Part shown: positions 1 through 64,000 of the stretch, one piece after another | Numbering within the stretch: position 1 is the stretch's first letter | How the letters are laid out: each line of letters begins with the position of its first letter | IMG/VR virus record: IMGVR_UViG_3300030329_003334 | Span: 1 to 64,000 of that record | Reading direction: 5' to 3' (one strand) | DNA from: a virus | DNA: 64,000 nucleotides | Translations under genes and position numbers: made by a program | The notes under the pieces: model-generated | The model's input: the letters and a program-made list of their open reading frames with translations, nothing else | The model's database searches: none | Told to the model about the DNA's origin: nothing

Positions 1-2298
1 ACTCAAGTGGGTATTCCAGTGGTAACTGAAGTTTGTATTCCAAATGGAACTGTTATAGAATTTACTATGTTTGATTCTTTTGGAGATGGTTTATGTGGAT
101 CATGTTATGGAGGTGTAGATGGAACAGTATTAGTACAGACACTTTGTGGAGATACAATATACTCATTGTTACCAGGAAATGCTAATTTTGGTACAGATAC
201 ATCAACAATATATACAGTAGCGCCTTGTACGCCTAATATTATTTATGGTTGTACAACGCCAGGATTTACAGAATATAATCCTCAAGCTACAGTTGATGAT
301 AGTAGCTGTTCTACACCAGTGATAGTTGGCTGTATAGATTCAACATCACCAGATTACGACTCTCTAGCAAATACAATGCATCTAGTACCACAATGTCAAT
401 ATACATTGGTGATTACAGATGAAGCAGAAGATGGCTGGTTTGGAAGCTGGCTAGGTATATTACAAGATACTATAGCATTAGGTCCATTCCAAATGGGGCC
501 AAATGATGGATACTCACAATCATTTACTATTAGTTTAAGCGCTATGAGTCCTGTGGAAGTAATGTTTTTTGCTCCAGGTAACTCATCAACAACAGCAAGT
601 CAATGTGGTTTTTATTTAATAGGGCCAGAAGGAGATACTACAGTATCAGGAGGAACTAACGCATGGACAGATCCAATACTTCAATTCCCTTATAGATATA
701 ATGGAGTTCCTTATTGTGGTGATTATTGTACTGATGGAATATTTGGATGTATGGATTCAACTGCTTTGAATTATGATTCAACAGCCAACATGCCAGATAT
801 ATGTATAGCAAAAGTATTTGGATGTACTAATACGCTAGCTTTTAATTATGATTCTCTTGCTAATGTAGATGATGGATCTTGTGTAGCAATTGTAATAGGT
901 TGTATGGATTCTACAGCGTTTAATTTTAATCCATCGGCAAATACAATGGATTCAGCTTCTTGTGTTCCAGTAATATATGGTTGTATGGATGATACTATGT
1001 ATAACTATAATGCAGCAGCTAATACTTCAGATAGTTCATGTATTCCAGTAATCTTTGGGTGTACTGATGCTTTAGCATTTAATTATGACTCTACTGCGAA
1101 TACAAATAACGGTTCGTGTATTCCGTTTATATATGGATGTACAAATCCAGCAGCTATTAATTATGACCCATTAGCGAATACTGATGATTCAACATGTATA
1201 GGTATAATATATGGATGTACAGATCCTACTATGTATAACTATGATCCGTTGGCAAATACAGATAATGGTAGTTGTATTCCATTTATATATGGCTGTACTG
1301 ATAGTACAATGTATAATTATGACCCAATAGCTAATACTAATAATAATTCATGTATACCATATATATATGGTTGCACTGATCCAAGTGCTTTGAATTACGA
1401 TCCTAATGCTAATACAGATGATTTCTCTTGTATTTTACCGATTTATGGATGTATGGATAGTACAGCCTTTAACTACGATCCTAATGCAAATGTAGATAAT
1501 GGATCTTGTATACCTGTGATATATGGATGTACTAACCCAATAGCTCTTAACTATTGTGACTCTTGTAATACAGATGACTTTAGTTGTATATTACCTATAT
1601 ACGGATGTACAGATAGCACAATGTTTAATTTTAATCCTTTAGCCAATGTTGACAATAATTCTTGTATACCTTTTATTTACGGTTGTACTGATCCATCTAT
1701 GCTCAATTACAACCCAACCGCTAATACTGAAGACTTCAGTTGTATTCCTTACATTTACGGGTGTATGGATAGTACTGCTCTTAACTATGATTCATTGGCT
1801 AATACTGATAATGGTTCATGTGTGGCTGTTGTTGAAGGATGTATGGATGGAACTGCGTACAACTATGATCCTACGGCTAATGTCAATGACTCTAGTTCTT
1901 GCTTATATAGCGCTAATTGTGTCACTGGTGCGGGTAATCCTTATTGGCTCAATGACCCTTGTTATGCCTGGGTAATTGAAGTAGATCCTTATTGCTGTGA
2001 GAATGCTTGGGATAATATATGCCAACTAACTTATAATTATTGTATTGATGGTTGGCCTGAAGATGTAGATTTAAAAACAAGAGAAGAAGCATTAATAATT
2101 TATCCAAATCCAACAAGAGGAATTGTTAATCTATCTCAAGTAGTTGATATAAAAGTATATAGTTCTTTAGGAGAATTAATTATAGAACAAAGTAAAACAA
2201 ATAAAATAGATTTAGAAGAATATAATTCAGGTATATATAATATTATGATATTATATAAAGATAGAAGTATAAATTATAAAATAATTAAGTATGAGTAG
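1..2298 (+). CDS. Repeat-rich surface or fibre protein with T9SS sorting domain (5' partial)
   Basis: The reading frame is open to the left window edge (codons ACT CAA precede the GTG at 7), so the true start lies outside. In order, the visible part holds a cysteine-containing module with FDSFGDGLCGSC, two degenerate repeats around an insert with EDGWFGSW, fifteen tandem 26-residue repeats of the type YGCTDPTMYNYDPLANTDNG..C, a CCENAWDNIC module, and a C-terminal domain from about residue 698 beginning IIYPNPTRG with later VYSSLGE and SGIYNIMI. The last part matches the T9SS type A sorting domain of secreted Bacteroidota proteins; the repeats and modules are also typical of flavobacterial surface proteins. 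Its role in a phage is unknown: a receptor-binding fibre acquired from a host, or a cargo gene exported by the host T9SS. It is on the same strand as the virion genes and 51 bases ahead of the next one. Confidence 0.85.
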   Translation, partial: TQVGIPVVTEVCIPNGTVIEFTMFDSFGDGLCGSCYGGVDGTVLVQTLCGDTIYSLLPGNANFGTDTSTIYTVAPCTPNIIYGCTTPGFTEYNPQATVDDSSCSTPVIVGCIDSTSPDYDSLANTMHLVPQCQYTLVITDEAEDGWFGSWLGILQDTIALGPFQMGPNDGYSQSFTISLSAMSPVEVMFFAPGNSSTTASQCGFYLIGPEGDTTVSGGTNAWTDPILQFPYRYNGVPYCGDYCTDGIFGCMDSTALNYDSTANMPDICIAKVFGCTNTLAFNYDSLANVDDGSCVAIVIGCMDSTAFNFNPSANTMDSASCVPVIYGCMDDTMYNYNAAANTSDSSCIPVIFGCTDALAFNYDSTANTNNGSCIPFIYGCTNPAAINYDPLANTDDSTCIGIIYGCTDPTMYNYDPLANTDNGSCIPFIYGCTDSTMYNYDPIANTNNNSCIPYIYGCTDPSALNYDPNANTDDFSCILPIYGCMDSTAFNYDPNANVDNGSCIPVIYGCTNPIALNYCDSCNTDDFSCILPIYGCTDSTMFNFNPLANVDNNSCIPFIYGCTDPSMLNYNPTANTEDFSCIPYIYGCMDSTALNYDSLANTDNGSCVAVVEGCMDGTAYNYDPTANVNDSSSCLYSANCVTGAGNPYWLNDPCYAWVIEVDPYCCENAWDNICQLTYNYCIDGWPEDVDLKTREEALIIYPNPTRGIVNLSQVVDIKVYSSLGELIIEQSKTNKIDLEEYNSGIYNIMILYKDRSINYKIIKYE
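742..1902 (+). repeat. Fifteen tandem 78-bp repeats coding for 26-residue Cys units
   Basis: Within the left-edge gene, units start at each FGC/YGC/IGC/EGC and run to the next one. Each has two cysteines, a central NYDP or NYNP and an asparagine/aspartate-rich turn (ANTDD, ANVDNG) that looks able to bind calcium. Protein units are much more alike than their DNA, which argues for old duplication and drift rather than recent slippage. Two more degenerate copies lie upstream at about 241-390. Confidence 0.9.
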
Positions 2299-2349
2299 GA
2301 TATCTAGAAGAAATTTTGTATCTTTACAATACTCTAAATAATAGAAATT

Positions 2350-2694
2350 ATGGATTTTAAAACAAGCTCGGCTGGAAAGAATGGCCTTAAAAGAATTGAA
2401 AGAGCAATAGAAACTATGAATGCTCGACAAATGGGATGTTGTGGTTCGGAGTATATTGATGACACTGATGATCATACTGCACCTAGTGGCGGACATTATG
2501 TAGCTATTTTTGCTTGTACAGCAGCTGCATTAGATGCAAGTTCTATGCCTGGTAGTAATATATCAGATTTAGGAGATGCAGTTATACCAGCAGGAAGTAC
2601 TATATATGGGTATTTTCCTGTAATTAGTTTAGGATCTGGAACAGTTATTGCATATAAGAATTGTGGTTTTACAGCAACTGATTCAGGTGATTAA
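2350..2694 (+). CDS. Small beta-rich phage structural protein
   Basis: 114 residues, family not recognised. The N-terminus is short and helical (GLKRIERAIETMNARQ), followed by a CCG motif, and the rest is rich in Gly, Ala, Thr and Ser with alternating hydrophobic residues (SGGHYVAIFACTAAALDASS), as in small beta-barrel decoration or fibre heads. The layout, a short coiled-coil-like anchor, a Cys-Cys pair and a beta domain, is shared with the next gene, suggesting related surface proteins. A TATCTTTAC sequence at 2319-2327 may be its promoter -7 element, but no clear upstream box is seen. Confidence 0.7.
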   Translation: MDFKTSSAGKNGLKRIERAIETMNARQMGCCGSEYIDDTDDHTAPSGGHYVAIFACTAAALDASSMPGSNISDLGDAVIPAGSTIYGYFPVISLGSGTVIAYKNCGFTATDSGD

Positions 2695-2732
2695 GAATTA
2701 AAATAAATATTAATTAAATAAATAAATAAATT

Positions 2733-3332
2733 ATGTCAAAGTATAAAAACCCTTATGGAGGAAATGGTGGCAAAAAAACCACTAACCTCTTTTATAGATC
2801 AGGGATAAGTTCCCTAATAAGCAGAATTGAAAAAATAGAACATGAAGTATTCTGTTGTAAAGACGCAGAGGATATTTTTAGTATAGATGGTACTGCAACA
2901 TTAGTTCGTGAAACACATAACTATGGTACTATTTTATGGGCTGCAGAAGCAGATGCTGAAACACTTACTTTATATGCTCCTCAAAAAGGAGATAAATTAG
3001 ATATTATATTATCAGCAGATACTCATGGTAGTGGTGTTTCTATTACAACTGCAGTATTAAATAGTGCTAGTCATTATTTCTATGGTACTGTTTTTGTTAC
3101 TCAAAGTGATGCTGATGATACTATAGCAATGCAAACAAAATCTGCCGCAGAGAGTTTAAGTGATGTGAATGATCATCTTAATTTAGAAGATGATAATACT
3201 GCTACTGGAGGTCAAAGAGGAAATAAGATAAGTTTGATAGCAACAGCCGATAATGTGTGGCATGTAAGCGCTATATTAAGTACTACTGGTACACCATCAA
3301 GTATAGCAACAATGGCAGCAGCTGCAGTATAA
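2733..3332 (+). CDS. Probable head-decoration or fibre-like structural protein
   Basis: 199 residues. The N-terminal part (GISSLISRIEKIEHEVFCCK) looks like a short anchoring helix ending in a Cys-Cys pair, as in the preceding gene. The remainder is beta-rich and Thr/Ser/Ala-rich, with LVRETHNYGTILWAA and KGDKLDIILSADTHG, typical of small coat or fibre proteins made in tandem in Bacteroidota phages. It precedes the metallophosphoesterase and is separated from it by a clear promoter. Function is inferred from composition and position only. Confidence 0.65.
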   Translation: MSKYKNPYGGNGGKKTTNLFYRSGISSLISRIEKIEHEVFCCKDAEDIFSIDGTATLVRETHNYGTILWAAEADAETLTLYAPQKGDKLDIILSADTHGSGVSITTAVLNSASHYFYGTVFVTQSDADDTIAMQTKSAAESLSDVNDHLNLEDDNTATGGQRGNKISLIATADNVWHVSAILSTTGTPSSIATMAAAAV

Positions 3333-3335
3333 TAG

Positions 3336-3365
3336 TTGCAATTCTGAATTTTTTTATTATCTTTG
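3336..3365 (+). promoter_or_regulatory. Bacteroidota-type promoter
   Basis: TTG at 3336-3338 and TATCTTTG at 3358-3365 are separated by 19 bases. This fits the -33 TTTG / -7 TAnnTTTG consensus used by the housekeeping sigma factor of Bacteroidota. The predicted RNA start, about 3370, lies roughly 20 bases ahead of the ATG at 3391. Confidence 0.65.
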
Positions 3366-3390
3366 CAATAATTAATCAATAATACTGCAA

Positions 3391-4662
3391 ATGGATAATG
3401 TAAAAAAGTTAAGAGAACATCTGCTAACAAAGGGCAGAGACAAAAGTTACAATGAGTTGGCCGAGCTTTATCAGATTAAAGATAAGGCTGGGCACATCTC
3501 AGGAGAAAGAGTAAGAGGAGTATGGAGACGATTAAAAGTTTCTAGAGACCCTCAATCAGATAAGAACCTTCCAAAGGTTGTTAATGAAAACGGTAAACAA
3601 TTTATCGACTACTCTGGATCTGAAATTACAACCTTAGAAGACTTGGTTGATACTATTGGTGTTAACCTTGACTTCTGGGATGTTAAAAGTTTTAGGGCTT
3701 CGACCTGGCAAGATTTTAATGGAGATACAAAGTATGCTGTAAGAGCAAGTTTTGATCAAAGTAAAGAAGCTAGAGATAAAGTACGTGAAGAATTTATAGA
3801 GGAAGCTATTAAGCATTCTCCTAAATATAAACCCGTAAAATACCCTAAAGCTACAAGTAAAGAGAAAGTTGCATATGAAGTTAACTTACCAGATTTACAT
3901 TTAGGTAAGTTAAGTTGGGGAAAGGAAGTAGGACATAAATATGATGTTAATATAGCTAAGTCTATTTTTGTTCAAGCAGTTGATAAGTTATTAGCATATT
4001 CTCAGAACTTTCATATAGATAAGATAATTTTTCCAATAGGAAATGATTTACTTAACTCAGAAGGTTTGACAAGTGCTACAACAAAAGGAACGCCTCAACA
4101 AGATGATGTAAGATGGCAACGATCTTTTACAATGTGTAGAGAGATGCTTGTAGAAGTTATTGATAACTTAAGACTAGTAGCGCCTGTAGAGGTAATAATA
4201 GTTCCAGGTAATCATGATTATGAGCGGATGTTTTACATAGGTGATGCTATATATGCTTGGTATCATAACTGTGATGAGGTGGAAGTTAATAACGATCCTT
4301 CACCAAGAAAGTATACAACTTATGGAGTAAATTTGATTGGTCTCACACATGGTTCTAGCGAGAAGCAAACTGATCTGCCTTTGATTATGGCTTCAGAAAG
4401 ACCAGAGTTATGGGCAAAAGCAACTCATACTGAGTGGCATATAGGTCATCTACATAAAGCCAAATCTATGAACTGGGTAGATATAGATGAGAGGTTTGGT
4501 ACGATAATAAGGATATTACCTTCCTTATCTGGAACAGATGCTTGGCATCATGAGAAAGGGTTTGTTGGTAATACTAGGGCCGCTCAGGCATATGCTTGGG
4601 GAAAAGAAACTGGATACAAAGGTCACTTCCAGGTGAATGTTAATGAATTAAAATTAAATTAA
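3391..4662 (+). CDS. Calcineurin-like metallophosphoesterase with N-terminal helix-turn-helix
   Basis: 423 residues. The metallophosphoesterase signature is complete: LPDLHLGKL (D168, H170), GND (217-219), GNHDYERM (273-280), LTHG (H320) and HIGHLHK (H350, H353, H355). These residues would bind two metal ions and hydrolyse phosphomono- or phosphodiesters. Residues 5-50 (LREHLLTKGRDKSYNELAEL and GERVRGVWRRLK) look like a DNA-binding helix-turn-helix. A clear promoter lies upstream and the next gene starts one base after the stop. Such enzymes recur among structural genes of Bacteroidota phages; the substrate, perhaps nucleic acid or a signalling nucleotide, cannot be read from the sequence. 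Confidence 0.9.
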   Translation: MDNVKKLREHLLTKGRDKSYNELAELYQIKDKAGHISGERVRGVWRRLKVSRDPQSDKNLPKVVNENGKQFIDYSGSEITTLEDLVDTIGVNLDFWDVKSFRASTWQDFNGDTKYAVRASFDQSKEARDKVREEFIEEAIKHSPKYKPVKYPKATSKEKVAYEVNLPDLHLGKLSWGKEVGHKYDVNIAKSIFVQAVDKLLAYSQNFHIDKIIFPIGNDLLNSEGLTSATTKGTPQQDDVRWQRSFTMCREMLVEVIDNLRLVAPVEVIIVPGNHDYERMFYIGDAIYAWYHNCDEVEVNNDPSPRKYTTYGVNLIGLTHGSSEKQTDLPLIMASERPELWAKATHTEWHIGHLHKAKSMNWVDIDERFGTIIRILPSLSGTDAWHHEKGFVGNTRAAQAYAWGKETGYKGHFQVNVNELKLN

Positions 4663-4663
4663 A

Positions 4664-5065
4664 ATGGCAAAAGGATCAGATGATATAACAATGACTCTAA
4701 AGCTTGAAGGTAAAGATATTGGACCTGTACAACTTAATATGCAAGTAAGTAAAACAATAGCTGTTGGTGGAGGTGAATCAGGTATAATGAGCGCTACTTG
4801 TAGTACTACAGGACTAGATATTATTAACCGAGCGGCTGCTGGGAGAACATTTGTTTTTGTACATAATACAGGAACAACAAACGCTATTAAGATTCAAAGT
4901 GCTCCAACTGATGGAAGTACTTATTCACATATAGCAACAATTAATGCTGGCGAGTTTGGAATACTTCCACTTGCAGCAGGTACAATAGCAAATACAAAAT
5001 GTAGATTATTAACAGCTAGTGGAACAACTACTTGTAACTATGCTACATTTGAAATGAATAATTAA
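4664..5065 (+). CDS. Small beta-sandwich structural protein, paralogue 1
   Basis: 133 residues, starting one base after the metallophosphoesterase stop. It shares a pattern with the genes at 5083-5493 and 9331-9729: a beta strand ending in VFVHNTG, then IKIQSA, then an AGEFGILPLAAG strand-turn and a closing CNYATFEMNN. The common core is hhhKN(T/D)G... GG/E(W/F)hh(I/L)P. Small proteins like this lie between the neck genes of many Bacteroidota phages and are probably virion surface or joint proteins; the exact role is not known. Confidence 0.65.
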   Translation: MAKGSDDITMTLKLEGKDIGPVQLNMQVSKTIAVGGGESGIMSATCSTTGLDIINRAAAGRTFVFVHNTGTTNAIKIQSAPTDGSTYSHIATINAGEFGILPLAAGTIANTKCRLLTASGTTTCNYATFEMNN

Positions 5066-5082
5066 TAAATAAATAACAAGAA

Positions 5083-5493
5083 ATGGCAACATTAAAATAT
5101 ACAATCGCAATTACTAGCGATGATGCATTTCCTCAAGCAATATCTTTTTCACGTACTTCTACATTAGATATAGATGGAGATTCTTCAGCTATAGGAGAAA
5201 GAGAGGTGGGAACTACAGCTGAAAGTTTGTTACCTACTACGGATGCAGGTACAATAGCTATTGAGTCTAGAGCTCTTATTTATGTTAAGAATGATGGTAG
5301 TAGTACAGACCCTAATTTAGAGATAGTCGTAATTGATGGAGATACTTCTGGTACTGCAGATATTATAACTATTAAAGGAGGAGAACAGGCAATATTCCCA
5401 TATCAACACGAAGATGGATCGGCTGTTGATATAACAATAAAGGCTAGTACAGGAACAGCATATTATAGTTATGCGTTCTGTGAGTTAACATAA
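5083..5493 (+). CDS. Small beta-sandwich structural protein, paralogue 2
   Basis: 136 residues, 17 bases after its paralogue. Visible shared elements are ALIYVKNDGSS, LEIVVIDGDTSG, the GGEQAIFPYQHEDG turn and the closing YYSYAFCELT. Predicted all-beta. Genes 4664-5065, 5083-5493 and 9331-9729 look like one duplicated family with low identity and conserved core spacing. Probably a virion component because it sits in the structural operon. Confidence 0.65.
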   Translation: MATLKYTIAITSDDAFPQAISFSRTSTLDIDGDSSAIGEREVGTTAESLLPTTDAGTIAIESRALIYVKNDGSSTDPNLEIVVIDGDTSGTADIITIKGGEQAIFPYQHEDGSAVDITIKASTGTAYYSYAFCELT

Positions 5494-5503
5494 AATAATA
5501 ATT

Positions 5504-5755
5504 ATGGCGAAATGTATTCACGGTAACGTGATAGATCAGTGTGGCTTTTGTCGTAAAGAAAGTATGCATAAGATTGTTGAAGGTACTATGTCTACTACAG
5601 AACGACCTAAAGGAGTTTCACGTCCTGATCTCAAAGAGATACTTCAAGATGTAGATCATCAAGCAGAACAAGAAAAGCGAGATGAGATAATGAAGGAATA
5701 TATATTAAATAGTTTTACTACTAAATTAGAAGATAAAGAAGATCAAGGTGAGTGA
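5504..5755 (+). CDS. Small protein with Cys-rich N-terminus
   Basis: 83 residues, not recognised. The start AKCIHGNVIDQCGFCRKES has the arrangement C-x-H...C-x2-C, able to bind one zinc ion; the rest is charged and helical (QAEQEKRDEIMKEYILNSF). The following gene begins inside its last codons (GTG at 5748), so the two are probably translationally coupled. Could be an assembly factor or scaffold-like peptide; no function is claimed. Confidence 0.6.
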   Translation: MAKCIHGNVIDQCGFCRKESMHKIVEGTMSTTERPKGVSRPDLKEILQDVDHQAEQEKRDEIMKEYILNSFTTKLEDKEDQGE

Positions 5756-7238
5756 ATTTGTTAAAATAAAACCTGTAGGAGATATGATAACAGGTAGTCA
5801 GTTTAGAATAATATCAATTGGGATAAATGCTGCGACTATAACATGTCTTGCTGGAGATAGTTTGTTTACTTCTGAATTAAAAGAAGGAGATAAAGTTACT
5901 TTTTATAATAAATATAATAAGAGAAATTTACTTACTGCTATATATACAGTAGATTCTGTAACAAGTAATACAGTATTTGTAGCTAAAGAAATAGCTACTC
6001 TTATAAATAATAGATCTAAATCAGACGAAAATGGAAAGATTATATATAAGTATGCAACTAAAGAAGTTAATACATATTATAATTCCTATTCAGAAAAAAG
6101 AATTTTAAAAAAATCTGTTGTAGGATTTAAAGAAGATAATCATATATCTGATATTTCTTTAATAGATGTAGATTCTTCTTTAGTTGATACGGATAGTTAT
6201 GATTTAGTATCAAGTCCTACACCTATTAAATATACAGGTACTAGTGCTAATCAAAAAGAATTTGATGTTTTAGGTCATTATACAGGAAATTCTACTGCTG
6301 ATTATAAAGTAGAAATAGATGGAACAGGTGCTGCGCAAGTAGTAACTGTAACATGTGGTGCTGATTCTAGCGGCAGTTTAAATGCTACTGGATTTTGGAT
6401 TTATACTATAGCGGGTCCTGTATTAGTTATGATTCATGTTAATGGGGCAGATAGAAAATCTCAGTTTTCTACATCTAGTGGTGAATTTTTAGGCGGTTTT
6501 TCTAGTTATGGTATAAGAAGAAGTTATTCTGTATTTATAGACGAGAATGCAAATTCAAGTACTGTTGCTACAGCTGTATATAATGCATTAAATGATAGCG
6601 ATGATCATACTCCAGAATTTACTGTTAGTAATTTAAGTAGTAATACTTTTAGGATTACTTTGAAAAGTAAGGGAGTTATTGATATTCCTAAAGTTTTTCC
6701 TAGTATGACTTCTACTTCAACAGGTATCAGTTTTACTAGTGCAGACGGAGAAAGTAGTTTTACAGATGCTAACTTTGAAAGCGATGGGTTAGATTCTACA
6801 GTTTGGAATGAATATGATAGGATACTAGTATTAAATTCTGAAAAAAATGATGGAGCATATCAGTTTCATAGTAGAACTGATGGAAAAGTAATAATTAAAG
6901 GAGATAAATTTGTAAACGAAGACGCAGATAATAATTACCCAGTAATCGTAAAAAGTTATTATGTAGAATCTTGTGGTTTTACTTTTGCTACAAATACAGC
7001 AGGAACTAATTGTACTTTTAAATGGTCTGATACAAATGGAGAAACATGGAATGAATCAACTGTAGCTATAAAAGGAATACATCATTTAAATAATAATGTA
7101 CGTATAGAATTTCCTAAATTAGTTGATTATACATCAGGGGATTCTTGGACTTTTACAACACCTAAACCAAGTATGGTTAGAACTAGAACTAGTATAGAAG
7201 AATTAGATAAGATTTATAAATGCGCTGAAGTATGTTAA
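5748..7238 (+). CDS. Structural protein of unknown fold
   Basis: 496 residues, beta-rich with many Ser, Thr, Asn and Asp, consistent with a tail, fibre or neck-associated virion protein. The start is uncertain: GTG at 5748 overlaps the previous gene by 8 bases, while an in-frame ATG at 5784 is preceded by AGGAG at a suitable distance; the second would shorten the protein by 12 residues. The stop overlaps the next gene (TATGTTAA at 7231-7238). Motifs such as ILVLNSEKNDGAYQFHS and GDSWTFTTPKPSMVRTRTSI are not diagnostic to me. Position just before the neck genes suggests an adaptor or appendage. Confidence 0.6.
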   Translation: MSEFVKIKPVGDMITGSQFRIISIGINAATITCLAGDSLFTSELKEGDKVTFYNKYNKRNLLTAIYTVDSVTSNTVFVAKEIATLINNRSKSDENGKIIYKYATKEVNTYYNSYSEKRILKKSVVGFKEDNHISDISLIDVDSSLVDTDSYDLVSSPTPIKYTGTSANQKEFDVLGHYTGNSTADYKVEIDGTGAAQVVTVTCGADSSGSLNATGFWIYTIAGPVLVMIHVNGADRKSQFSTSSGEFLGGFSSYGIRRSYSVFIDENANSSTVATAVYNALNDSDDHTPEFTVSNLSSNTFRITLKSKGVIDIPKVFPSMTSTSTGISFTSADGESSFTDANFESDGLDSTVWNEYDRILVLNSEKNDGAYQFHSRTDGKVIIKGDKFVNEDADNNYPVIVKSYYVESCGFTFATNTAGTNCTFKWSDTNGETWNESTVAIKGIHHLNNNVRIEFPKLVDYTSGDSWTFTTPKPSMVRTRTSIEELDKIYKCAEVC

Positions 7239-7945
7239 TAAGAGATGTAATATCAAGAGTAAAATCATTATATAATAGAGGAGCTGCTAGTGACGATAGT
7301 AGATTATCTAATAGACATATTTATTCTAAAATACGATCTGTTAGATCTTTATTAATTAAAAGACAGCAAGATAAAAGAACTAAGCTTTCTCCTTGGAATA
7401 TACAAGTTCTTGAATGTTTACAAGTAGAACCTGTTGATCCTGCAACATGCGATTGTGTAGAAATAAAAGGTTGTAAATTACTTAGATCTAAATGTAAGTT
7501 ACCAAGAGCTATACAAACTAAAGTAGGAACTGGAATAGAGAATGTATCTTCTTTAGATGGTACTACTATATTTTCACCTACAACATGGGCTAAGAAGAAA
7601 TATAAATCAGGTAATAAATATACAAGTAAACAATCTGATTATTTTATAAGAGATGATTATTTGTATATAACTCATAATACTGTATTACAACGAGTATCTA
7701 TTAGTGGTGTCTTTGAAAATCCTTATGAAGTAGAAAGATTTAATAAAGACGGAAATTGTGCGTGTGAAGGAGATCCTGCGGATGCATGTGCAAATCCTAT
7801 GGATACTACATTAGCTTTAGAAGAGTATTTAATAGAACCATTAATGGAATTATGTGTAAAAGAACTTGTACAAATATTTGCACAAATGCCTGAAGATAAT
7901 GAAAATAATGCTAAAGCAACTGAAGTAGCTAATGACAAAGAGTAA
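7232..7945 (+). CDS. Probable neck/ring protein 1
   Basis: 237 residues. The N-terminus MLIRDVISRVKSLYNRGAAS followed by a helical segment (IYSKIRSVRSLLIKRQQDK) resembles the small neck-ring proteins that precede the muzzle gene in crAss-like phages. It carries two cysteine-rich loops (ATCDCVEIKGCK...SKCK and NCACEGDPADAC). It overlaps both neighbours, the next gene starting 14 bases before its stop, which suggests co-translation of a stoichiometric set. Assignment rests on position and general resemblance. Confidence 0.55.
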   Translation: MLIRDVISRVKSLYNRGAASDDSRLSNRHIYSKIRSVRSLLIKRQQDKRTKLSPWNIQVLECLQVEPVDPATCDCVEIKGCKLLRSKCKLPRAIQTKVGTGIENVSSLDGTTIFSPTTWAKKKYKSGNKYTSKQSDYFIRDDYLYITHNTVLQRVSISGVFENPYEVERFNKDGNCACEGDPADACANPMDTTLALEEYLIEPLMELCVKELVQIFAQMPEDNENNAKATEVANDKE

Positions 7946-8345
7946 GACTTTAAAAGATAGTTTTAAAGACTATAAGAAAGAAGGGGGAGAACTAGATTAT
8001 ATACAATATAGAGATATATGTGAGAAGTATAATCAATATATTGTAAATTGTATAATAGAAGATACATTAGAATTTAAACTTCCAGAAAGATTAGGAAGTA
8101 TAAGAATAAGAAAAATAAAAGGTAAAGTCGGAGGTAAAAGAATAGATTGGGCTTTAACTAAGAAATATAATAAAAAGATATATCATCTTAATATGCATAC
8201 AGATGGATATTATTATAAATGGATGTGGCATAAGCAAGATGCTTGTTTTAAAAATAAATCTGTTTATTCTTTTGTAGCCCCAAGAAAAGCTAAAAGAAAA
8301 ATGGCAGGTTTATTAAAAGAAAATAAAATAGAGTTTTTTAATTAA
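7932..8345 (+). CDS. Probable neck/ring protein 2
   Basis: 137 residues, basic. The region FKLPERLGSIRIRKIKGKVG and the aromatic stretch NMHTDGYYYKWMWHKQ resemble small crAss-like ring proteins located between the collar and tail hub. The C-terminus is Lys/Arg-rich (VAPRKAKRKMAGLLKENK). It overlaps the preceding gene by 14 bases and is 5 bases from the next. No catalytic motif. Role inferred from conserved position among the neck genes. Confidence 0.55.
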   Translation: MTKSKTLKDSFKDYKKEGGELDYIQYRDICEKYNQYIVNCIIEDTLEFKLPERLGSIRIRKIKGKVGGKRIDWALTKKYNKKIYHLNMHTDGYYYKWMWHKQDACFKNKSVYSFVAPRKAKRKMAGLLKENKIEFFN

Positions 8346-8350
8346 TTAAA

Positions 8351-9301
8351 ATGGCTGAAGTAAAATTAGTAAGTATAGAAAGAATTATAGCTGGTCTTTA
8401 TAGAGATGCTGGTATAGATTCTACTCAAGAATTAAGTGAGAATGATTTAATTGAGTGGTCTGGAGAAGCTTTAGAATTTATAGGAGCTTATCCTCAATAT
8501 CAAGAAGCTGTAGATTACTTAGATGTTTCTGATTATCGAGCAGAGATTCCTTGTGGTTTTCATAAATTAGTACAAATTGCTTATAAAACTACTGGAGGTG
8601 ATGCATGTGGCTGTGCTATTAGAATTAAAAGTTCTGATGGTTCTACTACATCTTGTAATAGTTCTACTTGTGGATGTGATTCCTCTTTAGAGGCTACTGT
8701 AGATCCGTGTGCTGCAGTTACTCAAGCAGAAGATGCTTTAGTTACTCAAGCTAAACAATTAGTAGATTATCATCTTACATATAGATTTAGTAATACTAGT
8801 GCTTATTATCAGCATTATAAACCTATGCGATTGGCTTCTTCGTCTTTTTCTAGAGGTAAATTAGCACATTGTGAAAATTGTATTAATGTATCAGTTAATT
8901 GTGATGAGGAATATAGTATAGATCATCCTTATATTAGAACTAGTTTTAAGAAAGGTAAATTATGTGTGGCATATATAAAACAACCTTTAGATGAGCGAGG
9001 ATGGCCTATGATACCTGATACTGTTAGTTATATAGAAGCAGTTAAAAGATATATCATATATAAATTAAAATATTCTGATTTTATTAAAGGACAAATACCT
9101 CCTCAAATCTTTATGAAAATAGAAGATGATTGGCAATGGTATTGTCGGCAAGCTAGAAATAAAATGAATATGCCTAATACTATTGATAAAATGCAGAATC
9201 TTTTAGAAATGCGTAAAAGGATATTTAATAAAGAAAGACGTTATTACGGCTTTTTTGGTAATTTAAGTCGAGGAGAAAGACTTACGTTACAAGGTAAATA
9301 A
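8351..9301 (+). CDS. Probable tail-hub or neck/ring protein 3
   Basis: 316 residues. The N-terminal half (IERIIAGLYRDAGIDSTQEL, then DLIEWSGEALEFIGAYPQYQ) is helical and resembles tail-tube-like or head-completion proteins of podovirus-like Bacteroidota phages. The middle is unusually cysteine-rich (ACGCAIRI, SCNSSTCGCDSS, CENCINVSVNCDEE). Later parts (KKGKLCVAYIKQPLDERGWP, WQWYCRQARNKMNMPN) are conserved-looking. Directly upstream of a decoration-like gene and the muzzle-type protein, so probably part of the tail-attachment collar. Confidence 0.55.
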   Translation: MAEVKLVSIERIIAGLYRDAGIDSTQELSENDLIEWSGEALEFIGAYPQYQEAVDYLDVSDYRAEIPCGFHKLVQIAYKTTGGDACGCAIRIKSSDGSTTSCNSSTCGCDSSLEATVDPCAAVTQAEDALVTQAKQLVDYHLTYRFSNTSAYYQHYKPMRLASSSFSRGKLAHCENCINVSVNCDEEYSIDHPYIRTSFKKGKLCVAYIKQPLDERGWPMIPDTVSYIEAVKRYIIYKLKYSDFIKGQIPPQIFMKIEDDWQWYCRQARNKMNMPNTIDKMQNLLEMRKRIFNKERRYYGFFGNLSRGERLTLQGK

Positions 9302-9330
9302 ATAATAAATAATAAATAAAATTAAATTAA

Positions 9331-9729
9331 ATGGCAACAACAGCAAAATTAACATTAGTAAGTTCTGATTTATTGTCTGATGCGCTAGACTTAGAAGTTA
9401 CTCAGACTTTATACAAAGCTGGAGCTAGTACAGATATAGCATTAGCAACTGGATTGGCTAGATATAGTGCAGGTACTACTTCAGAAACTAAGATTTTAGA
9501 AGCAGATGATTATACAGATAATAAAGCAGCTAAACTTTATATAAAAAATACATCAACTACTAGATCAGATTATATCTATCTTACTTTAGGTACAGCTGGT
9601 TCGTCTAGTACTATAGGTAGATTGTATGGAGGTGAGTGGGCTTTAATTCCTTGGTCAGGAGCTTCTGATATAAATCTTAATCAAAGTGGCGCATCAATTG
9701 TAATAGAATGGATGTTATTCTACGAATAG
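9331..9729 (+). CDS. Small beta-sandwich structural protein, paralogue 3
   Basis: 132 residues. It shares with 4664-5065 and 5083-5493 the core LYIKNTSTT, YIYLTLGTAG, LYGGEWALIPWSG and the closing VIEWMLFYE. The GGEWALIPW turn is the best-conserved element. Separated from its two paralogues by four genes, so the duplicates may occupy different positions in the particle, possibly at the muzzle since it directly precedes that gene. Confidence 0.65.
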   Translation: MATTAKLTLVSSDLLSDALDLEVTQTLYKAGASTDIALATGLARYSAGTTSETKILEADDYTDNKAAKLYIKNTSTTRSDYIYLTLGTAGSSSTIGRLYGGEWALIPWSGASDINLNQSGASIVIEWMLFYE

Positions 9730-9750
9730 GATAATTATATATATTGGTCT

Positions 9751-12700
9751 ATGGCTAAACAACAAGAACAGCAATCTGTTCCGCAATCTTCTATAAAGAG
9801 TGTAGATATAGAGCAGCCTATGAAAGGTATGGTTCAGGATATGAGTCCTCAAGCTCAACCTAATGGTACTTATAGATTTGCTTTAAATGCAGTTAATAAT
9901 ACTGAAGAAGGACAACAAGGATATTTAAGTAATGAGGAAGGTAACTTTCCTTGTTTAAATATATCTAATACTAATATTATTGATGCAAATGGTAATCTTA
10001 TAGATGCAGGAGGTAAGTGGAATGTAATAGGAAATGTTTATATAGGAAATGATACAGTATTATTATTTGCAGTTTTAAATAATGCTACAGGTTATCAAGG
10101 TCCAACTCTTTCTCGTTTGTATGAATTTAATACGAGTACATGTGAGACTAAAATTTTATTAACTTCTGATTGTTTAGCTTTTGATATTGCTTATCAAATA
10201 CAAGCTGTATATAGAATAAGAAAAGGATGTGAAAGAAATATTTATTTTACAGATAATTTAAATGAAGCTAGACAAATAAATATAGATTCATTAGAAAATT
10301 ATCTAGCTGCTGGAGCAGCTTATGATCGAGATAATCAAGATTTTTTGAAAATAGATATATGGGATTGCCGAAACTTTAGATTGTTTCCTCTTGTACAAGT
10401 ACCTGATATTGATTATGTGGCTACAGATGATTCTGGTGGTATTAGACAACAGCCTGGAGTATATCAAATATGTATTAGATATTTAGATGAGGATTTAAAT
10501 CCTAGTAGATTTTTTGATATAACTAATCCTATACCTTTATATAGAGATAGTACTGAGGATGCTCAAACTCTGTTTAATGATATTGAAGGAACAGCTAGTG
10601 GCGGTGATTTGAATACAAAATCTATAAGATATACATTTAGTAATTTAGATACTTCTTATACGTGGGTTGAAGTAGCTGTTATTCCTAGTACTCAAGGTAC
10701 TGGAGATAATAATGGATTTGCTTATTTAGTAGATTCTATTCCTATATTAGGAAATTCAAGTTTAGATTATAGATTTAGAGGAATAGATCCTGATAATGCT
10801 ACAGAAATAACTTTAGATGAAATATTAATTCCTACAATAGGCTATGATAAAGCTAAAACTATAGCACAAATAGATAATAGATTAGTACTTGGAAATGTAA
10901 CTTCTAGTTTTGTAGATCATGCTCTATTTCAAAGAGAAGCTTTAAAAATTACTTCTGAATATATAACAAATACAGTTCCAGCAGATAGTAAAACTCAGAC
11001 ACCTAAAGGAGGAGATTATTATTTTAATGGAAGATCTTATATGAGAGATGAGGTTTATTCTTTTGGTATTGTTTGGGTATTTAGAGACGGTTCTGAAAGT
11101 CCTGCATATCATATACCTGGAAGAGGGTTAAATCAAGATCGTTTTGGTAATTTTATGCCTGCGCAAGATACAAATAATCCTATGTCTCCGTGGTATAATG
11201 CAGCTTTAGGAGCTCAGCATAATAGAGAATTATGCGGGAATGCTATAGCTGGAACTACAGGTAATTGGGATACGGCTAAATATCCTGCAGATATACATAA
11301 TATGGATCATATAACTGCTGAAGATCCGACAACATGGCAGAATCCAAACGTACCTGAATATGCTAGATGGAAAATATATAATACAGCAAAACGTACTACA
11401 ACATATACTACTAATGGTGGTGATACATTTCATACAAAAGGAGAAATGGCTGGGTGGGAATCGGAAGATTTTGTTTATCCTGATTTAAGGGATTGTGATG
11501 GTAATCCTATATATAGAATACTTGATAACGCTGGTAATGTATTGGAAGATCTTACAGGTCAACCTATTAGACATCATAAAATGCCTGATACAACATTAGA
11601 GCCTCATTTTTATGGTACAAATAATGCTACTAGTGGGGATCCTAATATTTTTCCAAATACTGCTGCTTCTGGTACTAGTACTGTATTTAGACAAGCTGAA
11701 CAAATTTCTATATTAGGAGTTGAATTTAATAATATTATGGCACCTCCAGGAAATGCTCCTGATGGTGATCCATGGGTAAGTAAAATACAAGGTTGGAAAA
11801 TTGTTAAACAAGAAAGAACAGATTTTAATAAAAGTATAATAGATAAAGGAATTGTATATTATAATTATCAAGCTAGGACTTATTCTCACGGAGGTACTGT
11901 TGGAGGTGCTCCTGACGAATACTGTAATCAAACTGATATAGGCGGAGCTCAAAGTGATGTAGCATGTCATTTTTGGTTTCAAGGAAATCATTATAATAAA
12001 CATATTGGGTTATTTAGATCTAATGATACTTGGGCTCCTACTTATACAGGAGGACAAGTAGATAGAAATCCTTATGAATTTTCTAGTTGGCCTAATTGGT
12101 ATTATTTTGATGGGGGTTTTAAACCTTCGTTATTAGTACCTTCAGGGTGTAATTCAGTTGGTGCTGAAAATCTAAACGCAAATTCTTGCGATCATGGTAC
12201 AGATTGTGGTAGATGTGAAACTACAAGTAGTTCTTGTGTGCCTTATGCGAATATAGAGTGGGGAGGAGCAGGCTGGAATGGCGGTCAGAGCTCAGGTTGG
12301 AATGATTGGGCAAGTTGGCCTTTTCATAATAGTAATACTTTAACTATAGGAGATCCTGATACCGAGCAGGATATTAACCTTGGCGGAACTGGTTCTGCTG
12401 GAACAGATACAAGACAACGTTTACGAGGATCATTTACTAATAATCTATCTTATCATGGGGCTATTACAAAATTTTTAGATGCCGAACCTGTACCTTCTCA
12501 TATAAAAGTAGAACTTACATTAGAAGGTATATTATTACCAGCTCGAAAAAGTTGTTTTGAGGCTAATCATATGACAGGCTGCGATCCTAATCCTGGATGG
12601 CCTATCGGACAAGTACCTGAAGGAAGTTGGTTAGCTAGTGTATGTAAATATTCTAAAAGTACTGCTCCTTATTATAATATAACTAATGGAGTTAATAATG

Positions 12701-15216
12701 TATATGGTGGTCATTTTACTTGGCCTAATCATAATTTTCCTTTAGCTAATAGGAGTGTACTTAATTTCTTCAAAGTACAATGTCAAGAAAGGGTAGAAGG
12801 TGGTTTAAGTGATTTTGGTCAAGGAACATCTATTACTGATTTTGATAATTGTAAACAAGGCGATGCGTTTGTTATAGAATTAAACGGAAGTACTAATTGG
12901 AACGATAGTGCTAATCAGGGTTTTGGTATGCCTATACCAGGATTTAATACAGGTTTTAATCCTATTAGAGATGATAATAGTAATGTGGGAGAATGTAGCG
13001 GTTCAGATCATAATCCTACTAATGCTGCTAATATTACTAATAATATGAATTCTAATAATGTTTATAGTACATGTCATTATGTAGCATTAAAACAAAATAA
13101 TCCTGCTCAATATGGGAATATATTAGCTGCTACTTATATACCTTCGTCTAATAATATAACTAGAGTTAATGATACACTTCCTAGAACGATAATTGATACT
13201 AATGGAGATTCTTTTATAAGTAGATTAGCTTTTAGAAAACATGTACATACTAAAAAATGTGGCGGAAGTGGTAGAAATATATTCGGACAAAGTCAAAGAG
13301 CTTCACAAGTAGCATATTTAGTAACTAGACAAACTCCATATTTTTGGGTAGAGACTGATATAAATACAGATTTAAGAAATGGAGAAAATTCTACTGAAGG
13401 GCGGTGGTATCCTTATAACTTTGAAGGCGGAAATGCTTCTAATATAAATAATAATTGGCATGATAAAGAAGGAATTAGAAATATTACTGCTGATACTCCT
13501 GGTATTAAAGAACAATTAGGGTGGGATGGTATTGATCATAAGAGTGTATATGGATTTCCAGGAACCTATCCTGTAATGTGTGAGCAATATAATTATAATA
13601 GAGACTATAGTAAGACAAATAATGAACAAAAGTATTTTGCTATTCCTTTAGGTTTTGATTATTGTTCTGATTGTTATACTAAGTTTCCACATAGATTAGT
13701 ATATTCTCAACAATCTTTTCAAGAAGAAGCGGCAGATCATTATAGAGTATTTAGATCTGAAAATTATAAAGATGTACCTGGACATAGAGGAGATGTTTGG
13801 AATTTATTCGTAATGAATAATATACTATATTGCCAAACTGAAGAAGGATTATGGAAATTATTTACCTCTCAACAAACATTACAGACTCAAGGTGGAGAAG
13901 ATGTTGAATTAGGTACGGGAGAATTTTTATCTCAACCTCCTAGAGAATTAGTAGAATCTTCTACTGGATTTGCTGGTTGTCAATCTCAATGGGCTACTTT
14001 AACTACAGATAAAGGGGCTTTATTTGTAGACGCTTTAGATGCTAAAGTATTTTTATTAGCAGATAAAGTAACCGAGATATCTAAGATAGGAATGTATAAT
14101 TGGTTTGAAGAAAATGGAAGTTTACAATTAAAAGAATGGTTTAAAAATATATATGGATATGAATTTCCTCATTTAGATAATCCCGCTAATCCTATAGGTG
14201 TAGGTTATATTACATCTTATGATGCTAATAATCAAAGATATATAGTTACTAAAAAAGATTATATACCTAAAGCAGGTGTGCAATGGATAAACGAAGATAC
14301 AGATCCTAATATTAATTATGCTCCAGAGTGGGCTCCTTTAGGTATGTGGTCTAAGAATGCTACTCCTGATAGTTCAACTAATTGGGGTGGTTGGATCCAA
14401 CCTAATTGGGAAACAGAATTTTTTGATGAAGTATCATTTACAATTAGTTATTCTATATTAACTGATTCTTGGACATCATTTCATTCTTATTTACCTAATT
14501 ATTATATAGCAGGTAAAGATACATTTATATCAGGTATCAATCATTATGATCCTTTCTCAGGTCCTGGAACTGGTTATACTGGCGCTTATCAACAAGGATA
14601 TAAACATGGATTAAGAAGTATAAAAGATAATTATCAAATGTATTATGGACCTACATATCCATTTATAGTAGATGTTATATCTGTAACTAGTCCTTTAATG
14701 ACTGAAATATATGATAATTATCATTTATATACTAAAGTAAAAGAATATAATGTTGCAACAAAGCAATGGATAGATCGGAGATCTATAACATTTGATCAAG
14801 TCATGTTATATAATGATTATCAGGCTACTAACTTACTAACATTTACTAATAAAATAGCTAATCCTACTAATATGTTAAGTTCTATATCTACTCCTCCAGG
14901 TACAATAATATTAGATAAAAAAGAAAGAACCTGGAGTTTTAATGGATTTAGAGATGAGGTAGTTGATAGAAATACACCTATTTTTTCATCTGCTTTAGTA
15001 GATATATTAAATGATCCTAATTTTAATTATTATATTGATAAAGTTCCTAATCCTATAGCTTTTGCAGGTACAAGAAATTGGAATGAATCTCAAAGATTTA
15101 GGGATAAATATTTGGGTATTCGGTTATTTTTTAGTAACTTAGCAGGAAGTGGAAGTTCTGTTCCACGTCTAACATTTAATTATTTACAATCAGGCTCTAC
15201 AAAGTCTATTAGATAA
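9751..15216 (+). CDS. Muzzle / stabilisation-type tail protein
   Basis: 1821 residues. The N-terminus GMVQDMSPQAQPNGTYRFA followed by LNAVNNTEEGQQG and NEEGNFPC is the hallmark I associate with crAss-like 'stabilisation' proteins, shown in crAss001 to form the muzzle at the end of the short tail. The remainder is a long beta-rich, Asn/Gly/Tyr-rich protein with scattered cysteines, as expected for a large tail-tip assembly. It follows the putative neck genes and precedes the probable internal proteins, matching the crAss-like order. No enzymatic motif was recognised. Confidence is good for family, lower for precise position in the virion. Confidence 0.7.
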   Translation: MAKQQEQQSVPQSSIKSVDIEQPMKGMVQDMSPQAQPNGTYRFALNAVNNTEEGQQGYLSNEEGNFPCLNISNTNIIDANGNLIDAGGKWNVIGNVYIGNDTVLLFAVLNNATGYQGPTLSRLYEFNTSTCETKILLTSDCLAFDIAYQIQAVYRIRKGCERNIYFTDNLNEARQINIDSLENYLAAGAAYDRDNQDFLKIDIWDCRNFRLFPLVQVPDIDYVATDDSGGIRQQPGVYQICIRYLDEDLNPSRFFDITNPIPLYRDSTEDAQTLFNDIEGTASGGDLNTKSIRYTFSNLDTSYTWVEVAVIPSTQGTGDNNGFAYLVDSIPILGNSSLDYRFRGIDPDNATEITLDEILIPTIGYDKAKTIAQIDNRLVLGNVTSSFVDHALFQREALKITSEYITNTVPADSKTQTPKGGDYYFNGRSYMRDEVYSFGIVWVFRDGSESPAYHIPGRGLNQDRFGNFMPAQDTNNPMSPWYNAALGAQHNRELCGNAIAGTTGNWDTAKYPADIHNMDHITAEDPTTWQNPNVPEYARWKIYNTAKRTTTYTTNGGDTFHTKGEMAGWESEDFVYPDLRDCDGNPIYRILDNAGNVLEDLTGQPIRHHKMPDTTLEPHFYGTNNATSGDPNIFPNTAASGTSTVFRQAEQISILGVEFNNIMAPPGNAPDGDPWVSKIQGWKIVKQERTDFNKSIIDKGIVYYNYQARTYSHGGTVGGAPDEYCNQTDIGGAQSDVACHFWFQGNHYNKHIGLFRSNDTWAPTYTGGQVDRNPYEFSSWPNWYYFDGGFKPSLLVPSGCNSVGAENLNANSCDHGTDCGRCETTSSSCVPYANIEWGGAGWNGGQSSGWNDWASWPFHNSNTLTIGDPDTEQDINLGGTGSAGTDTRQRLRGSFTNNLSYHGAITKFLDAEPVPSHIKVELTLEGILLPARKSCFEANHMTGCDPNPGWPIGQVPEGSWLASVCKYSKSTAPYYNITNGVNNVYGGHFTWPNHNFPLANRSVLNFFKVQCQERVEGGLSDFGQGTSITDFDNCKQGDAFVIELNGSTNWNDSANQGFGMPIPGFNTGFNPIRDDNSNVGECSGSDHNPTNAANITNNMNSNNVYSTCHYVALKQNNPAQYGNILAATYIPSSNNITRVNDTLPRTIIDTNGDSFISRLAFRKHVHTKKCGGSGRNIFGQSQRASQVAYLVTRQTPYFWVETDINTDLRNGENSTEGRWYPYNFEGGNASNINNNWHDKEGIRNITADTPGIKEQLGWDGIDHKSVYGFPGTYPVMCEQYNYNRDYSKTNNEQKYFAIPLGFDYCSDCYTKFPHRLVYSQQSFQEEAADHYRVFRSENYKDVPGHRGDVWNLFVMNNILYCQTEEGLWKLFTSQQTLQTQGGEDVELGTGEFLSQPPRELVESSTGFAGCQSQWATLTTDKGALFVDALDAKVFLLADKVTEISKIGMYNWFEENGSLQLKEWFKNIYGYEFPHLDNPANPIGVGYITSYDANNQRYIVTKKDYIPKAGVQWINEDTDPNINYAPEWAPLGMWSKNATPDSSTNWGGWIQPNWETEFFDEVSFTISYSILTDSWTSFHSYLPNYYIAGKDTFISGINHYDPFSGPGTGYTGAYQQGYKHGLRSIKDNYQMYYGPTYPFIVDVISVTSPLMTEIYDNYHLYTKVKEYNVATKQWIDRRSITFDQVMLYNDYQATNLLTFTNKIANPTNMLSSISTPPGTIILDKKERTWSFNGFRDEVVDRNTPIFSSALVDILNDPNFNYYIDKVPNPIAFAGTRNWNESQRFRDKYLGIRLFFSNLAGSGSSVPRLTFNYLQSGSTKSIR

Positions 15217-15234
15217 TATTATAAAATCATAATT

Positions 15235-16881
15235 ATGAAAAGAAAAAATAAAAAGAAGCCTGATTATAGAAATATTGCACGTAATTTATATAATCAGAAA
15301 TATAATAAACCTTCTTATGATACAGGGGAAATAGTTCAACAAAATTTTGATGTTGATGAAATGACAGATTATTCAACTTATAGAGGTAATATCGGAAAAG
15401 GAGATCCATGTTTTGGATTATCTGATGAAGAATGTAGATTACTTATGGAACAGAATACTCAGCAGATTAAAGATATTGCTAGTAACGTTCCTGTTGTTGG
15501 TCAATTTGCAGCTCTTGGAGAAGGAATTGAAAGTGCTGCATATAGTGTAGATGAAGAATTTGGAGAACATATAGAGGCAGGTGTTACTAATCCAGCTGAA
15601 GCTGCTTATAAGAATTTTAAAGAAGGAGAATCAGGTAAGGCTTGGGCTAATGTAGCGGGGCTAGGATTATTTACAGGACGTGGAGGAACTCATGTACCTG
15701 GTAGAATGCGTTCTTATGATGAAGGAGCTGGTATACCACAACATACTCATCCTCATGTACTTACCCCACAAGAGCCACAACAAATGATGCAAGGGCCGCG
15801 ATCTCAATCATTGTATGATAAATATAGATCTGCAGGAGTACAGATACCAGTTGGATATACGGATTCTCCTGATGAGCAGATACGAATGTTATATGGACCA
15901 AAGTATGAACAGATTATTTCTGGTCAACAGGGGAGTACACAGAATATTGTAACTCCACCACCCACCCCACCAACATTAGAAAGTTTAATGGGAATGCCGA
16001 CTGATACAACGACAACTATGTATCCTGAGTTGGGATCTATGAGAAGAGGAACTAGAGTAAGATCTATGTATAATAAAGGTGATAAGGTTATGCCATACGA
16101 TCCTACAAAAACTGGATTCTCTGAAGAAGATATGCAAAAACATATTGAACAAGGAACTGCAATTACTACTAGGGGTGAGTTAATTAATTTATCAGATTTA
16201 GGTATAGCTAATTGGCAACAAATGCCTACAGACGAATTGAAAGCCTTAATAACTAATATAAGAATAGGTGCAGGAGGTCCTAAACCAACACAACCGCAAT
16301 TTGATATGATGTCTCCAGAAGAAAAAGAACTTTGGCAAACTCGATATGGAGATTATAAAATTCATGAGGATCAACCTACTAGAGAGGAAATGATGATGAT
16401 GCAAGGAGGACCTAGTTATGCATATGGAGATAGATTAGAGACAGCACAACGACAGGCTAAACAACAAATGTATTATGGACCTAGAGCTCCTAAAATTCCT
16501 GACAATCTTTATTCAGGTATGTACGGAACTAAAGTTCCAGGTTATAGAGCAGGAGATGTTGTGGGAAAGGCTGTGGGTGTAAATAAGGATATTGATCCTT
16601 CTCTCGAAGGTTTACACCCCGATGAACTAACATTAATTAATAGAGAGAGGGGAGAAATTGTAGAAAGACAATTACCTGGTTTAAATCAAGGAGATCCTGG
16701 TAATTATTTTGTGTATGGAGGAAAACTTCATTCTGATACTAGATCAGGTATGCCTAATGGAGGTGATAATGAAATAGAACAAATAGGTGCGTTTATAACT
16801 CCTAGAAAATATTCTGATAAAATGAAAAATATAGTTATAAATAGAAAAGAAAATCAAGATATACTAGAACAATTTGCTTAA
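15235..16881 (+). CDS. Low-complexity structural or ejected protein
   Basis: 548 residues, rich in Gly, Gln, Met, Pro and Tyr, with a basic start (KRKNKKKPDYRNIARNLYNQ). Disordered-looking stretches (TPPPTPPTLESLMGMPTDTT, REEMMMMQGGPSYAYGD) alternate with short repeated motifs of the form MYNKGDKV / GYRAGDVVG. Near the C-terminus, LHPDELTLINRERGEIVERQ and YGGKLHSD recall a conserved segment of crAss-like internal proteins. The next gene starts right after its TAA. Probably packaged or involved in assembly of the ejection apparatus; function unknown. Confidence 0.55.
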   Translation: MKRKNKKKPDYRNIARNLYNQKYNKPSYDTGEIVQQNFDVDEMTDYSTYRGNIGKGDPCFGLSDEECRLLMEQNTQQIKDIASNVPVVGQFAALGEGIESAAYSVDEEFGEHIEAGVTNPAEAAYKNFKEGESGKAWANVAGLGLFTGRGGTHVPGRMRSYDEGAGIPQHTHPHVLTPQEPQQMMQGPRSQSLYDKYRSAGVQIPVGYTDSPDEQIRMLYGPKYEQIISGQQGSTQNIVTPPPTPPTLESLMGMPTDTTTTMYPELGSMRRGTRVRSMYNKGDKVMPYDPTKTGFSEEDMQKHIEQGTAITTRGELINLSDLGIANWQQMPTDELKALITNIRIGAGGPKPTQPQFDMMSPEEKELWQTRYGDYKIHEDQPTREEMMMMQGGPSYAYGDRLETAQRQAKQQMYYGPRAPKIPDNLYSGMYGTKVPGYRAGDVVGKAVGVNKDIDPSLEGLHPDELTLINRERGEIVERQLPGLNQGDPGNYFVYGGKLHSDTRSGMPNGGDNEIEQIGAFITPRKYSDKMKNIVINRKENQDILEQFA

Positions 16882-16882
16882 T

Positions 16883-19498
16883 ATGGGAATTACTAAAAGA
16901 AAAAATATAAAAGATGTTCCTTATGACTTATTTAATAAGAATACAGCTGAACGTAATTTAACTAAATTAGAGGTAGAAGAAGATAATCTTAAGGCTACAA
17001 TTCATGATGAAAGAATAAATTCTGAAATAGAAGACTTAGCTGAAATTATAGAGATTACCCAAACTGGTAGAAATATAACAGAGAGAAAAGATGGTTCTTT
17101 ATCTTATCGGAAAGGGGGTAAAACTAAAACTGTATCTGATTTACAGAAAAGTTATTTAATGGATACATATTACGATCCGACTTATGCAGTAGGAGATATT
17201 GTTGAAGGCGATGATAAGTCTGGTATTTTTTCAAATATAAAATCGTCTATTAAAGGAACAACAGATCAATATAAATCAAGTTTAGATTCTTATATAACAG
17301 AAGGTAAAGATATATACTCTACATCTTTTGGAGGCGAAAAAAATATTTCAGTAGATGAACAAGGTAATCCAATAATTAATGAAGAAGAACAAATTATCGA
17401 AGGAGAAGAAAAAGAAGAAGTTGAAGATGCTGAAGTAGGTACTGGAGGTGGTAAAAATATAGGAGATTGGTTAGAGAAAGGAGTAAAATGGGTAGATGAT
17501 AAAATCTTTGGAGATACTAAAATTGGTAATGTAATTGAAGAAGGTGTTGGAGCAACAGGTAATATTGTACAAGGTGTTGTTACATTAGACCCAACTGCTC
17601 TAGTTGCAGGAGCTGAAGATGTAGTTGGTATGGGTGCTGATATAACAGCATTAGCTACAAAGGATGGTGAGAATACTGATCTTGAAAATTGGTTAAGAAC
17701 AGGAGAGTCTGGTGTACATACTGTTTCTGATTTTATGCAAGGTGATATAAAAGGAGGTATAGAGTCAGGTGTAGGTACTGCACAACAATTTTCAAAGGCT
17801 GCTGGTAATGAAGAGTTAGCTAGAACTATTGATCAAGGTTATGGTATGTATGAAAATATAAGTTCTTTAATACCTTCTACTGATCCAACTGATGATGTAT
17901 TGGATGACGAGACAACAGATCTTTTTTCAATGGCTAAAAGAGGAGGAAATGTTTATGATAATGGAGATGTAGTAGCTGATCCTTGGCGTTCTGCTTTAGA
18001 GTCTAAATTTGCAGGGGATGTGCCTTCAACTTTATTAGATTTTGATTGGCAGTCTCAAATTAAGCCTAAACCAGATGGTACATATCCATCTGAATTAATA
18101 GATGAGTTGGCTAGTGCCGCATATAGAAATCCAAATAAACCTCATTTAATTAGACTATCTTCTACTCCTGCAGAATATACAGGATATGAACTTCAAACAT
18201 CTAATAGTCAAGCAAAGAGAGTTCGTAAAGAATTAAGAAAGAAATTTCCAAATTTATCTAGAACGCAAGCTAGAAAGTTTCAGAAATTTTTATATGAAAG
18301 TGGATTAACTCCAGATACTATTACTAGTAAATCTGAAGGAGAGAATGAAAAAGAAACTGCTGCTAGCTATAGTAATTATGTAGATGATGATTTATATAAT
18401 ACATTTATTTCTAGTGGATTAATTAGAGGAAAGAATCTTAAGAAAGGAAAGAAAGGAAAGAAAGGAGGTAATGATAAATCAAGTTTATTTGAAGAAATAA
18501 AAAAAGGAACTAAAGGAGATAAAATAGGATTAACAGGAGTTTTAGCGGGGAATCTTGCTAATTTAGCTATAGCAAAAGCTAGTAGAGATGCTGATTTACC
18601 TATGAAGAACGTCTATGAAGGAGTGATGGATGAAGCTGTTAATATGAGAAAAAGAGATATAGGCAGACTAGAAGGACTTAAAGGACAAGCCGCAGCAGAT
18701 GTTCGTACAAGATTTGGTAGAACACCTGACACTGCAATGAGCTATCAACAACGTAGAGTTAGAGAATTACAAAGAGAACGTGCAATTGATAAAGCAGTAA
18801 GACAATCTAATTTAGGATATGATCAAACTATAGAAGGGCAAAAAAGTCAATTAGCTCAAATGATTGGACAAGGAAGTCAATTAGAAAGAGCAGGTGAAGC
18901 ACAAGCAAGACAAATAGAACAAGCGAATAGAGATGCTTATTTCTCTGCATTATCTGAAAGTGCTGCAGGAATATCTACAGGACTACAAAAGGTAGGACAA
19001 GATATGAATCTTAATAGATTAAATCAAACAGCTTTACAAGCATTACAAACTGGAAACTTTAAAGTCGTAGTAGGGCCTGATGGTGAACAACTTATATATG
19101 ATCCTGCAACTGGTACTTATACACCTTTAGTTAAGAAAACTAATAATAATAATAACAAAGAAGTAGTAAGTGAAGAAGAAGCAGCAGCAGTAGTACCTAC
19201 AAATGTGGCTGAAAATGAAGTTCAGCAAACAGAAGAAAATATTATAGAAGCCCAGGATATAGGATCTTTTGGGGCTTTAACTGATATTCCAGAAGAATAT
19301 GCACATAATGTAGCTACTATAGCAAATAAAACTTATTATAAAAGAGGAGGTGATTGGGTAGAAATTGGCGATGTAACAGATGTAACAGATGAAGAATGGA
19401 ATAATATGACTGTTTTTGAACAAGGCGCTATTCCAGAAGTACGTAAAAAAGGAGGCCGAATTAGAAAAAGAAAACGTAGAATGAACCTGAAATGGTAA
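16883..19498 (+). CDS. Probable internal virion (cargo) protein
   Basis: Start taken at the ATG at 16883 (MGITKRKN), directly after the TAA of the previous gene, rather than the upstream TTG at 16874; 871 residues. Acidic and Gly-rich regions (EEEQIIEGEEKEEVEDAEVG) are followed by a segment with weak amphipathic helices (TALVAGAEDVVGMGADITAL), a basic part (LRKKFPNLSRTQARKFQKFL), long helices rich in Gln/Arg/Ala, and a basic tail (RKKGGRIRKRKRRMNLKW). The overall character resembles ejected internal proteins, some of which remodel membranes. No catalytic motif. Confidence 0.55.
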   Translation: MGITKRKNIKDVPYDLFNKNTAERNLTKLEVEEDNLKATIHDERINSEIEDLAEIIEITQTGRNITERKDGSLSYRKGGKTKTVSDLQKSYLMDTYYDPTYAVGDIVEGDDKSGIFSNIKSSIKGTTDQYKSSLDSYITEGKDIYSTSFGGEKNISVDEQGNPIINEEEQIIEGEEKEEVEDAEVGTGGGKNIGDWLEKGVKWVDDKIFGDTKIGNVIEEGVGATGNIVQGVVTLDPTALVAGAEDVVGMGADITALATKDGENTDLENWLRTGESGVHTVSDFMQGDIKGGIESGVGTAQQFSKAAGNEELARTIDQGYGMYENISSLIPSTDPTDDVLDDETTDLFSMAKRGGNVYDNGDVVADPWRSALESKFAGDVPSTLLDFDWQSQIKPKPDGTYPSELIDELASAAYRNPNKPHLIRLSSTPAEYTGYELQTSNSQAKRVRKELRKKFPNLSRTQARKFQKFLYESGLTPDTITSKSEGENEKETAASYSNYVDDDLYNTFISSGLIRGKNLKKGKKGKKGGNDKSSLFEEIKKGTKGDKIGLTGVLAGNLANLAIAKASRDADLPMKNVYEGVMDEAVNMRKRDIGRLEGLKGQAAADVRTRFGRTPDTAMSYQQRRVRELQRERAIDKAVRQSNLGYDQTIEGQKSQLAQMIGQGSQLERAGEAQARQIEQANRDAYFSALSESAAGISTGLQKVGQDMNLNRLNQTALQALQTGNFKVVVGPDGEQLIYDPATGTYTPLVKKTNNNNNKEVVSEEEAAAVVPTNVAENEVQQTEENIIEAQDIGSFGALTDIPEEYAHNVATIANKTYYKRGGDWVEIGDVTDVTDEEWNNMTVFEQGAIPEVRKKGGRIRKRKRRMNLKW

Positions 19499-19520
19499 TT
19501 TAATTTAATATATTTGCAAA

Positions 19521-22499
19521 ATGGGAGCAGGATATAAACCAACAACAGTACCGATTATAGATTATAAGTATAAAGTTCCATTTCAGGAACTTTTTACTGC
19601 ATTACAGTATAGACAAAAAAACTATGATGATAATGTAAAAGAATTAGATGCGTTAGAAGAATCATGGTTAACTCTAAGTTCTATACCTGGTGAAGAAGAT
19701 TTAGCTGCTAGAAAGAAAGCAGAATATGATTCTTATGTAAATCAAATAACTGAACAAGTAGGAGGAGATTTTAGTAGAGCAGATTCACTTATACGTAATG
19801 TATCTAGAACTCTAAAGAAAGATATGACTAGTGGTATGTTTGGTAAGATAGCTAATAATGCAGCTGCTTATAAAGCAATGAAAGAAGCCAATGATAAACG
19901 AGTTAAGTCTGGTAAAAAGGGACAAAGAATAACACAAAAGCAAGCAGATGCTGCTCTTATGATACAACTGAATAAATTTTATTCTGCTGGAGGTTCTGAA
20001 GCAGGAGCTACATTTAGTCCTTATAGTCCTGTGCCTTATTTTGATTTACAAAGCGCTGCTCAAGATTTTGTTGATAAATGGAAGCCTGATCAAGTAGTAG
20101 GTAATATTTATTTAGAACAAGCACAAAATGGAGATGCTATATTTAGACGAGTAGATACTAAAGAAATAGCTAGTGAAGATGAGATATTAACTGCAGTAAT
20201 GGCTCATTTAGAATCTAATGATATGGCATCTCAGTATGTAAATGAGTCGATAGCATTTGATATGTATGGAATTACTGATGATGATATAGCTACACCTGAA
20301 GGACAAGATAAAGTTAAACAAGCTAGAGAATCTTTGAAGAATTTCTATGATGAAGAGGATATACTTGCTATGTCTGATAAACAAGCATTAGTTGAAGCCA
20401 TGACTAAAAACACATATGCTAATGCTGCATTACCTTATGTATCTCAAGCTGGCTATGAACAAATATCTTCTCAAATATCTAATCTGCCAGAATCTTGGTA
20501 TAAGTTTGGAAATAATAAAGATGAGATATATTCTAATGTCTTTGTTAGTGAGTCTATGTTACCATTAGTTACAGGTCCTATAGGAGGTCATACATTCGAA
20601 AATACAGATCAACTTGAAGAATATGCTGAAAATTTAGATAGTCAAATAACTCAATTAGATATAGAAATACAGAAAATGGGAGAGGAGCTAATTGCTGATC
20701 CTGGAAATGAATCTATTGCTACACGTATAGGAGAACTTAGAGCTAGAAAAGGATTAGTTACATTAGCTAAAAATCAGTTTGAATCTCAGTATGGTCCTGT
20801 ATATCAAGATTTAGAATCTGCCAAAAATAGATTTATAGAAGAGAAGGGAGACGAGACTATGTACAATGATAATACTCCTACAAGAGGAGAATATATAGAG
20901 GCACTTACTAAGTTTAAACAGATAAATGGTTATAGTAATGATGGAGAAATGTGGCAAGATTTTACTAATTCTATAAAAGAGAGTAATCCTAGAATATATA
21001 AAATACTTACTGATGATGGTGAGAGGGCTAATGATAGTAATTATATTATGCAAGAGATGGATAGAATCTTTGGTCAATATTCTGGCGCTATTCACAAACC
21101 AGCTTTTGATAGAGCTAGAAAGAAGTTTTTTCATTCTCGTGGTTTTAATGGAGATAATTTTGAAAATATATTTTCAAAAGAAGCTGGATCTGAAGGACTA
21201 TTTACATCAGATCATGTTCTTAATTTGATGAATAACGATTACTGGATGAAGAAGTTTGTCGATAACCAAACTGAGATAGATTTAAATTCTATGCAATTAG
21301 CTGATCCTATAGAATATGCAGCAACTACATTTGCTGTTAGTCAAGAAGAAGGACATGAAGGAGAGCAATCTTCTTTATCTAAACTAATATCATCTAGTTA
21401 TCAAACAGATCCTCAAAATTTTGTAGTATTTGATGTAGGTGAAAATAAAGTATTAGATTATCCTGATAATCCAGCAAATTTAGTTATAACAGGAGTTTTA
21501 AACGATGTTAGTGGAGAAGGAGGTTATTGGTTAAAAGGATATATGCCTAAACTAGATGAGAATGATAATATAGTATATAATGCTCAAGGTATGCCTTTAT
21601 TTGATAAATCTTATTTGGTAGCTATGAATCCTTATATAGGAGGTAATAGTAGTATAATGAGAACTTTAGCTGATGGATTATCTAGAACAGGATCTGTAGA
21701 AGGAAGAGAAATGGCTAATAGATTATTTGGTCATTCATTTAGACAATCATTATCTTGGTTTGACTATCATGAACCTGATCAATCTGGGGCTACTCAATCT
21801 GTTGTTGCTAATATAGATCAAGATGATTATGTTAGAGTAGATAGAACATTAAATCTTAATACTCAAGCTCCTGAATTTAGATTATACCATCATGGAGGAT
21901 CCCAAGATGGAGATGTTATTAAAGATAGTAATGGAAGTGATATGATATTTTATTCTTTAGATGATGCTACTAATATGTATGAAGAGATTCATAAAGCTGC
22001 AAGTGGAACTCAAGATTTTAATCCTTATACAAATGAGTATCCTAGTTGGGTAGGAAGTGTGGGACAAGGAGGAATATTTACAAATGAAACTGCAGCTAAT
22101 ACTTATAAAATAGAAGCCAGATCTGCAGCTAATGGATTAGGATTAATAAATGCTTTTGATGCTGATAGTTTAAATATGAAGGTAGATAGCCAAGCTTATG
22201 CACCGTATATCTCAAGAGATTTAAAAACAGCTATAGATACAAGTGGATTAGGATCCCAGTTAAGCGGTGAGACATTAACTGGAGCTTTTAGAACTCCTCT
22301 ATATAATCAAATTTTAGCAAGTACAGATGAACATGTTTCTGAAAATAGTAAACATATGGAAGGTAAAGCTTTAGATATTCAGTATAGTGCTGAATTAGAA
22401 AGTTATTTAGAAGCAAATAAAGCTCGTTTACAAAATGAGGGTATTTCATTTTTAGTACACGGAGAAGGTAATCATATTCATATTCAGTATAATAAGTAA
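19521..22499 (+). CDS. Virion protein with C-terminal M15-type peptidoglycan peptidase
   Basis: 992 residues. Most of the chain is helical and unrecognised, but the end is a clear peptidase M15A / VanY-like domain (about 880-992): SKHMEGKALD supplies zinc ligands H945 and D952, and NHIHIQYNK at the extreme C-terminus supplies the HxH pair (H985, H987). Such enzymes cut peptide cross-links in peptidoglycan. The fusion suggests a virion-borne enzyme that opens the cell wall during DNA entry. TATATTTG at 19509-19516 would fit a -7 element, but it lies only 4 bases ahead of the ATG and has no good -33 box. Confidence 0.85.
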   Translation: MGAGYKPTTVPIIDYKYKVPFQELFTALQYRQKNYDDNVKELDALEESWLTLSSIPGEEDLAARKKAEYDSYVNQITEQVGGDFSRADSLIRNVSRTLKKDMTSGMFGKIANNAAAYKAMKEANDKRVKSGKKGQRITQKQADAALMIQLNKFYSAGGSEAGATFSPYSPVPYFDLQSAAQDFVDKWKPDQVVGNIYLEQAQNGDAIFRRVDTKEIASEDEILTAVMAHLESNDMASQYVNESIAFDMYGITDDDIATPEGQDKVKQARESLKNFYDEEDILAMSDKQALVEAMTKNTYANAALPYVSQAGYEQISSQISNLPESWYKFGNNKDEIYSNVFVSESMLPLVTGPIGGHTFENTDQLEEYAENLDSQITQLDIEIQKMGEELIADPGNESIATRIGELRARKGLVTLAKNQFESQYGPVYQDLESAKNRFIEEKGDETMYNDNTPTRGEYIEALTKFKQINGYSNDGEMWQDFTNSIKESNPRIYKILTDDGERANDSNYIMQEMDRIFGQYSGAIHKPAFDRARKKFFHSRGFNGDNFENIFSKEAGSEGLFTSDHVLNLMNNDYWMKKFVDNQTEIDLNSMQLADPIEYAATTFAVSQEEGHEGEQSSLSKLISSSYQTDPQNFVVFDVGENKVLDYPDNPANLVITGVLNDVSGEGGYWLKGYMPKLDENDNIVYNAQGMPLFDKSYLVAMNPYIGGNSSIMRTLADGLSRTGSVEGREMANRLFGHSFRQSLSWFDYHEPDQSGATQSVVANIDQDDYVRVDRTLNLNTQAPEFRLYHHGGSQDGDVIKDSNGSDMIFYSLDDATNMYEEIHKAASGTQDFNPYTNEYPSWVGSVGQGGIFTNETAANTYKIEARSAANGLGLINAFDADSLNMKVDSQAYAPYISRDLKTAIDTSGLGSQLSGETLTGAFRTPLYNQILASTDEHVSENSKHMEGKALDIQYSAELESYLEANKARLQNEGISFLVHGEGNHIHIQYNK

Positions 22500-22504
22500 T
22501 TTCT

Positions 22505-25500
22505 ATGTCTAAAAAACAGCTAAATTATTCAGATCTAGCTAATAAAGCTATTAATAAGATTAATCCTGTTACTAATTTACCTACGGGAACTAGTATTACT
22601 AATAAGACTAGTAATATAATAGATCCATCTCCAGTAAAGACTACTTTAGATTATGCAGGTTTAAGAAATAAATCTAAAACTAGATCTTCTAGTTTATTAA
22701 AACCTATTAAAGCGCCTGGAATTGATTTAAAAGATTATAAATTAGTTCCTGAAGTAAGACTACATCAAGGTCAAGAAACTATTGATAGAATACGTGCTAA
22801 TAATCAACGATGGTATAAACAGTTAGGTAATTTTGTTGGACAAGCTCTTCTTGGAGAAGTAGTTGGAGGAGCTGTTATGGGATTCGGTGCTCTTGCAGAA
22901 CTTCCTAGTTTTATTATAGATTCAGCTCAAGGTAAAAGTGCAGATTTTGATAATGTTTTAATGAGTCTTGGTAATGATCTTAATGAGTGGACTAAAGAGA
23001 AAATGCCTATATATCAAGTTGCTCCTAATAAATCTTGGCAGATGGATGATTTTGGTTGGTGGATGGGTAATGGAGTTTCTATAGCATCTACTTTATCTTT
23101 AATGATTCCAGGTATGGCTGTAGTTAGAGGAGTAGGATGGTTAGGTAAAGCAATAAAAGTAGCTGATAAAATAGGAGATACTACTAAGTATTTTAGTAAA
23201 CTTGCAATTGGGGCTGGAACTATGAGGCATGGTGAGAATATGCGTGAGAGTTTTCAAGTAGCAAACGATGCTAGAAAATTAGCTTTAGATCAATTTAATA
23301 AGCCAGGAAATTATGAAGATTTTATAAATTCTGAGCATGGAAAAGATTTTATTAATTTTACTGGAGCTGATCCTGATGATCCTAATTCTAAAAAGCTAGC
23401 AGCTGATTATATTGCAGCTAAGGCAGGTTGGAGATCTTATAGAGTTAATTCTATTAATATTGTATTTGATGCATTACAAATAGCTCCTATGTTTAGAGGA
23501 TTTAAAGTAGGAACTAGAAATACTTTTGGAACTGCTAGTAAAGTAGCTAAGGCCCAAAGAACTGCATTAGGTAAACCAGATCCAGGAAGATTATCTAGAG
23601 CTTGGTCTTGGTCTAAGAGTACGTTAAATCCAGTTGTTTCTGCAACAGGTAGGCAATTAACAGAGGGTATTGAAGAAGGTATTAACTTTATTGGAGGTGA
23701 AGAAGGTACCTATAAAGCTGAAAAGATTTTAGGATTAGAAAATTCTAAATTTAGTTCTAGATTTGGTGAGTATATAAAAGATGGTCATTTATGGGAATCT
23801 GCATTTTGGGGAGTACTTGGAGGTATAGCTTTTGAAGGAGGTATTGGATTAACTCAAAGATGGACAGGTTCTAATAAGAATGGTCCTCATAGTGTTCCTG
23901 GAAAGATAGCAGAGATACAACAAAGAAAAGCATTTATTACACAAGCTACTAATAAACTTAGAGCTATACAAAATGCTGATCCTAGTTATACAGATATAAC
24001 AGGTGAATATAATTTTCAAAATATTACAGAAGAACAACGACAAGATCTTATAGCTGAAGTTAAAAGAGATATGGCATATAATTTAGGATTAAATGCTGCA
24101 GTAACAGGTAATATAGATTTACTATTAGAACAATTAGAGGATACTAAATTTCAAGAAAGTTTGATAGAATCTGGAGTTGTTGAAAAAGAAGGAATTGATC
24201 AGTTTATAGATGATATTAAAGAAGATGTATTAGAAGCTGAAGATGTTTATAAGAAACATGTGTCTAGATTTATTATGTCTTCTGCAACTGGCGCTGCTAA
24301 AAATTTACTTATAAATAAAAGTGTAGATTTAGATTTACAAAAAAGTAAAATAAATAAGACTAAACAAAAACTAGAAGAAAGAAATACAGAACTTAAACTT
24401 AAAGATACTACATATACTAAGTCTGAAGGAAATATGGACTTAGCTGTTAGAAAAGCAGCATTACAATTATCTAAAGCACAAATGATGATTGAAATGGCTA
24501 GAGCAGATGGGTTAAAGTTTAAATCTGAAGAGGCTAAAACAGAGGCTATTAATAGATATAAAAAGATTATAGAAAATATAGATAGTAAATTAAATGAAAT
24601 TGATTCTCAGGTTAAAGAATCTGGAGAAAAATTACCATCTGTTCAGGGTGTAGATGAACGTATTATAGATAATCAAGCAGCTATAGAAGGATATGATATT
24701 GCTGAAGATGTTATATCAGGTGATATAGCTAGTTTAAAAACTAAAAAAGAAGCAGAAAGAGCAGAAAAAGAAATAAAAGAACAAGCAGAAAGATCAAAAG
24801 AACTACAAGTTAAATTAGCTGAAGAAGCTATTAAGGATAGTTCTTTAGGACTTACTGATAATTCTTCTGCTGTAGAAATTAGAGAAGCTATTGAGAAATT
24901 AAAGGAAACTGAAAAAGGATTTAGAGATAAAGGAATGGAAGAGCCTGCTGATATTCTGTCTAAAAAAATTAAAGAATTAGAAGATAGAATAGGGTCAGGA
25001 GAAAAGAAAAATGAAGTAAAACGTTCTAAGAAAGAGACTAAAGGTGATCAAGCTGATCCTCCTAATCCTAATGAAACTGAAGCAGAAAAACTAGAAAGAT
25101 TAGAAAGACAAGGATTATTACCTAATCAAACTGATAAGGATATTGATGATATGAATCCTACTGTTGAAGATAGTATTACTGAAGATAATACAGAACAACA
25201 AACACAAGACGAAACTGTAGAAGTAATCTCAGAAACTGAAAATAATCCTATTGAATTTCCAGATCCTATATCTATCGGAGAAACTGAGATATTTACTTTT
25301 ATAGGAAGTTTAATTTATAATAGAGATCTTTCTACTAAAGGAGTTGTTCAAGTAAGTGATGCTATAGTTAAAGCATTAAAAGCTATTATGGATCTTAAAG
25401 TAGGCGATAAACTACAAGTAATAGCAGTTAATAAAAATGATATTGAATTACGTGATAGTAAAGGTAATGTTATAGGCTACCTTAATTCAGTTAGAGGTAA

Positions 25501-28500
25501 AGAAGCTCTTCTTAAAAAAGCTAAAAACGCATTAAAAACAGCAGAAAATAAAGAGGAAAAAGAATATCATGCAAGGAGAGTTAAAAGTATAGAAACAGAG
25601 ATTGCAACTATTAAGAGTATACGTGAATCTCTTGATCAGCTATGGACTGATGGTGTTATTAAGGAAGGAGATAGAGTAGGTGAAATGGAAGTTACTGATA
25701 AATTGAGAGGCCAACTTATAACCAATGAAGTAGAAGGAGCAAAACAATTTAGAGGTATAAATCAAGCTTTTGGTAAGAAGATAAGTCTTTATATGAATCA
25801 AAAAGAGACTGTACGCCAATTAGAACCTATATATGATGCTGATGGAAATGCAGTTCCTGTATTTGTTGGTTCTGGAATATCAGCTCCTATGTTTGGACCT
25901 GGTGTTATTTATACATTAGTTCAAGATGATACAGGCGGTCCACCAATGGCAGTACCTCTTTCTACGGCTAATGTAGATGCAAGACATGCTGAGTTTGTAT
26001 GGGAGGCTTTACTTGAATTAGCTAATCGTATGAATAAAAGAGCTGATGGTAAGTATATAAATGATCTTAGAAATAAAGAAATAAAAGATCTTAAAGATCT
26101 TATAAATGAGATAACTCTTACTGGTTCTACAATGGGTATTAAAATCCATAATGAAAAGATTGAGATACCTATGCCTGATGGTAATGTATTACAATTATAT
26201 TTTAGAGAAAAAGGACAAGGTAATATGAAAGGCGCTCCTGTAAAAGGAGGATTTAATTTAAGGATTCTTACAGCTGATGAAGCTTCTGGTAAAGTAGATA
26301 AAGTTAAAGGAAATTTTGTTTATGGTGCTAAAAGTATGGCAGATATTAAAACATTAACTTTAGCAGCTCTTACTAATTTAAAACGTCAAGTAAATAAAAA
26401 GAATTTTACTAAGAAAGGTAAATATAAATCTCCATTAACTGCTAATCTTAAATCTCCAATACTTGAAAATACTGGACAAGAGTATGATAGTTATTATGAT
26501 TACCTAACTCAAGAACAAACTGATGATGGGTTACCTGTATTAAGAACCGATGTAGGAGCTGTTATTAATGAAAAGAATAATGTTATTAGCCATTTTGTAG
26601 ACACAAGAGTTAGAATGTCTAATTTTAAATTTTTAGCAGGTATATCACCTTCAGGTCCTGGTAGAGGAAAAGTAGATGAGGAACTTCCAGGAGGTCCTGG
26701 AGCTCAAGAGATTCAACGAAAAGCGATGGAGAGATTAGCTGAAGAAGAAGAAGCTCCACCAGATGTAACGGCAAAAGATGTATCTGAAGGATTGAAAGAA
26801 AGTTTAGGAGAACAGTTTTTAAATAAAGAGGATATTAAAGGTATGAATATAGATCCTTTTGATGATGCTTTTGATAAATTATCTCGGAGAGATTTAGACG
26901 AATTAAATGATAATCTTGATCGCGCAGTAACAGAGAGAGATATTACAGAAGGATATGATAAAGAAGATGTAGATAGAGCCGAGAAGTGGTTTAAAAAGAA
27001 TCTTCCTCACGTACCTTTTAGTGTAGTTGATGGATTAATTAAAGAAGGTCCTACTGCATTTGGGAGATTTCATAATGCTGCTGTATCTTTATCTAATATA
27101 GCTAAAGAGGGTACTGCATATCATGAAGCATTCCATGCTGTATTTCATATGTATTTAAATCCTGTACAAAGACAGGAGTTATTAAAAGAAGCTAAAGAAA
27201 GATATGGTATAGAATATATGGATCTTAGTACTAATTCAGCTTTAAGAAATAAAGCTTTATTCGCTTTACTTAGAGAGAAATTACCTGGGTATGATGCGAA
27301 TACTCTTAAGAAACTTATAACTAAGAGAGTTATACCTCCTGATGTATATACAACTCCAGGAAATATAGATGAAAATACTGGTATTTTCTTGTTTATGAAT
27401 AAAAAAGAATATGCTGCCAAAAAGAAAGATACAGAAGATGCAATAGCTAGGATGGATCAAAATGCAATACAGCTTGATAAACTCTATTCGGATTTATTAT
27501 TAGGAATACCATTGGTTGATAGAACTAAGGAGGCTATTATGAAAATTGCAGAAAGACTATCAGATTATAGTAGCGAATGGAATTATTTTATTAATATGGC
27601 CAAGGAAATAACTGGATCTGAGGGATTATTGGAATTTATGGCTGAGGCGAAAGATCAATTAAATAAAGAGCTAAATAATATATATGATCGTAGTGCTAAC
27701 TTAGAATCTGAATTAAATCTTTTAAATGAATTCGAACAGCTTGTAAAAAATAAAGAACTTGATGAAATTAGTATAGGAATAAAAGCTTCAGAGATTGTAT
27801 TAGAGGAAAAACTTGCTGATGAGTTTATGACTTATATGCAAACTGGTGTAGAAGACACAAGTTGGACTGGAAGGATTAAGCAGTTCTTTAAAGATTTATT
27901 ACAGTATTTTAAAAATTTATTAGGTATAGGATCTGCTATAGATAGATTATTCTATGATATAAAGACAGCTAAATTTACATATAAGCCTGATGAAGCTGCT
28001 GTAAATCATGCTAAAAAAGTAGTAATGAATAGAGATGTGGAAGGAGAGCGAGTACCTGATAATAATATTCCTTCAGAAGGGTTTACAGATGCTGAAGAGA
28101 GAGCTTTACTAAATAAATTACCTGCTTTATATTATATGGTTAAGCAAAAAATGAATGCTAAAGCTGTTGCAGAAGCAAATCGAACTGGCGAAAGAGTTAA
28201 GCAGCCTGCTTTAGATGATATTAAAGCAGGAGTTATATCGTTATTATCTGCTAGATCTAAAATAGTAGATAATGTTACACATCAAAGAAACTTACTTAGA
28301 ACAATACAAGCTTTAAATAAAAGCGATTCTGATTTATGGAATAAAACTATAGGTATTGTTGCAAGAGATTATCAAGTTACTTCTAATTCTTTAGTTCAAG
28401 GATTAGAAGATGCTATATTAAACGATGAGTTAGAAGGAATGAATTCTGATGATCTTGCAGAAATTAAAAGAAATTGGGATGATGGAACTACAATGGGTAC

Positions 28501-31500
28501 AGATCAGAAAACAAGAGCAACAGGTGAAGTTAGATCTGTTGTTAGAATGACTCAATCAATTGAAGATATAGTTATTAATAAAGATGGAACTGTACAATAT
28601 ATAACTGAAAAAGATGATTTCTTAGGTTTAACTAATTTTTTAGATTTTGATAAAGTATATCCTTATTTAGCTGCTAACTTAGCTGGTATACAGAATGGAG
28701 AACAATTATTATTAAGACTAGAAGAACTCTCTAAATTTGATGTAAGTTTATTAAAACTTAAAAATCAAATAGATCCAGGATACTTAACTCCTAGAGAGCA
28801 AGAATTAAGTACCACAGAAAAACAAGTAATAAAAGAAAAGAAGAAAATATTATTAGCTAAATTTACTGTTACGTTTGCTAAACAAACTCCTACTATGGAT
28901 GTAGATTTAGTATCTGAACGTGGAAAAACAACAGTACATAAACCTTCTAGAGCAAATAATAATGATACTAAAGTTATATTAACAACTAAATGGATTTCTA
29001 ATATATTAACTAAGCATAGAAATAAAGAAGTAGATGTTAAGGCTTTAGCTAATGATATAAAGAAAATAGCTAGTCAGATATATATCGCTAATCAATTAGA
29101 CGATGCAGGACTCAAAAAATTATCTCAAGATATATCTAAAACTTTTGAAAAATTAGGTATAAATCTTATGGAGGGTACAACAAATAAAATGTCAGAAGCT
29201 ATTTTTAACGCTCTTTCTAATCCTGTATTTTTAATAAGGCATAAAACAGTTGGAGGTATTTTACAAAATGTTTTCTTATCGCCATTAGCTTGGGCAGCAG
29301 ATAATTTAGCAAAAAAAGATGTTGTATTTGATCAAGTAGGATCTCTAAGAGCTCTTGCTCAAGCTGTTAGATTTTTTAAATATGATATTATACAAAATAC
29401 TAGTTTAAATGTAGAGAATAAAACTCAATATACTGTTAGTGATTCTAATTTTATGTCTGATTTTTTTGCTAGATGGAAATCTGATAATCCTAGTGAGCGA
29501 TTTGCTTTAGCAGATGATATAGATATATTATTGGATATGCCTAGTATGAAGCATTCTAATTGGCTTAAACTAATGGTTCGGTATAATGAAGATGGTTCTA
29601 TTATGAGAATGGATGATGGAACTCCTATACTAAATGATGAGTTTTTTGAATTATTTGATTATTCTTATGAAGATGGATTAAAAAATACTGATAATAATAA
29701 AGGTATTAAGTATACTAATATGGAAGATGCGGATTGGTATTACTTAAATTTAGCCAAATTTATTAATGGTTTAGGAAGAACGGCAGCAGAAAATTGGTCT
29801 AAATTTCCTCAGCCTATTCCTTCAGATTCGAGTAATATTATATATATAACTGCTCCTAGATATAAAGGACAATTTATATACGAAAAAAAGAAAGCAGAAG
29901 AAGAAGGACAAGAAGATACAGAAGTATCTACTAATATATTAAGAACAGATTCTGGCTTGTCTAAAGCTTTGTTAAATTTAGTTAAACAAGAAGTACATGC
30001 TATGCATCAAGCTCAGTTATTATTATTTGAATTTGATTCTGAAGGTAATATAAAACTAGATGAGTTTGGTAAACCTATTATTAAAGAAGATTTAGATTAT
30101 AGAATTTTACAAAAAGATGTACATTATAAACAAGGTCCTAATGGAGAGAAGTTGATATTAGACGAAGATGGTTATCCGTTAGGAGAAATATTTAAGTTTA
30201 ATAGTTTTGTAGGTTTGAATAATATTATAGGAATACGTTCTCATGTAAGTCCTAGAACAGGTAAGGGTTTTATTAAGAATTTAGGTATAGGTAATGCTGA
30301 GATTAAAGCTATTAATGGAGTTATACAAAATACTTTAACTGATGAAATGTTACAACTTCAAGCTAATCCTGTATTTATGGCTCAAGTTTCTAAATTATGG
30401 GCATTAGCTAAAACTACTTATGCTACTAAAGAACATTTTATTATAGATTTTTTAGGTAATCAAAAAATATCTTTAGTAGAATCTCAAAATTGGTTTGCTG
30501 GTAATATAGCTGAGTTTAAGAATAAACAAGATAGTACTAAGAGAGCAAAACAAACTAATTCTCCTGGTATGAAACAAGCGGGTATATTTACTAATCCTAT
30601 GTTTGGTGTTATTGTTATTAAAGATTTAGTATTACCTTCTCAAGATATAGAAACAATAGCTACTACTCTTAAAGACGATATACAAAAAAGAAAGAATTAT
30701 AAAGGAACTGATGCAGAATTTAATATGGATAATATTATAGCAGAAAATCCTCAAAGTAGTCTTGAACGAGAAGTATATAGAATTGCTCGTCATTATTTAG
30801 CTATTAATACAGGTGATGCTCAGGGTTATGTAAGCTGGGAAAGGTATAAAAGACAGCTTAAAGATAATGCTATGTGGAATGATGATATAGCATTGATTGT
30901 TAAAAAAATAGATAATGATGAGTATATTACTCCTGAAGAGTTAAATGCTATTATGCAGCCTTTAAAAGGATTTTATTATAATAGATCTATTGATAAGAAT
31001 ACAAACAGATTAAGATCTAGACAACTTAAATATTCTACGGTACCTTTGATTCCTCAATTAATTAAAGGCACAGATCTAGAGATTTTAGCAGATAAAATGG
31101 ATGCATATGGTATAGACGAAACTGTATTTGAATCTGCATCTAAAGTAGGTACTTTAAGTGTATTTAAACTTCATGACGAAAATGGTCGTATACTTCCTGA
31201 TATATTTGAAGAGTTAGTTATGGCAGATGAATTCCATGTAGAATTATTAGATAATAATAGATGGATGAGGCAGCAAGATGTTCCTACTAAATTAGAACAA
31301 GTTACTGGAACATTAGGTACTCAGATAAAAGATTTGATTTTTACTAATTTATCTAATGATTCTATATATAAAGTAGCATTTAGTGAAATTTCTTTTACAG
31401 GTAAAGAGTTATTACAAAAGAATCTTGCTATAGCAGCAGCTAATATCGAAGAAGATGCTATGAATCTTTTAATGGAGATTGGGGCTGAAATAGTAGAAGA

Positions 31501-34500
31501 TTCAACAGCAGTTGGAGGTATACGAGTTATATTTAAAAATAATAAGAAAGTAAGAGCTTTATTAATAAGAGAGTTAACTAAGAGAGGACTTAATGATAAT
31601 TATATAAAAGCTATTTTACCTAAACCAGGTACAGATGAATTTAATTTACCTTTATTTTTCTCAGGAATGGCATCTAAATTTGAATCAGTATTACTTTCTT
31701 TATTTACAAATAATGTAACTAATCAAAAGTTTCCAGGATTTACTTCTGTTCAATTTTCTGGAGCATTCTTTAGAACTGGTAAGAAAGCAAGCGAATCTGT
31801 TCAAGCTCTGAATGAAGAGAGAATGCAAGGAGTTGAATATATTGATGGACATGATGCAAGCCAAAGATTAAGAACTACTAGAGATTCTGAATCTGGAATT
31901 ATAACAGCTGAAGTTATTGTATCTCGTCCTAATATGTTTAATCGACCAGATGGTACTCCTATTCCTATTAATGAAATAGATCCTGAAGTATTAGAAATGA
32001 TTGGGTATCGTATTCCTACTGAAGCTAAGCATTCTATGGTAGTATTTAAAGTAGTAGGATTTACTCCTGCAGCTACAGGTGATATAATTATTTTACCTGA
32101 TGATATTATAGCTCAAACTGGATCCGATTTTGATATTGATAAGATGCAAGTTATGGTATATACTTCTGAAAATGGTAAGAAGATTCACTATGATGATGAT
32201 AAAAGTCCTTCGGAAAATAGTAGAGATCAGAGAAATAATGGTTTATTAGATACGTTTATGTCTGTATTAAAAAATAGATATCATTTATCAGAGATGTTAG
32301 ATACAGGTAATTTTGATGATCTTAAAGAGATCAGAGAGGAGATGGATAATATTGATAATATAAAGGAAGAAACATTTGATATATCTTCATTTTCAGGACA
32401 AGATGAAATGCGTAAAAGAAATATATCTGGTAGAATACTTAAAGGTATATCTGCTACATTTAATAAGTTTGGAGCTATTGCTCAAAATACTAAGATGGTT
32501 TTATCTGAACCTTTTATTTGGAAATATAGATTAACAGAAATAGATGAAGCATCTGGTATAGAAATTAAGAGAAATGTAGAAGATTTTAAAGCTAGATATG
32601 GTGAAGAAAATGTTAGAGTAGAAGGTGAGTTTATTATTGTTACACATGAATTAATAGGTTGGACTAGAGACAATACACATTTAAATGCAAATGGTGATTT
32701 AGTTCTTAAACATTCAGCTCAAGGTATTACTGGTGCTGTTGATATTAGTAGTGATCCTACATTTAGTTCTTTTAATGTAAAAGCTTTTACTTATCCTATG
32801 GTAGCTGCAGCTACTTTAGTAGGTATTCCTTGGAAAGATATAGCTTGGTTAACTAAACAACAGATTGTAAAAGAAGTACAAGATAAATACTATGAAGCTA
32901 GAGGTATTCTTGGGGATAATACTCCTGTTCATCAAATAATTAGAGATATTAGAAATTCGTTTTTAAACGTATCTACTAATCCTACTTATCAAGGTAAATT
33001 ATTTGCTTTATTATCTGATGAAAAACAAAAACAAATATTAACTTTATTAAATAGAGCTAAGAAAGGTGATATATCATGGTCAGATTACTTTAATAAAAGA
33101 GCAGAAATAATAGGTATTTCTGAAGAAGTTGTTCCTTTAAGTAAAAACGAATTGAAAGATTTATACTTAACAAGTAAAAATTTCGATAACTTAACTAAAG
33201 AAGAAAAAATAGAGTATTATAAAAAACAATTACAAGTATTAAATAATTTCGAATATTTTAGAAAAATAGGTAGTGCTGTTAGTTCTACAGTATCAATTAC
33301 TAAAGCTGATACTATAGGAGCAGGACCACAAATGACTGTTACTTCTAATTTTGAACGGCAATTAGATTCTCATTTCGATAATGATGGTTCAATACAGGTT
33401 GAATTGGAAAATGGTGAATTAATAGATGCTGCTTTAGCTTTGCATCCTTCTTATTTTGGTAGAGATGCAGAATCTGTATATCCTACTTTAGATACTGTAT
33501 ATAGATTCTCTAATCAATTAAGTATAAAATCTGTAGGACAACATTTTATAGAACAACATCCTAGTTTTAGAATGATACTAGATGGAGTTATGGAAACTTT
33601 AAGAGGAGATAGATTCTTTAAATATGATGATAGAATAGAAGCGATAGTTAGAAATTGGGTAGTATCTTATCTTTTAAAAGATGCAGATATATTTAGTGAT
33701 TTAAGTGATTCTGATAAAAGAGATATACTTGGAATTACTTCTAAAGAAGATAGAAATATAACATCTTTAGCTGAAGATATAGCTAGTATTCAAAAGAGAT
33801 TTCCTAGTTTAGCACAATCAGATGGTCATATATTAGCTTTTTTAAATCCTAAATTATCTGAAAAAGATAAAAAGAATAATAATGGTATAGAATTTATAGA
33901 AGTTAATGAAATACCTAAAGATACTGTTATACAGAATCATATAAGTAGATCTCTTTTAAGAATGTATAGAGGCACTGCATTAGATGCTGATGGTAGATCT
34001 TTACCAGAAGATGTAAGAGAAGAATTACAAAGAATAGCTAAAAAGATTCTTCAATATGAATTTATAACTAGAGGATTAAACTTTGGACGTAATTCTTTAA
34101 CTGAAGTTATTGATACTAATATTAAATTGGACGAGCAATTAGGAGCGCATCTTGAAAGAAAATTACAGAGTTTTAATATGGGTAATGATCCTATGAAAAC
34201 AGGTGAAGAAAATTTAAATGAATTAATTCATAAAATTATACGAGCTAATTGGTTTAGACATGATATGGTTCCTAGAGTTAAAAGAAAAACTACTAAAGTA
34301 TTACGTTGGGATAAGAAGACTAGACAATATCAAGGTAAAGTAGAAACTGTTAGAGGTACAGGTAATTGGGTTCCTAATAGAGATGGTATTATTGTAACTG
34401 AAGGCAGAAAAAAATTAGATAAAGAACCTCCTAATGTTAGAAATTCACAGTATGTATATGTTCCTATATATAAGAAAATTACTCGTGGTAAAAATAAAGG

Positions 34501-36091
34501 TAATTGGGTATTAGTTTCTGATGTTTTATATATGCAATATGGAGAAGATCCTAGTACTGGAAAATTATATTGGATACCTGTGTCAAGGACTAGTCTTCCT
34601 GGTAAATTAATGGAGTTTGGTACCAAATCTATTTTAGATACTAACGATCCATATAGAGAAGCTTTTCCTTTTTCTAACGAACAAGAGGCTATGGATTATA
34701 TAGATGGTGTATTAAATGGTGATATAGATAGACAACAAGTATTAGATGAAATAGAAGATACTCAACAAGCATCTAAACAAGGATATGGTATAACTGTTAG
34801 TGAGGCGCAAAAAAGAGCAATAGAAATGATGGAAGATGGTGATCCTGATAAAATGAAAAAACTTATGGCTGCGTTTGAAAAAATGAGTCAAGGTGGCAAG
34901 GATAGGACTGATAAAATAATGAAGGCAATTGAAAAAGCAGATGAGAAAGATACTAATGCTCCTAAAGTTAAACAGATTAAGGCTGATCCTTCTTTTAAAA
35001 TACACTCTAAATCTGGATATGCAGCTAGAACTGCGGAAAATACTAAGTCACATGCTACTATAGATTTTTCTTTTGATCCTAATGTAGGATCAGGAGGAGT
35101 AAGAGGTACTACAAAAATTAATGTAGATAGGTTTAAACGTGAGTATATAGGTATTAGATTAGAATCAGATGGTACTATTCAAATAACTGATGAATTAGTT
35201 AAAGATATAGTTAATCAATTAAATAATGCTAATAAAGGCAAAGGAGCTGTAACTGTTAATATAGCGGGTCATGGTATAGCTAAAATGGCTAAACAAGGAG
35301 CTACTCAAAAACAATTAGATGATTCAGTGTATAAATTAGTTAAACAAATATTAGCTCATCCTGATCTTAAGAATAAAAATATTAAGATAAATACAGGAGG
35401 ACAGACAGGATTTGATGAAGCTGGTACTAAAGCAGCTATGAGATTAGGTATAGAGAATACTATTTTAGCTCCTAGAGGTTGGATGTTTAGAGATAAGGAA
35501 AATAATGATATTTCAGATGAACATGAGTTTAAAGCTAGATTTGGTATAGAAGCACTTGCTTCTACAGTTAAAGAAAAGAAAAAAACACGTTCTATGCAAC
35601 AAGAAGTAGGATTAACTAAAGTAGATTCTTTTCATAAATTTATTACAGAAGAAGGTTTTGTAAAAGTACCTCTTAAAAATTCTCAAAAAATGAAATATGA
35701 TGTAAAAGGTTGGGAAGGTATAGAGTTTTTTATAGAAACTGAAGGAAATAAAACTAGTGGTATTGTAACAGTATCTGAAGCTATAACAGGAGCTAGGGCA
35801 GTATCTGTTGAATATGGAAAAGATAAAAAGTCAAAGACTGCAAAAGAAGCAATATCTGAAGCTCGTAATCAAATGAAGGAAACAGCTAAAAAAGTTTCTT
35901 TTGATAAATTTAAAGCTACAATAGAAAAACATATAAAGGATTATGGATTAAATCCAGCTTATAGAAAACAAGTAAAATCTGATCCAAGTAAAACAGAAAA
36001 TCCTACTATGGATAAGATGTTAAAATTATTCGAACAACAACAGGTTGAGAAGAAGAAAAATGATGATAATTCAGAAACTAAATGTGATTAA
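22505..36091 (+). CDS. Giant virion RNA polymerase-like protein with zincin and SLOG-like domains
   Basis: 4528 residues. Hydrophobic segments lie near 105-140 and 190-218. A zincin motif HEAFH (1540-1544) has a plausible third ligand E1773 in ADEFMTYM. Around 2771, DAQGYVSWERYKR followed by a region ending VFESASKVG resembles the first polymerase barrel of crAss-like RNA polymerases. GYRIPT (R3169) then GSDFDIDKMQVMVY (D3208, D3210, D3212) matches the catalytic beta' barrel, where cellular enzymes have NRAPT and NADFDGDQM about 35 residues apart; glycine of DFDGD is isoleucine here. A C-terminal domain with NTGGQTGFDEAG (4296-4307) is SLOG-like. Known relative: virion polymerase gp66 of phage phi14:2. 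It would be injected and transcribe early genes. Length far exceeds gp66, suggesting fusion with neighbouring cargo proteins. Confidence 0.8.
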   Translation: MSKKQLNYSDLANKAINKINPVTNLPTGTSITNKTSNIIDPSPVKTTLDYAGLRNKSKTRSSSLLKPIKAPGIDLKDYKLVPEVRLHQGQETIDRIRANNQRWYKQLGNFVGQALLGEVVGGAVMGFGALAELPSFIIDSAQGKSADFDNVLMSLGNDLNEWTKEKMPIYQVAPNKSWQMDDFGWWMGNGVSIASTLSLMIPGMAVVRGVGWLGKAIKVADKIGDTTKYFSKLAIGAGTMRHGENMRESFQVANDARKLALDQFNKPGNYEDFINSEHGKDFINFTGADPDDPNSKKLAADYIAAKAGWRSYRVNSINIVFDALQIAPMFRGFKVGTRNTFGTASKVAKAQRTALGKPDPGRLSRAWSWSKSTLNPVVSATGRQLTEGIEEGINFIGGEEGTYKAEKILGLENSKFSSRFGEYIKDGHLWESAFWGVLGGIAFEGGIGLTQRWTGSNKNGPHSVPGKIAEIQQRKAFITQATNKLRAIQNADPSYTDITGEYNFQNITEEQRQDLIAEVKRDMAYNLGLNAAVTGNIDLLLEQLEDTKFQESLIESGVVEKEGIDQFIDDIKEDVLEAEDVYKKHVSRFIMSSATGAAKNLLINKSVDLDLQKSKINKTKQKLEERNTELKLKDTTYTKSEGNMDLAVRKAALQLSKAQMMIEMARADGLKFKSEEAKTEAINRYKKIIENIDSKLNEIDSQVKESGEKLPSVQGVDERIIDNQAAIEGYDIAEDVISGDIASLKTKKEAERAEKEIKEQAERSKELQVKLAEEAIKDSSLGLTDNSSAVEIREAIEKLKETEKGFRDKGMEEPADILSKKIKELEDRIGSGEKKNEVKRSKKETKGDQADPPNPNETEAEKLERLERQGLLPNQTDKDIDDMNPTVEDSITEDNTEQQTQDETVEVISETENNPIEFPDPISIGETEIFTFIGSLIYNRDLSTKGVVQVSDAIVKALKAIMDLKVGDKLQVIAVNKNDIELRDSKGNVIGYLNSVRGKEALLKKAKNALKTAENKEEKEYHARRVKSIETEIATIKSIRESLDQLWTDGVIKEGDRVGEMEVTDKLRGQLITNEVEGAKQFRGINQAFGKKISLYMNQKETVRQLEPIYDADGNAVPVFVGSGISAPMFGPGVIYTLVQDDTGGPPMAVPLSTANVDARHAEFVWEALLELANRMNKRADGKYINDLRNKEIKDLKDLINEITLTGSTMGIKIHNEKIEIPMPDGNVLQLYFREKGQGNMKGAPVKGGFNLRILTADEASGKVDKVKGNFVYGAKSMADIKTLTLAALTNLKRQVNKKNFTKKGKYKSPLTANLKSPILENTGQEYDSYYDYLTQEQTDDGLPVLRTDVGAVINEKNNVISHFVDTRVRMSNFKFLAGISPSGPGRGKVDEELPGGPGAQEIQRKAMERLAEEEEAPPDVTAKDVSEGLKESLGEQFLNKEDIKGMNIDPFDDAFDKLSRRDLDELNDNLDRAVTERDITEGYDKEDVDRAEKWFKKNLPHVPFSVVDGLIKEGPTAFGRFHNAAVSLSNIAKEGTAYHEAFHAVFHMYLNPVQRQELLKEAKERYGIEYMDLSTNSALRNKALFALLREKLPGYDANTLKKLITKRVIPPDVYTTPGNIDENTGIFLFMNKKEYAAKKKDTEDAIARMDQNAIQLDKLYSDLLLGIPLVDRTKEAIMKIAERLSDYSSEWNYFINMAKEITGSEGLLEFMAEAKDQLNKELNNIYDRSANLESELNLLNEFEQLVKNKELDEISIGIKASEIVLEEKLADEFMTYMQTGVEDTSWTGRIKQFFKDLLQYFKNLLGIGSAIDRLFYDIKTAKFTYKPDEAAVNHAKKVVMNRDVEGERVPDNNIPSEGFTDAEERALLNKLPALYYMVKQKMNAKAVAEANRTGERVKQPALDDIKAGVISLLSARSKIVDNVTHQRNLLRTIQALNKSDSDLWNKTIGIVARDYQVTSNSLVQGLEDAILNDELEGMNSDDLAEIKRNWDDGTTMGTDQKTRATGEVRSVVRMTQSIEDIVINKDGTVQYITEKDDFLGLTNFLDFDKVYPYLAANLAGIQNGEQLLLRLEELSKFDVSLLKLKNQIDPGYLTPREQELSTTEKQVIKEKKKILLAKFTVTFAKQTPTMDVDLVSERGKTTVHKPSRANNNDTKVILTTKWISNILTKHRNKEVDVKALANDIKKIASQIYIANQLDDAGLKKLSQDISKTFEKLGINLMEGTTNKMSEAIFNALSNPVFLIRHKTVGGILQNVFLSPLAWAADNLAKKDVVFDQVGSLRALAQAVRFFKYDIIQNTSLNVENKTQYTVSDSNFMSDFFARWKSDNPSERFALADDIDILLDMPSMKHSNWLKLMVRYNEDGSIMRMDDGTPILNDEFFELFDYSYEDGLKNTDNNKGIKYTNMEDADWYYLNLAKFINGLGRTAAENWSKFPQPIPSDSSNIIYITAPRYKGQFIYEKKKAEEEGQEDTEVSTNILRTDSGLSKALLNLVKQEVHAMHQAQLLLFEFDSEGNIKLDEFGKPIIKEDLDYRILQKDVHYKQGPNGEKLILDEDGYPLGEIFKFNSFVGLNNIIGIRSHVSPRTGKGFIKNLGIGNAEIKAINGVIQNTLTDEMLQLQANPVFMAQVSKLWALAKTTYATKEHFIIDFLGNQKISLVESQNWFAGNIAEFKNKQDSTKRAKQTNSPGMKQAGIFTNPMFGVIVIKDLVLPSQDIETIATTLKDDIQKRKNYKGTDAEFNMDNIIAENPQSSLEREVYRIARHYLAINTGDAQGYVSWERYKRQLKDNAMWNDDIALIVKKIDNDEYITPEELNAIMQPLKGFYYNRSIDKNTNRLRSRQLKYSTVPLIPQLIKGTDLEILADKMDAYGIDETVFESASKVGTLSVFKLHDENGRILPDIFEELVMADEFHVELLDNNRWMRQQDVPTKLEQVTGTLGTQIKDLIFTNLSNDSIYKVAFSEISFTGKELLQKNLAIAAANIEEDAMNLLMEIGAEIVEDSTAVGGIRVIFKNNKKVRALLIRELTKRGLNDNYIKAILPKPGTDEFNLPLFFSGMASKFESVLLSLFTNNVTNQKFPGFTSVQFSGAFFRTGKKASESVQALNEERMQGVEYIDGHDASQRLRTTRDSESGIITAEVIVSRPNMFNRPDGTPIPINEIDPEVLEMIGYRIPTEAKHSMVVFKVVGFTPAATGDIIILPDDIIAQTGSDFDIDKMQVMVYTSENGKKIHYDDDKSPSENSRDQRNNGLLDTFMSVLKNRYHLSEMLDTGNFDDLKEIREEMDNIDNIKEETFDISSFSGQDEMRKRNISGRILKGISATFNKFGAIAQNTKMVLSEPFIWKYRLTEIDEASGIEIKRNVEDFKARYGEENVRVEGEFIIVTHELIGWTRDNTHLNANGDLVLKHSAQGITGAVDISSDPTFSSFNVKAFTYPMVAAATLVGIPWKDIAWLTKQQIVKEVQDKYYEARGILGDNTPVHQIIRDIRNSFLNVSTNPTYQGKLFALLSDEKQKQILTLLNRAKKGDISWSDYFNKRAEIIGISEEVVPLSKNELKDLYLTSKNFDNLTKEEKIEYYKKQLQVLNNFEYFRKIGSAVSSTVSITKADTIGAGPQMTVTSNFERQLDSHFDNDGSIQVELENGELIDAALALHPSYFGRDAESVYPTLDTVYRFSNQLSIKSVGQHFIEQHPSFRMILDGVMETLRGDRFFKYDDRIEAIVRNWVVSYLLKDADIFSDLSDSDKRDILGITSKEDRNITSLAEDIASIQKRFPSLAQSDGHILAFLNPKLSEKDKKNNNGIEFIEVNEIPKDTVIQNHISRSLLRMYRGTALDADGRSLPEDVREELQRIAKKILQYEFITRGLNFGRNSLTEVIDTNIKLDEQLGAHLERKLQSFNMGNDPMKTGEENLNELIHKIIRANWFRHDMVPRVKRKTTKVLRWDKKTRQYQGKVETVRGTGNWVPNRDGIIVTEGRKKLDKEPPNVRNSQYVYVPIYKKITRGKNKGNWVLVSDVLYMQYGEDPSTGKLYWIPVSRTSLPGKLMEFGTKSILDTNDPYREAFPFSNEQEAMDYIDGVLNGDIDRQQVLDEIEDTQQASKQGYGITVSEAQKRAIEMMEDGDPDKMKKLMAAFEKMSQGGKDRTDKIMKAIEKADEKDTNAPKVKQIKADPSFKIHSKSGYAARTAENTKSHATIDFSFDPNVGSGGVRGTTKINVDRFKREYIGIRLESDGTIQITDELVKDIVNQLNNANKGKGAVTVNIAGHGIAKMAKQGATQKQLDDSVYKLVKQILAHPDLKNKNIKINTGGQTGFDEAGTKAAMRLGIENTILAPRGWMFRDKENNDISDEHEFKARFGIEALASTVKEKKKTRSMQQEVGLTKVDSFHKFITEEGFVKVPLKNSQKMKYDVKGWEGIEFFIETEGNKTSGIVTVSEAITGARAVSVEYGKDKKSKTAKEAISEARNQMKETAKKVSFDKFKATIEKHIKDYGLNPAYRKQVKSDPSKTENPTMDKMLKLFEQQQVEKKKNDDNSETKCD

Positions 36092-36093
36092 AT

Positions 36094-39000
36094 ATGGCAT
36101 GTAGATTAATAATAAAAGCTAAGAATGGTAAAGATAGTAAATTATTTAATGATTTGAATGATATATTTGGGGAAGAGTATGCTAAAAATTTATATGCTTT
36201 AGCTAACACAGATATATTTAAAACATGGTTAGCAAATAAATATGAATCTCCAGATTTCTCTTATAAGTATGATAACAATGGAGAAATAGAATATAGAGCG
36301 ATCTTAGAATTTTCTGAAAGTTATGATACTACTCCTATTAGCATGGCACGAGAATCTAGTAAAAATACAACTAGAAAAATAAATTTACTTAAACAAACAT
36401 TTAGAAATGTAGGTATTAATGTTAGTATTATAGAAGATTATGATATAGTAGGAAGAGCTCAGGTAGATCCTGCCACTGATGAGAATCAAGCTGTTATTAG
36501 ACTTAATCCTGATAAAGTATTTAAAGATACAATTATACATGAATTTGGTCATATATATGTAGATCTACTTGGAGAGGATCATCCTCTTGTTATAGCTGGT
36601 ATAAACCAACTTAAGAATACTGAATTATGGAAACAGGTAGAAGCAGCTTATCCTCATTTAACTCCTAATAAATTAGCTAAGGAAGTATTAGTAACTGCTA
36701 TTGGAAGAGAAGGTGCTGAAATTTTTGATACACAACGAGATCAGAGTAGGTTTCAAAGGGTACTTAATGCTATTTTTTCAGCTATATCTAGAGTATTAGG
36801 ATTAAATAGTTCTAATATTGCTAAAAGATTAGCTACAGAAATGCTTAACCAAAATCTTCAAAGAAATTTATCTGGAAAATTATCTGACTATACACAGCAT
36901 TCTATTAATGTAGAAGAAGGATTAAATCAAAAAGAACTTAATAAATATTTAAGTAATAAAATAGGTAATTTACATAAACAAATACGTAAGTTTAAATCTA
37001 TTGCTCCTGAATTTTCTGAAAGTTTAAAAGATATAGTTGATGAAATACAAAAAGCAGATACTCATGAACAATTAGAAAAGTTAAATACATATATATCTAG
37101 TACTTTAGGACGTGTTATTCAAATAGAAGATGACAATGGAAATGTGGTAGAAAGAGCAACAGGTATTGAAGGTCGTCTTATAGAAGTGGAAAATATGCTG
37201 GATGAAATTGATAGATTAAAAAACGCTGTCGCGGTAAAAGAATTAAATGGTAAACAATTAAGTCAAGAAGATATTAATAGATTAGAAGAGGATATTAAAG
37301 TGAAATTAATGTCAGTTATTAGATCTTTATATCATGCTAATGTTATGGTAGACTCTTTTAATGATATATCTGATTTAGATGATAGAGCAGAATATCCTCC
37401 TGTTATAAAAAAAGCAATACGAAGCTTACAAGATAATATAGGAAAAATAGCTAAATTAAGAGCAAGAAGTATAAGATTAGGTAAAAGAGCTTTTATAACG
37501 CAACTTAAAGAATATACTTCTAATAAAGAAATATTAGATAATGCTGAAAATATATTTGAAAATAATTTTGATGAATCTGGGACTCAGCGTTGGATGGATG
37601 CTTTAGCTGATACAAATCATTCTTTTATAGCTTTAGTAAGAAAAAGAGTAGCTGAAGAATTAGACAAGAAAAGATTAGATGTTATAAGATTAAAGAGAGA
37701 GTGGGAAGATGAAGTAAAAATTCTTAAACAAAATGGTATAAAATTAGAAGACTTTTTTGAAGAAGTAGATGGAATCAAAACAGGTCGTTTTATACAAGAA
37801 TATGATGAGGCTGAGTTTTATAGGTTAAAATCAGAAATGTTTGATAGGTATTTTAGTTTAATGAATAGAGCTAATGCTTTAGCTAAAGGTACTAAAGAAA
37901 GAAGCGAATTACTTAAAGAAGCTAAGAAATTAATTAGAGATTTTTATCAAGAAAATACACAACCTATTGAAAATTGGCAACAAATAGTTGAAGCTAAAAA
38001 AGCAAAATTATCTCCTGAAAGATTCGAACAATGGTTAAAAGATAATTTTTATAGTGGACGTGGAGGCAGGTTATATCCTAGAGGTAAAGAAGTTGTTGAA
38101 ATGAAAAAAGAAAAATTTCGTAATCCTAAATTTGATATTTTAATGTCTGATCCAGTTAAAAAAAGGTTTTATGAATATTACCAACGTCTTATAAACGAAT
38201 TAACAGCGCACAGTAATAATGATTTTTTAAGACGAGGATTTTTACCTGCTGTTCCTCTAGATCAGAGAAACTATATACAAGCTTTAAGAGATAATGTAGG
38301 TTGGAGAACTTTACAAGAAGAACAAGAAGAATTTCAAGAAGATGAAGCTAAAGAAGTATTAGTAGATGAAACTGGTAAAGTAATTAATTTCATACCTTTC
38401 TATTATATGACTAAATTAGATCAATTAGATTTAAAAGATATAAATAATGAAAGTCTTACTAATGAAGAAATAGAGGAGAGAATAAAAGAAAATAAAAAAA
38501 TTAGAGAAGAAAATAAAAGAAGACATGCAGAAAGATTAGATTTTAATCTAGAAAAAACTATGCCTCGTTTTATAGATACGGCTTTAAATCATAGAGCTAA
38601 AACAGCTATGGAGGAAGAAGTATTATTTGCTAGAGAAATATTGACTCATACTCAAATAAGAAAAAAGACAGGAAGTATATTAGGAAGAGGTAAAAGAGTT
38701 ATAGATAAAACTTTTAAGCAAGATATGAATGAAGATAGAGATGCAACTGATGATGCATCAGAGTCTAATATATTAAAACATTTTGATGATTGGATACAGA
38801 TGGTGTTTTATGAAAAATTTGAAGAAGACGAAGGTGCTTGGACTAAAGCTTCTAGAGTATTACAAAATTGGGCCTCTCTTAGAGGTATTGGTTGGAATGT
38901 ATTTTCTGGTATAAATAATAAGATGTATGGATTTATGCAAACTCATATAGAAGCAGCGGGTAGTCAGTTTTTTGGTTATTCAGAATATAGGAAAGCAAGT

Positions 39001-40230
39001 TCAGATTATTATGCTAATATACATGAGTATTTAATGGAAGGAATTACTTCTAGTGTAAAAGGAGAAGAATCTAATGTATTTTCTTCTAATAGTAAAGCAG
39101 GAGGATTAATGGTTATGTTTGATATATTACAATCTCAAGATGAATTAGCTGAGCAAGCGGGAGGGCCTGAAAGATCTAAATTACATAAATTTAAGTTCTT
39201 TACAGATTCTGCTTATGCGATGCAACATATTGGAGAACATAGTATGCAAAATATTACTATGTTAGCTATGCTTAGAAGATATAAAGTAGATCCTAGTAAT
39301 GGAAAAATTTATAGAAATTCTGAAGCATATGCTAGAAAAAATGGATTATCTTATAATACTCCTGAAGAGAAAGCAGATATTCAAAAGAAATTTAAAGAGC
39401 TAGAATCTGTATACGATGTATATGAATTAGTAGATGGTTATACACAACTTAAAAAAGGAAGATTTATATCTGATAAAGAATGGTCTGAATTTAGACAAGA
39501 AATTATAGGTGTAAATCAATATATGCATGGTATTTATAATAAAGAAGATGCGGGCGCCATGCAAAAATATGGTCTTGCAAGATTAGCAATACAATTTAGA
39601 AAATGGGCCCGTCCTGGATGGAACCGTAGATGGGGTAGTAAATTTGGACAATCTTATTGGAATGAAAGACGTAATATGTTAGATGAAGGTATGTATGTAA
39701 CTACAGCTAAATTTACATGGCAATTATTAAAAGACTATAGAAACTTTTTTAGTAATTCTAAATTAAATTGGGATAGTCTCGATGAAACACAGAAAGCAAA
39801 TGTTAAACGATCAGCTATGGAATTATTACTTCTAATTAGTGTTATATTATTTACTCAAATGCTAAAAGGAATGGAAGAAGAAGACGATGATTTAAAAGAA
39901 AGTAAAGCATTTAATATTCTTATGTATCAATCAGATAGATTATGGACTGAAATAGCTACTTATTCTCCTGTATACGGTTGGTTTAATGAGGCTAGTAAGT
40001 TAATGCAATCTCCTACTGCTTCTTGGAATATGGTTGAAGATGTATATAAATTAGCTTATAATACTTTTGCTTATCCATTTAGAACTGAAAAAGAAAGAAT
40101 ATTTAAATCTGGCGTTAATTATGGAGATGATAAAATAAATACATATCTTAGAAAATCTGTTCCTTTATATAATCAAGTAGGTAGATGGAATAGATTAGAA
40201 AAACATAATAAATTTTATAAACTATTCTAA
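36094..40230 (+). CDS. Large zincin-domain virion protein
   Basis: 1378 residues, starting two bases after the giant gene. The N-terminal domain has TIIHEFGHIYVDLLG with zinc-binding H149 and H153, and a likely third ligand in KLAKEVLVTAIGREGAE. The rest is long, helical and highly charged (for example KRRHAERLDFNLEKTMPRFI). Near the C-terminus there is a hydrophobic stretch MELLLLISVILFTQML before an acidic run, perhaps a membrane segment used during ejection. crAss-like phages encode comparable large proteins beside the virion polymerase. Probably packaged and injected; the zincin may process virion proteins or act in the host. It is the last gene of the plus-strand block. Confidence 0.75.
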   Translation: MACRLIIKAKNGKDSKLFNDLNDIFGEEYAKNLYALANTDIFKTWLANKYESPDFSYKYDNNGEIEYRAILEFSESYDTTPISMARESSKNTTRKINLLKQTFRNVGINVSIIEDYDIVGRAQVDPATDENQAVIRLNPDKVFKDTIIHEFGHIYVDLLGEDHPLVIAGINQLKNTELWKQVEAAYPHLTPNKLAKEVLVTAIGREGAEIFDTQRDQSRFQRVLNAIFSAISRVLGLNSSNIAKRLATEMLNQNLQRNLSGKLSDYTQHSINVEEGLNQKELNKYLSNKIGNLHKQIRKFKSIAPEFSESLKDIVDEIQKADTHEQLEKLNTYISSTLGRVIQIEDDNGNVVERATGIEGRLIEVENMLDEIDRLKNAVAVKELNGKQLSQEDINRLEEDIKVKLMSVIRSLYHANVMVDSFNDISDLDDRAEYPPVIKKAIRSLQDNIGKIAKLRARSIRLGKRAFITQLKEYTSNKEILDNAENIFENNFDESGTQRWMDALADTNHSFIALVRKRVAEELDKKRLDVIRLKREWEDEVKILKQNGIKLEDFFEEVDGIKTGRFIQEYDEAEFYRLKSEMFDRYFSLMNRANALAKGTKERSELLKEAKKLIRDFYQENTQPIENWQQIVEAKKAKLSPERFEQWLKDNFYSGRGGRLYPRGKEVVEMKKEKFRNPKFDILMSDPVKKRFYEYYQRLINELTAHSNNDFLRRGFLPAVPLDQRNYIQALRDNVGWRTLQEEQEEFQEDEAKEVLVDETGKVINFIPFYYMTKLDQLDLKDINNESLTNEEIEERIKENKKIREENKRRHAERLDFNLEKTMPRFIDTALNHRAKTAMEEEVLFAREILTHTQIRKKTGSILGRGKRVIDKTFKQDMNEDRDATDDASESNILKHFDDWIQMVFYEKFEEDEGAWTKASRVLQNWASLRGIGWNVFSGINNKMYGFMQTHIEAAGSQFFGYSEYRKASSDYYANIHEYLMEGITSSVKGEESNVFSSNSKAGGLMVMFDILQSQDELAEQAGGPERSKLHKFKFFTDSAYAMQHIGEHSMQNITMLAMLRRYKVDPSNGKIYRNSEAYARKNGLSYNTPEEKADIQKKFKELESVYDVYELVDGYTQLKKGRFISDKEWSEFRQEIIGVNQYMHGIYNKEDAGAMQKYGLARLAIQFRKWARPGWNRRWGSKFGQSYWNERRNMLDEGMYVTTAKFTWQLLKDYRNFFSNSKLNWDSLDETQKANVKRSAMELLLLISVILFTQMLKGMEEEDDDLKESKAFNILMYQSDRLWTEIATYSPVYGWFNEASKLMQSPTASWNMVEDVYKLAYNTFAYPFRTEKERIFKSGVNYGDDKINTYLRKSVPLYNQVGRWNRLEKHNKFYKLF

Positions 40231-40265
40231 TTATTCCTTTGAGCAAGGATAAAAAAAAGAAGTAG

Positions 40266-40294
40266 AGAGGGATACAATTAAGTATCCCTCTTTT
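40266..40294. terminator. Bidirectional terminator between convergent operons
   Basis: AGAGGGATAC (40266-40275) and GTATCCCTCT (40282-40291) form a perfect 10-bp stem with a six-base loop, followed by TTT. On the other strand a U-rich tract (from the A run at 40251-40258) follows at some distance. It lies in the 100-base gap between the last virion gene and the last minus-strand gene. Confidence 0.85.
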
Positions 40295-40330
40295 AGTAAA
40301 ATCGAATAAAACTAAAAACTACTTCAATAA

Positions 40331-41704
40331 TTATCTATATCTATCTTTTACTGATTTAGCTACTATTTCAAAATAACCACCATCCTTATTTTTAAATGAT
40401 TTTTCAAACTTACCATCTATCCAAAATAATATTTGATTATTATCGTGATATTTTTCAAAACATTCTGGTAATCTTCCACAATCTAGAACAACAAAGTAAA
40501 CCTTATCAGAATAGTCTTCAATGGGATCGAAATAATCATATCCATCTGTTACTATAATACTTGGTCTATTTTGTTGTTTACTTTTATCTATACATTGCTT
40601 AATATCAGTACCTCCATCAAATGTTTTACTGAAAATTTCACCCTCGTTTAATTTAACTAATTGATCAGTACTGGAAAATAAATATACATCTTTTAATATA
40701 CCTAACTTTAGCATTTTATAAACAAAAATTCTAGATAGTGTTCTCAAAGTGGTAGTTTTTGATTGTGATTCTGTACCATCATTAAAGTTAACTCTGCCGC
40801 ACATTGATCCAGAATCATCTATATAGACATCAAATCCCATATAATATTTTTTTTCATTTACAGATAAATCAGGATATAATACTTCATGTAAAAAGTTTTC
40901 TAAGTTATTAATATCATCTATATCATCTGCATCAAATAAAGAATCTTCATTAGTTTTAGCTATTCCTCCTATAGATTCTGTTGCATTAGTTACTATACTT
41001 TTAACAAATTGGTTTATTTGTCTTTTAGTTATATTAACTTTATTTAATATACCAGAGTCTAATAAAGAATCTACCATTTTTAAATCTGCAGGATGATTTC
41101 CTTTACCTATACCCATATCATCTGCTTTTCTAATACTTTTTCTTATCTTATTCATAGCTCTAGTTGCAGCATTATTTAATCCTTTACCAATATCATTTTG
41201 ATTAATGTCTTCTCCATTTTTTATTAATTGATTTAGATTATCCATTGTTTCTTTAAAGTCATGGCTAGAATTATCATAAAAATATTTTCCTAAAGTATCT
41301 ATAATTACTTTAGCTGCTATATAACTAAAACCAAATCTATCTTGAGTAACCATTCTTAATAAATGATTATCTAAACTAGATAGAAAATGATGAAACCAAT
41401 ACATTTTAGGATTTACTTTAACAATTCTTTTTTCATTAAACCATAACTTAAAGCAATCTAATGCCGCAGATTTTCCATAACTTTGATCAATTACATCGCT
41501 CTCTGATTCTTGATTAACTAAACCAATACCCTCTGAAAATTGTCTATAATATTGTGTATCTCTTAATTGCTTACATAACATATCAGCTATATAATTTTCT
41601 AGATTAGGTTTAATAATAGCATGTTTTTGAACAGATAGATCCACATCGGGATCTATCCATTCATTCAAAATATTATTATTATTTATATTATTTGTGTAAC
41701 TCAT
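40331..41704 (-). CDS. VWA-domain protein, partner of MoxR ATPase
   Basis: 457 residues. The C-terminal von Willebrand A domain (about 288-457) has an intact metal-ion site: YIDDSGSM (D296, S298, S300), GGTD (T366) and IIVTDGYD (D387). The N-terminal part is helical and unrecognised, as in proteins that partner MoxR-type ATPases (ViaA, CbbO types). The ATPase gene lies 17 bases upstream in the operon, so the two probably form a chaperone-like complex acting on a protein or complex. It is the last gene of the minus-strand operon. Target unknown; an early start rich in Asn (NNINNNNILNEW) may be disordered. Confidence 0.9.
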   Translation of the reverse strand: MSYTNNINNNNILNEWIDPDVDLSVQKHAIIKPNLENYIADMLCKQLRDTQYYRQFSEGIGLVNQESESDVIDQSYGKSAALDCFKLWFNEKRIVKVNPKMYWFHHFLSSLDNHLLRMVTQDRFGFSYIAAKVIIDTLGKYFYDNSSHDFKETMDNLNQLIKNGEDINQNDIGKGLNNAATRAMNKIRKSIRKADDMGIGKGNHPADLKMVDSLLDSGILNKVNITKRQINQFVKSIVTNATESIGGIAKTNEDSLFDADDIDDINNLENFLHEVLYPDLSVNEKKYYMGFDVYIDDSGSMCGRVNFNDGTESQSKTTTLRTLSRIFVYKMLKLGILKDVYLFSSTDQLVKLNEGEIFSKTFDGGTDIKQCIDKSKQQNRPSIIVTDGYDYFDPIEDYSDKVYFVVLDCGRLPECFEKYHDNNQILFWIDGKFEKSFKNKDGGYFEIVAKSVKDRYR

Positions 41705-41721
41705 AATTTTTAATTTTTAAT

Positions 41722-42864
41722 TTAAACAATATCATCACTATAATCATTATCATTAGCAGTAGCAAAAGTTACTTCTTTTAAAGTATCTAAAGCTCCATCT
41801 TGCCAAAATTGTAATAGATTAGGTTTAGACTTAAATTTATCGCGGTAGTATATTATTAAATCATCACTCGCTTTTTCATTGAAATGATTATTTAAATCTG
41901 CAGTTAATTCTTCTACTTTACGTTTATAAGATCTCATTTTACCTAATTCGTCTAAATCTTCTAAAATATTAGATACATATACTTCTGTATAATTCTGATT
42001 ATTTCCTGCTATAACACCTTCTAGCCCTTGAATTTTAGTTCTCAAATTGTTTTCTTTCTTTGTCTCTAATTTACTTGAAAGATCTGCAACGTGAGAAGGA
42101 GCTATAAGTTCACAACATTTCATTAAAGCTTCTATTTCATCTACTTCATAGATTAATTTTATCGCTTTAACTAAATTATGTAAATATGATGCAGTTCTAT
42201 CTGATACAGCTTCATATACTACTTTAATAAATTTAACGATGTTTTTATCACTAATTTGTTCTTTATTTATATCCTCTTTTGTAGGCATAGGAATATCCAA
42301 ATCTATAACTTTATTTTTCCATATGTCTTTAAATTGTCCTGCACCAACTCTTTCAACTTTTTGAGTTAATACAAATCTATCCCAAAAAGGATTTTCTAAT
42401 TCGTCTTCAGGTATTACATTACATGATCCAGCAAATACCGTCCAATCGCATTTCTTTATTTCATCTCCATAAAATAAAGCTTTTTCTCTCATTACAGATA
42501 ATAAAGTATTTCTTACTCCAGAAGTACCTTTATCTACCTCATTAATTAATAAAAATTCAGCATCTGCTATAGGCGCATCTATTTTATATTCTTTATCCTC
42601 CATTAAAGCTTTCATGTTTACTCTACCCTTAATTTCAGAAGTTTTAGTACCTTCATCTAATTCTATAATAAAAGTTTTATCTTTTACTAGATCAGAGTTA
42701 TAGTTATACTTTGCTGCAGCATAATCTATTAAGCATTGAGTTTTTCCAACACCTGGTTCTCCTAATAATAAAACGGGAAGTTGTGTTAACTCCCCGAGCG
42801 CTAGTACTTTAAATGTTTCTTCTTTTCCTACTAATCTTGTTTTAATTTTTCTTATTGTTGTCAT
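41722..42864 (-). CDS. MoxR-type AAA+ ATPase
   Basis: 380 residues. Walker A GEPGVGKT (35-42), Walker B FLLINEVDK (104-112, with NE where most AAA+ proteins have DE), sensor 1 FAGSCN (N149) and arginine finger region NPFWDRF (R163) are all visible. Order and spacing match MoxR ATPases. It overlaps the upstream nuclease gene by 23 bases and is followed by a VWA gene, the classical MoxR-VWA arrangement. MoxR/VWA pairs typically remodel or insert cofactors into partner proteins; in the phage it may modify a replication or host complex. The Asn in Walker B is worth noting, but the catalytic Glu109 is kept. Confidence 0.9.
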   Translation of the reverse strand: MTTIRKIKTRLVGKEETFKVLALGELTQLPVLLLGEPGVGKTQCLIDYAAAKYNYNSDLVKDKTFIIELDEGTKTSEIKGRVNMKALMEDKEYKIDAPIADAEFLLINEVDKGTSGVRNTLLSVMREKALFYGDEIKKCDWTVFAGSCNVIPEDELENPFWDRFVLTQKVERVGAGQFKDIWKNKVIDLDIPMPTKEDINKEQISDKNIVKFIKVVYEAVSDRTASYLHNLVKAIKLIYEVDEIEALMKCCELIAPSHVADLSSKLETKKENNLRTKIQGLEGVIAGNNQNYTEVYVSNILEDLDELGKMRSYKRKVEELTADLNNHFNEKASDDLIIYYRDKFKSKPNLLQFWQDGALDTLKEVTFATANDNDYSDDIV

Positions 42865-43903
42865 ATTTTTTAAATTGATTTAAGTTAATAATTCCACTGT
42901 TGTTATATACTTCTTTCTTTATTTCCCAGTTTTTAGTTTCTTGATGCCATTCTACCTCACTAATTAGTTCGGTTACACCTTTTACTCTTTTACCAGTATA
43001 TAAAGATTTGCCTCCGTTCCATCCTACTTCTAGATCTTCAGAGCTAGTTTTAAATATTAATGGTTGATTATTGCAAGCAGTTTCTGCAACTATAAATAAA
43101 AAAGGTTTTATTTCATATCCAGGATATAATATAGATAGATCTTTTTCTATAAATTTACTATAAATAGCTGCTTGTCTATAATAAGCATATTTTACATAAC
43201 TAGATTCAAAACTATATACAGGTTTTCCTGTAGTTTTTAAATCTATTGCTTGAATAGTTTTAAGATGATGATCTATAATAACTTTATCTATCATTCCTCT
43301 AATTATATACTGTTTTCCTGACTCAGTTATATATTCCATTTCAAATTCCAGCTGATTCTTTATTTCTTGTAAGGGCCCAGCTGTAATAAAATATTTACCA
43401 GTGTGCTCGGATGAAGTTAACATATTCACCATATTAACAGTTTGATTATATTCGTCTTCAGATAAGATAGTTTTATCTGTATTTTCTATTATAAAATTAA
43501 CATACTCTTGAATATTAGGATCTTCAAACTTTTTAATTACGGATTCAAATTTAATTTTAAATCCAGATGCTCCATATGCCATACCTCTTATTTCTTCTTC
43601 TAAAAATGAATCTTCAGCACAGTCTCTGTCTTTTTGCGCAGCAATTTTATACTTTATATACGCACTAATAAAATCTCCCATCATTCCACCAGGGGCTTCT
43701 AATTTAGAGACAACATATCTATTTTTAAATTCATCGGGCTCAGTAAGCATACAATCTACTGCTGATCCTTTTCTAAAAAAAGTTGTATCCTCTTCTTTAG
43801 GATTAAGTATATGTTCTCTATAAAATGTTGGACTATAATCCAATAAATTTAATGAAGAAAAACTTAACTTATGATTTTCTAATGTTTTTATTTGTTTTTC
43901 CAT
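42842..43903 (-). CDS. PD-(D/E)XK nuclease (RecB/RecE-type)
   Basis: 353 residues. Near the start, FRKGSAVDCMLTEPDEF is the leading motif of phage exonucleases of this fold. The catalytic core is visible as FEMEY (E188/E190), IRGMIDKVII (D206) and AIDLKTTG (D221, K223), followed by YYRQAAIYSKF. It would degrade DNA ends for recombination or host DNA turnover. crAss-like phages encode such a nuclease in the replication block. It starts after the RusA-like gene with a one-base gap and overlaps the ATPase gene. Confidence 0.85.
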   Translation of the reverse strand: MEKQIKTLENHKLSFSSLNLLDYSPTFYREHILNPKEEDTTFFRKGSAVDCMLTEPDEFKNRYVVSKLEAPGGMMGDFISAYIKYKIAAQKDRDCAEDSFLEEEIRGMAYGASGFKIKFESVIKKFEDPNIQEYVNFIIENTDKTILSEDEYNQTVNMVNMLTSSEHTGKYFITAGPLQEIKNQLEFEMEYITESGKQYIIRGMIDKVIIDHHLKTIQAIDLKTTGKPVYSFESSYVKYAYYRQAAIYSKFIEKDLSILYPGYEIKPFLFIVAETACNNQPLIFKTSSEDLEVGWNGGKSLYTGKRVKGVTELISEVEWHQETKNWEIKKEVYNNSGIINLNQFKKYDNNKKN

Positions 43904-43904
43904 T

Positions 43905-44498
43905 TTATATTATTTGTAAATTAAATACTAATTTTCTTTCGTCTACAGATTCTACATAAGATATTTGACCAGAACTTCTAACGATCTCTATACTATCATC
44001 AGATATTTTTCCACATTCTACCAAAGTATCCAAAAACCATTTAGTCCAGGGCCATAAATTATCACAATCCCACGGTTGACCTTCGTCTGGTTTATATATA
44101 TCTATCCATACTCTTAGATATTCTCCTTTCTTTAATTTTATTATAGGAAGTTCATCTATATAAGGTTTTAGATATTCATGTACCCATCGAGCTACTTTAG
44201 CTCTAGAATGATAGTTCAAGCTACCATCATATATTCTCTGCCCATTAATAGTCCAGTATTTAGGTTTACCTGCTACTAAAGGATTAGACAATACTCTGTT
44301 GCCCACAGAGTCTACTAAAAATCCTTTTTTATCCCAGTTATATTCTCCGCTTTTTAATCTTCTTTGATGTTTTTGAGGTAAATCTTCTGGTTTTAAAGAA
44401 TCTTTAATTTTATTATAATATTTAGCACGCCTTCTTTTTGAAATAGGGACTCTATTTTCAAAATTAGGGAGCACTACTTTCCACACATTTGCGCTCAT
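43905..44498 (-). CDS. RusA-like Holliday-junction resolvase
   Basis: 197 residues. The C-terminal half carries the RusA pattern: WDCDNLWPWTKWFLDTLVEC (D144, D146, K153, D157) followed by GKISDDSIEI (D167, D168). These acidic residues bind Mg2+ for cutting DNA junctions. The N-terminal half is basic and longer than in small RusA proteins (usually about 120-140 residues). Operon neighbours (primase, nuclease) support a role in resolving replication and recombination intermediates. The gap to the primase stop is one base. Confidence 0.8.
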   Translation of the reverse strand: MSANVWKVVLPNFENRVPISKRRRAKYYNKIKDSLKPEDLPQKHQRRLKSGEYNWDKKGFLVDSVGNRVLSNPLVAGKPKYWTINGQRIYDGSLNYHSRAKVARWVHEYLKPYIDELPIIKLKKGEYLRVWIDIYKPDEGQPWDCDNLWPWTKWFLDTLVECGKISDDSIEIVRSSGQISYVESVDERKLVFNLQII

Positions 44499-44499
44499 C

Positions 44500-45501
44500 T
44501 TAAATTAATTTGGTTAATAAATATTTTCCATTTTCACTTCCATACATACTTACATACTCACTTATATCTTTACAATGTGTTGAAGTAGGTATAAATACTA
44601 TTTTAGCATTAGGAAGTATTTTTTGTAATTCTTTTGCACCTTTAATACCTGCATCATCATTATCATATAATATAACTATATTCTTATATTGAAGATCTAA
44701 TGATTCGAGAATCTTATAGTCTATATGATTAGTTTCAGCTTGTGGTGCTATAGAATCTAAATTAAACGATCGTAAACACATCACGTCTTTCATTGATTTA
44801 GTGATCACGAGAGTTTCAGTTTCTTGTGTTAGTTGTGAAAATCCTTGAAGTTGTTTATTAGTTGCATTACTTAACCACTTATATTTACCTTTTTGAGCTT
44901 TAGGCCTATATACTTTTACTTTATTATCTCCAAGTCTATAACAATATATAGGGTTAGTTTTATAATATCTAAATATAAGTTTCTTATTTACAAATATATA
45001 TTTAGCTGAAAATACATTATATTCTTTAAGTATATTAATATCTATATTAAACTGAGCCCAGTATTCTAAATCTTCTTTAGTAAAATGCTGTGGTTTAAAT
45101 TGTATTAGAGTATTCTTTTTTTCTTTAATTACTTCATTTTTAAAACACTCATATTCAATTTTTTCTGTAATTACATTATTAGGGCCATTTAATCCTAAAT
45201 TCATATCAGAATTTATAATATTAAGTGAGGTATTAAAAGTAGATCCAGTTATTAACATAACTAAATCAAAACAACTACCTTGGTAGCCGTTAAAATCTTT
45301 AAATCTCATTTCTCCTCCAGGAGCATAATATATATTAAATGATGGATTTTTATCTTTTCTAAAGGGACTATGATACATTTTCCCTAATTTAAAATCAAAT
45401 CCTAAATAATGTCTAAATATTTCTTCTTCACTAGTAACATCAAGTATATCTTTTTTAGTTAAAGAGGGTTTATACTCTTCAACGTTTTCTAAATTATACA
45501 T
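44500..45501 (-). CDS. DnaG-type primase with altered TOPRIM and no zinc cysteines
   Basis: 333 residues. The N-terminus has the layout of the primase DNA-binding domain (KMYHSPFRKDKNPSFNIY, then RFKDFNGYQGSCFDLVML) but lacks the four zinc-binding Cys/His residues. The TOPRIM domain is seen as LVITKSMKDVMCL (231-243), where the usual catalytic glutamate position is Lys, and VILYDNDDAGIKG (277-288) with the DxD metal site. It would make RNA primers for the DnaB-driven fork. Upstream lies an intercistronic RNA fold ending in a terminator-like hairpin, so its expression may be set by attenuation. Confidence 0.85.
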   Translation of the reverse strand: MYNLENVEEYKPSLTKKDILDVTSEEEIFRHYLGFDFKLGKMYHSPFRKDKNPSFNIYYAPGGEMRFKDFNGYQGSCFDLVMLITGSTFNTSLNIINSDMNLGLNGPNNVITEKIEYECFKNEVIKEKKNTLIQFKPQHFTKEDLEYWAQFNIDINILKEYNVFSAKYIFVNKKLIFRYYKTNPIYCYRLGDNKVKVYRPKAQKGKYKWLSNATNKQLQGFSQLTQETETLVITKSMKDVMCLRSFNLDSIAPQAETNHIDYKILESLDLQYKNIVILYDNDDAGIKGAKELQKILPNAKIVFIPTSTHCKDISEYVSMYGSENGKYLLTKLI

Positions 45502-45518
45502 AATATTATAGTTTTGAA

Positions 45519-45597
45519 AGAAACAGAAAAAGAGGAGTTTCGTCCTCTAGGAATGAACTTAATCGTCCTTTAGGCCTCTGTTATCTCCTCAGTTTCT
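45519..45597 (-). ncRNA. Intercistronic RNA fold with two competing stems and a terminator hairpin
   Basis: On the minus strand, between the SSB stop and primase start, AGAGGA (45548-45543), loop CGAAAC and TCCTCT (45536-45531) followed by U residues look like an intrinsic terminator. The same 3' arm can instead pair with GAGGAG at 45590-45585, with a second stem outside it (AGAAAC 45519-45524 with GTTTCT 45592-45597). The two pairings exclude each other, as in an attenuator. Confidence 0.55.
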
Positions 45598-45615
45598 GAA
45601 TCAAGGTGGATCTTT

Positions 45616-46197
45616 CTAGAATGGCAAGTCATCTGAATCAGTAGAATTTACTTCTACTTCTGCTTTAGCGCTTTCTTTTTCCATTTTATCATTATTTCCA
45701 ATCTTTAATCCAGTTGGATTAGTTGTCATAATTTCGATAAAAGGACAGAAATTAGGTAAAGCAGCATAATCTCTGTAATTATATATAACTTTTAATCTTA
45801 TAAGAGTACCTTGATATTTGGTTCCCATAAAATTAATTAAATTATCACATAATTCATTGAAAGTACTTCCGCTAACTGAAAAAGAGTTTGGATCTACAAA
45901 TTTTGTACAGATATGCTTAATTCTAATAAGCATATTATTTACTCTTCTTTTTGTAGCTTCTTCTTTACTTTCGCCTTCTTTCTTATTCACTCTCTCAGGA
46001 TCTACATCCCATTCTAAGTGTTTAAGTTTGTTCCCTTCTAGGTCACTAAAACTAAAACATAAATAAGTACTACCATTGCTAGCAGTTTCTTTACTAATGT
46101 TTTCTAAAGTACAGTTATCGTTTATTCCTACAGGAATACTTGATACTGAACTTTGTTCTTGCACTTGCGTGCTCTGATTAATTTCATACATACTCAT
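45616..46197 (-). CDS. Single-stranded DNA-binding protein
   Basis: 193 residues. The core resembles the SSB-like proteins of crAss-like phages (LENISKETASNGSTYLCFSF, then FSDLEGNKLKHLEWDV), and the acidic tail ends DSDDLPF, the hallmark by which SSB proteins bind partner proteins such as primase and helicase. It would coat single-stranded DNA at the fork. Two ATG codons lie close together (MSMYEIN); the first is used. It stands between an unknown acidic-tailed gene and the primase. Confidence 0.8.
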   Translation of the reverse strand: MSMYEINQSTQVQEQSSVSSIPVGINDNCTLENISKETASNGSTYLCFSFSDLEGNKLKHLEWDVDPERVNKKEGESKEEATKRRVNNMLIRIKHICTKFVDPNSFSVSGSTFNELCDNLINFMGTKYQGTLIRLKVIYNYRDYAALPNFCPFIEIMTTNPTGLKIGNNDKMEKESAKAEVEVNSTDSDDLPF

Positions 46198-46229
46198 AAT
46201 AATTTAAATTTAAATTGGTTACTAAAATA

Positions 46230-46916
46230 CTATTTTAATTCGAAATTAGCAAATGCATCATCTTCTTTTTCAACATTGCTATCTTCTTGATTATCAGACT
46301 GTTGTACTTCTTGAGAATCATCTGTATGATTTTCATTAGTACTATTGTCATGAATTTCACTACTAGAAGACGTAGAAACAACTTCACCTCCAGATTTTTC
46401 TATAGCTTGATGTAAATCATTTATAGTATCTTGAGCTTTTTGTTCATTACTTTTTTCACCAGGAGGATGTTCTTTTATATAAGCTACTGGTACATCTTCT
46501 GCTTCTTCTTCTATATTTTCTTCCCACCCATCATTATCTTCTTCAACTTTAACAATTTTATAAAATACATATTCAGGATAAGTTGTACTATATATAGCTT
46601 CTTCACATACATACATATCTTCTTCTCCAGTTCCTGGTAATCCCATATATGATCTTATATCTCTGTCATGAGGTATATTTTTAATATATCCTTGCTTATT
46701 TACAGCTACACCATCTCCATCAGGAGCAGTATATATATGTAAATCTTTTTCGCCTTCACTTGGGTATGCTATACCTATTCTGTTATTATTAGCGTCTATT
46801 TTTAATCTAGACATTAGTGCTGGTGATAGTCTCATTTGGCCTTCGCCTTTTAATTTTATAGCTAAACTATCTCCGAAAGAATTCAATCTTTCTCTTCTTT
46901 TTCCAATTAGTTTCAT
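46230..46916 (-). CDS. Unknown conserved-type replication-block protein with acidic tail
   Basis: 228 residues. The N-terminal 120 residues look like a compact beta domain (SLAIKLKGEGQMRLSPALMS, RIGIAYPSEGEKDLHIY), followed by an acidic, Ser/Asn-rich, probably disordered region and the end DDAFANFELK, which resembles an SSB-type acidic tail. Located directly upstream of SSB in the operon. An accessory SSB or replication-fork mediator is possible; I do not recognise the family. Confidence 0.6.
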   Translation of the reverse strand: MKLIGKRRERLNSFGDSLAIKLKGEGQMRLSPALMSRLKIDANNNRIGIAYPSEGEKDLHIYTAPDGDGVAVNKQGYIKNIPHDRDIRSYMGLPGTGEEDMYVCEEAIYSTTYPEYVFYKIVKVEEDNDGWEENIEEEAEDVPVAYIKEHPPGEKSNEQKAQDTINDLHQAIEKSGGEVVSTSSSSEIHDNSTNENHTDDSQEVQQSDNQEDSNVEKEDDAFANFELK

Positions 46917-46918
46917 AT

Positions 46919-47062
46919 TTATTTATTTTTATTTGGTTTATCAAAATTTTTCATGTTTTTCATGAATTTTTTATTATCTTCTATTTTAAGACCTTGCTCT
47001 AAAGCATATTTTGCTAGTAATATAGTTCCTATTATTACTAGTATTAAAATTAATATATACAT
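46919..47062 (-). CDS. Small single-pass membrane protein
   Basis: 47 residues: MYILILILVIIGTILLAKYA gives one transmembrane segment followed by a basic soluble tail (KKFMKNMKNFDKPNKNK). ATG at 47062 lies two bases after the Sak4-like gene stop, and the TAA is two bases ahead of the next ATG, so it fits the operon packing closely. Function unknown; it breaks an otherwise pure replication block, perhaps tethering replication factors to the membrane or acting on the host envelope. Confidence 0.6.
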   Translation of the reverse strand: MYILILILVIIGTILLAKYALEQGLKIEDNKKFMKNMKNFDKPNKNK

Positions 47063-47064
47063 AA

Positions 47065-47745
47065 TTAGTTATAATATTCGTTTATAGTTTTAATTACATT
47101 ACTTATATCATTTGGAATCTTAAATTCAAACATATCTCTAGGAGATTTTGCAGTTGTAGTTCCATCAGATTGAGTTATAAAATTATATATTCTCTCACCG
47201 TCAGCATTTAAAGACACGTCTGTAAATAATACTACAGTAAACATACCCTCCATAGTTATTACATTATCTACTAATTTGCCTACAGTTTTAAATTTAAGTC
47301 TTCTACTACCTGATAAATCTGTAGATTGCTCAGCATGCCCAATCATTACAAAATTAATATCTTCTCTCATATTTTTACCAGCTGTAGCGATCTCCCATGC
47401 ATGTAATCCTATCTCTGTAAATTTATCAAATCCACGTTCATTGGCCCTACGCATGTATTCATTAGCCATTATATATTGAAAATCATCTATAATTACATTC
47501 TTAATATGAGGCATATTTTCATCTATATGTTTCATAGTTTGTACTATAGTAGAAGCTCTATCAGATTCTATATAATTACCTTGAGGATTTTCTTTAGATA
47601 ATTTAGTATAATTACCTTTCCATCCTCTAAATGGCATAGGCTTATTACCTACATTTACAATGAATGTTTCTTTAGGGTCTAAGTTTTCTAAACTAGTGGA
47701 CTTCCCTGAACCACTTTCTCCGATAATTAAAATTTCTTGTGACAT
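47065..47745 (-). CDS. Sak4-like RecA-fold ATPase (recombination mediator)
   Basis: 226 residues. Walker A IGESGSGKST (8-17) and Walker B NVIIDDFQYI (83-92) are followed by FVMIGHAEQSTD, a RecA-like sensor region. Size and motif spacing fit the AAA_24 / Sak4 family, ATPases that promote annealing together with phage SSB. The gene is one base downstream of DnaB and upstream of SSB, consistent with a recombination-replication module shared by crAss-like phages. Confidence 0.85.
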   Translation of the reverse strand: MSQEILIIGESGSGKSTSLENLDPKETFIVNVGNKPMPFRGWKGNYTKLSKENPQGNYIESDRASTIVQTMKHIDENMPHIKNVIIDDFQYIMANEYMRRANERGFDKFTEIGLHAWEIATAGKNMREDINFVMIGHAEQSTDLSGSRRLKFKTVGKLVDNVITMEGMFTVVLFTDVSLNADGERIYNFITQSDGTTTAKSPRDMFEFKIPNDISNVIKTINEYYN

Positions 47746-47746
47746 T

Positions 47747-48790
47747 TTATTCTTTTTTGTTATTATTTATTTTATCTATATCTTCTATTTTTAACTGACC
47801 TTTTTCATCAGGTATATCATATTCATCTACTCTATTATATTTTAATATGTCTACCATACTCATTACTATTCCAGATTCTCCATCTCTATTTTTTAAAATA
47901 TGCCAATATATCATTGGTTGTGATGGTTTTTCAGGATTAATAACAGGTAAATGATGTGGGCCATATGTTTGCATATTAAGCATATATGGTTTATGTGTAA
48001 TTAAAACATAATCTGATCCATGAAATACAGCATCTGATCCAAAAATATCTTTTTTCATAGGATAATTTTGCATAGGATTAGTCATTCTATCAGATTTTTC
48101 TATCTCTCTATTTAACTGACTTATAACTATAAATATACATTTAATTTCCTTTTTAGCTAGCATCATCATTCTATATAATTTTACTAAACTTTCTCTTTCA
48201 CTGTCTCCAGCTTTATGTTTAGTTAATAAAGTGTGATCTATTAATATTACAGTTCCGTATTCTTCATCTTGAGTTTTAGTTTTTCTCATCTCATGAAAAT
48301 GCATAATAGTATGATACATCTCTTCTACTGTACCAGGAATATCTACATAATATATACTATATTTTCTAGATATACTATTTACTACATTCTCTGCTCGTTG
48401 ATACATTTCATCATCTAAGTCTTCATTGCTAGAATATAACTGACCTACAGTTCTATATAATTTATGAGATATTTTTCTACCTACTTGTTTCATTGCTAGC
48501 ATCTCAAAGTTAAATGATAATACTGAAAAATTTTCATCAGGATTGTTATCAAAAAGACTAGTTTCTAAATCATTTGCTATACTTGATTTACCAGAACCAG
48601 ACATTCCTGCTATTGTCATTATCACGTTCCAATCTAATCCACCCATAGTTGCTTTATTAAACTTATCCCATCTAGTTGCTAAAGAATGTACTAATCCTTT
48701 TCTACGTTGATCTATGTATTCTAAGATTTCTTTTCCTGCATTTCTAATATGAGAATAAGTTAATGTTTTTTTAGATGACTTTTCCTCCAT
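47747..48790 (-). CDS. dnaB: DnaB-type replicative helicase
   Basis: 347 residues. RecA-fold helicase core with Walker A AGMSGSGKSS (61-70), motif 1a LSFNFEM (E96), Walker B TVILIDHTLL (180-189) and VISQLNREIE (222-231). It lacks the N-terminal interaction domain of cellular DnaB (usually about 450 residues), as is common in phages. It would form a hexamer that unwinds DNA at the fork together with the primase. Its start overlaps the probable loader gene by 20 bases, suggesting coupled translation. Confidence 0.88.
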   Translation of the reverse strand: MEEKSSKKTLTYSHIRNAGKEILEYIDQRRKGLVHSLATRWDKFNKATMGGLDWNVIMTIAGMSGSGKSSIANDLETSLFDNNPDENFSVLSFNFEMLAMKQVGRKISHKLYRTVGQLYSSNEDLDDEMYQRAENVVNSISRKYSIYYVDIPGTVEEMYHTIMHFHEMRKTKTQDEEYGTVILIDHTLLTKHKAGDSERESLVKLYRMMMLAKKEIKCIFIVISQLNREIEKSDRMTNPMQNYPMKKDIFGSDAVFHGSDYVLITHKPYMLNMQTYGPHHLPVINPEKPSQPMIYWHILKNRDGESGIVMSMVDILKYNRVDEYDIPDEKGQLKIEDIDKINNNKKE

Positions 48791-49433
48791 AATCTATGTT
48801 GTTGTTGTTATTATTATTTGTATTTTTCATGTGCTCTTGTACATCTATATATACTTCATCTCTTAAATAATTTTTAAGAGTTTTAATATACATCATTTTT
48901 CCGCTTTTTTTCAAATTATCTACATAATAAGATAAAAGTTCTAACATTTTTTGATGCTTAAGTTTATTAGATTTTAAAATGCCTATATATATTTCTTTGC
49001 ATAATTTTTTCTGTAATCTTAAACTTGATTCTGCTCCATTAGATCTCAAAGTGCTTAAAGGATATGCTTCATAAAATTCTTCAAATTCTTTAATATACTT
49101 TTCTAATGCTAAATCGTTTAGATCATCATCTCCTAATAGTAAATTATCAGCTTTAGCGTCTGCAAAACTATCTACCATAGATTTAATAAATCTTATTCCT
49201 TTAGCGGTTGGCTTAAATCCATCCAAATTAACTTCTTTGGCATCTCTTCTCACCATTATATATTTTGCTTTGACTAAAGGAGCAACATCTTTCATTGTTA
49301 TTGTATCTATTTCTTTATAAGTACGTAATAAATATACTTTATTATATACATAACAATATATTATAAAATAATCTTTTAGACTTAAGTTATTATCTATTAA
49401 TATGTTGATAAAAGGTTTTCCAAATGGTATCAT
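48771..49433 (-). CDS. Probable replication initiator / helicase loader
   Basis: 220 residues. The first 90 residues look like a winged-helix domain (LSLKDYFIIYCYVYNKVYLL, then VRRDAKEVNLDGFKPTAKGI). The second half, FEEFYEAYP followed by RLQKKLCKEIYIGIL and MMYIKTLKNYLRDEVY, resembles the C-terminal region of phage replication proteins that load DnaB. The tail contains an Asn run coded by a short AAC/AAT microsatellite. Direct overlap with dnaB supports the assignment, which remains an inference. Confidence 0.6.
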   Translation of the reverse strand: MIPFGKPFINILIDNNLSLKDYFIIYCYVYNKVYLLRTYKEIDTITMKDVAPLVKAKYIMVRRDAKEVNLDGFKPTAKGIRFIKSMVDSFADAKADNLLLGDDDLNDLALEKYIKEFEEFYEAYPLSTLRSNGAESSLRLQKKLCKEIYIGILKSNKLKHQKMLELLSYYVDNLKKSGKMMYIKTLKNYLRDEVYIDVQEHMKNTNNNNNNNIDYGGKVI

Positions 49434-49666
49434 TTTCCTTTTTTAATTTCTGCTTCCCATTCAGCCCAAGTTTCATGCATTTGTTCTGCTTGTTCCGCTG
49501 TTATAAATTGTTTTTCTTTTAAATGTATTTTATGATCATGTTCTTCTTCAAAAAATATTTCTTTTGTTTTAGTAGCTTTATATATATTCCACAATTTTCC
49601 TCTAAAAAATATTCTTTTAATCTTTTCCTTCTTCTGGTTTGCTAGCTTTTTTAACTGTTGTATCAT
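49430..49666 (-). CDS. Small charged protein, unknown
   Basis: 78 residues, Lys/Glu-rich (LANQKKEKIKRIFF and EQAEQMHETWAEWEAEIKK), not recognised. The stop overlaps the next ATG (ATGA), and the first 16 codons overlap the 3' end of the upstream gene, so the true start may be internal. No motif. Confidence 0.5.
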   Translation of the reverse strand: MIQQLKKLANQKKEKIKRIFFRGKLWNIYKATKTKEIFFEEEHDHKIHLKEKQFITAEQAEQMHETWAEWEAEIKKGK

Positions 49667-49955
49667 AATTTGTAAAGTTTAGTGAAATTAATAATAAAAT
49701 TATATATCCTGCTAGATCCCATAATGAATCTGCTGTCTTACTTGTAATTCCTCCATTTTGTAATCTATGTAGTTTATCATCTATTCTACAACATAATCCA
49801 AATTGTTTAGGAGTCATTGCTTCCATATTCGATTTTGTTCCAAATATAGGATCTCCTTGAGTAGCAGAATCACCATAGTCTTGATTTTTAGCAGTAAGTA
49901 AATTAATTAATTGTTCACCTACTTTTTTAATTTTCCATTGTGTGTGTTTTTCCAT
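49617..49955 (-). CDS. Nucleotide-modification-associated (DUF1599/Nmad1-like) protein
   Basis: 112 residues. The pattern LLTAKNQDYGDSATQGDPIF, CRIDDKLHRLQNGG and DSLWDLAGYIILLL matches the family known as nucleotide modification associated domain 1 (DUF1599), an all-alpha MazG-like fold. Family members occur in phages and are thought to act on nucleotides. The C-terminal 16 residues (VKKASKPEEGKD) overlap the next gene. First gene after an RNA-fold gap. Possible role: hydrolysing or sorting nucleotides for phage DNA synthesis; no other modification enzyme was seen in the window. Confidence 0.7.
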   Translation of the reverse strand: MEKHTQWKIKKVGEQLINLLTAKNQDYGDSATQGDPIFGTKSNMEAMTPKQFGLCCRIDDKLHRLQNGGITSKTADSLWDLAGYIILLLISLNFTNYDTTVKKASKPEEGKD

Positions 49956-49968
49956 AATTTTAATTTTA

Positions 49969-50082
49969 AAGGGCGAGGTCGGCCAAGTATTTATGGTGGC
50001 AGTCTCCCTATCATATAAACCACATTTGACATTTTTAAAGCTAGCTCGTTAGACTCTAAAATACTCAACCTGTTTGGCCCTT
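49969..50082 (-). ncRNA. Intercistronic RNA fold with 19-bp three-part closing stem
   Basis: Minus-strand RNA between the SF2 helicase gene and the DUF1599 gene. Pairing parts in plus coordinates: AAGGGC 49969-49974 with GCCCTT 50077-50082; AGGTCG 49976-49981 with CAACCT 50066-50071 (one wobble); AGTATTT 49986-49992 with AAATACT 50059-50065. The enclosed region can form AGTCT/AGACT and GTGG/CCAC helices. Only a three-base U run follows, so termination is doubtful. Confidence 0.55.
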
Positions 50083-51259
50083 ATGTTAATATTTCATTTA
50101 ATGTTTCTATCCATTCACAGTTATAATCATTTTGAGTTCTCTTTCGTACCCATTTAACTTCCTGAGTACCACGTACATAGAGATTTATATACAAAGCTTG
50201 TTTACCTTCTATCATTCTTAATACTCTACCTCTTCTTTGTATATTATCTAATGCTTTAGAACTACCTGCAGCACATATTCCAAGAGAACATTCTGGTACA
50301 TTTAAACCAGCATTTAATGCTTTAACAGAACTTATTAATCTTACTTTAGTTCTTCCATCACCGAATTCTTTGAGAGCTCGTTTCTTGTCTTTAAGTTTCA
50401 TTTTAGAATGAAAAGTTATACACTCTTCTCCTAAAATATCTTGTAGATTCTCCGCAAAGTTAATACTTTGACTAAAAACAAGACCCTTTCTGTTAGGAAA
50501 TTTATTAACAATTTTCTTGATTAATTCTACTTTATTTACAGCATTATAGCAAATATTTTTCCTTTTTTGCATTGCCATATAAAATATATTTGCCCATTTA
50601 GCTTCTTCTTTATCTTTAGAATTCTTTAATTTTGTAGCATTCTCAAAAGCTACAAATCTACCTCCTAATTCATTAGTTGCTTTATTAAATAATGTATCAA
50701 ATCTCTTATATTCTTTAACTTCTTCTTCGGTAAAACTTACTCCTAAATTATATACTTTATATGGTGATACTAATTCTAGATCTAATGCATCTAAAGTATC
50801 TGTTTTTTTAATTGTAGGCGCAAATCCTTTTAGATATTCTTTATATTCATCATTTTCTGGTTCTGTAGCTGTTAAACAATATATATTATCAAAACTATTA
50901 TTTTCGTATAAGTTTCTATATTCATAAGATAAAGTAGTATGTACTTCATCTACTATTAATATAGAACAGGTATAATTTTCCCATTTGTATACAGTTTGTA
51001 TACATTGTATATCTATTCGATCTTTATATTTAGATAATTTCCATTTTTTTAATTCATTTGGCCATTCATTATCTCTTAAATTTTCAGTAGGAACAACTAT
51101 TAAAGCCTTATTATATATATCTTTAGATAAAATATGATCAATTGCCATTAATCCCATTTTAGTTTTACCTATACCTGTAGCTGCTATAGAAGTTCCTTTA
51201 CAATTATTATTTATCCACGCATCTATATGTTCTTTTTGTTCTTTATCTTTATTATTCAT
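50081..51259 (-). CDS. SF2 DNA/RNA helicase
   Basis: 392 residues. Motif I ATGIGKT (27-33), motif II VDEVH (103-107), motif III LTATE (129-133) and motif VI QRRGRVLR (341-348) are complete, giving a short two-domain superfamily 2 helicase of the DEAD/DEVH type. Such helicases are part of the crAss-like replication set and may remodel recombination intermediates or assist origin melting. It overlaps its upstream neighbour (ATGA) and its stop forms part of the following RNA stem. Confidence 0.88.
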   Translation of the reverse strand: MNNKDKEQKEHIDAWINNNCKGTSIAATGIGKTKMGLMAIDHILSKDIYNKALIVVPTENLRDNEWPNELKKWKLSKYKDRIDIQCIQTVYKWENYTCSILIVDEVHTTLSYEYRNLYENNSFDNIYCLTATEPENDEYKEYLKGFAPTIKKTDTLDALDLELVSPYKVYNLGVSFTEEEVKEYKRFDTLFNKATNELGGRFVAFENATKLKNSKDKEEAKWANIFYMAMQKRKNICYNAVNKVELIKKIVNKFPNRKGLVFSQSINFAENLQDILGEECITFHSKMKLKDKKRALKEFGDGRTKVRLISSVKALNAGLNVPECSLGICAAGSSKALDNIQRRGRVLRMIEGKQALYINLYVRGTQEVKWVRKRTQNDYNCEWIETLNEILT

Positions 51260-51507
51260 ATTAAAATATTTATAATTTTTCTAAATCTTGCCATTACTTG
51301 TGTAAAAGTTTTGGAAGATTTATTATAATACATTGGACTTAGAGGTACAAACTGATGCTTTTCCATTGTTTCATTTACTCCCTTTTGTAATCTTTTTTTA
51401 TTAGGACCTTCAGCTAAAATAACTTCTTCTATATCAGGCATAAACCTATCGTGAGGCCCTCTGTCATTACCAAAAAGCTGTTTTTTCTTTTTTGTTTGTT
51501 TTTTCAT
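51256..51507 (-). CDS. Small basic protein, unknown
   Basis: 83 residues, basic N-terminus (KKQTKKKKQLFG) then a mixed segment (DIEEVILAEGPNKKRLQKGV, FTQVMARFRKIINILI). Not recognised. It is the first gene after the kissing-loop RNA region and overlaps the SF2 helicase start by four bases, so probably co-translated with it. May be a helicase partner. Confidence 0.55.
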   Translation of the reverse strand: MKKQTKKKKQLFGNDRGPHDRFMPDIEEVILAEGPNKKRLQKGVNETMEKHQFVPLSPMYYNKSSKTFTQVMARFRKIINILI

Positions 51508-51524
51508 GTTGTGTGTAATTTAAT

Positions 51525-51548
51525 AAAAGAGCGGGTAAGCGCTCTTTT
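51525..51548 (-). terminator. Terminator-like hairpin with CTTACC loop
   Basis: AAAAGAGCG (51525-51533) and CGCTCTTTT (51540-51548) form a perfect 9-bp stem. On the minus strand the 3' arm ends in UUUU. Its six-base loop (CTTACC on the minus strand) is the exact complement of the loop in the hairpin at 51576-51597. Confidence 0.75.
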
Positions 51549-51575
51549 GGTACTACGACTGATAAAACAAGTATT

Positions 51576-51597
51576 AGTTCTAGCTTACCCTAGAACT
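51576..51597 (-). ncRNA. Hairpin whose loop complements the downstream terminator loop
   Basis: AGTTCTAG (51576-51583) and CTAGAACT (51590-51597) give a perfect 8-bp stem. On the minus strand the loop is GGTAAG, able to form six Watson-Crick pairs with the loop of the terminator hairpin 27 bases further on. Upstream in the same 216-base gap are a 7-bp hairpin over the previous stop codon (51694-51700 with 51721-51727) and an imperfect purine/pyrimidine stem (51606-51619 with 51670-51682). Confidence 0.65.
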
Positions 51598-51723
51598 GTA
51601 AAAAGGAAAGAAAGAGAAATTGCATAACTGTATGTATATTACTAACGCAATATTTCATATACTATCTAGTTTTCTCTCTTTCTAACCTATTAATTAAAGG
51701 CAGAAATCATGACATAACGACCT

Positions 51724-51972
51724 TTAATCATTTTTATCTTCTTTAAATACTACAGTTTTAAATCTATCATCTTCTGGATTATTATCTGTATATTTATTTT
51801 TCCATTTATCTACCTCTGCAAAATATAGTTTTCTGAATTTATCTAATTCTTCTCGCGTATCTTTAATTTCTATTGATACTACAGAAAACGTTAACAACGA
51901 TCCAAGTATTGCTCCTCCTGCTATTGATATAGCTATTACCAGTAAAGGTACAAATATATTTGTATATTCCAT
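51724..51972 (-). CDS. Membrane-anchored coiled-coil protein
   Basis: 82 residues. One membrane segment (VPLLVIAISIAGGAILGSLL) near the N-terminus is followed by a charged coiled-coil-like region (EIKDTREELDKFRKLYFAEV) and a polar tail. The layout resembles i-spanin-like or membrane-tether proteins, but no partner was identified. Starts overlap the upstream stop by one base. Confidence 0.55.
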   Translation of the reverse strand: MEYTNIFVPLLVIAISIAGGAILGSLLTFSVVSIEIKDTREELDKFRKLYFAEVDKWKNKYTDNNPEDDRFKTVVFKEDKND

Positions 51973-52217
51973 TATTTCTTAAATTTAATATGTTTTATTT
52001 TTATTTTACTTATACAAGATTCAATTTTAATTATATCTATGTATCCATTTTTATCATAAGGAACATAGTCTAATCCTGTAATTTTATTAAACTTCTTCAT
52101 ATCATTATCTATTAGATTTAATATATACTTTTGAAAATCTATCATTTTCTGAAGTTCTTCTCTGAATTGTTTTTTAGTTATTTTATTCTTTTTTAACTTT
52201 TTAATTGTTTCTTTCAT
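51972..52217 (-). CDS. Small lysine-rich protein, unknown
   Basis: 81 residues, strongly basic, helical (MKETIKKLKKNKITKKQFRE), with a conserved-looking patch GLDYVPYDKNGYIDII. Not recognised. First gene after the RNA fold that follows the DNA polymerase gene. Might bind nucleic acid because of its charge. Confidence 0.5.
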   Translation of the reverse strand: MKETIKKLKKNKITKKQFREELQKMIDFQKYILNLIDNDMKKFNKITGLDYVPYDKNGYIDIIKIESCISKIKIKHIKFKK

Positions 52218-52233
52218 AATTTTAAATATTAAA

Positions 52234-52366
52234 TAAAAAAGAAGAGAGTCCAGCTGACCTGAGTAACGTTGTTGTACCCTTCAGGAATAAACCACTATAG
52301 TGTTTCGTTTAATTTATTCTCTGGGGAATCTATTTCCAGTACTTCTGAGGTATGAAACTCTCTTCT
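52234..52366 (-). ncRNA. Branched intercistronic RNA closed by a 10-bp stem with U tract
   Basis: AGAAGAGAGT (52240-52249) pairs perfectly with ACTCTCTTCT (52357-52366). Inside are GAATAAA/TTTATTC (52285-52291 with 52313-52319), CCTGA/TCAGG (52258-52262 with 52281-52285) and CTGG/CCAG (52321-52324 with 52336-52339). On the minus strand the outer stem is followed by a U run (A residues 52235-52239). It fills the gap between DNA polymerase and the next gene. Confidence 0.6.
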
Positions 52367-52377
52367 ATTTATATTAT

Positions 52378-54276
52378 TTATTTACACCATTTATCTGATA
52401 TATTTTCATCTACAACCATATCAACGTCTTTGCAGATAACTTTACCTGCTGCTAACATTAATTTTTCTTGCTGACTTACCCAATGATCTACATAATCTTC
52501 TCTTACTTCACAAGTTATTTCATCATGTACTTGTGAAACTATTCTAACTTTATCATGTAAATTATTCATTATAATATAATCAGCAATCCAGGCTAATGCT
52601 TGTTTTATCATATCAGCTCCTGATCCTTGAATCGGTGTATTTTTAGATGCTCGTTCAATTTCGCCTAATCTTTGAAATTTATGAGAATTTGGCATAGTGT
52701 CTAAATCTTTATGATCTTCAAACCATCTAATCCTTCTATAAGGCTTAAATGTTTTAATATATCCATATTTTTTCCCATAATTACCTAATGAATTAAGAAA
52801 CTTTTTAATTTTAGGCAAAGACTCAAAATATTTATCAATAAAATGTTTAGCATCTGTCTGTGGTATATCTAAAGTATCTGCTAATTTCATATATGACATG
52901 CCATAAGCTAAACCAAAATTAATAGTTTTGGCTACATCTCTGTAAGATTTACCTCTTAAAAAATCAGGTTTATTTTTAACTTTATTTATATCTATATCAA
53001 ATACTAAAGCAGCTACTTTACCGTGAACATCTTCTCCTTTATTAAATGCAGTTAACCACATAGGGTCCTTCGATCCCTCAGCAATTAATCTTAACTCCTG
53101 GCCTGAATAATCCATAGTAACTAATTTCCATCCTTCTTCAGCATGAAAACAGTTTCTATATTTATCATCAGCTGGTATATTTTGCATATTAGGATAACTC
53201 TGATATGAATATTTACCTTTTTGCCCAGAAGACACACGACCTGTATTTAATATTTGCCAAAATACAGTATGTATTTTTTGACTACTTTTATTTAAATATT
53301 TAATAAATTCTTTACCATATGTAGTTCTTAATTTAGCTTTCTTTCTATAATCTATTATAGTTTTAATAAGAATATGCTGCTTCTGCCTTTTAAATAATTC
53401 TAACATATTAGTGTTCTGTAAACTAGGATCCAGGGTTTGTAATACTTTAGTTACCTGTGACGGGGACGACCATTTAATACCTACCTCCCTTCCTTTTTTA
53501 CCAAACATATCTAATTGAATACCAGGTAGTTTGAATTTTTCTAACTCTTTTGTAGATAGTACTATATTATCTAGTTCAGTCTCTAATTCTTGTGAAGTAT
53601 CTTCGGCATTCTTTGCTAGCTCCAGCCACCTGTCTTTATCAAAACACATACCATTCCATTCTATTTCAGCAAATGCTCTTAAGGCCCCATTTTCTAAATC
53701 TAAAACGTTCTTCAGATCTAAATTATTAATTGATTCCATTTGTTTCTCTCTTATAGGTATCAAATATTCTACATCTTTAGCACCATATATAATTTGATTT
53801 TCTGTAAATGGTTCACCTTTTTTTATTTTACTAAACTCTCCTCTAGTATCCTTTTCCATTTCTACTCCCATGTACCTAAGCAATACTTTATCTAATCCAT
53901 ATCCATATCCTCTTTTTCCACAGTTTAAGACTACCTCTGCTAACATAGTATCATATATACCATTCAATCTAAATCCAAAACTACTTAAAATAAATTTATA
54001 ATCAAATTTTAAATTATGGCCTAATTTGATCCATCTATCGTCTTCAAATAAAGGGCGTAATATACTTATATCAATATCTCTAGTATCTATAACGAACTGC
54101 ACATTCTCATCTCCAATTTGAAGCATAATAACTTTATTTTTATGCCAGTCTACTCCATCAGTTTCAGTATCTATAGCTACAAAAGTTTTATAATTAAAAT
54201 AATCTATTACATCATTTAATGTAGCTGTTTCTAAATTATTAAAAACTGTTTGTTTATTACTTATATATTTAATCAT
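52378..54276 (-). CDS. DNA polymerase I-type (family A) polymerase
   Basis: 632 residues, no 5'-nuclease domain. The proofreading exonuclease is intact: FVAIDTETD (D36, E38), GHNLKFDYKF (D92) and YGAKDVEYL (Y164, D168). The polymerase has motif A TMDYSGQELRL (D389), motif B RDVAKTINFGLAYG (R446, K450, Y458) and motif C VSQVHDEITCEV (H584, D585, E586). This is the replicative polymerase of the phage. It overlaps the upstream gene by 8 bases. crAss-like phages carry either family A or B polymerase; this one belongs to the A group. Confidence 0.93.
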   Translation of the reverse strand: MIKYISNKQTVFNNLETATLNDVIDYFNYKTFVAIDTETDGVDWHKNKVIMLQIGDENVQFVIDTRDIDISILRPLFEDDRWIKLGHNLKFDYKFILSSFGFRLNGIYDTMLAEVVLNCGKRGYGYGLDKVLLRYMGVEMEKDTRGEFSKIKKGEPFTENQIIYGAKDVEYLIPIREKQMESINNLDLKNVLDLENGALRAFAEIEWNGMCFDKDRWLELAKNAEDTSQELETELDNIVLSTKELEKFKLPGIQLDMFGKKGREVGIKWSSPSQVTKVLQTLDPSLQNTNMLELFKRQKQHILIKTIIDYRKKAKLRTTYGKEFIKYLNKSSQKIHTVFWQILNTGRVSSGQKGKYSYQSYPNMQNIPADDKYRNCFHAEEGWKLVTMDYSGQELRLIAEGSKDPMWLTAFNKGEDVHGKVAALVFDIDINKVKNKPDFLRGKSYRDVAKTINFGLAYGMSYMKLADTLDIPQTDAKHFIDKYFESLPKIKKFLNSLGNYGKKYGYIKTFKPYRRIRWFEDHKDLDTMPNSHKFQRLGEIERASKNTPIQGSGADMIKQALAWIADYIIMNNLHDKVRIVSQVHDEITCEVREDYVDHWVSQQEKLMLAAGKVICKDVDMVVDENISDKWCK

Positions 54277-54829
54277 CTTTTAATTCTTCTTTACAATCAT
54301 CACACATATTATAAGCTTTCTTTAAAAGCCCAACAAATCTACCACTCATGCTTTTAGCATCTTCACCTTCTATAATAAGGTCATCTCTAGGAATTAAACT
54401 AAGATTATTATTTTCTTCTTTTATTTCAAAACTCATTGCTGCCATATTTTCTCCTAAAAATTCAAACCATAAATTCAATAATTCTATTCTTTCTTCATGC
54501 TGAGAAGGCCTCATCTGCATTGCTTCTTCTTTAGTTAAATTTTCTGTTATTTCTCTAGGTAATGCCCAAGCTTCAGATGCAAAACAAATAATATTAGTTT
54601 CAGCTGTTCTGATCATATCTAACATTATTTCTAATACTGCGTCCTTACCATTTTGACTTTCGAATCCTTCCATAGGTAATCCAAATTTCTTTCTATAACC
54701 ATCTTTAGATAATAAAAATAAAGCTGGAGATAATCTTAAATTTTCATTTAAATATAAATTAGTAACAAACTTTAATGTAGCTAATTTAAAATCATTAATT
54801 TCTTCTTTAGTTGGTTTTTCAATTGACAT
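54269..54829 (-). CDS. Unknown protein of phage type, upstream of polymerase
   Basis: 186 residues, mixed alpha/beta, with a central ICFASEAWALPREI and PSQHEERIELLNLWFEF; I recall similar SEAW...PS.H.(D/E)R segments in uncharacterised proteins of gut and marine phages. An acidic C-terminus contains two Cys (CDDCKEELKDD). It overlaps the polymerase gene, suggesting coupled expression. No catalytic motif known. Confidence 0.55.
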   Translation of the reverse strand: MSIEKPTKEEINDFKLATLKFVTNLYLNENLRLSPALFLLSKDGYRKKFGLPMEGFESQNGKDAVLEIMLDMIRTAETNIICFASEAWALPREITENLTKEEAMQMRPSQHEERIELLNLWFEFLGENMAAMSFEIKEENNNLSLIPRDDLIIEGEDAKSMSGRFVGLLKKAYNMCDDCKEELKDD

Positions 54830-54856
54830 AATAATATAATTTATTGGTTAATACTT

Positions 54857-54980
54857 AAAAAAATACCTCAACTCTAATAGGATCCATGATCTAGATAAAA
54901 ACGGAAACTATAAAAATCTAGGTATAGTTCTTCAATGTATAAACTATACAATCCTATTAAAGTGAGGGTGAAATATTTTT
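54857..54980 (-). ncRNA. Three-way-junction intercistronic RNA with U7 tail
   Basis: P1: AATAGGAT (54876-54883) with ATCCTATT (54951-54958), extended by CCTCA (54866-54870) with TGAGG (54963-54967) and an A/U stem. P2: CTAGAT (54891-54896) with ATCTAG (54916-54921). P3: GTATAGTT (54922-54929) with AACTATAC (54942-54949). P2 and P3 abut without a spacer, favouring coaxial stacking. On the minus strand the extended P1 ends in a seven-U tract. The fold lies between two genes of the operon. Confidence 0.65.
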
Positions 54981-55272
54981 AATCTTCAGTCTCGTCAGGT
55001 GGCGTGTCTTCTGATTGTTGTTGTGCGGCTTCTATATATTTTATGGTTTGATTTACCATATCTTCTTCATGACCTTTAAATTCTTTGTAATAAGTTCCCA
55101 TTAATTTACTTGGCCATATATGTTTACCTTTAAGTTTTTGTTTTTCTATTGTTTTAATTAACTTACGTCTAGCTTTATACTCTTCATAAGTTTCTCCTTC
55201 TAATCTATATGATGCACTAGAAAATTTAAATTCTTTTTCTACAGATCTATCTTCTTTTTTATCTTTAGCCAT
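54979..55272 (-). CDS. Small charged protein, unknown
   Basis: Start taken at the ATG at 55272 (MAKDKKEDRS), which overlaps the upstream TAA as TAATG, rather than 33 bases upstream; 97 residues. Charged and helical: LEGETYEEYKARRKLIKTIE, then WPSKLMGTYYKEF and an acidic tail. Resembles small early proteins found in many phages of this type without assigned role. The stop codon abuts the three-way-junction RNA. Confidence 0.6.
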   Translation of the reverse strand: MAKDKKEDRSVEKEFKFSSASYRLEGETYEEYKARRKLIKTIEKQKLKGKHIWPSKLMGTYYKEFKGHEEDMVNQTIKYIEAAQQQSEDTPPDETED

Positions 55273-55568
55273 TATTTTGTTTTTAAAACATCTAATAAAT
55301 AACATTCAGAATCATTATGTAAATAATTATATATATCTATTATTTTATATTTACCTCTTTCATTAAATGTTATAGTATTACCTATAGATAGCACAGGGCC
55401 TCCTTCATACGCTATTTCTATTATTTTTCCTTCTTCTTTATCATCATATTTTATGGATGAAGTTGGATCATCAGAATAAATAATTATTCCTCCTTCGTCT
55501 TCAGGTAAAAACTTAAATGTACGTCTTTGTTTGTCTTTATTTAATATATTTATTACTCTTCTCTTCAT
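55272..55568 (-). CDS. Small beta-rich protein, unknown
   Basis: Start taken at ATG 55568 (MKRRVINILNKDKQ) because a good promoter ends just upstream and would exclude the ATG at 55607; 98 residues. Beta-rich, with GGIIIYSDDPTSSIKY and GKYKIIDIYNYLHNDSECYL. A KOW/SH3-like small barrel is conceivable. Coupled to the next gene through TAATG. Confidence 0.6.
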   Translation of the reverse strand: MKRRVINILNKDKQRRTFKFLPEDEGGIIIYSDDPTSSIKYDDKEEGKIIEIAYEGGPVLSIGNTITFNERGKYKIIDIYNYLHNDSECYLLDVLKTK

Positions 55569-55576
55569 ATTAAATG

Positions 55577-55607
55577 CAAACATACAAAAAATAATATACA
55601 TTAGCAA
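55577..55607 (-). promoter_or_regulatory. Internal Bacteroidota-type promoter
   Basis: On the minus strand TTG (55607-55605) and TATGTTTG (55584-55577) are separated by 20 bases, matching -33/-7 spacing. The predicted start of RNA is about 4 bases before the ATG at 55568. It allows the polymerase-proximal genes to be read independently of the upstream promoter. Confidence 0.6.
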
Positions 55608-55610
55608 CTA

Positions 55611-55844
55611 TTACATATTTTTTTTCAACATAATAGTGTGTATATCATGGCATCTTCTGTTAGTTTTAAATGGAGATTTCATTGTATTATAAGATTCAAA
55701 TTTATATAAAGGTACACTTAATTCTATTTCTCCACTATATTTAAAATAGTTATCAAAATTAATTACAGTACTTTTATATAATTCATTTAATCTTTGTTCT
55801 GTTTTTTGTTCTTCTATAAAATTTTTTATTATATCTTCGTCCAT
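55611..55844 (-). CDS. Small protein, unknown
   Basis: 77 residues. Acidic helical start (MDEDIIKNFIEEQKTEQRLN) and a short beta segment (IELSVPLYKFESYNTMKS), ending RRCHDIHTIMLKKNM. Not recognised. Overlaps the 3' end of the upstream gene by 16 bases. The internal promoter lies directly downstream. Confidence 0.5.
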   Translation of the reverse strand: MDEDIIKNFIEEQKTEQRLNELYKSTVINFDNYFKYSGEIELSVPLYKFESYNTMKSPFKTNRRCHDIHTIMLKKNM

Positions 55845-56014
55845 AAGTCTTCTTCTTTTAAATTATATTTTTTCATTAAGTTTATTAATTTTCTCTTTAA
55901 TGTACTTTTTTTAGCACTTGGAACATCAAACGGACTATCCATTACAACTCTTTTCATTCTAGTTATTGTTTTAGATAGATTTTTACAAATTTCTATTGCA
56001 GATTCTTTTGACAT
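55829..56014 (-). CDS. Small basic protein, unknown
   Basis: 61 residues, helical and basic (KNLSKTITRMKRVVMDSPFD, AKKSTLKRKLINLMKKYNLK). No family recognised. It is the first gene after a strong terminator, so it should either be read by read-through or from an unrecognised promoter in the A/T-rich leader. Confidence 0.5.
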   Translation of the reverse strand: MSKESAIEICKNLSKTITRMKRVVMDSPFDVPSAKKSTLKRKLINLMKKYNLKEEDLWTKI

Positions 56015-56034
56015 AATTATTTGGTTTTAGTTAA

Positions 56035-56091
56035 TAAAAAAAGAACGGAGCTACAAATTGGCTAGTCGTAATACTTGTAATACTCCGTTCT
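56035..56091 (-). terminator. Strong terminator with long apical domain
   Basis: AGAACGGAG (56042-56050) and CTCCGTTCT (56083-56091) form a perfect 9-bp GC-rich stem followed on the minus strand by seven U (A residues 56035-56041). The apical part contains TACAA (52-56) pairing TTGTA (75-79 of the same block, i.e. 56052-56056 with 56075-56079), giving an elongated hairpin. Confidence 0.8.
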
Positions 56092-56119
56092 CTCTCCTCG
56101 TACAACACACAACAAGAAA

Positions 56120-56599
56120 TCATTTAAAGACTTTATTAAATTTATCAGAACAATCTTCTAATTCATTATCTATAATATCTCTTATTCTCATTAATATAGA
56201 AATTAAAGAATTGTCTGTTAAATCTTTTAAATTTATATTAAAATTAGATAGCTTAATCTTTTCATCTTTATATTTGTCTTTCTTATTAATATATTTATCT
56301 ATTTGTTTAAGTTTATCTACAAAATCACTAGGATTATCTACATCAGCTAAAGATTTTAATAATCCATCAGCATTAGAAGAATATTCATCCTTATTATTAT
56401 CAGGTAACTTAATTTCTACATTAATAGATATTTTATTAATACTAGAATTCTTATCCATATTAATAATAGCTTCACATGCATTATTAATAGTTTCCTTATA
56501 GTTTCTAAATTTATCACAAAGTTCTACTATATTCTTTGTTTGATTAAACTTAGCTTTTACTATATCATAATTTTTAACTGTATCTTTTTTACTAGCCAT
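56120..56599 (-). CDS. Helical lysine-rich protein, unknown
   Basis: 159 residues, Lys/Asp/Asn-rich and largely helical (VDKLKQIDKYINKKDKYKDE), with a short beta segment INKISINVEIKLP. It is the gene before the strong terminator at 56035-56091. No motif recognised; the spacing to its upstream neighbour is 27 bases. Confidence 0.55.
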   Translation of the reverse strand: MASKKDTVKNYDIVKAKFNQTKNIVELCDKFRNYKETINNACEAIINMDKNSSINKISINVEIKLPDNNKDEYSSNADGLLKSLADVDNPSDFVDKLKQIDKYINKKDKYKDEKIKLSNFNINLKDLTDNSLISILMRIRDIIDNELEDCSDKFNKVFK

Positions 56600-56626
56600 A
56601 ATATTTATTTTTATACATTTATAATA

Positions 56627-57022
56627 TTAGAAATCATTCTTTTTCTCACTTAAATGAGATTCAAAACCTTCTCTATCAACACCATATGCTTGATAGCTGT
56701 TTTCTTTTCCATATGCTCTTTCAAGTATATTTTCGAATAATGCTTTAGTTATTTCAGGTGGAGGTAAATGGTGTGCCATTTGTTCTGTCATTCTATGTAC
56801 AGTATTTGCATTACCAAATGCCATGCCTAAAACTAATATATCATTAGCATTTTTTGGATTAACTTTTTTAATTATTTTTTCTATAAGTAAAGATTTACTA
56901 ATATCTCCTTCTTTTGCACCTATTTCATGCATAAATTTAGGTATATCCATAGGATCTAAATTAGTAGGAACAGCTTTTGAGAAATGTTTTTCTTCATGGT
57001 CAAAATTAAATTTTATTTCCAT
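56627..57022 (-). CDS. Small protein, unknown
   Basis: 131 residues. Short beta start (MEIKFNFDHEEKHFSKAVP) then helices (DISKSLLIEKIIKKVNPKNA, VHRMTEQMAHHLPPPEITKA). Histidines cluster but no metal motif is clear. Overlaps the upstream gene by 16 bases. Unrecognised. Confidence 0.55.
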   Translation of the reverse strand: MEIKFNFDHEEKHFSKAVPTNLDPMDIPKFMHEIGAKEGDISKSLLIEKIIKKVNPKNANDILVLGMAFGNANTVHRMTEQMAHHLPPPEITKALFENILERAYGKENSYQAYGVDREGFESHLSEKKNDF

Positions 57023-57575
57023 CTTTCTTGTTTTTGTTGTTAATATTTATTTCTTCTATCATACTACATATATTTTCATATTCAGAACTATCTATCATAC
57101 TATCTTCAGATTTCTCTAAAGTCATTTCAAAATTATTTATAATAATATGACCATGTCCTTTAAATATAGAATAGATATTTTCACCAGGTAATATAACATA
57201 TGTTGCTGTATGAACTAATTCATCTTTTATCTTATACGGAATTACTTCTCTTGTAACTATATCACCAGCTATTTTTGTTCCAATATAATTAAGTGCTTTA
57301 TCAGGTGGTACTCTTTTCCAAACAGGAATGCCTATACTATTTCTAGACTGAAACATTAATCTAGATCTAACTAATCCAAAAGGACAATTAACGCTAACAA
57401 AATCTATTAAATAATACTCAACTGGTTCTTGATCAGTTTCTTTTGTTATATTAATATATCCTTTTATACCATTAGAACTTTTTATTCTAATGGCTTTAGG
57501 ATTATCAGATAATCTAACACCAACTATTTCAATCTCTCTGTCTTCTTTTATAAATTCTACTTCAGTCATCACCAT
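57006..57575 (-). CDS. Unknown beta-rich protein
   Basis: 189 residues; the start may be the first or third codon (ATG GTG ATG). Beta-rich N-terminal half (EIVGVRLSDNPKAIRIKSSN, YYLIDFVSVNCPFGLVRSR) and a C-terminal Asn/Lys-rich tail (EEININNKNKKDGNKI). It overlaps both neighbours by about 14-17 bases. No family recognised. Confidence 0.55.
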   Translation of the reverse strand: MVMTEVEFIKEDREIEIVGVRLSDNPKAIRIKSSNGIKGYINITKETDQEPVEYYLIDFVSVNCPFGLVRSRLMFQSRNSIGIPVWKRVPPDKALNYIGTKIAGDIVTREVIPYKIKDELVHTATYVILPGENIYSIFKGHGHIIINNFEMTLEKSEDSMIDSSEYENICSMIEEININNKNKKDGNKI

Positions 57576-57759
57576 ATGCTTTAATTAATTTTAAAAGTTG
57601 CTCTGCTACATCTCCATTAAATTCTGCATTCTTTCTGATCCAATCTCTGTTTTCTTGTATACACTTTAATAATAACTCTTGATTCTGTATAATTATTTGT
57701 AAATATTCTCCAATAATATAATCTTTATCAGAGGTTTTCTGTTGTGTTGTTTTGCTCAT
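57562..57759 (-). CDS. Small helical protein, unknown
   Basis: 65 residues; GEYLQIIIQNQELLLKCIQE followed by AEQLLKLIKAYGDD suggests a helical hairpin. Overlaps the upstream gene by 32 bases, long for this operon, but its own codons are phage-like. Unrecognised. Confidence 0.5.
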   Translation of the reverse strand: MSKTTQQKTSDKDYIIGEYLQIIIQNQELLLKCIQENRDWIRKNAEFNGDVAEQLLKLIKAYGDD

Positions 57760-57937
57760 TTTTCAATAGTTTTTTATAATCATTAATATAGTCTAATAAG
57801 TGTTTTGCATATGTAGTATAATACATTGCGCCTTCAAAGTGAAATCTCACTTGTTCATCTTCTATTGCGGCTTCATACGCTTCTCTTAAACTTTTTTCTT
57901 TTTCCACCAATATACTTACTAATTTCATTTTTGCCAT
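57728..57937 (-). CDS. Small helical protein, unknown
   Basis: 69 residues, almost wholly helical (LVEKEKSLREAYEAAIEDEQ, YAKHLLDYINDYKKLLKNEQ). Two bases separate it from the preceding secreted protein gene. No motif. Confidence 0.5.
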   Translation of the reverse strand: MAKMKLVSILVEKEKSLREAYEAAIEDEQVRFHFEGAMYYTTYAKHLLDYINDYKKLLKNEQNNTTENL

Positions 57938-57939
57938 AT

Positions 57940-58242
57940 CTATTCTTTTTTAATTACTCTATCAAATTTATACCTACCCCAAAAGTTTTTCCTAAATATA
58001 ATTAAATCATCTATTTTAATCAATGCAAATTCTCCAAATGTACAATAATAGGTATCACCATTTTCTAATGCAATTGCATAATTTGTATAAGGTTCTTCTA
58101 TTATCTTATCTATAACTTTGAGTGTAATTTCTTTATTATATTTAAAATCATTAGCCATTGTTTGGCTATAACTATTATGACTTAGTAACATAAAAACAGT
58201 ACTAATCAAAGATAGCATTATTATTTTTATTATTGCTTTCAT
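57940..58242 (-). CDS. Small exported protein
   Basis: 100 residues with a clear signal peptide (KAIIKIIMLSLISTVFMLLS, then HNSYSQ), predicted cleavage near residue 27, so the mature part would be periplasmic or surface-exposed. The mature region is a compact beta-rich domain (YAIALENGDTYYCTFGEFAL, DDLIIFRKNFWGRYKFD). Could alter the host envelope or block superinfection. Family not recognised. Confidence 0.6.
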   Translation of the reverse strand: MKAIIKIIMLSLISTVFMLLSHNSYSQTMANDFKYNKEITLKVIDKIIEEPYTNYAIALENGDTYYCTFGEFALIKIDDLIIFRKNFWGRYKFDRVIKKE

Positions 58243-58263
58243 TTTAAATTCATTTAATTGTTA

Positions 58264-58683
58264 TTATTTTACCCATTCTCCTTCTTTTATATCTTTCATC
58301 TCTTTAGATATTAATCTAATTTTATTAGATCTAATTACAGACATTAATGTTTTCTTTAACTCATACATCTTATTTTCTATATCTTCATAGAACTTTGGAG
58401 ATGATTTCACTACATCAAAAATGTGAATATAATATCTACATTTAAGATCATAATTACCAACATGGTAATTTCTAGAACTTATATCTATATTCTTTTGATT
58501 ATAAGATTTTAAATTTACTTTTTGAATAAATTTGTATACATCTTTACTTATTTGTAAAGTATATAGTATTTCCATAGCTCCATCTAATAATAATTTATAT
58601 CTATATCCTTTATTTCTAATAGTAAACAAATCCTGCGTTATATTTTCTTGAAATATAACTGGCTTTTTAGTTTCCTTTTCCAT
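58264..58683 (-). CDS. Small protein, unknown
   Basis: 139 residues, mixed helix and strand (KGYRYKLLLDGAMEILYTLQ, KCRYYIHIFDVVKSSPKFYE), basic. Overlaps its upstream neighbour by 17 bases. Nothing diagnostic. Confidence 0.5.
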   Translation of the reverse strand: MEKETKKPVIFQENITQDLFTIRNKGYRYKLLLDGAMEILYTLQISKDVYKFIQKVNLKSYNQKNIDISSRNYHVGNYDLKCRYYIHIFDVVKSSPKFYEDIENKMYELKKTLMSVIRSNKIRLISKEMKDIKEGEWVK

Positions 58684-58954
58684 TATTAAATAGTTTAATT
58701 ATAATTTCTGTTAATATATCTATTTTTCCTTCTAATATTTTTATATCTGTTGTAGCTTTATGTCTTTCATTAAGCAATTCATTCTTAGTTGCTTCTAACT
58801 CTTTTTGTACATCTATTGTACATGCATTACCTCTTGCTGATGGATAATTTTGTATCATTTCTAATACATCTTCATAGTTTAATATGTCATAATCAGCTTG
58901 GCCAGCACCATCATGACCTATTTGTATTGAATTTAATATATCTTCTGCTTTCAT
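58667..58954 (-). CDS. Small coiled-coil protein, unknown
   Basis: 95 residues. N-terminal part DILNSIQIGHDGAGQADYDI then a long coiled coil (KELEATKNELLNERHKATTD, IKILEGKIDILTEIIIKLF). Probably dimeric. Not recognised. Confidence 0.5.
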   Translation of the reverse strand: MKAEDILNSIQIGHDGAGQADYDILNYEDVLEMIQNYPSARGNACTIDVQKELEATKNELLNERHKATTDIKILEGKIDILTEIIIKLFNNGKGN

Positions 58955-58972
58955 ATCTTTATATTTTAAGTA

Positions 58973-59188
58973 TTATTTAACTTTACATTTATTCTCATCA
59001 ACACACTTTTCATCCTCTTCTAAATCCCATATAACTACCATGCCATCTCCTCCTTCACTATCCCAAGTATCTGGATGGTTATCTCTTATTTTCTCTGCTT
59101 CTTCCATTGTATCTACATTTGCTATGAAATATGTACTAACTCCACAACACATACATCCTATTTGCTGTACTAAATATCTTTTCTTCAT
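58973..59188 (-). CDS. Small Cys-rich protein, unknown
   Basis: 71 residues. QQIGCMCCGVSTYFIANVDT at the N-terminus holds three clustered cysteines, two more occur near the C-terminus (EKCVDENKCKVK), so a metal site is possible. The rest is acidic with a helix (MEEAEKIRDNHPDTW). Reminiscent of small alpha/beta domains regulating host enzymes; no match claimed. Confidence 0.55.
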   Translation of the reverse strand: MKKRYLVQQIGCMCCGVSTYFIANVDTMEEAEKIRDNHPDTWDSEGGDGMVVIWDLEEDEKCVDENKCKVK

Positions 59189-59206
59189 CTTTTTATATTT
59201 TAAATG

Positions 59207-59338
59207 TTAATATAAACTGTAAAATCCTGATAAATATAAAATGAGAAGAAATATTGATGTTCCTAATACAGATCCCCAAAATCCAACCCAAATTACTATT
59301 CCTAATAATTCTAATATTATTTTTAATATATCTTTCAT
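59207..59338 (-). CDS. Very small membrane protein (43 residues)
   Basis: ATG at 59338, TAA at 59207-59209. The sequence is almost entirely hydrophobic (ILKIILELLGIVIWVGFWGS, then GTSIFLLILYLSGF), compatible with two tight membrane segments. It is one of a run of tiny membrane proteins between 59.2 and 61.4 kb. It could act as holin, superinfection excluder or host-membrane modulator. Confidence 0.55.
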   Translation of the reverse strand: MKDILKIILELLGIVIWVGFWGSVLGTSIFLLILYLSGFYSLY

Positions 59339-59378
59339 AATTTCTTTTTTAAATAAATTGATAAAATTCGCCTTGGGA

Positions 59379-59548
59379 CTACCTCTATTCGCTAGAATAG
59401 AAGTAGCGTGCTCGTCAGCACTATTTCTGAGTCGCTAAACTCAACCCGATTATACTCCATAAAAGAGAATAACCCACATATCGGACTTCAATGTGTTTAT
59501 TAATGAGCCTATATATAAGGACTCATCCTTAGAGATGCACATGAGGCT
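59379..59548 (-). ncRNA. Multi-hairpin structured RNA between small membrane genes
   Basis: Minus-strand RNA in a 247-base gap. Helices in plus coordinates: 12-bp hairpin 59379-59390/59395-59406 (one G-U); 59408-59412/59417-59421 (GTGCT/AGCAC); 59428-59432/59439-59443 (TGAGT/ACTCA); a 10-bp interrupted stem 59468-59479/59491-59501; TAAGGA/TCCTTA 59516-59521/59526-59531 enclosed by AGCCT/AGGCT 59506-59510/59544-59548. The loop of the third hairpin (CGCTA) is complementary to 59404-59408, a possible pseudoknot. Confidence 0.6.
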
Positions 59549-59585
59549 TAGCATAAAGCTTTGAACCGTTCGCATCGTTTGTTTA

Positions 59586-59852
59586 TTACCTATAAGCTGG
59601 GCAATTTTGCGCTGCTTGCCAACTAAATCCTCCACAAGAAGATTGAGTTGACATACAAGATGAGAATAAAAACATACATATAATAGCTATTGCTATTGAT
59701 GTAAGTATTCCATATCCTAATCCTTTTTCTATTCTCTTGTGTTTTATATCTCTATCTATTCTTTCATAGTTAGCCCTCATTACTTCTGGATCTGATTTAT
59801 AAGGACTAATCTTCTGTCCTTTACTATTTACCATATATTTTATTTCTGCCAT
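59586..59852 (-). CDS. Small membrane protein with Cys-rich outer tail
   Basis: 88 residues. A charged N-terminal half (PEVMRANYERIDRDIKHKRI) is followed by one membrane segment (LTSIAIAIICMFLFSSC) and a short tail MSTQSSCGGF...NCPAYR. Short tails ending in CPxxR/CPGxx are common in tiny flavobacterial and flavophage membrane proteins. The same gap holds a structured RNA immediately downstream. Function unknown. Confidence 0.65.
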   Translation of the reverse strand: MAEIKYMVNSKGQKISPYKSDPEVMRANYERIDRDIKHKRIEKGLGYGILTSIAIAIICMFLFSSCMSTQSSCGGFSWQAAQNCPAYR

Positions 59853-59869
59853 GATTTCTAATTTTTTAA

Positions 59870-59947
59870 TTAATAACTATCTCTTTCTTTTGAAGAAGGT
59901 AATAGAACTATTGCTAGTCCTATCACCACTAATATTTTGAATAACAT
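59870..59947 (-). CDS. Tiny membrane peptide (25 residues)
   Basis: ATG at 59947, TAA at 59870-59872. MLFKILVVIGLAIVLLPSSK is one membrane segment with a short polar tail KERDSY. It fits precisely between its neighbours (12 bases from the upstream stop). Too short for homology, so confidence is limited; packing and hydrophobicity support it. Confidence 0.4.
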   Translation of the reverse strand: MLFKILVVIGLAIVLLPSSKERDSY

Positions 59948-59959
59948 TATAAATTCCCT

Positions 59960-60109
59960 TTACAACTTAGTAGGGATAGAATGCATTCCTATACCTATTA
60001 TACAAAATGGTAAAATGATAACTAAACCATTATGACTTTCATAACCAATACCAAATGCAAATAGTTTTTCAAAACTTGCTTTAAGAACGAACTTTTTTCT
60101 AATTTCCAT
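59960..60109 (-). CDS. Small membrane-associated protein (49 residues)
   Basis: ATG at 60109, TAA at 59960-59962. A basic amphipathic start (MEIRKKFVLKASFEKLFAFG) precedes a hydrophobic stretch (GLVIILPFCIIGIGM). Similar FGIGY...GLVI...P segments occur in tiny phage proteins. It lies between the DUF1287 gene and the tiny peptide at 59870. Confidence 0.5.
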   Translation of the reverse strand: MEIRKKFVLKASFEKLFAFGIGYESHNGLVIILPFCIIGIGMHSIPTKL

Positions 60110-60145
60110 GATTTCTAATTTAAAGTTAATACTGTTAATTGTGTG

Positions 60146-60742
60146 TTAATACCTGTAATGTCCTGTTATTTTCCAATCAAATAAACAATCTTCAATTACT
60201 TGTCCATAACCTATGTTATGTATCACTTTGTATTCAGAGTGATAGTTGCTTGGTACATTTACTACTATACCAATATGATTTAATCCTCCTCCTAAATCCC
60301 AGGTTACAATATCACCTGGTAAATATTTAGTTGGATTAGGTATTGTCGGCAATGATTCTCCATATCTTTCAAATAATGTTTGAAGATTTGGTACTCTTCT
60401 ATGATCTATATTTGGATCAACTTTATCATCTGTTAATTGATAACAATTTAGACCTATTTCTCTAGTGTACTTAATATCTTCATGTATTAATTGTTGTAAA
60501 TCAATACCTAATTTCCTATAAGCTCTTATAACAACGTCAGTACATACACCTATGTTATCTGGTACATCACCCATTGGATAATCTATTGCATAATAAGAAC
60601 CATCATACTTTATAGTCCAATCTTCCAATGATTTCGCTGCTACTGCTAATTTATCATAAAAGCTAGGATTGTCTTGTGCATTTATATTTAAAAATATAAA
60701 TAAACAATAACTAATAATCAATAAAATTCTATTCGTTTTCAT
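60146..60742 (-). CDS. Secreted DUF1287 cysteine peptidase-like protein (candidate lysin)
   Basis: 198 residues. A signal peptide (TNRILLIISYCLFIFLNINA) precedes a complete DUF1287 domain: YPMGDVPDNIGVCTDVVIRA (Cys67), HEDI, VDPNIDHRRVPNLQTLFERY, PGDIVTWDL, LNHIGIVVNV (His156) and HNIGYG...ITGHYRY. The family has an NlpC/P60-type papain-like fold; Cys67 and His156 are the likely catalytic pair. Export would place it in the periplasm, where it may cut peptidoglycan peptides for lysis. It is in the small membrane-protein cluster, which could supply a holin. Some relatives are bacterial housekeeping proteins, so a host-modulating role is possible. Confidence 0.88.
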   Translation of the reverse strand: MKTNRILLIISYCLFIFLNINAQDNPSFYDKLAVAAKSLEDWTIKYDGSYYAIDYPMGDVPDNIGVCTDVVIRAYRKLGIDLQQLIHEDIKYTREIGLNCYQLTDDKVDPNIDHRRVPNLQTLFERYGESLPTIPNPTKYLPGDIVTWDLGGGLNHIGIVVNVPSNYHSEYKVIHNIGYGQVIEDCLFDWKITGHYRY

Positions 60743-60890
60743 GATTTCTTTTGTGTTTATCCTTCCTGTTATAAGCCTTCTTACTTTTATGTACTCTAGA
60801 TGAGGGAGGCCTTATACCTAATTCTAGATCAACTCTTCTTCTTATTGCTCTTTTTCTCTTTATACTTAGTCTTTTATTTTCTCGTGCCAT
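60729..60890 (-). CDS. Small very basic protein
   Basis: 53 residues; ATG 60890, TAG 60729-60731, overlapping the DUF1287 start by 14 bases. ARENKRLSIKRKRAIRRRVD then LELGIRPPSSRVHKSKKAYN and RKDKHKRNHE. The VHKSKKAYNRK pattern is one I recall from small unannotated proteins of many phages. The charge suggests nucleic-acid or ribosome binding. Confidence 0.65.
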   Translation of the reverse strand: MARENKRLSIKRKRAIRRRVDLELGIRPPSSRVHKSKKAYNRKDKHKRNHENE

Positions 60891-60901
60891 GATTTCTTTT
60901 T

Positions 60902-60991
60902 TTATTTATCATCATTACATACTGAATATACTATACATACTAGTAATAGCATTACTACTGCAGTAATTATAAGTGGTGGTAATATTGTCAT
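60902..60991 (-). CDS. Tiny membrane peptide (29 residues)
   Basis: ATG 60991, TAA 60902-60904. MTILPPLIITAVVMLLLVCI forms one membrane segment followed by VYSVCNDDK. It sits 11 bases ahead of the basic-protein gene and directly after a structured RNA with a U tract. Support is from packing and hydrophobicity only. Confidence 0.4.
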   Translation of the reverse strand: MTILPPLIITAVVMLLLVCIVYSVCNDDK

Positions 60992-61010
60992 ATCATTTAA
61001 ATATTAATAT

Positions 61011-61153
61011 AAAAAGAACAGTACTAATAAATCCATGTATCTTAGCGGTATTTATAAAGTATTTTCTTGAATTTAATCAAGACGTTTTATACTATTTATA
61101 TCTACGGTTATAAATAATAATCACTGATCAAGTGATATTTAAACTAACTGTTC
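61011..61153 (-). ncRNA. Branched intercistronic RNA closed by GAACAG/CTGTTC with U5
   Basis: Outer stem GAACAG (61016-61021) with CTGTTC (61148-61153); on the minus strand five U follow (61011-61015). Inside: ATCACT/AGTGAT (61120-61125 with 61131-61136), TATTTATA/TATAAATA (61093-61100 with 61109-61116) and a stacked pair AGTAT/ATACT with CTTGA/TCAAG (61058-61093). A GTCACA/TGTGAC hairpin lies just upstream near 61157-61174. Confidence 0.55.
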
Positions 61154-61178
61154 AATGTCACACCTAAATGTGACTAGT

Positions 61179-61388
61179 TTATTTTATTCTTTTGTTTTTA
61201 TTTGGGATTATATCTGCATATGCAAACACAGCAGCTGCAAATAAAAAGATTAATGAGTAGATTAAACAGAAATTACTCTGAAATGACCCACTGTTAGATC
61301 CATATAATCCTACATACATTAATAAGAATGCCTGTATAACAGACATGATTGATCCTATTATGTATTTGTTCTTACTTATTTTCTTCAT
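61179..61388 (-). CDS. Two-pass small membrane protein (holin candidate)
   Basis: 69 residues. Two membrane segments (YIIGSIMSVIQAFLLMYVGL and FCLIYSLIFLFAAAVFAYAD), a short turn and a basic tail (PNKNKRIK), the size and layout of class II holins. Close to the secreted peptidase-like gene, so a lysis pair is possible, though flavobacteria themselves encode similar small proteins of unknown role. It lies between two structured RNA gaps. Confidence 0.6.
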   Translation of the reverse strand: MKKISKNKYIIGSIMSVIQAFLLMYVGLYGSNSGSFQSNFCLIYSLIFLFAAAVFAYADIIPNKNKRIK

Positions 61389-61424
61389 GATTACTCTTTT
61401 TATAGTCTTTTATTCTATTAAATT

Positions 61425-61513
61425 AAAGAGTACACAATAGTAATGTCCCACAGAGTTATTACTTCAGTGTGGAACTGTGTTTGTCCTCTCCATTACTATT
61501 GTGATTACTCTTT
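61425..61513 (-). ncRNA. Long 21-bp RNA stem with inner hairpin
   Basis: AAAGAGTA (61425-61432) and the next 13 bases (61433-61445) pair with 61491-61503 and TACTCTTT (61506-61513); only a two-base bulge interrupts 21 perfect pairs. The 45-base loop holds a CCACA/TGTGG hairpin. The length of uninterrupted duplex is suited to RNase III. It lies in a 336-base gap between the first minus-strand gene and the two-pass membrane protein gene. Confidence 0.65.
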
Positions 61514-61559
61514 ATGTTATTGCTATACTATATTAATGTATAGTGTTGTATGTTGTATT

Positions 61560-61606
61560 AAAAAACAAGTGAAATACCCCTGTTGAGAGGTATAACACTC
61601 GTTTTT
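61560..61606 (-). terminator. Terminator after the first minus-strand gene
   Basis: AAAAAC (61561-61566), AGTG (61568-61571) and TACC (61575-61578) pair with GGTA (61589-61592), CACT (61596-61599) and GTTTTT (61601-61606). On the minus strand the stem ends in six U. It would stop most transcripts of the 80-residue gene upstream. Confidence 0.7.
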
Positions 61607-61724
61607 GTTCAGATTAAGCATTAACTGTTCGATTCTTAACCAAATCAATGGAAGAACGGATGCATAGCTTCCGTATAATCTGTTATATTCTACTTATAGT
61701 AGTAAGAGTTTGAGCAAAGCTCTC

Positions 61725-61967
61725 TTACGAGAACTTTAACCACGTGAACTCAATCACTTCACCAGTTTCTTCGTCCGTGACTGAAGAGACTTCAGTGTGA
61801 ACTTTAGTTGCGCCTTCAATATTGAGATAGTCGCCTATCTCAGGATTGATGCCTTCCTTCAAGTTGGTGAAGCCAACTGTAGATTGAATAATGTCACCCA
61901 TTTGTTGCTCAACGGCAACAGTGGCTGCTTTGCCACTTTCTGATACATACAAAACTTTTGCTTTCAT
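61725..61967 (-). CDS. First early gene: compositionally distinct small beta protein
   Basis: 80 residues; beta-rich, with KAKVLYVSESGKAATVAVEQ, PEIGDYLNIEG and GEVIEFTWLKFS, consistent with a small OB-like barrel; family not recognised. Its codons are clearly richer in G and C than those of all neighbours (many GCC, GGC, CTC, AAG, TTC), which suggests very high expression or different origin. It is the promoter-proximal gene of the minus-strand block, has a GC-rich hairpin in its leader and a hairpin over its stop (GTAAGAG 61702-61708 with CTCTTAC 61722-61728), and is followed by a terminator, so it may be an independent abundant transcript. Confidence 0.7.
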   Translation of the reverse strand: MKAKVLYVSESGKAATVAVEQQMGDIIQSTVGFTNLKEGINPEIGDYLNIEGATKVHTEVSSVTDEETGEVIEFTWLKFS

Positions 61968-61990
61968 AATTTCGATTTTAGAATTTCATA

Positions 61991-62005
61991 CGGGGACTAT
62001 CCCCG
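61991..62005 (-). promoter_or_regulatory. GC-rich hairpin in the leader of the first early gene
   Basis: CGGGG (61991-61995) pairs with CCCCG (62001-62005), an all G-C stem in an otherwise AT-rich region, 24 bases ahead of the ATG. It may stabilise the 5' end of the RNA or bind a regulator. Confidence 0.5.
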
Positions 62006-62049
62006 CACAAAACTGAGTGGGAGTCTTTGATAGTGGTGGTTTATGATCT

Positions 62050-62085
62050 CGAATATATATATATTTTTATTTTTTTTCTTCAAAA
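62050..62085 (-). promoter_or_regulatory. Possible divergent promoter for the minus-strand block
   Basis: On the minus strand TTTTG (62085-62081) precedes TATATTCG (62057-62050). The -7 box differs by one base from TAnnTTTG and the spacing, 23 bases, is long. It is the only candidate before the first minus-strand gene; recognition by the phage polymerase rather than host sigma factor is equally possible. Confidence 0.35.
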
Positions 62086-62109
62086 TTTTTTTTTAGAATT
62101 TTTTTATTG

Positions 62110-62117
62110 TATATTTG
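62110..62117 (+). promoter_or_regulatory. Promoter -7 element for the structured RNA
   Basis: TATATTTG followed by CA is a perfect match to the Bacteroidota -7 box; upstream lies a T-rich tract instead of a clear TTTG box. RNA would start near 62122, at the beginning of a run of stable helices. Confidence 0.55.
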
Positions 62118-62121
62118 CATA

Positions 62122-62280
62122 TCATTAGTTTATAACTAAGACACCTCGCCAGGAGAAAAAAGGGTTTAATGAAGCGGGGCAACTACGTCTTATGATATAT
62201 ACAAATCATACTATATATCACAACTGTTCTTAATTGAACAGAAAAGATCCATGGAGATCTCTTCTTCGGAAGTTCTTGGG
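62122..62280 (+). ncRNA. Structured RNA of at least five helices upstream of the right operon
   Basis: Helices: TAAGAC/GTCTTA (62137-62142 with 62187-62192) enclosing CCTCGC/GCGGGG (62144-62149 with 62174-62179); GATATATA/TATATATC (62194-62201 with 62212-62219); CTGTTC/GAACAG (62224-62229 with 62236-62241); AGATC/GATCT (62245-62249 with 62256-62260); and CTTC-TTCG-GAAG (62261-62272), an ultra-stable UUCG tetraloop. No reading frame longer than a few codons. No U-rich terminator follows, so it may be a long leader or be processed. The wider gap 61968-62414 also holds the AT-rich tract and promoters, and could include the replication origin. Confidence 0.65.
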
Positions 62281-62359
62281 AAAATTCAAACGGCACAAAA
62301 AAATCGGGTGGGGGATAAGGTGTCGTGTATCTAGTAGAAGTATAAATACTTAATAAAAG

Positions 62360-62391
62360 TTTTGGTAATTAAAATAAATGTTATATATTTG
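62360..62391 (+). promoter_or_regulatory. Promoter of the right-hand plus-strand operon
   Basis: TTTTG (62360-62364) and TATATTTG (62384-62391) with 19 bases between them match the Bacteroidota consensus well. RNA would start near 62396, about 19 bases before the ATG at 62415. Confidence 0.75.
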
Positions 62392-62414
62392 CATTGAATT
62401 GCTATATAATAGTT

Positions 62415-62792
62415 ATGAAAAGATTGAAGAAACAGAATGTTAATAGAAAAGAGTTCTACCCACAATATCTTAAATTAGTAAATGTGATATTGCCTAAACC
62501 TCTTACTGCAAAGGAGATTGAAATACTGTCTGCTTTTATGGAGTTAGAGGGGGATTTAGTGGAAAGTGATAGATTCGGAACTCAGGCTAGAAAACTTGTT
62601 AGGGAGAAATTTGGGTTTAAGAAACATTCTAATATAGACAATTATATAAAATATTTTAAAAGAAAGGGGATTTTGTATATTGATAAATCTGATAATAAGT
62701 TAAAAGTTATTGGAAGTATTGATATACCTAAAGAAGAAAAAGAAGTCGAGTTATCATTTAATTTTACATTTAGTGATGGAGGAAATAAGTAA
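62415..62792 (+). CDS. Winged-helix DNA-binding protein, probable regulator
   Basis: The start is ATG 62415 (MKRLKKQNVNRKEFYP), because the longer frame starts with TTG inside the promoter; 125 residues. LTAKEIEILSAFMELEGDLV, then ARKLVREKFGFKKHSNIDNY and IKYFKRKGILYI form a winged helix with a recognition helix in the second part. Similar small wHTH proteins head operons in Bacteroidota phages and may control the early-late switch. The next gene begins inside its last codons. Confidence 0.7.
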   Translation: MKRLKKQNVNRKEFYPQYLKLVNVILPKPLTAKEIEILSAFMELEGDLVESDRFGTQARKLVREKFGFKKHSNIDNYIKYFKRKGILYIDKSDNKLKVIGSIDIPKEEKEVELSFNFTFSDGGNK

Positions 62793-63006
62793 AAATACTG
62801 GAATAGATAGTCTTATCCAAATGGGTAAAGAAGAAGCCATTGAAAAAAGAGGTAATGCAAAGTTTTTAATTATAAATCCTTTAGGGTCTATGGTTTTAAA
62901 AGAAATACTAGCACTTGAAGATACTATGGAATTACCTAAGTTTTATAAGGGATTAGAGGTAGTTTATACAATAGATCAGTATGAAGAAGTCGCAAGAGTT
63001 TATTAA
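62776..63006 (+). CDS. Small protein, unknown
   Basis: Start taken at ATG 62776 (MEEISKNTGIDSLIQMGKEE), overlapping the previous gene by 17 bases; an upstream in-frame ATG at 62710 would overlap by over 80. 76 residues, alpha/beta (AKFLIINPLGSMVLKEILAL, LEVVYTIDQYEEVARVY). Not recognised. Confidence 0.55.
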   Translation: MEEISKNTGIDSLIQMGKEEAIEKRGNAKFLIINPLGSMVLKEILALEDTMELPKFYKGLEVVYTIDQYEEVARVY

Positions 63007-63241
63007 AAATTTGGCAGAAGAGAAAAATTTACCTATCTTTGCAATAGATAAAGTTATTAAGCATCAATTTAGATTCTTAAAAAAATGTATGCAGAGTGAT
63101 GAATTACCTAATATTTATTTAAAAAATTTAGGGAGATTTAAGGTAAAGTTAAAAAGATTAGAATGGATGATAGAGCAAATAGATGATAAAAAAGAATTAG
63201 ATAAACTAAATAAAGCAAAAAATGCCAGGGAAAAAAAATAA
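62981..63241 (+). CDS. HU/IHF-like DNA-binding protein candidate
   Basis: 86 residues. KNLAEEKNLPIFAIDKVIKH, QFRFLKKCMQ and IYLKNLGRFKVKLKRL follow the pattern of HU-type proteins: helical body, then a beta strand 'hxhxxhGxFxhxxxxR'. crAss-like phages encode IHF-like subunits near the structural genes. The C-terminus is lysine-rich. It overlaps both neighbours (26 and 20 bases). Confidence 0.5.
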   Translation: MKKSQEFIKNLAEEKNLPIFAIDKVIKHQFRFLKKCMQSDELPNIYLKNLGRFKVKLKRLEWMIEQIDDKKELDKLNKAKNAREKK

Positions 63242-63455
63242 TGATATAAGTAATGAAGCTATAAATTTAGCTACTACTTATTGGGAGAGTAAAAAAAATG
63301 ATTCATCTAGTTTATTACTTGATCTTATAGAAGACGCTGCAGATGATACTATGGAAAGATATGAAGCTAAAATGAGAAAAGCTGTAAATGAATTTCATCA
63401 AGCTAATGATATATTAACTATTTTAAATAACGTAAAAAATGACAGAAAAAAATAA
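63222..63455 (+). CDS. Small helical protein, unknown
   Basis: 77 residues, helical and charged (NEAINLATTYWESKKNDSSS, LLLDLIEDAADDTMERYEAK). Overlaps both neighbours. Size and place are reminiscent of small terminase or packaging accessory proteins but no motif supports that. Confidence 0.5.
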   Translation: MPGKKNNDISNEAINLATTYWESKKNDSSSLLLDLIEDAADDTMERYEAKMRKAVNEFHQANDILTILNNVKNDRKK

Positions 63456-63675
63456 ATGCTATTATGATTTTACAAGGAATTTACCGCCAGAAGATGGTAT
63501 AAGTATGGTTATGTGTGGAAAAGGAAGTTGTAAATGTCCTGCTGTGAATATACATAAAGAATTAGAAAAAGTAGTTTTAGGTGGAGAAGAAGAAGGATAT
63601 AGTGTATGGACGAAAGAACAATTTAAAATAATGGTAGAAAATATTAAAAAAGGAGAATTCGATGAGTATATTTAA
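63439..63675 (+). CDS. Small Cys-containing protein, unknown
   Basis: 78 residues. CYYDFTRNLPPEDGISMVMC followed by GKGSCKCPAVN has four cysteines with C-x4-C-x-C spacing at the end, possibly a zinc site. The C-terminal half is helical (VWTKEQFKIMVENIKKGEFD). Overlaps the next gene by 14 bases. Confidence 0.5.
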   Translation: MTEKNKCYYDFTRNLPPEDGISMVMCGKGSCKCPAVNIHKELEKVVLGGEEEGYSVWTKEQFKIMVENIKKGEFDEYI

Positions 63676-64000
63676 AAACATTAAAGACGGCTGGACTAAT
63701 TATATGAAAGCCTTTGGAGACTATCACGGAGAAAAGGTAAGTCCTCAAGTAGAAAAGATAGCTAGAGAAAGAGCTGATATTTGTAAAGGATGTCCTGAAT
63801 TAAAAGAATCAGGATTTTATAAACTAGTAGATAAAGTAATAAATAGAATAGACGGCACGAAAGATCATAAAAAGGTTTTACATCGTGCTGAAACTCCTAC
63901 AGTAGCTGATGAAAGCATGTGGGATGGAAGAACGTATAAGTGTGGACAATGTGGTTGTCAATTTCCTGCTAATGTATATTCTCCTGGTAAAACGTGTCCT
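63662..64000 (+). CDS. Phage zinc-ribbon protein (3' partial)
   Basis: ATG at 63662 (MSIFKNIKDGWTNYMKAFGD); the frame runs off the window. ERADICKGCPELKESGFYKL and YKCGQCGCQFPANVYSPGKT plus a following Cys give the pattern C-x2-C...C-x2-C-x-C, as in small zinc- or iron-binding phage proteins known from many large phages whose role is unclear. The end of the family motif (CP followed by Trp or similar) is outside the window. Confidence 0.6.
   Translation, partial: MSIFKNIKDGWTNYMKAFGDYHGEKVSPQVEKIARERADICKGCPELKESGFYKLVDKVINRIDGTKDHKKVLHRAETPTVADESMWDGRTYKCGQCGCQFPANVYSPGKTCP

Follow-up and report, generated by a model that had tools for sequence, protein, structure and literature searches.

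The window, by which we mean the whole 64,000-nucleotide stretch of DNA analyzed here, is part of a 94,021-base IMG/VR record whose remaining part holds the terminase, the portal and the major head protein. An open reading frame at 3391-4662, on the plus strand, starts with ATG and encodes a protein of 423 amino acids; its coordinates and those of the associated features are collected in Table 1. All listed open reading frames longer than 110 amino acids from 7 to 40230 are likewise on the plus strand, and PHROGs profiles labelled tail or virion structural matched three of the ten neighboring proteins scanned.

The phage is a marine, Crassvirales-like phage of Bacteroidota and a relative of the gut virus crAssphage. 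Its portal matched 157 phage records; those listed are twelve uncultured "cr" phages obtained from human faeces, with 36-38% identity. The 4,528-amino acid open reading frame at 22505-36091 contains a crAss-like virion RNA polymerase core: over 582 residues it is 28% identical (E = 1e-42) to gp77 of phi14:2, a phage classed in Crassvirales, and GSDFDIDKM is common to both proteins. On the basis of this motif, we equate gp77 with the virion RNA polymerase that the literature calls gp66 (PMC10770324). In Crassvirales, according to a review, transcription of the early and middle genes is the task of an injected viral RNA polymerase, and the late structural genes are probably left to the host RNA polymerase (PMC10136315). 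The crAss-like genes described in another include a metallophosphatase and, in the structural block, a PD-(D/E)XK nuclease (PMC7886860).

Several other genes were noted. Window positions 7-2298 encode cysteine-rich GCTxPxAxNYDP repeats followed at the end by a sorting domain for type IX secretion (Por_Secre_tail, 35.3 bits against a cutoff of 27), and relatives carry similar genes. L013:7548-11420 (record 86548-90420) encodes 1,290 amino acids that include SprB repeats (49.6 bits against a cutoff of 28) and, close to the C-terminus, a HINT/intein-like domain (PT-HINT, 28.3 bits, cutoff 27.7), and L013:12736-13104, located in that half of the record which carries the structural genes, encodes a Staphylococcal-nuclease homologue (PF00565, 42 bits). 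On the minus strand, 40331-42864 encodes a MoxR-like ATPase (bpMoxR, 78.4 bits), adjoined by an open reading frame that is vWA-like by eye and has no Pfam match, and 42842-43903, in the replication block, encodes a PD-(D/E)XK-like nuclease (DUF3799, 29.4 bits, cutoff 26).

Table 1. Window positions of the phosphoesterase gene and of the features in and around it.
Feature	Position	Strand	Basis
Candidate cassette: promoter, leader hairpin and gene	3329..4668	+	blastn blocks, 20-nt identity profile, sharp edges on both sides
-33-like TTG element	3336..3338	+	TTG or TTTG at the equivalent position in L002, L003, L005 and L010
Hairpin 5' strand, coinciding with the promoter (predicted RNA)	3337..3367	+	RNAalifold on five sequences, pair counts
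-7 element TATCTTTG (consensus TAnnTTTG)	3358..3365	+	orthologue conservation; consensus from PMC7366714
Hairpin 3' strand, start codon and first codons (predicted RNA)	3388..3419	+	RNAalifold, accessibility, folding z, pair counts
Whole gene, phrog_704 member	3391..4662	+	open reading frame listing, PHROGs profile match
N-terminal helix-turn-helix, residues 1-50 (predicted; to about 55)	3391..3540	+	AlphaFold helices, Lrp/AsnC-type matches
Middle alpha/beta domain, residues 60-145	3568..3825	+	AlphaFold; best Z 6.2, to unrelated proteins
Metallophosphoesterase domain, residues 156-423, with ligands D168, H170, D219, N274, H275, H320, H353 and H355	3856..4659	+	profile, structure comparison, alignment of relatives

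The catalytic domain and its family

The 423-residue protein is a metal-dependent phosphoesterase of phrog_704 and probably belongs to the Mre11/PolD-DP1 fold group. Residues 13-419 matched positions 15-388 of the 390-position phrog_704 profile, labelled "DNA repair exonuclease", with an E-value of 1.6e-71; a weak match to phrog_284, "exonuclease", followed (1.3e-19). With Pfam Metallophos (PF00149) the protein scored 20.9 bits, 0.6 bits short of the 21.5-bit cutoff. Among 48 relatives, all matched phrog_704, and 29 matched PF00149 at E ≤ 0.01. Calcineurin-like metallophosphoesterases are characterized by the motifs DxH, GD, GNH, H and GHxH, and the protein carries this set with GND replacing the textbook GD of motif II. 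In the alignment of the 48 relatives, D168, D219, N274, H275, H320 and H355 are invariant, H170 is present in 47, and 42 have H353, the other six having D there.

The AlphaFold model of the protein had a mean pLDDT of 88. For residues ~147-423, the best structural matches were PolD DP1 (Z 14.1) and Mre11 (Z 13.9), tied with the non-nucleases MJ0936 (Z 13.3) and LpxH (Z 13.2), so that the fold alone leaves the substrate unnamed. The catalytic domain resembles those of Mre11/SbcD and PolD DP1 in its predicted fold, but the protein has no significant sequence match to them (the best PDB profile match had an E-value of 0.18) and carries an N-terminal module instead, and a Foldseek search of the PDB returned no match at E ≤ 0.001. 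Phage T5 A1 is, by annotation and review, also a calcineurin-like enzyme; we rejected it as a homologue, as profile comparison gave a probability of 0.25% and no detectable similarity. The enzyme would most likely be a DNA nuclease, DNA being the best guess for its substrate.

Variation of the N-terminal module among relatives

In the AlphaFold model, the N-terminus forms helices at residues 2-14, 20-26 and 38-49, and residues 1-160 modelled separately had a pLDDT of 74.5. Of the 50 structural matches listed for this second model, 13 are regulators, aligned with the first 52-56 residues. Four of these 13 are titled Lrp or AsnC, and the others are presumably of the Lrp/AsnC family as well. The best Z was a modest 5.1, and 9w4v superposed with an rmsd of 2.0 over 44 residues. 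Pfam gave no helix-turn-helix match in the N-terminus of the window protein, and a comparison of the DNA encoding it with phages yielded no match. The N-terminus is predicted, from the model, to be an Lrp/AsnC-like helix-turn-helix, and we infer that it would bind DNA.

This architecture is widespread: tblastn matches occur in 2,089 of 50,697 phage records, all with less than 60% identity, and 136 of them span 80% or more of the query. The N-termini of the 48 relatives comprised three with a zinc-ribbon-like cysteine pattern, nine of fewer than 35 residues and 36 of some other kind. One of the nine short ones, L077, has a core 82-89% identical to that of four members having the module, and the lack of a module there probably reflects a misplaced start site or a truncation. 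Pfam cutoffs were passed by HTH_23 in L068 and by Sigma70_r4_2 in L079; zinc-ribbon matches in relatives were below cutoff, and L064 and L090 gave no helix-turn-helix match. PHROGs assigned a D5-like regulator in two relatives and a transposase in one. The zinc-ribbon protein L033 shares 57% of its core residues with L038, which lacks the ribbon, and L043 and L078 share 55% of theirs with N-termini that are not alignable. An apparent exchange of the N-terminal module, between various helix-turn-helix types, a zinc ribbon and none, is therefore visible in the phrog_704 sequences. No fixed type of neighboring gene was seen beside phrog_704 genes in nine annotated regions of other phages, and a search of bacterial genomes by peptide patterns returned 31 stretches and no true relative.

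The window protein agrees with phrog_704 in its nearly full-length match, its invariant ligands and its N-terminal, middle and catalytic layout; it differs in having a helix-turn-helix of its own type and a leader hairpin found in its own clade only. A preliminary description had called the protein a metallophosphoesterase with all metal ligands, fused to a DNA-binding-like N-terminus. The enzyme is borne out by the phrog_704 match and by seven of eight ligand columns being kept in 47 or 48 of 48 relatives, and the predicted helices and Lrp/AsnC-type matches favor the N-terminal assignment. The word "fused" is right in that an N-terminal module is present and overstates its novelty, since phrog_704 covers residues 13-419 and the N-terminal region belongs to the family.

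Promoter and predicted leader hairpin

The putative promoter has the layout TTG-N19-TATCTTTG, which is of Bacteroidota type, and ends 25 nt before the ATG. The published Bacteroidota consensus comprises a -7 element, TAnnTTTG, and a TTTG near -33; in Flavobacterium johnsoniae, the -33 motif was not detected (PMC7366714). In more distant orthologues the TTG is unclear. The box TANNTTTG occurs at -48 to -18 in 10 of 12 orthologues, which are related and include two nearly identical ones (L005 and L010; L004 was excluded, its leader being equal to that of L003), vs. 16 of 253 other genes on the same contigs, among which the 67 with gaps of at least 30 nt account for seven. Another orthologue, identified later (G004, L166), has no such box, which brings the count to 10 of 13. 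Across the window and the two remaining pieces of the record, the box lies within 70 nt of 8 of 92 gene starts; the box alone is therefore weak evidence, and its conservation carries the weight. E. coli-type promoter patterns were no commoner than in shuffles. In the window region 62362-62792, a second promoter-like site, TTG-N-TATATTTG, directly precedes the open reading frame 62415-62792, whose leader is also folded (z -2.03, 23 cross pairs).

The consensus fold of the window sequence and four close relatives pairs the promoter strand with the start codon region. Within this clade, 4 of 31 pairs show double-sided changes, a count reached by 16 of 500 shuffles, and 89.5% of cells pair, vs. 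43-59% when the partner is slid by one to three columns; the structure was derived from the same sequences as these pair counts, which favors it. Folding of the region from -56 to +35 gave a mean z of -2.32 for 12 leaders vs. +0.22 for 252 other genes, and values of -1.5 or below for 8 of the 12 vs. 17 of the 252 (Mann-Whitney p 3e-7, which is overstated, as the leaders are related to one another). In a separate run with 11 leaders, omitting L010, ten had z-scores between -1.24 and -4.78, and L029 showed no excess folding (z 0.06). The window leader itself scored -1.57, with 14 of 200 shuffles as good. The leader folding test was chosen after the sequences had been seen, and the hypothesis and the test share data.

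The start region (-12 to +3) is predicted to be unpaired with a value of 0.40 in read-through RNA vs. 0.77 when the RNA starts at -20; for other genes, the corresponding values are 0.62 and 0.71. RNA starts 4-8 nt after the TTTG opened the start region in nine of nine leaders. The 31-nt leader alone was rejected as a stable hairpin, as it gave weak folds (window z +0.38 vs. shuffles), and the folding signal arises only when the promoter and the first codons are included. An alignment of ten leaders gave no consensus fold; outside the close clade, the evidence for conservation is therefore that each leader folds separately. A hairpin leader as a trait of the whole family was likewise rejected, the mean z of 40 other phrog_704 genes being 0.00; the leader hairpin was detected in the clade of the window only. 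No known RNA family was found in 3200-3600, and no terminator-like site was found on the plus strand between the upstream gene and 3391-4662. Folding thus predicts that the promoter strand pairs with the start codon region. This control region, in which the promoter forms the hairpin arm that would cover the start codon, is the new part of the locus, the enzyme architecture being already known; in the open-access literature we found no description of the N-terminal swaps in this family or of the leader seen here.

As for the expression of the gene, its location within a virion operon, as given in the preliminary description, agrees with the uniform strand and the structural neighbors, and the box kept in 10 of 12 orthologues argues for the host-type promoter of its own that had been proposed. 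The further step from a host-type promoter to early action is not supported and was rejected as an argument: given that late structural genes of Crassvirales are probably read by the host RNA polymerase, such a promoter fits late expression at least as well. A role apart from assembly is plausible, as the gene and its promoter together behave like a separate unit within the virion operon. The preliminary description also proposed action on DNA or nucleotide signals; the fold, which scores alike with DNA nucleases and other phosphoesterases, does not choose between the two.

Probable cassette exchange and interpretation

By blastn, the window shares a block at 3329-4668 with L003 (91.6% nucleotide identity) and one at 3329-4672 with L005 (88.6%), outside which identity is near chance; L002 is similar across 2696-5566 and shows no edge. 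Compared with two downstream genes, which offer 25-69 four-fold sites each, the gene showed a lower four-fold-site divergence between the window and L003 (0.20 vs. 0.54-0.60), the window and L005 (0.28 vs. 0.45-0.58), L003 and L005 (0.28 vs. 0.49), and L007 and L009 (0.35 vs. 0.51-0.65). This contrast was absent for the window and L002 (0.21 vs. 0.19-0.33) and for the window and L007 (0.56 vs. 0.48-0.50). The cassette has likely been exchanged by recombination between relatives, and selection on synonymous sites may also account for the low four-fold divergence. Presence of the gene varies: 5 of 12 records found by the head protein hold it, and five hold the 8351-like gene. One of the latter five, G008, lacks the phosphoesterase gene and has 5504-like, 7232-like, 7932-like and 8351-like genes in order, with a left-flank gene weakly like 2733.

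We consider it slightly more likely than not (roughly 0.55) that the locus is an exchangeable cassette for a DNA-directed nuclease whose expression depends on a promoter-in-hairpin gate. The cassette would be an accessory one, set among the structural genes of a Crassvirales-like phage, in which an exchangeable N-terminal module, here the Lrp/AsnC-like helix-turn-helix, would aim the phrog_704 enzyme at DNA. Expression of the gene would be gated in cis, the mRNA segment copied from the promoter pairing with the start codon region. Read-through transcripts from the upstream virion genes would fold up and be poorly translated; transcripts from the gene's own promoter, which would lack the 5' strand, would leave the start codon open, and the enzyme would be made mainly from them. 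Both the read-through transcription and the translational silencing are what we infer from the predicted fold.

A similar design is known from T4. In gene e and I-TevI, an RNA structure covers the translation start, and its 5' strand derives from the promoter region, such that read-through early transcripts are silent and late transcripts from the gene's own promoter, lacking the 5' strand, are translated; RNA structure has also been shown to reduce initiation in mobE of Aeromonas phage Aeh1 and is implicated for T4 segB (PMC3014915). The window gene shares the promoter-in-hairpin design of e and I-TevI as a prediction, and it differs from all four in having a Bacteroidota sigma-A-type promoter instead of a T4 late one and another nuclease fold.

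Among the competing explanations, the one that survives best, although we regard it as unlikely, is an ordinary repair or recombination exonuclease of the Mre11/SbcD kind, which would work on the ends of the phage DNA while late replication and packaging proceed, the leader folding being incidental to an AT-rich promoter. The PHROGs label, the presence of Mre11 and PolD DP1 at the top of the structural list and the location in the late region, whose genes are probably read by the host polymerase, all fit this explanation. However, the z-scores against dinucleotide shuffles and same-contig genes exclude composition alone as the source of the folding, and accessory presence and block exchange would be odd for a core repair function.

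Quite improbable is a stronger version of the nuclease reading, a homing-endonuclease-like mobile nuclease built on the metallophosphoesterase fold, with an exchangeable DNA-recognition head, a cassette that spreads by cutting genomes without the gene and a hairpin leader that silences virion-operon read-through. Known homing endonuclease folds are LAGLIDADG, HNH, GIY-YIG and others. The window gene resembles free-standing homing endonuclease genes in its modular, presumably DNA-binding part, in the empty site of a relative and in its predicted hairpin-gated expression; unlike them, it encodes a metallophosphoesterase only, with no known homing fold, and occupies one fixed place.

We give little credence to a counter-defence role, in which the enzyme would break down a nucleotide signal, cyclic or other, and be made from its own host-type promoter. 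Some metallophosphoesterases are indeed nucleotide phosphodiesterases, the Z-scores of MJ0936 and LpxH lie within 1 of those of the nucleases, and accessory genes typically have a promoter to themselves and a patchy distribution. Yet N-termini of DNA-binding type recur in the phrog_704 family, PADLOC gave no match, and the NCBIfam anti-phage phosphoesterase model scored 13.9 bits against a cutoff of 420; the last two results also led us to reject membership in a defence system. Equally doubtful is the reading that the inverted repeat overlapping the -7 box serves as a DNA operator for self-repression, as in I-TevI, instead of an RNA gate: dyad scores of at least 17 in 4 of 12 leaders vs. 1 of 253 other genes and the predicted helix-turn-helix favor it, but the dyad sequence varies among orthologues whose helix-turn-helix is nearly identical, which base pairing fits better than a fixed operator, and the combined p of 8e-4 is post hoc. 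An operator and an RNA gate could also act together.

If the gated-cassette reading is right, the hiding of start codons by a promoter strand in T4 has a Crassvirales-like counterpart with Bacteroidota promoters, and the widespread phrog_704 proteins are nuclease cores with interchangeable DNA-recognition heads. Should the homing version be true, a homing-type metallophosphoesterase nuclease would add a fold to the known homing endonucleases.
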